From the IMG/VR virus record IMGVR_UViG_3300046018_000061, positions 1 through 21,947 of that record: 21,947 nucleotides of DNA; one strand, written 5' to 3'. Source of the stretch: a virus. Shown piece by piece: positions 1 through 21,947 of this stretch. The notes under the pieces were generated by a model. That model saw only the letters and a list, made by a program, of their open reading frames with translations, made no database searches and was not told where the DNA came from. Position 1 is the stretch's first letter. Each line of letters starts with the position of its first letter. A program made the translations under genes and the position numbers.

Positions 1-25
1 CAATGCGCGGTGGCTTTTTTCATTG

Positions 26-56
26 GCCCGTTCGGAGCAATCCGCGCGGGCTTTTT
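26..56 (+). terminator. Intrinsic terminator upstream of the scaffold gene
   Basis: A GCCCG/CGGGC outer stem (26-30 with 47-51), a 2x2 internal loop, and a CGGA/TCCG inner stem closed by a GCAA tetraloop (33-44) are followed at once by TTTTT (52-56). This is a textbook rho-independent layout. It sits 39 nt before the GTG start of the scaffold gene, so it probably ends or attenuates transcription from the gene to the left. Bases 11-20 hold another T run (GGCTTTTTT) that may be the tail of a second hairpin cut by the window edge. Confidence 0.8.
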
Positions 57-94
57 CCATTTCGGACCCATCCGACAACTGGGACGGAGAGCAA

Positions 95-1069
95 GTGAGC
101 GAACGACAAAGCCTGGACGAAATCAGACCCGGTGACATGGATGCGCTGTCCGCAGCGCTTCTGGCCCAAGGAGTCGACCGAGAGGACGACACCGAGGACG
201 AAGCCGACCCTGACCAACCACAAACCAAGGACGTACCCAAGCCGCAAGCGGCAAAGGATGGTGCGACGTCCGGCACCGAGGCTGAGCCCAAGCCCACTGG
301 GATCTTGAGCAAGGACGGCAAGAACGTCATCCCGTATGGCGTTTTGGAAGGCGAACGGCAGCAACGCCGGCAGCTGCAGGCGCGAGCCGAGGCGGCCGAG
401 GCTGAGCTGGCCAGGCGCACGCAACAGGGCGATGAGCCCGACGTCGCGGCGCTTCAGCAACTGATCGGCAACTTCACCGCCGAGGAAGTCGAGGCCATGG
501 CTTCGGACTTCCCGGCGATGAAGAAGATGCACGAAATCCTCACCGCCACCGTGAAGGCGCTCCCGAAACTGACCGCCCAGCGCGGCCAGGCCACGGAGCC
601 CGCAACGGGCGATGAGGCGGCCGATCAGGAGGCAATCGCAAGGGAGGAGGCCCGGTCCGCGGCGCAAGCCGTGATCGACCAGTTGCCCCTCCTGAAGGAA
701 TGGCAAGGCAAAGGCGGTGACGCCTGGGCCGACGCCATCTCCATGGACAAGGAACTTGCGGCGCACCCGCGCTGGAAGGACCGGACTCTCTTGGAGCGAT
801 CTGCCGAAGTGCAGCGCCGTGTTGCCGCCGACCTTGGGCTCGAGATCCCCTCTCCGCAGAAGCAGACCTCAACCCGCAAGGCTGCACCGACGCCGACACC
901 CACGGGTGATGACCCCGAAACCTTGTCCTCGCTGAGCGGCCGCATGCCGTCCAACGCGCAGGATGAGACGCGGGGCCTGAGCTCGAGGGAGTTGCGCGGC
1001 CGGTACGACCGCATGAGTTCAGACCAGATCGCTGAAGACCTGGCGCGGCTCGAGCGGGCTGACTACTAG
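95..1069 (+). CDS. Probable capsid scaffolding protein
   Basis: This 324-residue, highly charged, Ala/Glu/Gln-rich protein lies directly upstream of the major capsid gene, the usual position of a phage scaffold. It has an acidic stretch (about residues 29-40), a Pro/Lys/Thr-rich linker (41-70), a coiled-coil-like segment (about 84-110), further amphipathic helices, and a Pro/Thr-rich linker before a basic, helical C terminus (SSRELRGRYDRMSSDQIAED region). Such C-terminal helices commonly bind capsid protein in scaffolds. The GTG at 95 is preferred because GGAG lies at 86-89 with 5 nt spacing; an in-frame upstream ATG at 23 would overlap the terminator and has no good ribosome site. The function is inferred from position and composition, not from a recognised domain. 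A head maturation or minor capsid role is possible but less likely. Confidence 0.75.
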   Translation: MSERQSLDEIRPGDMDALSAALLAQGVDREDDTEDEADPDQPQTKDVPKPQAAKDGATSGTEAEPKPTGILSKDGKNVIPYGVLEGERQQRRQLQARAEAAEAELARRTQQGDEPDVAALQQLIGNFTAEEVEAMASDFPAMKKMHEILTATVKALPKLTAQRGQATEPATGDEAADQEAIAREEARSAAQAVIDQLPLLKEWQGKGGDAWADAISMDKELAAHPRWKDRTLLERSAEVQRRVAADLGLEIPSPQKQTSTRKAAPTPTPTGDDPETLSSLSGRMPSNAQDETRGLSSRELRGRYDRMSSDQIAEDLARLERADY

Positions 1070-1101
1070 CCCTCAACCCACACCATTTGTAGGAGCCCGA
1101 A

Positions 1102-2388
1102 ATGGCCCAAACCAACATTCCGCAGGGGTCAGTCCTTGCGCGGAAAGAGTACTCCGTTGCGCTCGTCTCGCAGTCGCTGCGCGCCCCCACCAACCGCCGT
1201 CGCCTCATGGGCCCCGCCCCGCAGATGAGCGACCTGAAGAAGACCATGAAGGTGCAGTCGGATCCCGGCATGCCTTTCGTGGAAGTGACCGACCTGACCA
1301 AGGCCGCTGGCGACACCGTCTCGGTGGATGCCTTCAACGTCACCACCGGCAAGCCCATCATGGGCGATCGGAACGCGGAAGGCCTGGCCGTGCCGCTGTC
1401 CCCGATGTCGATGGACGTAAAGATCAACAACTCCACCTGGGGTGTTGACGCCGGCGGCAAGATGAGCCAGAAGCGCACCAAGCACGATCTGCGCATGGTC
1501 GCCATGGCCCACCACGCCAGCTACTGGCCTTCGCTGCTGTGGCAGCGTTCGCTGGTTCACGCTGCAGGCCTGCGCGGCGTGCAGGGCGGCCAGTCCTGGA
1601 AGGTTCCTCTCGCGACTGACCCGGATTTCTCTGAAATCATGGTCAACCCGCTGAAGGCACCGACCTACAACCGCCACTATGTGGCCAGCGGCACCACGCT
1701 GGTTCGCGGAGGCGCGCAGCTGGCCTCGATGGTCACGACCGACAAGTTCAAGCTCTCGCACCTGGACGAAATCGCGTGGCGCCTGAAGTCGGCCGACACC
1801 AAGATCCAGCAGGTCACCATCAAGGACGACCCCGCGGCCTACGACTCTCCCATCCTTGGCATCCTGATGCTCGGGCCGGGCGCGTACAAGTCTCTGCTGA
1901 CCGACCTGACCGCCAACAACAACATCCGTGCCTTTCAGCAGGCCGCCTGGAACCGTGCTTCGTACGGCTCCAAGCACCCGCTGTTTATGGGTGAAGTCGG
2001 AATGTGGAACGGCGTGCTGGTTCGCGAGATGGACTTCTCCATCCTGATGAACCCGGGTGACACGCCGAACATCGTGACCGTGGGCAACCGCCTGACGGCA
2101 ACGGAAACCACGGTGACGGTCAACACGCTGGATGCTAGCACGCAGGTCGAGCGCTCCCTCCTTCTGGGTGCGCAAGGCATGGCAGTCTGCTACGGCAACA
2201 CGGCCAGCGACGACGTCGGCGCGATGTACGAGTACTGGTACAACCTGCAGCGCAACTGCTCGGTCTTTGCCGAGTTCATGGGCGGCGAGGCCAAGCTGCG
2301 CTACTCGTTCATCAACGAGAACGGCGACCCGGAGCCCACCGACAACGGGATCATCGCCATCGACTCGGCTGTGCCGATCGCGACCTGA
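1102..2388 (+). CDS. Major capsid protein, N4-gp56/DUF4043 type
   Basis: The 428-residue product builds the icosahedral head. It shows the hallmarks of the N4-gp56 capsid family: an N-terminal region ending in LMG (residues 35-37), then DLTKAAGDTVSVDAF (64-78), which matches the family's DLTKGAGDTV core, and GGKMSQKRTKHDLR (118-131), which matches the conserved GRMSRQR..DLR element. Length is typical. The ATG at 1102 has AGGAG at 1091-1095 with 6 nt spacing. It sits between the scaffold and a small beta-rich decoration-like gene, and a strong TTCG-loop hairpin follows the stop. That arrangement would allow capsid protein to be made in excess over downstream products. Nothing suggests truncation. 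The capsid assignment is firm; the exact subfamily is recognised from memory of the family pattern. Confidence 0.92.
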   Translation: MAQTNIPQGSVLARKEYSVALVSQSLRAPTNRRRLMGPAPQMSDLKKTMKVQSDPGMPFVEVTDLTKAAGDTVSVDAFNVTTGKPIMGDRNAEGLAVPLSPMSMDVKINNSTWGVDAGGKMSQKRTKHDLRMVAMAHHASYWPSLLWQRSLVHAAGLRGVQGGQSWKVPLATDPDFSEIMVNPLKAPTYNRHYVASGTTLVRGGAQLASMVTTDKFKLSHLDEIAWRLKSADTKIQQVTIKDDPAAYDSPILGILMLGPGAYKSLLTDLTANNNIRAFQQAAWNRASYGSKHPLFMGEVGMWNGVLVREMDFSILMNPGDTPNIVTVGNRLTATETTVTVNTLDASTQVERSLLLGAQGMAVCYGNTASDDVGAMYEYWYNLQRNCSVFAEFMGGEAKLRYSFINENGDPEPTDNGIIAIDSAVPIAT

Positions 2389-2402
2389 TCCTGGTCAACC
2401 GT

Positions 2403-2430
2403 GAGGGGGGCTTCGGCCCCTCTCTTGTTC
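2403..2430 (+). terminator. TTCG-loop terminator after the capsid gene
   Basis: A roughly 9-bp stem (2403-2411 with 2416-2424, including one G-T pair) carries a very stable cTTCGg tetraloop and is followed by a short T-rich tract (TTGTTC). The T tract is broken, so termination may be partial. It lies 15 nt after the capsid stop codon and before the decoration gene's GGAGGG ribosome site, where partial termination would lower expression of downstream genes relative to capsid protein. Confidence 0.7.
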
Positions 2431-2458
2431 CTCTACTTTCTGAACATGGAGGGTCATC

Positions 2459-2893
2459 ATGACCACCTACACCGATACCAATGCGCTGGCGCCGCGGTTT
2501 TCCGATGGCAAAGGCAATGCTTACTGCGACGACGGCTCGGCGGCAACGCCGTCCACCTTCACCACGACCGACAAAGCGCGCCTGGTGCGCATCCCGGCCG
2601 GCACCCGCGTCACGGAAATCGCGATTCGGAACACCGACCTGGACACCGCAACGACCATCACGGCCAACTTCGGCTATGAGGCGGCCACCTCCGGCTCGAG
2701 CCTGACCGCATCGACCACCTACTTCGGATCGGCTCTGACGATCCTGCAGTCGGCTGGCCGCTCTGTCCTGGCCTTCGATCCGATCACCTTCGACGAAGAC
2801 GTCTGGCTGACCTGCATCCCGCAGGCTGGCCCCGCCACCACGGCCGGCACGATCAAGGCGATCGTTCTGGGCAAGGTCGTCGGCGTCAAGTAA
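2459..2893 (+). CDS. Probable capsid decoration/stabilisation protein
   Basis: This 144-residue protein is rich in Thr, Ala, Ser and beta-branched residues, with alternating hydrophobic strands (TFTTTDKARLVRIPAGTRV, residues 33-51) and a C-terminal strand ending IKAIVLGKVVGVK. It looks like a small beta-sandwich without signal peptide or membrane segment. Its place directly after the major capsid gene, bracketed by two terminators, fits an abundant head protein such as a decoration or cement protein. Similar small proteins after N4-gp56-type capsid genes are usually annotated only as structural. The ATG at 2459 has GGAGGG at 2448-2453 with 5 nt spacing. I do not recognise a named domain, so the role comes from position and fold-like composition. 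Confidence 0.65.
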   Translation: MTTYTDTNALAPRFSDGKGNAYCDDGSAATPSTFTTTDKARLVRIPAGTRVTEIAIRNTDLDTATTITANFGYEAATSGSSLTASTTYFGSALTILQSAGRSVLAFDPITFDEDVWLTCIPQAGPATTAGTIKAIVLGKVVGVK

Positions 2894-2930
2894 ACCAGTC
2901 TCCTCCTGGGCACTCGCAGTGCCATTTCGG

Positions 2931-2960
2931 GCGGGCTCCTTCGGGGGCCCGCTCTCTTTT
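2931..2960 (+). terminator. TTCG-loop terminator after the decoration gene
   Basis: A 9-bp stem (2931-2939 with 2944-2952, one G-T pair) with a TTCG loop is followed by TCTCTTTTC. This is a good rho-independent terminator. It ends 12 nt before the next start codon (2972), so transcription of the tail genes must either read through it or be antiterminated; no promoter is visible between it and gene 2972-3226. Confidence 0.75.
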
Positions 2961-2971
2961 CGGGGACCAAC

Positions 2972-3226
2972 ATGGCCAAACCACCCAAGAACATCCCGCC
3001 TCCGCTGGACATCGAGCTGCCCGCCATCGTGCCGGCAGCCATCGAGCCGGCGGCCGCAAAGATCCTGGAGAAGACGCAGGTCTTCTTCAACCGCAGCATG
3101 CGTGACCCGGATGGCGATGACGGCGACGTCGCATCGCGTCCCGGCACCCTGGCGTCTCCGCCTGGCGTTGTGCATCGCCCTGACATGGCAACCATCTACG
3201 GCGCTCGCCGTACTCAAGGGAGCTGA
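2972..3226 (+). CDS. Small hypothetical protein between capsid and neck genes
   Basis: This predicts an 84-residue soluble protein with a Pro-rich N terminus (KPPKNIPPPLDIELPAIVPA), one amphipathic helix (about residues 27-43, ending QVFFNRS), an Asp-rich patch (DPDGDDGD, 45-52) and a disordered C terminus. I do not recognise a family. GGGGA at 2962-2966 precedes the ATG by 5 nt. It is separated by 2 nt from the next gene, whose GGGAG ribosome site lies inside this gene's last codons, so the two are probably translationally coupled. The genuine start and operon spacing support a real gene. A minor head or head-completion role would fit the position, but nothing in the sequence proves it. Confidence 0.6.
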   Translation: MAKPPKNIPPPLDIELPAIVPAAIEPAAAKILEKTQVFFNRSMRDPDGDDGDVASRPGTLASPPGVVHRPDMATIYGARRTQGS

Positions 3227-3228
3227 TC

Positions 3229-3936
3229 ATGCCGACCCTGACCGCACAGAAGATCGTCGACCGCGCGTGGATCATCCTGCAGGACATCGTGAGCGGGACC
3301 GGCGTGCGCTGGCCCTCGACAGAGCAACTCCTCTGGTTCAACGATGGCCAGCGCGAGATCGTGATGAACCTGCCTTCGGCCTACGTCAAGATGGCCAGGC
3401 CGACGACGTTGCCTGGAACGCGGCAGGATCTGGCGGGCCTGGGCCTGAATGACGGCATCCAGCCGATCAAGGTCGTGCGCAACATCCTGGCCGATGGGCT
3501 GACCCCGGGCCGGGCAATCACCGTCAAGCCGCAGCTCTGGCTTGACGAGCAAAAGCCGAACTGGCACTCCGACACTGCAGCGCCGGCTGTTCACTACTTC
3601 TTCGACCCGGCAGAGCCAAAGGCCTTCTACCTCTGGCCGCCGGCATCGGGCACCGCGAAGATCGAGGTGATCTATTCGGCATCGCCTCCGGAGGTCACAG
3701 ACCTTGCGGCCGTGATGACGCTGGACGACATCTACGCCAACGCGCTGCAGTACTACCTGCTGTTCAGGTCCTTCGCCAAGAACGCGACCTACACCAAGAA
3801 CCCGCAGCTCGCCACGCAGTACTACCAGCTGTTCCTGCAGTCGCTGGGCATCAAGGATGCGCGCGTCAAGGCGCTGGACGCCAACCAGCAAATGATGGCT
3901 GACGGCGCTGGCGTGGCCGGGCCCGGGTCCAACTGA
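3229..3936 (+). CDS. Head-tail adaptor-like protein (DUF6682-like)
   Basis: The 235-residue product begins with an amphipathic helix and a motif typical of short phage adaptor proteins: VRWPSTEQLLWFNDGQREIV (residues 26-45), with helix-turn-helix-like spacing and an acidic/Gln-rich face. A beta-rich middle (FYLWPPASGTAKIEVIY region, about 131-147) and a helical stretch follow (ALQYYLLFRSFAKNATYTKN, near 170), which carries many Tyr/Phe residues. I associate this arrangement with the DUF6682 family, often annotated as phage adaptor. It would sit in the neck, joining portal to tail. The C terminus (about 215-235) is Gly/Ala-rich and flexible. Its stop overlaps the next start as TGATG, suggesting translational coupling with the nozzle-like protein. 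The domain name is from memory and should be checked. Confidence 0.72.
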   Translation: MPTLTAQKIVDRAWIILQDIVSGTGVRWPSTEQLLWFNDGQREIVMNLPSAYVKMARPTTLPGTRQDLAGLGLNDGIQPIKVVRNILADGLTPGRAITVKPQLWLDEQKPNWHSDTAAPAVHYFFDPAEPKAFYLWPPASGTAKIEVIYSASPPEVTDLAAVMTLDDIYANALQYYLLFRSFAKNATYTKNPQLATQYYQLFLQSLGIKDARVKALDANQQMMADGAGVAGPGSN

Positions 3937-5579
3937 TGCTGCTGTCGGCCTGGTCTGAGTTCGTCGGGGCAAACCTCCGGCTGCATCCCAAGCGCCTGCC
4001 CGCTGGCGTGGGCGTCAACGCAGTCAACCTGCGCCCGGGTTCATCTGACCTGCGCGGCTGGAAGTCTGCCGACGTCACGGTCACGACCGGGGGTGCAACG
4101 CCCCTGATCAGCCTGTACCGGATGAACAGATCGGTTGCCAGCGACACGGGAGACTTCATTCAGTGGTCAACCGATGTCGATGTGGCCCGATCGCTGATCG
4201 GCAACGACTCCACGGAGGAGATCTACTACACCGGAGACGGGGCCCCGAAGCGCACGGACAACTCGATCGGGCTGCCGGCTGCACCCGGCCCGGCCGCCTG
4301 GCGCTACCTCGGGATCCCAAAGCCAACGGTCGGCATGAGCGCGGTGGTCCTGGTGGCAGGGTCTGGCACGACCAACGAGACGCGGTTCTACGTCGACGCG
4401 TTCGTCAACTCGCAGGGCAGGGAGAGCGCGCCAGGCATCGCCACCAAGCTGACCTGCCTGATCGGCAGCACGGCCACGCTGAGCGCTTTCGACACGGTGC
4501 CAAGCGGATACCCGGATGTCACGCTGCGGCGCATCTACGTCTCGACTGATGGCGGCGCATACCTCCGGGTGGCGGAGATCTCGGCATCCCTGACCACGAC
4601 GCCGGACTCCCTGACTCGAGGATCAGTCCTGCAGAGCGGCGGCGACGTCAGCAAGCCGGCCTGGGAGGTTCCCGTGGCCACGCTGAAGGGTCTGACACCG
4701 CTGTGGAACGGGATGATCGGCGGGTTCTTCGGCAAGACCTACACGGTCTGCGAGCCCAACAAGCCGTGGGCCTGGCCGGTGGAGTACCAGGAGACGATCC
4801 AGGAAAACATCGTCGGCACCGGGCGGTGGCTGCAGAACTGGCTGATCCTGACCACGTCGAACCCGTTCATCGTGACTGGCGGATCTCCGCTGGCCATGAC
4901 GAACCAGCCGCTTGCCTTCCCCCAGGCCTGCGTTTCCAAGCGCTCGATCGTCAGCCGCGGGGATGGAGTGGTCTGGGCCAGCCCGAACGGGTTGTGCTTT
5001 GTGGGGCAGGGCGGATCCAGGATCTGCACAGAAGGCCTCATGAGCCCTGAGCAGTGGCAGGCCCTGGTGCCGTCCACCATCATCGGCGCCAGATTCGAGC
5101 GCTTCTATCTCGGGTTCTACAACGATGGGACGCCCAAGGGATTCCTGATCGACCCGATCAACCCGACCGGGATCATCTTTCTGACGCAGGGTGCGCAGGG
5201 CGTCTTCTACGACCCAGTCGGGGACAGGCTCTACCTGCAGGACACCGGCAACGTCATCCGGCGGTGGAACTACCCGACCGGGACATCGCTGCCGGTCACG
5301 TTCAAGACTGGGATCTATCGGCACTCCTACGAGACGAATGCCGGCTACGCGCTGATCATTGCCGACCAGCCGACCTCGGTGGCCTTCCTGATGTGGGCCA
5401 ACCTGCTGCAGTCGGACGGGACCTACAACCTGACGCTGATCGTGAACAAGACTGTCACGACGGGCGAGCCGTTCGCGCTTCCGAGCGGGTATCTGTCGCG
5501 AGACTTTCAGGTGCAGATCACGACCTCGAGCCCGATCCAGGGCCTGATGCTGGCCGAGAGCCCTGACGACTTCCTCTGA
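3936..5579 (+). CDS. Tail nozzle-like / tubular virion protein
   Basis: The 547-residue protein is beta-rich throughout with many Gly, Thr, Ser and aromatic residues and no membrane segment. The N terminus (residues 1-60: ANLRLHPKRLPAGVGVNAVN, then LRGWK) and the repeated blade-like strands in the second half (GVVWASPNGLCFVGQGG; GDRLYLQDTGNVIRRWN) suggest a beta-propeller, as in podophage tail-nozzle proteins such as T7 gp12. The middle (about 128-215) includes an FN3/Ig-like stretch (ETRFYVDAFVNSQGRESAPG). The start overlaps the adaptor stop (TGATG) and its own stop overlaps the fibre gene start in the same way, so three virion genes form a coupled translational unit. There is only a weak purine stretch upstream, consistent with coupling. 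The nozzle role is inferred from fold signs and gene order; it could be another tail-hub structural protein. Confidence 0.65.
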   Translation: MLLSAWSEFVGANLRLHPKRLPAGVGVNAVNLRPGSSDLRGWKSADVTVTTGGATPLISLYRMNRSVASDTGDFIQWSTDVDVARSLIGNDSTEEIYYTGDGAPKRTDNSIGLPAAPGPAAWRYLGIPKPTVGMSAVVLVAGSGTTNETRFYVDAFVNSQGRESAPGIATKLTCLIGSTATLSAFDTVPSGYPDVTLRRIYVSTDGGAYLRVAEISASLTTTPDSLTRGSVLQSGGDVSKPAWEVPVATLKGLTPLWNGMIGGFFGKTYTVCEPNKPWAWPVEYQETIQENIVGTGRWLQNWLILTTSNPFIVTGGSPLAMTNQPLAFPQACVSKRSIVSRGDGVVWASPNGLCFVGQGGSRICTEGLMSPEQWQALVPSTIIGARFERFYLGFYNDGTPKGFLIDPINPTGIIFLTQGAQGVFYDPVGDRLYLQDTGNVIRRWNYPTGTSLPVTFKTGIYRHSYETNAGYALIIADQPTSVAFLMWANLLQSDGTYNLTLIVNKTVTTGEPFALPSGYLSRDFQVQITTSSPIQGLMLAESPDDFL

Positions 5580-8419
5580 TGGCCAAGATCCCGGACATCC
5601 CCAGCACAGAGGACGTGCCGGTAGGGTCGCTGACGTGGCTGAAGAACTGGCTTGATCTCATCCGGCTGTGGGTGCAGTCCAGGGATCCGCAGAACACTCT
5701 AGTCGGGGATCCGCTCGACAAGTTCACCACGCGCAGCGAGCTGGTGAGCCTGGGCCTGATGGCGCGCGGGACGGACGGGACCTTTCAGGTCGGATCCGCT
5801 GGCGGCGGCACGACAACGATCATCACTTCTGGCGGCGGGACTGGAACCGGGTCGACCTACACCCCGGACCTGACGCCCCCTCCGTCTCCGACAGGCCTGG
5901 CGGTGGCGCCCGGTATCGCGTTCATCAACATCACGATCGATGCGCCGACCTACACGCAAGGGCATGGCAACGGGCGCACGCTAATCTACGGGGCGATCTG
6001 GGTGACGGGGGCCGCGGAGCCCACGTTTGCGGACACCAGGACCAAGCTGATCGACTCCATGCCGTCGACAGACACGATCTGTTCGCATGCAACGGAGCCG
6101 AATACCCGCTGGTGCATCTGGGCTGTCTTTGAAACGGTGGATGGGGTCAACGGGATTGCGTCCGGCCACATTGCCGGAGGAACCCACGGGGTCCAGGCCA
6201 CGACGGGCCAGGACGTCACGGCGCTGCTGGCGATCCTGACCGGGCAGATCCAGGCCAGCCAGCTCTACTCGGGGCTGAGTTCGAGGATTGACCTTGTCGA
6301 CGCGGCATCCGGCGCAATCGGGAGTGTGAACTACCGGATTGCACAGAGCGCAGCCACGCTCACCAGCTCGTACACGGCCGCCGACAGCGCAACCCTGGCC
6401 AGCGCGAACACCTACGTCGGCACCTACGCCTACTCAAAGTCAACGGTCGATGGCGCCCTGACGGCCCAGTTCTCGAGCCTGACGGCCAACTACATCAACG
6501 CCGACACGGCGGCGGTTGCCAGCGCTGCTGCCTACACCAACACCTATGCCTACTCGCTGAGCAGCGGCACGGCTCTGGCGGGTAGCGTTTCGACCCTGAC
6601 CGCCAGGTCGACGCGGGTGGTCAACTACAGGGTGCAGGCCAAGGGCTATCTGTCATCCGTTGGAGAGTCAACGCTCAGAGCCGAGGACGGATCCCTGCTG
6701 ATGGGCGGATCCCGGTCCTACAACCTAGTGGTACTGAACGGCAGTACCGGAGCCGTCGAAAGCACGCAGTTCTATGACGTGACCGGGGCGGGTGCCTTCT
6801 CATCGGGCCGAAGCGCTGCAACGCTGGCCACTGACCTCAACGCGATCGACGCAACAAAGGTGGTCATCGTCTTCACGCAAGATGAGCCGCTGACGAACCT
6901 GACATCCAGCAGCCTGCTGGCCGCACTGAAGCGGTGCGGCGCCACCCAGTCGACCCTGGACCGCATCAAATACCGAGGCGCGTACATCCTGGTCGGAGTG
7001 CCAGGAACTGGAGAGGGATCCGGCATCGAGCGCTATGCCGGCGACGTGGACAGTTCAACGGCGGCATGGGTCGACCTCGCGCTGCAGCTGGTCAATGGAC
7101 GCCCGGTTGGAATGGCCGGACAGCCTGCAGTGGCCCAGATGCAGATCTCGCTGCAAGCCGAGGGCACGGCTCGAGCTGGAGCTGACGGCCAGTTGTTCGC
7201 GCAGTACACAGTCAAGATCGACTCCAACGGGACCGTGACGGGCTACGGCCTTGCGTCGGATTCAACGAGCACGGCCGGGCAACGCAGTTCGTTCGCGGTC
7301 CGGGCCGATCAGTTCTATGTGGCGCCTGCTACGACGTTCTCGCAGGAGTCAGCGCCAGCAGGGACATCGGTCGGGCAACTCTGGTTCCGACCCAGCACCC
7401 AGGTTACGACGACCTGGAACGGATCTTCCTGGCAGCCGTACACCACCAGCTTCCCGTTCATCGTCCAGACGGTTCCGACCACGATCAACGGCCAGGCCGT
7501 GCCGGCAGGGACCTACATCGACACGGCGATGATCCGTGACGGCACGATCGTCAACGCGAAGATCGGAAACGCCACGATCGATGACGCCAAGATCGCCACG
7601 CTCAGCGCGACCAAGATCACCGCGGGCTCGATGCAGGTTGGCTCCTACATCCAGTCGACCGGGTTCACCTCAGGGTCTGTGGGCTGGAAGATCTCTGCGG
7701 ACGGGAATGCAGAGTTCAACAATGGCGTCTTTCGAGGGTCCTTGTCGGCCGCGACCGGGACGTTTTCCGGGGCGCTGTCTGGTGCCACCGGGACATTCGC
7801 GGGATCCTTGTCCGGTGCGACCGGGACATTCTCCGGAAGCCTGTCGGCAGCAAGCGGCTCATTCACGGGTCAGGTCACAGCCACCTCAGGCGCCATCGGC
7901 GGAATCACGATCGGCGCGCACGCGCTGCAGTCCAGCAACTTTGTGTCTGGATCTTCAGGCTTCCAGGTCACTGACACCGGGGCGGCCGAGTTCTTCTCAG
8001 TCACGATCAGACAGCCAGTGATCGATGCGTTCGTGACCACGATTACGGGTGGCGACATCTCGATCCTTGGTGGTGGCGCAAACCCATACGGAGCAGCGGT
8101 CTACGGGACAAGGTCTGTCTCCGTTGTGTCCGGCGGCAGGGCTCCGTTTGAGTACTTCTGGGTGGTAGACAACGGCGGCACATTGCTTGGAACTGGTGGC
8201 GCCATGTTTGGCAATCTGAGCCAGGTCTATCCGCGAACTGCATCAAATGCGTCATCCATTCAGATCGGCGGATGGGGTGACGGGTGGATCAACCAGGCCC
8301 GCGTTGCCTGCTTTGTCAAAGACGCCAACGGCAGGGTGAGCTACAGCACCATCCATGTAGCCGCTCAGCACGATCTGAACGCAGGCGGCGGCGGCGGCGG
8401 AGATGGCGGGTCAATTTGA
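5579..8419 (+). CDS. gpJ-like tail fibre / host-specificity protein with ILEI domain
   Basis: This 946-residue fibre-like protein probably contacts the host surface. Visible parts in order: a short N-terminal anchor with Trp-rich helix (17-32); a Gly/Thr linker; an FN3-like domain (about 100-205); an Ala/Thr/Ser-rich stalk (about 210-340); a domain matching the ILEI/FAM3 pattern (about 347-511: SYNLVVLNGSTGAV, VVIVFTQDEP, SLLAALKRCGA, RGAYILVGVPGTG); a DUF1983-like piece as at the end of lambda gpJ (about 522-584); a short Trp-containing segment; then ATKITAGSMQ and GWKISADGNAEFNNG elements typical of gpJ C termini. Five 11-residue repeats (718-772), an Ig-like C-terminal domain (about 830-930) and a Gly-rich tail finish it. 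The start overlaps the previous stop (TGATG). Fibre identity is strong; receptor and exact attachment are unknown. Confidence 0.82.
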   Translation: MAKIPDIPSTEDVPVGSLTWLKNWLDLIRLWVQSRDPQNTLVGDPLDKFTTRSELVSLGLMARGTDGTFQVGSAGGGTTTIITSGGGTGTGSTYTPDLTPPPSPTGLAVAPGIAFINITIDAPTYTQGHGNGRTLIYGAIWVTGAAEPTFADTRTKLIDSMPSTDTICSHATEPNTRWCIWAVFETVDGVNGIASGHIAGGTHGVQATTGQDVTALLAILTGQIQASQLYSGLSSRIDLVDAASGAIGSVNYRIAQSAATLTSSYTAADSATLASANTYVGTYAYSKSTVDGALTAQFSSLTANYINADTAAVASAAAYTNTYAYSLSSGTALAGSVSTLTARSTRVVNYRVQAKGYLSSVGESTLRAEDGSLLMGGSRSYNLVVLNGSTGAVESTQFYDVTGAGAFSSGRSAATLATDLNAIDATKVVIVFTQDEPLTNLTSSSLLAALKRCGATQSTLDRIKYRGAYILVGVPGTGEGSGIERYAGDVDSSTAAWVDLALQLVNGRPVGMAGQPAVAQMQISLQAEGTARAGADGQLFAQYTVKIDSNGTVTGYGLASDSTSTAGQRSSFAVRADQFYVAPATTFSQESAPAGTSVGQLWFRPSTQVTTTWNGSSWQPYTTSFPFIVQTVPTTINGQAVPAGTYIDTAMIRDGTIVNAKIGNATIDDAKIATLSATKITAGSMQVGSYIQSTGFTSGSVGWKISADGNAEFNNGVFRGSLSAATGTFSGALSGATGTFAGSLSGATGTFSGSLSAASGSFTGQVTATSGAIGGITIGAHALQSSNFVSGSSGFQVTDTGAAEFFSVTIRQPVIDAFVTTITGGDISILGGGANPYGAAVYGTRSVSVVSGGRAPFEYFWVVDNGGTLLGTGGAMFGNLSQVYPRTASNASSIQIGGWGDGWINQARVACFVKDANGRVSYSTIHVAAQHDLNAGGGGGGDGGSI
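7730..7894 (+). repeat. Five tandem 33-bp units in the fibre gene
   Basis: Five consecutive 11-codon units follow the pattern F-x-G-x-L-S-x-A-T-G-T (residues 718-772), with units 1-4 most alike and unit 5 diverged (FTGQVTATSGA). The DNA is similar but not identical between units, showing drift since duplication. The period and Gly/Ser/Thr content suit a beta-structured or triple-stranded fibre shaft whose length could change by recombination between units. Confidence 0.9.
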
Positions 8420-8449
8420 CCGCACTCATGAAACACAAGGGAGCCTGAT

Positions 8450-9604
8450 ATGAGTATCGGAGATATCTTTAAGAAAGCAACTTCAGGGCTTGCATCAGGC
8501 CTCACAGATCTGCTATTCGGCACTCCCGCACAAGCCGACACCAGTGGGATCAATGCAGCCGCTGTCAGCAACTCTGCAATCGCTGGGCGCCAGCAGGATC
8601 TTGCCGAGAAGCAGTACGCCGATAGCAAGAGCATCCTGGACCAGTACCTGCCAATCTACAAACAGCAGTTGCAGCAATCCATTGATGCTCAGAAAACCGC
8701 CACTGACCAAAGCCAAAGCCAGTGGGATTCGTACACCAAGAATTTCCAGCCGGTCGAGACACAGCTCGCGCAGAAGTCGCTTGACTATTCCAACCCTGCC
8801 AGGGCTGAGGCCGAGGCAGCCAGGGCGGCTGGTGACACCACGGCGCAGTTCGACCAGGCGCGTGCCGACACCACCACTCAGTTATCTGCGGCCGGCGCAA
8901 GCCCCGAAAAGATCGCAGCGCTTGAGGCCGCCGGCCGGCTGAACGAGGCCAAGGCTGTCGGCGGCGCGGAGAGCGGAGCCAGGCGGGACACCGAGAGCAA
9001 GGCGATGGCCTACCTGGACAACGCGGCCCGCTTCGGCCGCAACATGCCGTCCACCGGCATTGCCTCGGCGCAGCTGGCCAACCAAGACGGCTCTCGGGCT
9101 GCCAACACTATTGGAAACATTCAGTCTTCAGTGGCGGCGCCTGCGGCTGCAGCAGCACCGCTGTTTCAGAACGCAGTCACTGCCAACAACTCGGCGGGAA
9201 ATCTGTTCAACGCCCAGGCTGGACTGCAGCAGACGGCATCGACAGCCCAATACAACGCCAATATCGGCAATGCGATGGCGGCAGCCCAGATGTATGCAAG
9301 CTATGGAAGCTCCAAGAAGCTCAAGAACCGCAAAGGAAAAACTGACGGCCGCAAAGCATCCGATGCGATCGAGGCCAGCCCCTCCGAGAAGTGGTCCTAC
9401 AAGGCGGGCCTCGGAGATGGAAACACCAAGGATCGTACCGGCCCCATGGCGGAAGACCTAGCAAAAGTGGCCCCCGAGGTCAGCGATGGTGAGACTGTCG
9501 ACGGAATTTCGATGCTGGGTTTGCATCATGCTTCGCTTGGCGACCACAACAAGCGCATCGCACGCCTAGAGCGAGCGGCTTCTCTTTCTGACGCGGAGGT
9601 CTGA
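8450..9604 (+). CDS. Virion protein with C-terminal S74 chaperone-like domain
   Basis: The 384-residue product has a helical, Gln/Ala-rich body with a coiled-coil-like region (about 45-150; QQDLAEKQYADSKSILDQYL), an Ala-rich middle, and a C-terminal segment (about 285-384) resembling the intramolecular chaperone of endosialidase (peptidase S74). That segment opens with SSKKLKNRKG (287 on), then has a hydrophobic SEKWSYKAG strand, GPMAEDLAKVAPEV, and DGETVDGISMLGL, ending in a helix with KRIARLE. S74 domains trimerise and then cleave themselves off, using a Ser/Lys pair; Ser287/288 with Lys289/290 are candidates. AAGGGAG at 8437-8443 sets the ATG at 8450. Its place after the fibre gene and before internal-virion-like genes suggests a tail or ejection component. 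Autocleavage activity is not shown by sequence alone. Confidence 0.75.
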   Translation: MSIGDIFKKATSGLASGLTDLLFGTPAQADTSGINAAAVSNSAIAGRQQDLAEKQYADSKSILDQYLPIYKQQLQQSIDAQKTATDQSQSQWDSYTKNFQPVETQLAQKSLDYSNPARAEAEAARAAGDTTAQFDQARADTTTQLSAAGASPEKIAALEAAGRLNEAKAVGGAESGARRDTESKAMAYLDNAARFGRNMPSTGIASAQLANQDGSRAANTIGNIQSSVAAPAAAAAPLFQNAVTANNSAGNLFNAQAGLQQTASTAQYNANIGNAMAAAQMYASYGSSKKLKNRKGKTDGRKASDAIEASPSEKWSYKAGLGDGNTKDRTGPMAEDLAKVAPEVSDGETVDGISMLGLHHASLGDHNKRIARLERAASLSDAEV

Positions 9605-9607
9605 GCC

Positions 9608-10750
9608 ATGCCCATCAACGGAATTGGATCCCTGGCTGATGTCGTCGACGGCTACCAGCGTGGCGTGGAATGGAAACAGCAGCAGGTGCAGCAGGAGCGC
9701 GCCCGCCAACTGCAGATGCTGGACGACGAGGCCAACAAGGCCGCTGCTGCGCCACTCGTTGCAGACCAGCAGCGCCACATCCAAGCCGGAGGGGATCCGG
9801 CTGCCTACAGGCCCAGCGACTCCGCCATGCTTGAGGGCGCTGAAGCCCGAGGTATGACGTATGCCAAGGGCGGTAACTGGGATGGCTTTTTCAAGAACGA
9901 GGCGCTTGTACAGAGCCAGCGTCAGCGTGTTCGGGCAAATGCGTATCAGCAGTTCCAGGCCGACAAAGACGTTGGTAACCTGATGAAGAACGTGTATCCC
10001 ACGATCTTCAACGGCAAAAAGATCACTGGGATTGAGGACTTGCCTGGAGGCGCTGCAGATGCGCCAAAGGGTGCCCCTTCCGGTGACCCAATGATGCGTG
10101 TGACGCTAAGCGACGGGTCCGTTCAGCTCATCCGACCAGCCGACGCAGTGGATCGTGTGAAGCGGCTTCTCATCGACCCGCAGGCGCAGGCCGAGCAAGA
10201 CGCAAAGCTCAGTTTTCTGGCGGCTCAGGAGCGCATCAAGGGCGACGAGGCGCGCAAGACCGAAGGCACCAAGGGCGAGCAGGCCCGCAAGACCGAGGGC
10301 GTCAAGCATGCTGGGGCGCTCGAGATCGCTGGCATCCAGGGCGAGAGGGCCCGGGATGTGGCCAAGATTGGCGCCGACGCCACGCTGGGCTCCGCAAACA
10401 TCCATGCCGGTGCCACCACCCAGGCAGCCAAGATTGGCGCCGATGGCCGGATCGCAGTGGCCGAGGCCAGGGCCGAAGCCAAGAACGACCCAGACAGCCC
10501 CGCCGCTGCGAAGTCATGGAAAGACTTGGCAATCGAGAACTACGGCCAAGTGTCTGGTGGGTTGTTTGGCAGTAAGCGCATGGGCGGCCAGTCAATGGTC
10601 GACCTTTCCTCAACGGCGCAGCGCATTCACGAAGCTAACAAGGGCAAGCTGACGCGGCTCCAGGCGCTCGACCAGGCTGCCAAGTTCCTCAAGCTCAAGA
10701 GCCCCCCGATCGGCCTGGATGCCGTGAACGCCACAGCAGGAGAAGAATGA
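9608..10750 (+). CDS. Coiled-coil internal virion-like protein
   Basis: This is a 380-residue charged, Ala/Gln/Lys/Glu-rich protein. The N-terminal helix (about 15-50; GVEWKQQQVQQERARQLQML) is a strong coiled-coil candidate. A central stretch (about 208-290) contains short imperfect repeats (EARKTEGTKG / EQARKTEGVK; AAKIGADGR / VAKIGADAT) that would form a long helical rod. A small beta segment with LSDGSVQLIRPADAVDRV lies near 165-185. The C-terminal 70 residues look globular (LTRLQALDQAAKFLKLKSPP). No known domain is recognised. GGAGG at 9595-9599 precedes the ATG, only 3 nt after the S74 gene, and a polyvalent gene starts 1 nt after its stop. This order is typical for podophage internal/ejection proteins, which is the suggested role. 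Confidence 0.65.
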   Translation: MPINGIGSLADVVDGYQRGVEWKQQQVQQERARQLQMLDDEANKAAAAPLVADQQRHIQAGGDPAAYRPSDSAMLEGAEARGMTYAKGGNWDGFFKNEALVQSQRQRVRANAYQQFQADKDVGNLMKNVYPTIFNGKKITGIEDLPGGAADAPKGAPSGDPMMRVTLSDGSVQLIRPADAVDRVKRLLIDPQAQAEQDAKLSFLAAQERIKGDEARKTEGTKGEQARKTEGVKHAGALEIAGIQGERARDVAKIGADATLGSANIHAGATTQAAKIGADGRIAVAEARAEAKNDPDSPAAAKSWKDLAIENYGQVSGGLFGSKRMGGQSMVDLSSTAQRIHEANKGKLTRLQALDQAAKFLKLKSPPIGLDAVNATAGEE

Positions 10751-10751
10751 C

Positions 10752-13700
10752 ATGGCAGACGGCGTCATCATCCCCGACGACCTGAAGCCTCTGGCGGGAA
10801 AGTACGGCGATGCGCGCACCGACATCGTCATCCCCGACGACATCAAGGAGCTGGCCGGCAAGTACGCCCCGCCTCCTCCCCCTCCGCCCAAGCCGCCCGG
10901 CATGCTGTCGCGCGCCGCATCCTCGCTGGCGACCCTGGCCGATGCAGTCCCCGAGCCGCGCCCGGTTGGTCAGCGCAGGGGTGGCATGCGCGCCGAGGTG
11001 CAGCCCTACGTTGCTCCGGATGCCCCTCCGGTGGGCCTGGCTGCAGCCGGCGCAGCCCCGCGCCCGGCCGCACCTTCGGATCCCTCGAGCGCGCTGTCCG
11101 ACATCGACTGGCAGGCCACGACCGCTCCGGCGCAGATTCAGACTGCACCGGGGTCTGTCCTTGACCGGCCGGCGGATCCGAACCTTTCATTCAAGGATGC
11201 GAGCGCGCAGCAACTGGCCACCAACGCTCGAGTCCAGCAGGCCAAGGCTGACAACGCTGCGGACACCAAGATCGGCCCGATCCCCAAGACGCTGGCCGAC
11301 AACATCCAGAGCCCGGTGGGTCAGGGCCTGGCTGATCTCGCGATCGCCTACGGCCAGTCCTTCCCTGAGACGCTGAAGCTTGGCGCCGACATCCAGCAGA
11401 TGGTGACGCTTGGAGAAACCAAGCCGATGAGCGATGCCCTGAAGGCGCATAGCGAGTCGATGCGCGGCAAGCTTTCCTCCGACGTGCTGCGCCAGGCGTC
11501 GGAGTTTCAGGATCTGCTGAGCGACAGCCGAGTGAATGCCGCGACGGTAGGCGGGTACCTCATCAAGCACCCACTGTTCACCGCCACTTTGGTCCTTCCA
11601 TCGATTGGTTCGATGGGGGTTGGATACGGATCCGCAAAGCTTGGATCAACCCTCATGGAGCGCGCAGCCTCAAGGGCTGGAGCAAGCGCTGCGGAGATAG
11701 CAACCGCTGCCCGGCGAGGCGCCATCGTCGGATCCAACGTCGGCAATGCCGCGATGAACGCGGGCAGCAACTACGACGAGACGAACGGAAGCCCGCTGCA
11801 AAAACTGCTGTCGGCTGCAGGAGCGGCAGCCGGAACCATGGCGGTCGGCCACCTGACTGAAGGCGGAGTCGCTGCGCAGCTCGCGCACAACGGCGATCGT
11901 CCGATGTCAATGAACCCGGTGGCTGATATCGCCGGGCGGGTCGGCAAGGCCGTGGGTCGGGAAGCGGCACAGGAGGGCGGCGAGCAGCTAAGCCAGGACT
12001 CCAGCCAGGCCGTGGCCGAGGGCAAGCCGCTGGATGCGAACACCCTACTGAAAAGTGCAACGGCCGCGGCGATCCAAGGCGGCGTCATGGGTGGCATGGC
12101 CTCCCCGGGCATCGGGCGAGGCGTCGGCATTCCGATGGATGGCCTGCACGCAGCCATCGACGAAGCCGGCCGCCGGGCAGGCATGGGCCCGAAAGCCACG
12201 CAGGCTCTGCGCGAAGCCGTCATGAACATGGAGCCGGATCAGGCCATCCCATTCGTGGAGCGTGCGCTTGGGCACATGGAGCGGTCCGGTCTGGCCAAGC
12301 GACCCGGCGCCGTCACTACGTTCAAGGCCGAGGTCCAGAAGGTGGCCGACGAGCGGGCGCAGGCCAATCCCGCGGCCGCAGCGCCTGGCGCTTCGACGGC
12401 CAGCACCGATGACTACACCGGCCTGGACACGCCGAGCACCATCCCGCAGATCACCACGCCGGTCGACGAAGCCGCGCATGCCGCAGCCACCAGCCCGACG
12501 AACGGACGGCCGGAGCCGACTGACGCGCAGAAAGAGGCCGGCAACTACGCCAAGGGCCACACGCGAATCGGCGGCATGGACATTGCCATCGAGAACCCGC
12601 AGGGCTCTGTGCGCCGCGGCGTGGATTCCGATGGCACGCCGTGGGAGTCGACCGTGGCCGCGCACTACGGCTACGTCAAGGGGACGCTGGCCGGCGACGG
12701 CGACCATTCGGACGTCTTCATCAAGCCTGGCACACCGGCCGACTACATCGGCCCGGTGTTCGTCATCGACCAGATGGATCCGAAGACGGGCAAGTTCGAC
12801 GAGCACAAGAGCGTGCTTGGCGCCAGCACCGAGGATGAGGCGCGGCGCCTGTATCTGGCCAACTACGACGCCACCGGACCGAAACGGATCGGCGCGATCA
12901 CTCAGGTTCCGCTCCCGGCTTTCAAGAGCTGGGTCAAGGACGGCACGAAGCGCAAGCCACTGGGAGACGTGAGTGAGTACAAGCCTGACCTACACGATTC
13001 TGACTCCCAACCTGCTGGATCTGGTGATGAACCAGCACCTGCTTCTGTGGGAGGCAGCCTGGCTGATGGACGAGTGGCTCCTGACTCCGGAAAACCAGAG
13101 CAGGGAGCTGCCCCAAGCCCTGTACGAGGCAGCGAGCAAGCTGCACCTGCTGAGCCTGGAAGCCAGCGAGACAAGGCACTGAATGACCTGAGCGCCGGCC
13201 TCAAGGAGCTGGGTGGCGTTCTTCAACCGAAAGCAGTGGCACCGGAGCAGGGCCCAAACACGCAACCCCAAGGCGCCCAATCGCCGGCTGCCACTGCCCC
13301 TACCAATGCACCAGACACCACCGGAACCGAAACCAAAGCGCCCGAAGCCGCGGCAGGAAAAGCGCAAGCGCCGACAGGAGCTGCAGGAGCAGCAGGATCC
13401 GCAGCGGCTGATACCGGAGCCCGACCCGCTCCCGTGGAAGCCGGAGGGGTAAAGCCGGCGCCCGAAGTGGGCGAGGTCTACACCATCGACGGCAAGCCGC
13501 ACACGGTATTCCGGGTTTCCAAGAACAGCGTGACGTTCAAGACCGGGCAAGGCCAGCGCGCGGTGATGTTCAAGTCCGATGCGTGGAAGCAGGCCGCCAA
13601 GGTCGAGCCGACCGCTCCGGCCGCGCCAAAGGTCTACAAGCTCCGCAGCCAGGCCGAGAAAGCCCGCGACGAGCTGGGCAACACGCACCGGATGCGCAAG

Positions 13701-15500
13701 GTCCAGGGCGGCTACATCCTGCGCCCGTCCACCGAGAAGGAGCAAGCCGCGGCCGCGCGCAACGGTCAGCGCCTGGCCGGCGGCAGCAGCCCGGATGTCG
13801 ACAAGGATTCCATGCTGACGGCGATTGCCAAGCTGGGTGGCCTGCACATCGACGAGAAGCCGGACACCATTGGCGAGGGCAACAAGAACGTCGGCGGCAA
13901 GATGCTGTTCACCAAGAACGGCATGCGCCTGGACGAAATGGCCAACGGCGCATTGAGCGAGTTCGGCTACATCCCGGCAGACCACCGAGGCGACCCGACG
14001 AACTGGCTGCGCAGCGCCATCCGTGACGAGTTCATGGGCGGCACCAAGCACCACAGCGACCAGGGTGTCGGCTGGATGGAGTCACGATCAGGCCAAGCAG
14101 AGAGCCTGAGCGATGAGGAAATCCAGGCCCGCCGGGATGACTACGAGCGCCAGCAAGAGGAAGCGCTGTCCGACTTCACCCCCGACGAGCTGGACGAGGT
14201 TGGCTACACTGCCGGCTCGCCTGCGGCACAAGCCCTGACCGAGCAGATGCTGCGCGATGCAGAGGCGGCCGGGATCGACACCGAGACTCTGCGCGATGAT
14301 GTCGTCAGGGCCACCGAAGGACTATCGAACGATGAGTACCACGCCCAACTCCAAGCCGCCCTCGCTGAAGCTCTCGCCCAGAACGGCCGCGCTGGCTCAA
14401 ACAATGAGCCCCAAGGATCGCGAGCAAGCGCTGAAGATCACGGCCAAGCTGCTGGCAATCAGAGCCAGAAAGAAGGCCGCGGCGAACAAGCCGTAGACGC
14501 CCCGGCGCTGGACCTCGAGGCCCAGACGCCAGCCGACCTGAAGGACAAGGCAGACCGCGAGGAAGCAGCTACCAAGGCCGAGCGCGCCAAGAAGGCCGCC
14601 GAGCAAGAGCGACTTCGCAAGGAAGCCGAGGCCCGGGACCTGAAGGCCCGCGCCGATCAAACGGTCGACGATTTTCAGCTGGGCCAGGATGCAGACCAGC
14701 AGATGAGCGGCATGGGCAGCCTGTTCGATGAGCCGGCTGCCGCTCCGACACCAGCGCCAGCAATCTCGCCACAGCCTGGCGAAATTCCCGCCAACGTCAA
14801 GTCCCGCCTGAAAGCGGCGCTCGAATACCTGCAGGGCATCCGTGAGGAGGTAGACCGCGTCAAGAAGGTTGGCGGCTCGCAGGATGTGCGTGTCACCTGG
14901 GAGAAGTACGCGACTCAGGTGGCCAACACCGAGGAGCGGGTCGACCAGATGGAGGCCAAGGCCAAGGAGCTGGGCGTGGACATCGCGCCCGCCGTGGCTG
15001 AACTTGGTGGCAGGCCTACGTTCGATGATGTTCGTTCGGCCACCGCCAACCACCCAGATGCAGCGCAGCCAGACTCATACGGCGAGGAGCCGACTTTCAC
15101 CGAGGCTCAGGCCCGCAAGCAGATCGAATGGCGCGACTTGGGCCAAAAGGACGGCACCAAGACCCATGCGATGTTTTTCTACACGCGGCCCGCTGACAAG
15201 GGCACCGGCCGCGCCATGGGCTACGGCAACGTGCAGCTGTTCCAGCGCTCATCCGGGTGGAAGGTTGACGGCGAAGGAAATACCATCCCGTCACTGGCCG
15301 ATGCCAAGAAGGCAGCAATCGACGCGGCCATCCCGAAGTTGCGCGAGCAGGGGTGGATCTCCGCCGCCAACGAGTCCACCGCCAGGACCAATATCGATGC
15401 CAGCAACACCAACGAGGGCCGAGGCAGGCCTGAAGAACTGATCGCGCTGCGCAAACGGCAGTCCATTCTCAAGTCACTGATGGAGTGCCTGCAATCATGA
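10752..15500 (+). CDS. Giant polyvalent internal protein with pyrophosphatase-like domain
   Basis: This 1582-residue multidomain protein is probably packaged and delivered with DNA. It starts with a duplicated 15-residue motif (5-19 and 25-39, core IPDD), then a Pro-rich linker. Helical regions with Gly/Ala-rich hydrophobic stretches follow (about 258-295, 348-380, 435-465), as in ejected envelope-channel proteins. A domain at about 590-738 resembles inorganic pyrophosphatase (InPase of polyvalent proteins): HYGYVKGT, then DGDHSD (649-654), close to the DxDxxD metal-binding signature. Next are a linker (741-901), an SH3-like barrel (905-946), a small helical domain (about 1017-1097; LTAIAKLGGL), a second linker (1194-1248), a coiled coil (about 1260-1308), another helical segment, and a C-terminal mixed domain (about 1451-1536). 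AGGAG at 10738-10742 marks the start. Both linkers carry nested ORFs. The pyrophosphatase match is by motif only. Confidence 0.8.
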   Translation: MADGVIIPDDLKPLAGKYGDARTDIVIPDDIKELAGKYAPPPPPPPKPPGMLSRAASSLATLADAVPEPRPVGQRRGGMRAEVQPYVAPDAPPVGLAAAGAAPRPAAPSDPSSALSDIDWQATTAPAQIQTAPGSVLDRPADPNLSFKDASAQQLATNARVQQAKADNAADTKIGPIPKTLADNIQSPVGQGLADLAIAYGQSFPETLKLGADIQQMVTLGETKPMSDALKAHSESMRGKLSSDVLRQASEFQDLLSDSRVNAATVGGYLIKHPLFTATLVLPSIGSMGVGYGSAKLGSTLMERAASRAGASAAEIATAARRGAIVGSNVGNAAMNAGSNYDETNGSPLQKLLSAAGAAAGTMAVGHLTEGGVAAQLAHNGDRPMSMNPVADIAGRVGKAVGREAAQEGGEQLSQDSSQAVAEGKPLDANTLLKSATAAAIQGGVMGGMASPGIGRGVGIPMDGLHAAIDEAGRRAGMGPKATQALREAVMNMEPDQAIPFVERALGHMERSGLAKRPGAVTTFKAEVQKVADERAQANPAAAAPGASTASTDDYTGLDTPSTIPQITTPVDEAAHAAATSPTNGRPEPTDAQKEAGNYAKGHTRIGGMDIAIENPQGSVRRGVDSDGTPWESTVAAHYGYVKGTLAGDGDHSDVFIKPGTPADYIGPVFVIDQMDPKTGKFDEHKSVLGASTEDEARRLYLANYDATGPKRIGAITQVPLPAFKSWVKDGTKRKPLGDVSEYKPDLHDSDSQPAGSGDEPAPASVGGSLADGRVAPDSGKPEQGAAPSPVRGSEQAAPAEPGSQRDKALNDLSAGLKELGGVLQPKAVAPEQGPNTQPQGAQSPAATAPTNAPDTTGTETKAPEAAAGKAQAPTGAAGAAGSAAADTGARPAPVEAGGVKPAPEVGEVYTIDGKPHTVFRVSKNSVTFKTGQGQRAVMFKSDAWKQAAKVEPTAPAAPKVYKLRSQAEKARDELGNTHRMRKVQGGYILRPSTEKEQAAAARNGQRLAGGSSPDVDKDSMLTAIAKLGGLHIDEKPDTIGEGNKNVGGKMLFTKNGMRLDEMANGALSEFGYIPADHRGDPTNWLRSAIRDEFMGGTKHHSDQGVGWMESRSGQAESLSDEEIQARRDDYERQQEEALSDFTPDELDEVGYTAGSPAAQALTEQMLRDAEAAGIDTETLRDDVVRATEGLSNDEYHAQLQAALAEALAQNGRAGSNNEPQGSRASAEDHGQAAGNQSQKEGRGEQAVDAPALDLEAQTPADLKDKADREEAATKAERAKKAAEQERLRKEAEARDLKARADQTVDDFQLGQDADQQMSGMGSLFDEPAAAPTPAPAISPQPGEIPANVKSRLKAALEYLQGIREEVDRVKKVGGSQDVRVTWEKYATQVANTEERVDQMEAKAKELGVDIAPAVAELGGRPTFDDVRSATANHPDAAQPDSYGEEPTFTEAQARKQIEWRDLGQKDGTKTHAMFFYTRPADKGTGRAMGYGNVQLFQRSSGWKVDGEGNTIPSLADAKKAAIDAAIPKLREQGWISAANESTARTNIDASNTNEGRGRPEELIALRKRQSILKSLMECLQS
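10764..10868 (+). repeat. Duplicated 15-codon motif at the polyvalent N terminus
   Basis: Codons 5-19 (VIIPDDLKPLAGKYG) and 25-39 (IVIPDDIKELAGKYA) are near copies separated by five codons; the DNA shares CATCCCCGACGAC in both. The duplication lies at the extreme N terminus of the 1582-residue protein, directly before a Pro-rich linker, and could be a tandem docking or packaging peptide. Confidence 0.85.
12973..13182 (+). CDS. Nested ORF 1, overprinted in linker of polyvalent gene
   Basis: This encodes 69 residues in the +1 frame relative to the host gene, starting at GTG with GGGAG at 12962-12966 (6 nt spacing). The protein is Leu-rich and acidic with four Trp/Tyr-containing amphipathic segments (HLLLWEAAWLMDEWLL, LPQALYEAASKLHLLSLE), unlike the Arg/Ser/Pro-rich shadow products elsewhere in this frame. 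Only 13 of 69 codons end in A/T, while 43 of 70 overlapping host codons do, so the G/C third-position bias sits in the nested frame. The host frame here is a Gly/Pro/Ala/Asp/Ser linker (741-810). No family is recognised and no clear membrane helix is present. It is followed after 30 nt by a second nested ORF in the same frame. Real translation is likely but unproven. Confidence 0.65.
   Translation: MSTSLTYTILTPNLLDLVMNQHLLLWEAAWLMDEWLLTPENQSRELPQALYEAASKLHLLSLEASETRH
13213..13452 (+). CDS. Nested ORF 2, basic Pro-rich, overprinted in same linker
   Basis: This predicts 79 residues in the +1 frame, GTG start with AAGGAG at 13203-13208 (4 nt spacing). The N terminus (MAFFNRKQWHRSRAQ) is basic; the middle is Pro/Lys/Arg-rich (PEPKPKRPKPRQEKRKRRQE), followed by Gln-rich and Pro/Trp segments. 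Sixteen of 79 codons end in A/T against about 42 of 80 in the overlapping host frame, so the codon signal again favours the nested frame. The host frame reads as an Ala/Pro/Gln/Thr linker (821-900). Composition is less protein-like than nested ORF 1, so low-complexity shadow coding remains possible. If real, the strong positive charge suggests nucleic-acid or acidic-partner binding. No family or membrane or lipobox signal is visible. Confidence 0.48.
   Translation: MAFFNRKQWHRSRAQTRNPKAPNRRLPLPLPMHQTPPEPKPKRPKPRQEKRKRRQELQEQQDPQRLIPEPDPLPWKPEG
14332..14496 (+). CDS. Nested ORF 3, small basic protein overprinted in linker
   Basis: This encodes 54 residues in the +1 frame from ATG 14332, with GAAGGA at 14316-14321 (10 nt spacing, rather long). 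The N-terminal half is Ser/Pro/Thr-rich; the C-terminal half forms a basic amphipathic helix (SPKDREQALKITAKLLAIRA) ending in a Lys/Arg/Ala tail. Ten of 54 codons end in A/T versus 25 of 55 in the host frame, a weaker shift than for the other nested ORFs. The frame is open further upstream, but those codons give Arg/Pro/Ser-rich shadow sequence, so ATG 14332 is the better start. The host frame here is an Asn/Gln/Gly/Ala/Ser linker (1194-1248). Family unknown. Confidence 0.5.
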   Translation: MSTTPNSKPPSLKLSPRTAALAQTMSPKDREQALKITAKLLAIRARKKAAANKP

Positions 15501-15979
15501 GTGCCCAAGGAAACCTTGACTGGATCGCTGCGAAGGTTGGCGACATCGAGCGCCAGATGCGCAAGGACCAGGACAAGCGGCTCGAGGCTTTCACCTCGCT
15601 GCTGTCGTCCATCGAATCGAGCCTGGCCGACGTGGTGCAGAACATCGAGAGCGGCAAGGGCGATGAGGCCATCAAGTCCATGGCCGAGGCGATCGGCAAG
15701 CTGCAGATCCCCGCGCCTCAGATCAACGTCAACGTGAGCCCGACGCCGATCACGGTATCGGCCGCCGAGCAGCCCCCACCGCAGGTCAACGTGCAGGTCA
15801 GCCCGACGCCAGTGACCATCGAAAACAAGGTGCCCCAATCCCCGGCGCCCGTTGTGAACATCGTCGCGCCTCAGATGGATGTCGATGCCGTTTGGGAGTT
15901 GCGCATCCCAGGCGTTGGATTCCGGGCTGAAGACCGGGTCGTCACGATCAAGCGCATCTCCAACAAACTGAAACCCTGA
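15497..15979 (+). CDS. Coiled-coil plus beta-repeat structural protein
   Basis: The 160-residue product starts at ATG 15497, which overlaps the polyvalent stop as ATGA; GGAG at 15482-15485 is 11 nt upstream, and an in-frame GTG at 15485 is less likely. The first 70 residues are charged and helical (IERQMRKDQDKRLEAFTSLL), then come two related beta-rich units with the pattern N-V-N/Q-V-S-P-T-P-I/V-T-V/I (about residues 75-112), and a compact C terminus (VWELRIPGVGFRAEDRVVTI region). A rod with a small beta tip would suit a fibre, tail-tip or connector component. I do not recognise a named family. It opens a cassette of five structural-looking genes between the two polyvalent genes. Confidence 0.6.
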   Translation: MSAQGNLDWIAAKVGDIERQMRKDQDKRLEAFTSLLSSIESSLADVVQNIESGKGDEAIKSMAEAIGKLQIPAPQINVNVSPTPITVSAAEQPPPQVNVQVSPTPVTIENKVPQSPAPVVNIVAPQMDVDAVWELRIPGVGFRAEDRVVTIKRISNKLKP

Positions 15980-15989
15980 AAGGTAAATC

Positions 15990-16394
15990 ATGGCGAAATG
16001 GGCAAACATCACAGTCCTCGACGGCGGATCGGACTCGATTCGCACTCTGGCCGGAACAGCAGCGCGCGTGAAGATGCACGTCATCAAGGCCTACACCGCA
16101 GGCGATGCCTACGCGACGGTGGTCACGACGAACAGTTGCGGCAGCGTCGACCTGGTTGCTGGCGACCTGGTTCAGTCTGGTGCCGCAGGTGCTGCGAGGG
16201 TCACGACGGTCGGTGCCAAGAGCATCTCGCTGACAGCATCCAGCGGCGCCACGCCGAACCTGCACATCGCAATCGTCGACTCGACTGGCAGCTCCGTGCT
16301 GCTGGTCACGGATGAGACGTCGGATCAGGTGCTGACCTCTGGCGGATCGTTCAGCTTGCCGAGCTGGACCTACACCGTCAGTCAGCCGGTGTAA
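15990..16394 (+). CDS. Small beta-rich structural-like protein
   Basis: The 134-residue product is dominated by Thr/Ser/Val/Ala with regular strands (ARVKMHVIKAYTAGDAYATV, residues 25-44; VDLVAGDLVQSG; ARVTTVGAKSISLTAS; NLHIAIVDSTGSSVLLVT), as expected for a beta-sandwich virion protein. A single Cys occurs near residue 50. AAAGG just after the preceding stop (about 15978-15982) places the ATG at 15990. The last residues (SLPSWTYTVSQPV) form a terminal strand. There is no signal peptide or membrane helix. It belongs to the cassette 15497-18431; a decoration or tail-accessory role is an inference. Confidence 0.6.
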   Translation: MAKWANITVLDGGSDSIRTLAGTAARVKMHVIKAYTAGDAYATVVTTNSCGSVDLVAGDLVQSGAAGAARVTTVGAKSISLTASSGATPNLHIAIVDSTGSSVLLVTDETSDQVLTSGGSFSLPSWTYTVSQPV

Positions 16395-16397
16395 GCG

Positions 16398-16724
16398 ATG
16401 GCCGAGTCATTCGTAGGCGTTGCGCCAGACGGATCCGGCAAGGCGGTCGATGCCTTCACCGTCACGAACCCAAACACAGGAGTCCTGCAGTACCGGCAGA
16501 CCACCGTCATCGGGGATCCGTTGCAGGCCGGGCAGGTTGCCGGGGTCAGCAACGGCGCTCTGAGTGTTTCTGATGCGCCTACTGCAGAGGGAGAGGAGGG
16601 CGATGAACTTCTGAAACTCATCCTCATCGAGATCCGCATCTTGAACCATCTGATTGCTTCCGAGTTCCGTGTGCGCGAAGACATCGTCGCACTTCGTTCC
16701 GATCCCACCATCTCTCAAACCTAA
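16398..16724 (+). CDS. Small protein with beta N terminus and helical C terminus
   Basis: This is a 108-residue protein: a beta-rich N-terminal half with a Gly-containing strand-turn pattern (GKAVDAFTVTNPNTGVLQYR, residues 14-33; TVIGDPLQAGQVAGVSNG), an acidic linker (EGEEGDE, 64-70), then a helix likely to form a coiled coil (LLKLILIEIRILNHLIASEF, 71-90). Such a layout suits an oligomeric fibre base or trimerisation piece. It starts 3 nt after the previous stop with only a weak ribosome site, pointing to translational coupling. No named family is recognised. Confidence 0.58.
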   Translation: MAESFVGVAPDGSGKAVDAFTVTNPNTGVLQYRQTTVIGDPLQAGQVAGVSNGALSVSDAPTAEGEEGDELLKLILIEIRILNHLIASEFRVREDIVALRSDPTISQT

Positions 16725-16733
16725 GGAAAAACC

Positions 16734-17369
16734 ATGCTCATCCAAGCGCAAGCGGGCAACCTGCCCAACCAGTCCAACAAAAGCGGACAGAACAGCGTCA
16801 GTCAAGGCTGGCTGAATGAGGCGCTCGTCTCGGAGATCCTGCCGCCTTACAGCACGCTGAATCAGAACGCATTCGTCTTCACCGCGTTTGTCAACGGTGT
16901 GACTCTGGCGGCCACGCATGCCAGTCCACTGACTGCCGGCACGGGGACTCCGATCCTGTCGATTTACAACCCTGCCAACAGCGGCCGGAACATCCACTTG
17001 CTCCGTTCCAAGTCCACGACGACCAGCGGCACCCCTGGCGGCCCGCTGCTGTGGAATGTCATCCCGAACCCGGCCAACATCACGGCGGCGTCTTCGGTTC
17101 CGTCCTCGAACATCATCGGCGGCGCAGCCGCTTCGGTGGCCAAGCTGTGGGTGAACACTGCCACCACCGGCAGCACGGTCGGCACGCCATTCCGTGTGCT
17201 TGGCGGTCCCGCTGCCGTCGCCGCGGGTGCTGGCCTCTACAACTTCGAAGAGGAGCACAAGGGCGACATCATCATCCCGCCGGGCTCGATGCTGGCGCTG
17301 GCGGCCACCGCCGCGGGCACGACACACATTGTGTCGGCTTGGACGACCTGGGCTGAACTGCCGATCTAA
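16734..17369 (+). CDS. Beta-rich virion-like protein of unknown family
   Basis: The 211-residue product is Ala/Thr/Ser/Asn/Gly-rich, with strands such as FVFTAFVNGVTLAATHAS (about 47-64), ILSIYNPANSGRNIHLLRSK (about 74-93) and a C-terminal IIIPPGSMLALAATAAGTT followed by HIVSAWTTWAEL. The IPPGSMLAL piece followed by a short strand is typical of jelly-roll capsid-spike or decoration folds. An AAGGA sequence (about 16724-16728) precedes the ATG at 16734. It lies in the cassette between the polyvalent genes, next to the 22-residue-repeat gene. Structural role is inferred; no enzyme motifs are visible. Confidence 0.6.
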   Translation: MLIQAQAGNLPNQSNKSGQNSVSQGWLNEALVSEILPPYSTLNQNAFVFTAFVNGVTLAATHASPLTAGTGTPILSIYNPANSGRNIHLLRSKSTTTSGTPGGPLLWNVIPNPANITAASSVPSSNIIGGAAASVAKLWVNTATTGSTVGTPFRVLGGPAAVAAGAGLYNFEEEHKGDIIIPPGSMLALAATAAGTTHIVSAWTTWAELPI

Positions 17370-17390
17370 TCTTCGGCGCTCGTCTAAGTC

Positions 17391-18431
17391 ATGCTGCTTT
17401 CGCTGCGGTCCCTGGTAGAGACACCAGTAAACAGTGTCTCTGGGACCGTAGCAAATGCAGCCAGCGCCACCCTCGTTGATGTTCTAGCAGGTACACAGGC
17501 AAATGTCGGTGTTGTCGATGGCGCTACCACCTCGACGACCTTAGATGCGGTAGCAGGGACCCAGCTCTACATCGGCGTTGTTGCGGCGGCCACATCCGCC
17601 ACAGCTCTTTCCACGGTAGCTGGTGCGCAGACCATCATCGGGGTGGTTGCAGCAGCCACCACTGCCACAGCGCTTTCGACGGTCGCTGGCACGCAAGGCC
17701 TGGCCGGCACCGTTGCAGCAGCGGTTTCCGCCACGACTCTTTCGACACTGGCGGGGACTCAGGCGGGGATTGCCACCGTCGCATCCGAGGTATCTGCAAC
17801 GGCGCTGTCCACCCTGGCTGGCGCTCAGACCTACGTCGGTGCAGTAGCTTCTGCCACTTCGGCCATAAGCCTCTCGACGGCCGCCGGCACACAGACCTAC
17901 GCGGGCGCCGTTGCATCGGCTGTCACTGCAACAGCCCTGAGCACGCCAGCAGGGGCAGGGGCGGGGAGCGCAGCAGTCGCTCCCGCGCAGAGCGACACGC
18001 AGCTTTCGACGGTCGCCGGCACTCAGGCCAATGTCGGATCAGTTGCTGGCGCTGCGTCCTCGACAACGACCAGCACCCCAGCCGGCACCCAGGCCTACGC
18101 CGGCAGCATTGCTGCGGCGTCTTCGGCAACCGTACTTTCAACGGTCGCGGGCACTTTCAGCTCGTCACCCAGCGCGGCAGTCGACAGCCTCTCGAGCTCT
18201 ACCGCCGTGGATTCTGTGGCGGGGACTCAGTCCTACGTTGGGTCCGTCGACTCCGCCGTCAGCGCCACGATCCTGAGCCTTGTCACCGTGCCGGGTGGAG
18301 ATCCGATCCAGCAGCAGGTCTTCTACGCCGATGACGACACCCCGCTGAATCGCCTGGATGACCTGATCGATGACGAAGCGTTTCACATCGCGCTTGCCAC
18401 AATCATGAGTGGAGTTCTATGCCAAGTCTGA
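17391..18431 (+). CDS. Repeat-rich fibre-like protein (22-residue repeats)
   Basis: The 346-residue protein is almost entirely Ala, Thr, Ser, Val and Gly. After a short N terminus (1-33) come twelve tandem units (34-299), eleven of 22 residues and one of 24, with the pattern G-T-Q-x-x-x-G-x-V-A-x-A-x-S-A-T-x-L-S-T-x-A. A charged C-terminal tail follows (ADDDTPLNRLDDLIDDEAFH). Regular small and beta-branched residues suggest a beta-solenoid or trimeric beta fibre. There is no convincing Shine-Dalgarno before ATG 17391, which starts 21 nt after the previous stop, so the exact start is uncertain. Its last 13 nt overlap the start of the helicase-methyltransferase gene. It could be an adhesin-like tail fibre or a capsid fibre; no receptor-binding head is recognisable. 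Confidence 0.68.
   Translation: MLLSLRSLVETPVNSVSGTVANAASATLVDVLAGTQANVGVVDGATTSTTLDAVAGTQLYIGVVAAATSATALSTVAGAQTIIGVVAAATTATALSTVAGTQGLAGTVAAAVSATTLSTLAGTQAGIATVASEVSATALSTLAGAQTYVGAVASATSAISLSTAAGTQTYAGAVASAVTATALSTPAGAGAGSAAVAPAQSDTQLSTVAGTQANVGSVAGAASSTTTSTPAGTQAYAGSIAAASSATVLSTVAGTFSSSPSAAVDSLSSSTAVDSVAGTQSYVGSVDSAVSATILSLVTVPGGDPIQQQVFYADDDTPLNRLDDLIDDEAFHIALATIMSGVLCQV
17490..18287 (+). repeat. Twelve tandem 66-bp units (one of 72 bp)
   Basis: The units encode the 22-residue pattern beginning GTQ or GAQ and ending LSTxA. Ten 66-bp units run from 17490, then a 72-bp unit lacking the GTQ core (GTFSSSPSAAVDS), then a final 66-bp unit. The protein pattern is much better kept than the DNA, so the array is old and under protein-level selection rather than a recent slippage product. 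Confidence 0.9.
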
Positions 18432-21400
18432 CCACTTGCGTTAAACGCGCCGGCTCTGCCCTCTCAGCCGAGGACAAGAACGCCATCCTCGAGCGCTCCA
18501 GAGCCCTACGCAGCGAGGGCCTGGACGCACAAGAGGCCGCGCTCAAGGCCGTGCGTGAGCAGTTGTCTGCCGTGCAGTCCTTGCTTGGCATCGCTCCGCA
18601 AGACGACCAGGCGCCTGCATCCCTGCCCGCGACCAAGGCGGCATCCGGGGACAGCGAGGAGGTCAAGAAGGCCAAGGCCGATCTGGCGGCAGGCCTGGGC
18701 GACCTGGCGGCACTGTTCAGCAAGTCGGCCCGGTCCAACATCGTGCCCGAGGAGGAGCAGCGCCTCCTGCCGATCCTGACCAAGGTGTTCGATGCGGCTT
18801 TCCGGCTGGGATACCTGAAGTTCAAGGACGCATCCAAGTTCGTGCTCGACCAGATTCGCGGCGCGTTGGGCAACGAGGCGGCGGATGCCATCACCATCGA
18901 TCATTTGGCCGGCGCTTATATCGGCATGGCGGGTCGGTACAAAGACCAAGGCGCCAGCACAAGGAAGGAAGTTGTCTCGGTTGAGGACAAGGCGGAGATC
19001 GAGTCCCACCAGCCCGAGGCGGATAATTCACCCCAGGAGCCCGACCATGTACCAGACACCCCAGCCGCTCTGGAACGAGATCGCCAAGACGCAGGAGCTG
19101 AAGACGCCCCTGTGGCGGGAGATGTTCAAGGCGACCAATCCTCAGGAAGCGCTCCAGCCCCTGGAGGATCAGCTTCAAGCGCGCGGAGCGGACGCCCGAG
19201 TGATCCGAGCGTTCCTCCTCGTCGACCCCCTCCTCAAGGAGAATCTGGCGATCAGCCGGTTCATCGAGGCGACGGGGCGGGACAGCCTTCGCTCTGGGCT
19301 CCCCGAGATCCTGACGGTAAACGAAGCGACGACCCTGGCATCCCAGGAGTTTCGCCTGAAACCCTCTCAGCAGAAGATGTTGCAGACGCTGCTGAAGGCG
19401 GAATGGACGATGCCGCCAAGCGCAGCGCCCAGCGAGAAGCCGACAAACTCCCAGTAAAGCAGGGCGACCTCGCCAACATCCGGGCCACGCTGCCCTACCT
19501 GCTGCCCGGCCAGCAGGAGGATGTTCACTTTGCGGAGCAGCGGCTGTCAAAGCCTGATGGCTACGGCGTGCTGTTCACTAACGGCACTGGCACGGGCAAA
19601 ACTTTCCTCGCGCTTGGAATCGTCAAGCGCCATGACCGCCAGGGCAAGACCAACACCCTGATCCTGGTGCCGGACGGCAAGATCATGTCCGACTGGGTCG
19701 ACTCCGGCCGGGCGCTGGGCCTGACGCTGACGCCGCTGGAGGACACCAAGGACGCCGGCCGCGGCATCACCATCACGACCTACGCCAACGCGGGCGACAA
19801 CGACTCGCTGGCCACCCGGGCGTGGGATCTGGTTGTCCCCGACGAGGCCCACGGCCTGATGCAGTCGGCTGACGGCGGAATGACCAAGGCCCTCGAGGTG
19901 GTGCGTGCCATCACGCTGCATCCGGATGGCAAGTACCAGCGCTTCGACATGCTGCACCGCCCCGAGATCGAGCGGCGCACGGAGCTGGGCAAGCAGATCG
20001 ATGCGAACAACAAGCTTGCCAGCAAGGACGACACCATGGATGTCATGGTGGATTCGCTGCGCAAGGAGAACGCCAGGCTCCAGGCCGAGTGGAATGCTCT
20101 GAACGCCAAGCTCGAGGCCGACAAGGCGCGGATCTTCAAGCACGTCGAGGACAACCAGGGCGCCGCGCGCCCACGCCTGGCTGCGCTGTCTGCCACCCCG
20201 TTCGCCTATGTGCCGACGATCGAATGGGCGCAGGGGTACGTCTTCGACTACGGCCCCGAGCCCAAGGACCGCGGCTACAACACGCCGAGTGCGAGCCAGC
20301 AGTTCTTCATGCAGCACTTCGGCTACCGGATGCGCTACGGCAAGCTCACCAAGCCGGAGGCAGCGGTCGACAGCGGGTTGCTCGAGCGCCAGTTCAACAC
20401 CTGGCTGAAGAAGTCCGGCTCGCTGTCCGGCCGGATGCTGGACGTTCATGCCGACTACGACCGGCGGTTTATCCTGGCCGAGAGCAAGGTTGGCAACGAG
20501 ATCGACCGGGCCCGAGAGTGGATCCGCGAGCAGGCCAAGGCGCTGGACGAGCAGCACAAGAAGGAAGACAAGGAGACGGCGCACAACGGATTCAGCTTCC
20601 TGATGGCCGATCTGGCGAACAATTTCGAGGGCCCGCTTGCCCACCTGATGCGCCGCTACCTGCTGGAGGCGATCAAGGCCAAGGAGGTCATTCCGCACGT
20701 CCGGCAGCACCTGGCCATGGGCCGCAAGGTGGTGGTGTTCCACGACTTCAAGCAAGGCGGATCCACCAACCCGTTCCGGTTCACCCCGCGCACTGCGCCG
20801 GGCCCAGGCAGTGAACAGGTCGACGTGCCGGCGGCGCGCGAGGCCTACAACCAGGCGGCCAATGCGTTCAACAAGGAATTTCCGGACCTTGCCGGCGACC
20901 AGCTTCTGGCCGACCTGATCTCCCCGGTGGCGAGGTTCGTGCGCGAGTTCCCCGATGTCCTGCTGATCAATGGCGACCAGAAGAAGTCCGACCTTTTGGC
21001 CCGCTACCGGCGCTTCCAGTCCGATGACAGCGGGCCGATGGTCATGCTGGTGCAGTCGGACAAGAACAAGGGATGGAGCGGCCACGACACCACGGGCAAG
21101 CACCAGCGCGTGCTGTTCAACCTGGGCCTGCCGACGCAGCCGACCAAGACCATCCAGACCGAGGGCCGAATCTACCGCACTGGCCAGGCCTCGGATGCGA
21201 TGTTCCGATACCTGAACACCGGCACCAACTGGGAGCGCTGGGCCTTCGCTTCGACCATCGCAGAGCGCGCCGGCACCGCCGAGAACCTGGGCATGGGCGA
21301 GCAGGCCCGCGCCCTGAAGGACGGGTACATCGCGGCTTTCGAGGAGAGCGGCGACTTCCCGGCTGGCCATGAGGGTGAGGGCAAGGGCGGCAAGGAGCGT

Positions 21401-21947
21401 GACCGCCTGGCCAATTCAGCCATCAGTGAGTACGACCGGGCCAAGGCTTTCTACTGGGCCACCGAGAAGAAGAGCGACCGCACCAAAGCCCGCGAGGGTG
21501 CCGACTATTTCGCCACGCCTGAGCCGCTGGGCCTGAAGATGACGCAGTGGCTGAACCTGCGCGGCGGCGAGGCATCGCTCGAGCCGAGCGCCGGGCATGG
21601 CGCGATCGCCCGCTGGCTGCCGGACAACACCGTCCGCACCGCCATCGAGCCAAGCACCGAGCTGGGCTCGCGCCTGGCGCTGGTGTTCGACGGCAAGATC
21701 ATCCGGGGCAATTTCGATGACCTGCACGTCGTCAACAAGTTCGACGGCGTGGCGATGAATCCCCCGTTCGGATCCGATGGGCGCACCGCGGTCGACCACG
21801 TTGCCAAGGCAGCTACGCACCTGAACGAGGGCGGGCGCATCGTGGCGCTGATCCCCGAGGGATCCACGAACGAGAAATTCGACAAGTGGTTCTACGAGGA
21901 AAGCAAGCGGCCGAGCAAGCCCCTCTACACCCTGGACCGCCTGGGCC
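18419..21947 (+). CDS. Polyvalent helicase-methyltransferase, anti-restriction-like, 3' partial
   Basis: At least 1176 codons, open to the window end. It starts at ATG 18419 with GGAG at 18411-18414 and overlaps the previous gene by 13 nt. Two helical domains familiar from phage polyvalent proteins (15-49 and 84-175) precede a Gly/Pro/Asp linker (210-328). An SF2 helicase follows: Walker A GTGTGKT (389-395), DEAH (475-478), SAT (591-593) and motif VI QTEGRIYRTGQ (913-923), closest in style to SNF2/strawberry-notch ATPases. Then a class I N6-adenine methyltransferase-like domain: YFATPEPL, motif I EPSAGHG (1055-1061) and motif IV NPPF (1114-1117). P1 DarB pairs such domains to protect injected DNA from restriction, so that role is suggested. 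In the +1 frame the linker carries a nested ORF. ATG 19403 could serve as an internal start of a shorter form. Confidence 0.85.
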   Translation, partial: MPSLTTCVKRAGSALSAEDKNAILERSRALRSEGLDAQEAALKAVREQLSAVQSLLGIAPQDDQAPASLPATKAASGDSEEVKKAKADLAAGLGDLAALFSKSARSNIVPEEEQRLLPILTKVFDAAFRLGYLKFKDASKFVLDQIRGALGNEAADAITIDHLAGAYIGMAGRYKDQGASTRKEVVSVEDKAEIESHQPEADNSPQEPDHVPDTPAALERDRQDAGAEDAPVAGDVQGDQSSGSAPAPGGSASSARSGRPSDPSVPPRRPPPQGESGDQPVHRGDGAGQPSLWAPRDPDGKRSDDPGIPGVSPETLSAEDVADAAEGGMDDAAKRSAQREADKLPVKQGDLANIRATLPYLLPGQQEDVHFAEQRLSKPDGYGVLFTNGTGTGKTFLALGIVKRHDRQGKTNTLILVPDGKIMSDWVDSGRALGLTLTPLEDTKDAGRGITITTYANAGDNDSLATRAWDLVVPDEAHGLMQSADGGMTKALEVVRAITLHPDGKYQRFDMLHRPEIERRTELGKQIDANNKLASKDDTMDVMVDSLRKENARLQAEWNALNAKLEADKARIFKHVEDNQGAARPRLAALSATPFAYVPTIEWAQGYVFDYGPEPKDRGYNTPSASQQFFMQHFGYRMRYGKLTKPEAAVDSGLLERQFNTWLKKSGSLSGRMLDVHADYDRRFILAESKVGNEIDRAREWIREQAKALDEQHKKEDKETAHNGFSFLMADLANNFEGPLAHLMRRYLLEAIKAKEVIPHVRQHLAMGRKVVVFHDFKQGGSTNPFRFTPRTAPGPGSEQVDVPAAREAYNQAANAFNKEFPDLAGDQLLADLISPVARFVREFPDVLLINGDQKKSDLLARYRRFQSDDSGPMVMLVQSDKNKGWSGHDTTGKHQRVLFNLGLPTQPTKTIQTEGRIYRTGQASDAMFRYLNTGTNWERWAFASTIAERAGTAENLGMGEQARALKDGYIAAFEESGDFPAGHEGEGKGGKERDRLANSAISEYDRAKAFYWATEKKSDRTKAREGADYFATPEPLGLKMTQWLNLRGGEASLEPSAGHGAIARWLPDNTVRTAIEPSTELGSRLALVFDGKIIRGNFDDLHVVNKFDGVAMNPPFGSDGRTAVDHVAKAATHLNEGGRIVALIPEGSTNEKFDKWFYEESKRPSKPLYTLDRLG
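19047..19457 (+). CDS. Nested ORF 4, well-formed protein overprinted in helicase-gene linker
   Basis: This encodes 136 residues in the +1 frame, ATG with AGGAG at 19035-19039 (7 nt spacing). The product looks like an ordinary folded helical protein: PLWNEIAKTQELKTPLWREM, a Gln/Leu-rich helix, RVIRAFLLVDPLLKENLAIS, and LKPSQQKMLQTLLKAEW. Only 23 of 136 codons end in A/T, versus 72 of 119 in the overlapping host linker; after 19403 the bias returns to the host frame. The frame is open back to 18885, but that part is Arg/Ser/Pro-rich shadow. The last 55 nt overlap the host's M329 region leading into the helicase. No family is recognised. It is the best-supported nested gene here; a small anti-defence or virion-assembly protein is possible but unproven. 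Confidence 0.75.
   Translation: MYQTPQPLWNEIAKTQELKTPLWREMFKATNPQEALQPLEDQLQARGADARVIRAFLLVDPLLKENLAISRFIEATGRDSLRSGLPEILTVNEATTLASQEFRLKPSQQKMLQTLLKAEWTMPPSAAPSEKPTNSQ

Follow-up and report, generated by a model that had tools for sequence, protein, structure and literature searches.

Evidence for small protein genes nested out of frame in the inter-domain linkers of giant phage polyvalent genes

We find that giant polyvalent genes of phages carry separate small protein genes, read in the +1 frame and situated in the linkers between domains, a reading to which we assign a probability of about 0.88. The observation comes from a 21,947-nucleotide stretch of viral DNA (the window; positions 1 to 21,947 of IMG/VR record IMGVR_UViG_3300046018_000061), and such nested genes are seen both in the window phage and in about ninety relatives. 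Two or more conserved families of phage proteins have escaped annotation, being read out of frame within giant genes.

Two giant genes and four nested open reading frames

Both host genes are on the plus strand. The first (10752..15500) encodes a polyvalent-type protein of 1582 aa with an inorganic pyrophosphatase (InPase) domain at residues 591-729 (PF18823, E 9.2e-46), and its PHROG matches include DarB-like antirestriction. The second (18374..21947), also polyvalent-type, has ResIII/Strawberry-notch-like helicase and methyltransferase-like domains (ResIII PF04851, E 1.3e-7; phrog_10691 and phrog_5143); its frame is open from about 18374/18419, with the first ATG at 18419, and runs off the window end. 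Both meet the domain criterion for polyvalent proteins, being giant multi-domain phage proteins with effector-type domains, with no virion data to address packaging or injection. They resemble in this the polyvalent proteins described by Iyer et al. 2017 (PMC5512222), which are giant and multi-domain with InPase, helicase and methyltransferase-like domains; a term search of the main text of that paper finds nothing on overlapping or nested out-of-frame genes, low-complexity regions or linkers. The host frame is coding on both flanks of the overlaps, with the conserved host domains sharing one frame. No relatives of the stretch 13440-14250 of host gene 1 (window coordinates) were found in the scan.

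The first-pass annotation had reported four ORFs in the +1 frame of these two genes, and all four are present, each lying on the plus strand wholly within its host ORF in a different frame and so meeting the criterion for an overlapping pair. The first host gene contains ORF1 (12973..13182; 69 aa, GTG start, GGGAGA upstream), ORF2 (13213..13452; 79 aa, GTG start, AAGGAG upstream) and ORF3 (14332..14496; 54 aa, ATG start, GAAGGA upstream); the mechanical ORF for ORF3 begins at 14257, and the purine-rich site belongs to the start at 14332. The second contains ORF4 (19047..19457; 136 aa, ATG start with AGGAG), which ends just before the helicase domain. The observation is confirmed and extends well beyond the window.

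Conservation of the ORF4 and ORF1 families

ORF4 is represented by 96 nonredundant copies. Long host ORFs enclose 94 of them at +1, no copy is at +2, and in the two exceptions (L113 and L114) the host frame is stopped and the nested frame is intact. Homologues occur in six isolate phages (of Pseudomonas, Ruegeria, Klebsiella, Serratia and Vibrio), each at +1 in a single annotated giant CDS, and ORF4 is unannotated in all six. In phage Skulduggery, for which Pseudomonas fluorescens SBW25 can serve as laboratory host, ORF4 is at 33577-33966 of MF042361.1. It is also at +1 in 79 of the 80 closest helicase relatives, its end falling mostly 6-99 nt upstream of the helicase match, and at a locus whose helicase is only 35% identical (L208); the 80 loci were collected with patterns from ORF4-bearing relatives, and this sample is therefore biased towards ORF4. 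The proteins can be aligned down to 30-40% identity, and AT-rich relatives show the pattern as well. A search for free-standing copies, as the first-pass annotation had proposed, covered 369 genomes from one class and 399 from one order and yielded one weaker new match (in G281), and the classed set, in which the G281 locus (L210) is included, holds no free-standing copy beyond L113 and L114.

ORF4 has no sequence-family match in Pfam, PHROGs or NCBIfam. AlphaFold predicts an all-alpha, helical fold (pLDDT 92.5, pTM 0.84) for which Foldseek against PDB and BFVD gives no match at E <= 0.001, and the best VIA-align 2 result (Z 3.3, rmsd 4.5 over 89 residues) provides no clear structural relative; such absence does not prove a new fold. 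As a sequence family, ORF4 is a new one, of predicted 136-aa proteins.

Comparison of ORF1 and ORF3 with phage records by tblastn gave nothing useful, and the ORF1 family was reached only via relatives and an HMM. An HMM built without the window recovered ORF1 at E 6.5e-7 (15,080 six-frame fragments), and all 12 nonredundant matches to the family are at host +1. The AlphaFold model is middling (pLDDT 73.8), and it is on these matches that ORF1 is a conserved nested family of putative proteins.

Selection acts on the nested frame

In a +1 overlap, nested codon position 3 is host position 1. With eight pairs pooled, differences in the ORF4 overlap at nested positions 1, 2 and 3 number 159, 127 and 262, and the nested dNN/dNS ratio, which is omega-like, is 0.31, as against a host dNN/dSN of 1.01; in the flanking-DNA control the corresponding differences are 188, 621 and 242, with ratios of 0.97 for the phantom frame and 0.18 for the host. 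Close pairs of the ORF1 family give nested ratios of 0.09-0.28, and one divergent pair (G001/G012) gives 1.05, which saturation and alignment error may explain. These ratios are simple Jukes-Cantor counts, and clades are shared among some of the eight pairs. In every pair listed, identity is higher for the nested protein than for the host translation of that DNA. A nested dN/dS near 1, or nested frames broken in relatives that keep the host frame, had been named beforehand as grounds for rejecting the nested genes; the first is not met by ORF4 or by the close ORF1-family pairs, and the second is not met either, as the relatives' nested frames stay open. At the level of sequence comparison, the ORF4 and ORF1 families are shown to be conserved predicted proteins under purifying selection, and the host frame over those overlaps to keep only its openness, being otherwise free to change.

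Some relatives have a 53-aa ORF immediately upstream of ORF4; its nested ratio is 0.75, and for that reason it is not claimed as a gene.

Linkers and the direction of origin

The suggestion of the first-pass annotation that the host linkers are by-products of the nested genes gains support, since a host frame that is unconstrained in the overlap (1.01) and constrained alongside it (0.18) is what by-product linkers predict. Because the nested frame is conserved and the host frame free, most of the host linker is the nested gene read out of phase, and the giant protein's disordered-looking linkers are largely a by-product of carrying nested genes. The linker at the ORF4 site is 150-166 aa in nine of ten measurable relatives, and the one close relative without ORF4 (L188) has only ~27 aa there (read by eye). 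We thus have a concrete and testable origin for the low-complexity linkers of phage polyvalent proteins.

The same annotation spoke of overprinting, and here the overlap is real but the direction may be the reverse. In the window, pooled nested frames have the more genome-like codon usage (r 0.69 vs 0.30 for the host), and codon usage is nearer to that of the genome in the nested than in the host frame in 23 of 26 relatives. The expectation for de novo overprinting, that nested codon usage be atypical, is not met, the host overlap being the atypical one; the host linker consequently looks newer, which suggests that the nested frames may be the older partner and the host frame the overprinted one. 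A full-length HNH endonuclease (phrog_3377, E 4e-52) is nested at +1 in one relative, and in a relative a match to phrog_2423, of residues 1-21 only (E 1.4e-9), is also nested at +1. One scenario, to which we would give a little short of even odds, is that polyvalent genes grew by running their frame through small functional neighbours while leaving these intact. If so, the linkers are other genes translated out of phase and harbour cryptic gene cargo that includes mobile HNH endonucleases, and such engulfment would be a general phage route to multi-domain proteins.

Classical overprinting, in which real nested genes arose de novo, later than the host linker on which they lie, differs only in the direction of origin and does not call the nested genes into question. 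Many viral nested genes originated in this way, and a +1 bias is expected from composition; in bacterial phase-1 same-strand overlaps, which share that bias, it is put down to start-codon composition (PMC2542354), although the genes described here lie wholly within larger ones and are conserved among phages from many hosts. Genome-like codon usage in the nested frames nevertheless marks these as ancestral by the criterion applied to viral overprinted genes (PMC3744397), where the logic is the same but here the frame that looks ancestral is the embedded one and not that of the large gene. The host frame is moreover unconstrained and a nested HNH endonuclease cannot have arisen de novo, and while we do not discard de novo origin we think it unlikely.

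Translation of the nested genes

We infer, without expression data, that each nested gene would be translated separately by internal initiation at a Shine-Dalgarno (SD) site and ATG or GTG within the giant mRNA. The inference rests on SD matches of at least five bases at 60% of ORF4 starts, compared with 4% of nearby ATGs, and on stops directly before some of the nested starts. A programmed frameshift out of the host frame, with a fused or truncated product in place of a separate protein, would produce a nested frame that is always +1, as observed, but is very improbable given the SD sites so far above background, ORF4 homology that starts at the ATG, and the stops: a nested-frame stop adjoins the ORF4 ATG in nine relatives (L084, L085, L088, L090, L094-L096, L103 and L112), an in-frame TGA is directly 5′ of the ORF1 GTG in the window, and frameshift entry from upstream is therefore excluded for these frames. 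For ORF2-ORF4 of the window the nested frame is open slightly further upstream, and a stop alone does not exclude frameshifting there.

The position of ORF4, fixed next to the same helicase domain in nearly all close relatives, makes it conceivable that separately translated nested proteins act alongside the giant protein, as partners in folding, in packaging or in inhibition; we offer this inference with low confidence.

Codon signature of the overlaps

The nested counts of A/T-ended codons given previously (13/69, 16/79, 10/54 and 23/136) are reproduced exactly, as are the host counts over the first three stretches (43/70, 42/80 and 25/55); the fourth host count is 78/137 over the full stretch, not 72/119. 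When the expectation allows for amino-acid composition, observed vs expected host GC3 is 27 vs 54.0, 38 vs 61.7, 30 vs 43.0 and 59 vs 105.5 in the overlaps with ORF1-4, and among the 46 same-strand overlapping ORFs of at least 50 codons in the window these four show the strongest depletion of GC at host third positions (ranks 1-4; z -4.0 to -8.7).

The ORFs could in principle be a compositional artefact and not genes, left open at +1 by Ala/Gly/Pro low-complexity linkers in GC-rich DNA. With the host protein and the codon usage of the genome taken as given, the +1 frame is indeed likely to stay open (P = 0.85, 0.90, 0.94 and 0.59 for ORF1-4), many longer spurious +1 ORFs occur in the window, and with such probabilities +1 openness or length was dropped as gene evidence. 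Host GC3, however, is not lowered under most other overlapping ORFs, including a spurious ORF of 236 aa at 12262-12972 (z +2.3); nor would an artefact yield conserved ORF4 and ORF1 families with selected nested amino acids over a neutral host frame, the same pattern in AT-rich relatives, or known families that are also nested. This explanation is already contradicted for ORF4 and ORF1 and is hardly tenable overall. Least credible is an RNA structure or DNA signal in the linkers, which would explain why host third positions are unusually conserved within the overlaps but not why nested third positions vary most, so that constraint follows the nested genetic code, nor why nested amino acids remain alignable at 30-40% identity and yield a confident predicted fold (no covariation test).

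For the other two ORFs, the loss of host GC3 is clear (z -6.2 for ORF2; z -4.3 for ORF3, counted from 14332). ORF2 is weakly similar to positions 4716-4907 of L012 (E 0.24), which lie at a matching distance from InPase, and ORF3, which would encode a small basic protein, is matched by an HMM built without the window (E 0.031), its family of similar ORFs being at +1 in 8 of 8 instances. On codon signature, position and weak similarity, with no selection test and no close homologues, both are probable nested genes.

Relationship to known overlapping genes

Small genes lying wholly inside larger ones, in another frame and with an internal start, are familiar from phiX174 E within D and lambdoid Rz1 within Rz. 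The arrangement here differs in that several unrelated small families fill successive linkers of giant genes, and in that the host protein is unconstrained under the nested genes tested. It provides a natural system with one frame constrained and the other free, and annotation pipelines that forbid nested genes overlook such genes.

Raw nested candidates number 41 at +1 and 0 at +2; host GC3 picks up +2 nesting less readily, and the count includes a few probable wrong-frame host calls, for example in a 746-aa ORF of G004. A raw scan of 18 records suggests further nested families.

Codon position marks the nested frames

The window, an IMG/VR virus record of 21,947 bases, belongs to a tailed phage of high GC content (major capsid of the Phage_capsid_3 family, 1102-2388), and its two giant polyvalent-type genes are host 1 (10752-15500), with an inorganic pyrophosphatase (InPase) domain (PF18823, E 9.2e-46), and host 2, which extends from an ATG at 18419 past the window end and carries a helicase and a methyltransferase-like region. 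The four nested ORFs of the first-pass annotation, ORF1 (12973-13182), ORF2 (13213-13452) and ORF3 (14332-14496) in host 1 and ORF4 (19047-19457) in host 2, are all found, all at +1 of these genes; its codon counts are reproduced except for the last host count, which is 78/137 and not 72/119.

The openness of a nested frame is uninformative in the window (chance P 0.59-0.94 for ORF1-4); the informative signal is codon position. Corrected for amino-acid content, host GC3 is 27 versus 54.0 expected over ORF1, 38 versus 61.7 over ORF2, 30 versus 43.0 over ORF3 and 59 versus 105.5 over ORF4, and the nested frames have the GC3 of a normal gene in this genome (56 versus 56.7, 63 versus 64.2, 44 versus 43.8 and 113 versus 111.0 expected, respectively). 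By host GC3 loss the four rank first to fourth among the 46 same-strand overlapping ORFs of at least 50 codons in the window. Three more stretches with lowered host GC3, 8490-8942, 9060-9461 and 17406-17585 (z -3.2 to -5.2), lie outside host 1 and host 2, in other genes; of the ORFs that overlap them, those at 8490 and 9060 begin with TTG and do not resemble proteins. A gene of 346 aa at 17391-18431 is built from degenerate ATTATALSTVAGTQ-like repeats.

Distribution of ORF4

ORF4 is a real, widespread gene. Homologues were identified by tblastn in six isolate phages (Skulduggery, Ruegeria 45A6, Klebsiella ZX1, Serratia Parlo, and Vibrio phages D274 and 1.232.O; E 2e-16 to 3e-13), each match lying at +1 within a single annotated giant CDS of ~9.5-11.7 kb without an annotation of its own. 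Scans of IMG/VR and bacterial genomes gave 36 ORF4 loci, and a helicase-based scan gave 80; in 79 of these ORF4 is present at +1, and its end is usually 6-99 nt upstream of the helicase match. It is also present in L208, which is AT-rich and has 35% helicase identity. Among 96 nonredundant copies 94 are nested at +1 and none at +2, and in the other two (L113 and L114) stops cut the host frame while the nested frame is intact. A Shine-Dalgarno consensus match of at least 5 bases accompanies 60% of ORF4 starts versus 4% of other nearby ATGs. The predicted fold has eight helices (AlphaFold2, 33 sequences; pLDDT 92.5, pTM 0.84); window ORF4 has no family match in Pfam, PHROG or NCBIfam, and structure searches gave no clear relative.

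An ORF4 homologue (39%, E 3e-16) sits at 31696-32103 of NZ_CP083940.1, a 57.7-kb Comamonas thiooxydans plasmid record that is possibly a phage-plasmid, under an annotated 'LPD38 domain-containing protein'. In L056 a nested +1 ORF of 150 aa (4899-5351), with strong loss of host GC3, has a 45-residue motif in common with ORF4 (20 bits) and is placed after the InPase domain, not before the helicase as ORF4 is.

Selection and the order of the two frames

We classed each change in eight sequence pairs by its effect in both frames, using a custom OLGenie-type count. The ORF4 overlap gives 0.31 for the nested frame (dNN/dNS) versus 1.01 for the host (dNN/dSN), and control host DNA directly downstream gives 0.97 for the phantom +1 frame and 0.18 for the host; differences at nested codon positions 1/2/3 number 159/127/262 in the overlap versus 188/621/242 in the control. 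All pairs listed show higher conservation of the nested protein than of the host protein encoded by the same DNA. The earlier proposal that the host linkers are by-products of the nested genes is thus directly supported, and L188, which lacks ORF4 and has ~27 aa of host at that place (read by eye), is a single natural exception that fits it. Host length there is 150-166 aa in nine of ten measurable relatives and 491 aa in the tenth, L192.

Codon usage correlates with that of the genome at r 0.69 for the nested frames versus r 0.30 for the host overlaps (window pooled), and the nested frame is the nearer in 23 of 26 relatives. Because its usage is genome-like, we infer from sequence alone, by the published codon-usage criterion for the ancestral frame of an overlapping pair (PMC3744397), that the nested frame came first and that the linker in the host would be the later reading. 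The 'overprinting' of the first-pass annotation would then have its direction reversed, which suggests that the nested genes are engulfed genes. Engulfment is still an inference, since no relative was found with ORF4 alone between two intact polyvalent genes.

An extra nested +1 ORF of ~53 aa lies upstream of ORF4 (~3836-4000) in L084, L085, L088, L090, L094-L096, L103 and L112; its stop codon abuts the ATG of ORF4, an arrangement like that of a nested operon. As its nested ratio is 0.75, it is unproven as a gene.

ORF1, ORF2 and ORF3

An HMM built without the window sequence, from nested ORFs of only three relatives (G001, G012 and G004), picks out window ORF1 from 15,080 six-frame fragments (E 6.5e-7). 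It converges on one family, many members of which end T-x-His, located in relatives immediately downstream or immediately upstream of the InPase domain; each of the 12 nonredundant matches is at +1. In close pairs the nested ratios are 0.09-0.28 and the host ratios near 1; one distant pair has a ratio of 1.05.

ORF2 and ORF3, which both show the codon signature and are preceded by a purine-rich site, are probable nested genes, although this is not shown. ORF3 is similar to a nested family of small basic proteins in relatives (8/8 at +1; window match E 0.031, HMM without the window), and ORF2 is similar to nested ORFs whose distance from InPase matches its own (E 0.24).

Translation, function and wider nesting

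Translation of the nested genes would most likely begin at ribosome sites within the giant mRNA, as inferred from the Shine-Dalgarno sites and the stops directly before starts. As to function, the fixed pairing of ORF4 with one helicase domain leads to our best guess, a tentative one at less than even odds, that the nested genes may encode partners of the giant protein in folding, packaging or inhibition. The main text of the founding paper on polyvalent proteins (PMC5512222) contains none of the words 'overlapping', 'low-complexity' and 'linker', and we found no report of such nested phage genes in the open-licence literature, which does not exclude an earlier description elsewhere.

A scan of 18 records gave 41 strong candidates at +1 and none at +2. 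This is a raw count: the host GC3 measure is less sensitive to +2 nesting, and a few of the 41 are probably wrong-frame host calls (e.g. the 746-aa ORF of G004). A full-length HNH endonuclease is nested at +1 on the minus strand of G005/L125 (6178-6828; phrog_3377, E 4e-52), and an L023 candidate at +1 (1023-1196) matches phrog_2423 over residues 1-21 only (E 1.4e-9). The host ORF of the L125 endonuclease, 3046 aa, is open across it, and the endonuclease directly follows a ParB-like stretch that is common to relatives. In L105 (~4366-5265), an intein-like insertion starting 'AQPLDAGILTPGGWKTMGDIHEGDFVIG' apparently splits the Walker A motif of the helicase (GTGK|T).

Follow-up and report, generated by a model that had tools for sequence, protein, structure and literature searches.

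Within the window analysed here, the 21,947 nt of IMG/VR virus record IMGVR_UViG_3300046018_000061, a 136-codon ORF lies wholly inside a giant ORF and in a different frame. This arrangement raises two questions: whether the same bases encode two proteins, and what the smaller one contributes to the phage if they do.

A small ORF inside a DarB-like giant gene

The features concerned are listed below, all on the + strand.

18419..21946, +, continuing past the window end: giant DarB-like polyvalent host ORF (phrog_10691, phrog_5143)
19035..19039, +: AGGAG Shine-Dalgarno (SD) site of the nested gene
19047..19457, +: 136-aa nested gene of family A with an ATG start, offset by +1 from the giant ORF
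19460..20449, +: superfamily 2 helicase segment of the giant product (ResIII, E 7.6e-8), which served as independent bait
21490..21946 (bounds approximate), +: first part of the host protein's DNA methyltransferase domain (PHROGs families; Pfam MTS weak)

Judged by its sequence, the host ORF is a DarB-like polyvalent protein in which a helicase and an adenine methylase are combined in a single giant chain, the methylase being cut by the window end. The methyltransferase matches were obtained on 19460-21946 with DNA methyltransferase families of PHROGs and with Pfam MTS, and a Pfam search of the host protein upstream of the overlap gave no significant match. The genes preceding the giant ORF code for virion proteins, among them the major head protein and an internal one, so the locus belongs to the late region of an apparently podovirus-like phage. 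The window also holds a second giant of 1582 aa with an inorganic pyrophosphatase-like domain (10752-15500; PF18823, E 9.2e-46), and a 346-aa protein made of repeated Ala/Ser/Thr-rich units that matched no family (17391-18431).

The first-pass annotation had described a 136-codon gene with an AGGAG site, set in a Gly/Pro/Asp spacer directly before the helicase. These points agreed with our findings: the ORF is present with its ATG start, the AGGAG motif precedes it, the overlapped stretch (host codons 210-347) is rich in P, A, D, G and S, and the helicase begins immediately after the overlap. The 83% of G/C-ended codons cited in its favour was also reproduced (83.1%), yet this value says little alone because the entire host frame reaches 81.9%.

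The nested gene is conserved in relatives of the giant

With the nested protein as query, tblastn gave matches in 4 viral contigs and in 8 phage records representing 6 distinct phages (E 1e-13 to 1e-24), all of them in the +1 frame. The 8 records, out of 50,697 searched (E 3e-13 to 2e-16), belong to Skulduggery (2 records), Parlo (2), Ruegeria 45A6, Klebsiella ZX1, Vibrio D274 and 1.232.O, and exactly the same 8 were matched by the helicase segment. In all seven records examined, the match was offset by +1 from the frame of an annotated giant gene, and the nested gene itself was unannotated. A profile search extended family A to 50 viral loci and 2 bacterial contigs. The resulting 59 rows, the window included, comprised 52 distinct nested genes after 7 duplicates were set aside, and the host frame was open across the nested gene in 58 of them, the exception being L062. 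L029 also has an open host frame across the nested gene, but its host ORF comprises only 573 codons and seems to have been disrupted by frame errors.

Loci were also fetched with a helicase profile alone, so that the nested gene was no selection criterion; the profile itself had been built from loci carrying the nested gene. An alignment profile was used as bait, a scan with a single helicase sequence having yielded no match. The nested gene was present in 79 of the best 80 of 241 loci (E up to 4.4e-16), in every case with the identical +1 offset and with the giant frame open, and these 79 loci formed 71 clusters at 90% and 34 clusters at 50% identity. In the one locus lacking it, L123, the linker is an ordinary one whose two alternative frames both contain stops.

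Three peculiarities were noted among the relatives. The exceptional L062 copy (L062:115-895, a Desulfamplus MAG contig) stands isolated among three CRISPR-like 35-nt repeats with a stop in its host frame, and is either a relic or an assembly chimera. L049 carries an intein-like insert directly after the Walker A motif GTGK of the giant's helicase (L049:10369-11358). In L127, an extra domain is inserted between the nested gene and the helicase (L127:2030-2964), and we take it, by eye, to resemble ADP-ribosyltransferase-type polyvalent domains.

Start signals and selection on both frames

An SD motif was found at 45 of the 52 nested starts as compared with 692 of 4682 other off-frame ATGs (15%). 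Mean pairing with the anti-SD sequence was -7.1 kcal/mol at nested starts and -2.3 kcal/mol at control ATGs, and local folding was weaker at the starts (mean -5.0 vs -8.7 kcal/mol). The nested starts of L054 and L058 are without any SD. In the helicase-bait set, drawn from the best 80 of 241 loci, 67 of 79 nested starts had one.

Owing to the geometry of the overlap, nested position 3 coincides with host position 1. In 20 pairs near 90% identity, which are not independent of each other, substitutions in the overlap at nested positions 1/2/3 numbered 222/160/441, and identity was 0.886 for the nested protein and 0.771 for the host protein. In the downstream flank, the substitutions at host positions 1/2/3 were 883/768/1807 over 14 chosen pairs, a few of them poorly aligned (e.g. 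L049/L007). Substitutions in the overlap therefore concentrate at nested third positions, whereas the flanks show the opposite pattern, indicating that the nested protein is the more constrained of the two. When whole giant ORFs were scanned with sliding windows, non-wobble stretches were confined to the nested gene in 6 of 7 pairs, and nothing was flagged in the seventh, L013 paired with the window sequence.

The host frame was assessed by recoding the 52 distinct nested proteins with local codon usage. Over the overlap, 256 (256.3) host-frame stops were expected and 1 was seen (that of L062); 51 of 52 host frames were open against 1.3 expected after recoding. Permutation of codons within each gene gave a weaker contrast, with 10.9 open host frames expected. 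By this measure, selection also preserves an open giant frame through the overlap. The disorder score of the host linker was 0.225 as compared with 0.216 for the recoded nested sequence, and was the higher of the two in 26 of 52 genes; the Gly/Pro/Asp look of the spacer therefore follows from the nested coding and needs no separate design. A helical nested protein encoded in the +1 phase suffices to render the host stretch hydrophilic, so the linker would cost little.

Because long +1 ORFs are common in GC-rich giants (277 other +1 ATG ORFs of at least 85 aa occur far from the module in 1203 kb of giant ORFs), ORF length was not counted as evidence. Conservation, substitution pattern, SD sites and stop avoidance decide the matter, and they make it nearly certain that the nested gene is real and translated.

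The product of family A is predicted to be helical

The AlphaFold2 model of family A (46 sequences) showed seven helices and a disordered tail, with a pLDDT of 76 and a pTM of 0.68. The first-pass annotation had held that a frame lost in relatives or a prediction of disorder alone would speak against the gene; the frame is kept, as described above, and the model, computed for the natural sequence alone, is ordered. Family searches gave nothing above noise in Pfam (best E 0.0079) or PHROGs (best E 0.0083), no match to PDB sequences at E up to 1, and none in NCBIfam for two family A members. Searches with the model were likewise negative: Foldseek returned none at E up to 0.001 from BFVD and PDB, and the best VIA-align score, a Z of 4.8, was to a designed protein, with no clear fold match. 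This lack of matches does not show that the fold is new.

Unrelated nested families occupy the same place

The Lastavirus phages ZX1 and LASTA/SopranoGao (ZX1 and LASTA being Klebsiella phages) have the N-terminal and C-terminal parts of the giant in common and differ in the central module, where only one short weak match was detected. Their sequences are alike through the SD and the nested ATG and then diverge: in ZX1 the ATG is followed by family A and a helicase-first module, and in LASTA by a second nested family, B, and a methylase-first module.

At E values no higher than 4e-10, family B was found in 21 of the 50,697 phage records, belonging to phages of Klebsiella, Erwinia, Pseudomonas, Vibrio, Agrobacterium, Sinorhizobium, Ochrobactrum and Microcystis; it had no match among plasmids. 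A further set, C, comprises 8 Burkholderia phage records. In the 22 B/C loci examined, an open host frame covers the nested gene, which is offset from it by +1, and in 20 of them the host frame spans the whole giant or the entire available stretch on both sides. In VvAW1 (L165), the host frame begins at the annotated gene, and in L168 the conserved nested ATG is missing. Over 20 B/C genes, 53.5 host-frame stops were expected and 0 seen, set C alone being expected to have only about 1 to 3 per gene.

Two database records of giants are irregular. In PBC5 (L167, AF448724), the giant gene is split by a frame break, and orf33 continues into the nested frame. Family B is matched by the last columns of PHROG 938 (2084-2185), so the nested protein seems to have been joined to that family through the PBC5 frame break. 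In Itty13 (L164, MW460249), the annotated CDSs and the giant ORF lie on opposite strands, the giant ORF being open throughout the available stretch.

With the methylase-first module as bait, the best 80 of 358 loci were taken, and the family B profile matched in 73 of these, always in the +1 frame with the host frame open. An ATG start was present in 66 of the 73 nested genes, and an SD in 65 of the 66. At the same place, the other 7 of the best 80 loci have ATG-initiated +1 ORFs of 88-203 codons; five are alike (set D) and two form set E, weakly like B. D and E comprise few loci, for which ORF length is weak evidence. Profile comparison revealed no relation of A with B or with C, and B and C were weakly related (E 2.7e-4, probability 42). 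By these comparisons, methylase-first giants carry nested genes that are unrelated to family A and lie in the same place and frame.

Proposed role of the nested protein

In the mechanism that we propose, translation would begin at the nested SD and ATG inside the giant mRNA and yield a product of about 100 to 140 aa, modelled as all-helical, and ribosomes in the giant frame would read the same bases as a disordered linker. The small protein, made from the same message and at the same time as the downstream methylase-helicase module, would be the cognate partner of that module and bind it. It might hold the module in a packable or inactive state, or help to load it into the head, and the giant protein would then be ejected from the head with the DNA and protect it from restriction.

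The first-pass annotation had suggested a partner or regulator of the helicase-methyltransferase. The gene itself is strongly upheld; the partner role is supported only indirectly, by a presence tied to the module and by the joint swap with it, and no fold match adds to this. The nested type follows the module type, including in the ZX1/LASTA switch, and on this basis we favour the view that the small protein is a partner of the module. That it serves specifically as a packaging or assembly helper is a more tentative suggestion. Against a partner, linkage within one gene would alone keep neighbours together, and interaction would be unnecessary.

This objection leads to the main competing explanation, that of an independent small gene (for anti-defence or takeover, for example) residing in a tolerant linker and tied to the module by genetic linkage only. 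The near equality of observed and recoded disorder is consistent with it, since a nested frame that forces a hydrophilic host linker anyway would find an easy home there. In L127, L114, L137 and L138, moreover, an extra domain separates the nested gene from the helicase, so contact need not be local. Linkage accounts less readily for the pairing of family A with helicase-first modules (79 of the best 80 loci), of B or other families with methylase-first ones, and for their joint switch between ZX1 and LASTA; free cargo would also be expected outside giants, where the L062 copy is the only stray seen. We therefore regard an independent gene as rather unlikely, though the most serious competitor of a partner.

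For a selfish insertion that leaves the host frame uninterrupted, there is a precedent in the out-of-frame HNH gene within the ShiLan insertion of a phage methylase (PMC11855218). Such an insertion is a very improbable origin here: no endonuclease domain was found in the Pfam or PHROGs searches of family A, the gene is near-universal at one place rather than patchy, and it has clear SD sites, which the ShiLan authors did not find in theirs. Still less probable is a programmed frameshift that would make the nested frame an alternative extension of the giant protein. The shared strand, the constant +1 offset and, in the window, a nested frame open for 76 codons ahead of the ATG would suit it; however, a stop codon lies directly 5' of the nested ATG in 10 of 52 genes, where a fusion is therefore excluded and not needed, and within four codons in 18 of 52, and the ATG has its own SD and weak structure. 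Finally, a chance ORF in GC-rich DNA, for which the commonness of long +1 ORFs might speak, is scarcely credible given the amino-acid conservation, the reversed substitution pattern, the SD enrichment and the presence in 79 of the best 80 loci.

Returning to a partner of the module, a broader proposal can be made, to which we give even weight for and against: the DarB-like ejection proteins of podophages would be a two-frame, two-component system, in which each module has its own nested partner, at least three unrelated families (A, B/C and D) independently took the same spot and +1 phase, and a module is exchanged together with its partner, as a single cassette downstream of an unchanging leader and start codon.

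Novelty and significance

Nested genes as a kind are already known, as is an out-of-frame HNH gene in a phage methylase (PMC11855218). Searches of open-access full texts, a set outside which most subscription journals lie, brought up no paper describing a gene nested in giants of the DarB-like type. As far as this literature goes, what is new is the nested family, its occurrence in nearly all DarB-like giants and the swapping of partner together with module in one fixed phase. A gene carried by nearly every giant of this kind that was examined is absent from the phage records examined, probably because annotation programs avoid genes inside genes. If the nested protein is a true partner of the methylase-helicase, giants expressed or studied without it lack a component, and virion proteomes merit re-searching. 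The reuse of the same place and phase by unrelated families also offers a natural test of why overlapping genes arise.

Comparison with known systems

The giant host protein is of the kind described as the polyvalent methylase-helicase dyad (Iyer et al. 2017, PMC5512222); by term search, the main text of that paper contains neither the word 'overlapping' nor a nested gene. The out-of-frame HNH gene of ShiLan (PMC11855218) resembles the present case in lying inside a phage methylase gene whose own frame is kept open. It differs in being a patchy homing insertion with a GTG start and no SD, whereas the genes described here are near-universal, start with SD and ATG, and match no nuclease.

Two further resemblances concern family B and not the family A of the window. 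TnpV (PF14198) was matched by 33 of 49 family B members at E up to 0.1 (best 3.6e-5), with listed scores below the Pfam cut-off, and was absent, at the same threshold, from the Pfam matches of 51 family A members. A likeness was also seen between the family B model and PDB 2apl (PG0816), which we take to belong to DUF1896 (PF08989), with a Z of 7.5 and an rmsd of 2.1 over 64 residues. This Z lies in a range for which the alignment tool states that the similarity may reflect no more than a common arrangement, and Foldseek gave the pair a probability of 0.91 but an E of 0.84; 2apl was not among the matches in a PDB sequence search with family B. Searches for TnpV and DUF1896 (PF08989) had no match in one genome, and none in 14 controls either, so they carry no weight.

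The closest parallel is found in phage P1, where the head-packaged methylase-helicase DarB is accompanied by a small head protein encoded beside darB (PMC9024508; P1 record). This protein, Ulx, has a mass of 17 kDa and is entered with the function 'Aids DarB localization' (PMC9024508), and it is named with DarB at the end of the incorporation order (PMC12810830). A related giant, JC1 gp69, is reported from the virion with 51 unique peptides (PMC9144972). The P1 arrangement differs in that ulx is a separate gene downstream of darB, whereas the partner candidate is nested here, and in that P1 DarB begins almost directly with the methylase and lacks the long N-terminal part and the linker. P1 darB itself contains +1 ORFs. 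Ulx had no hit to the family A profile, and its values against the B and C profiles (E 0.03 to 0.05, bit scores about 0 to 1, in a one-sequence search with filters off) were not significant. Since Ulx is not detectably related, the comparison is a claim about how the proteins may work and not about membership; on these terms, P1 Ulx is the best analogue for the putative role of the nested protein.
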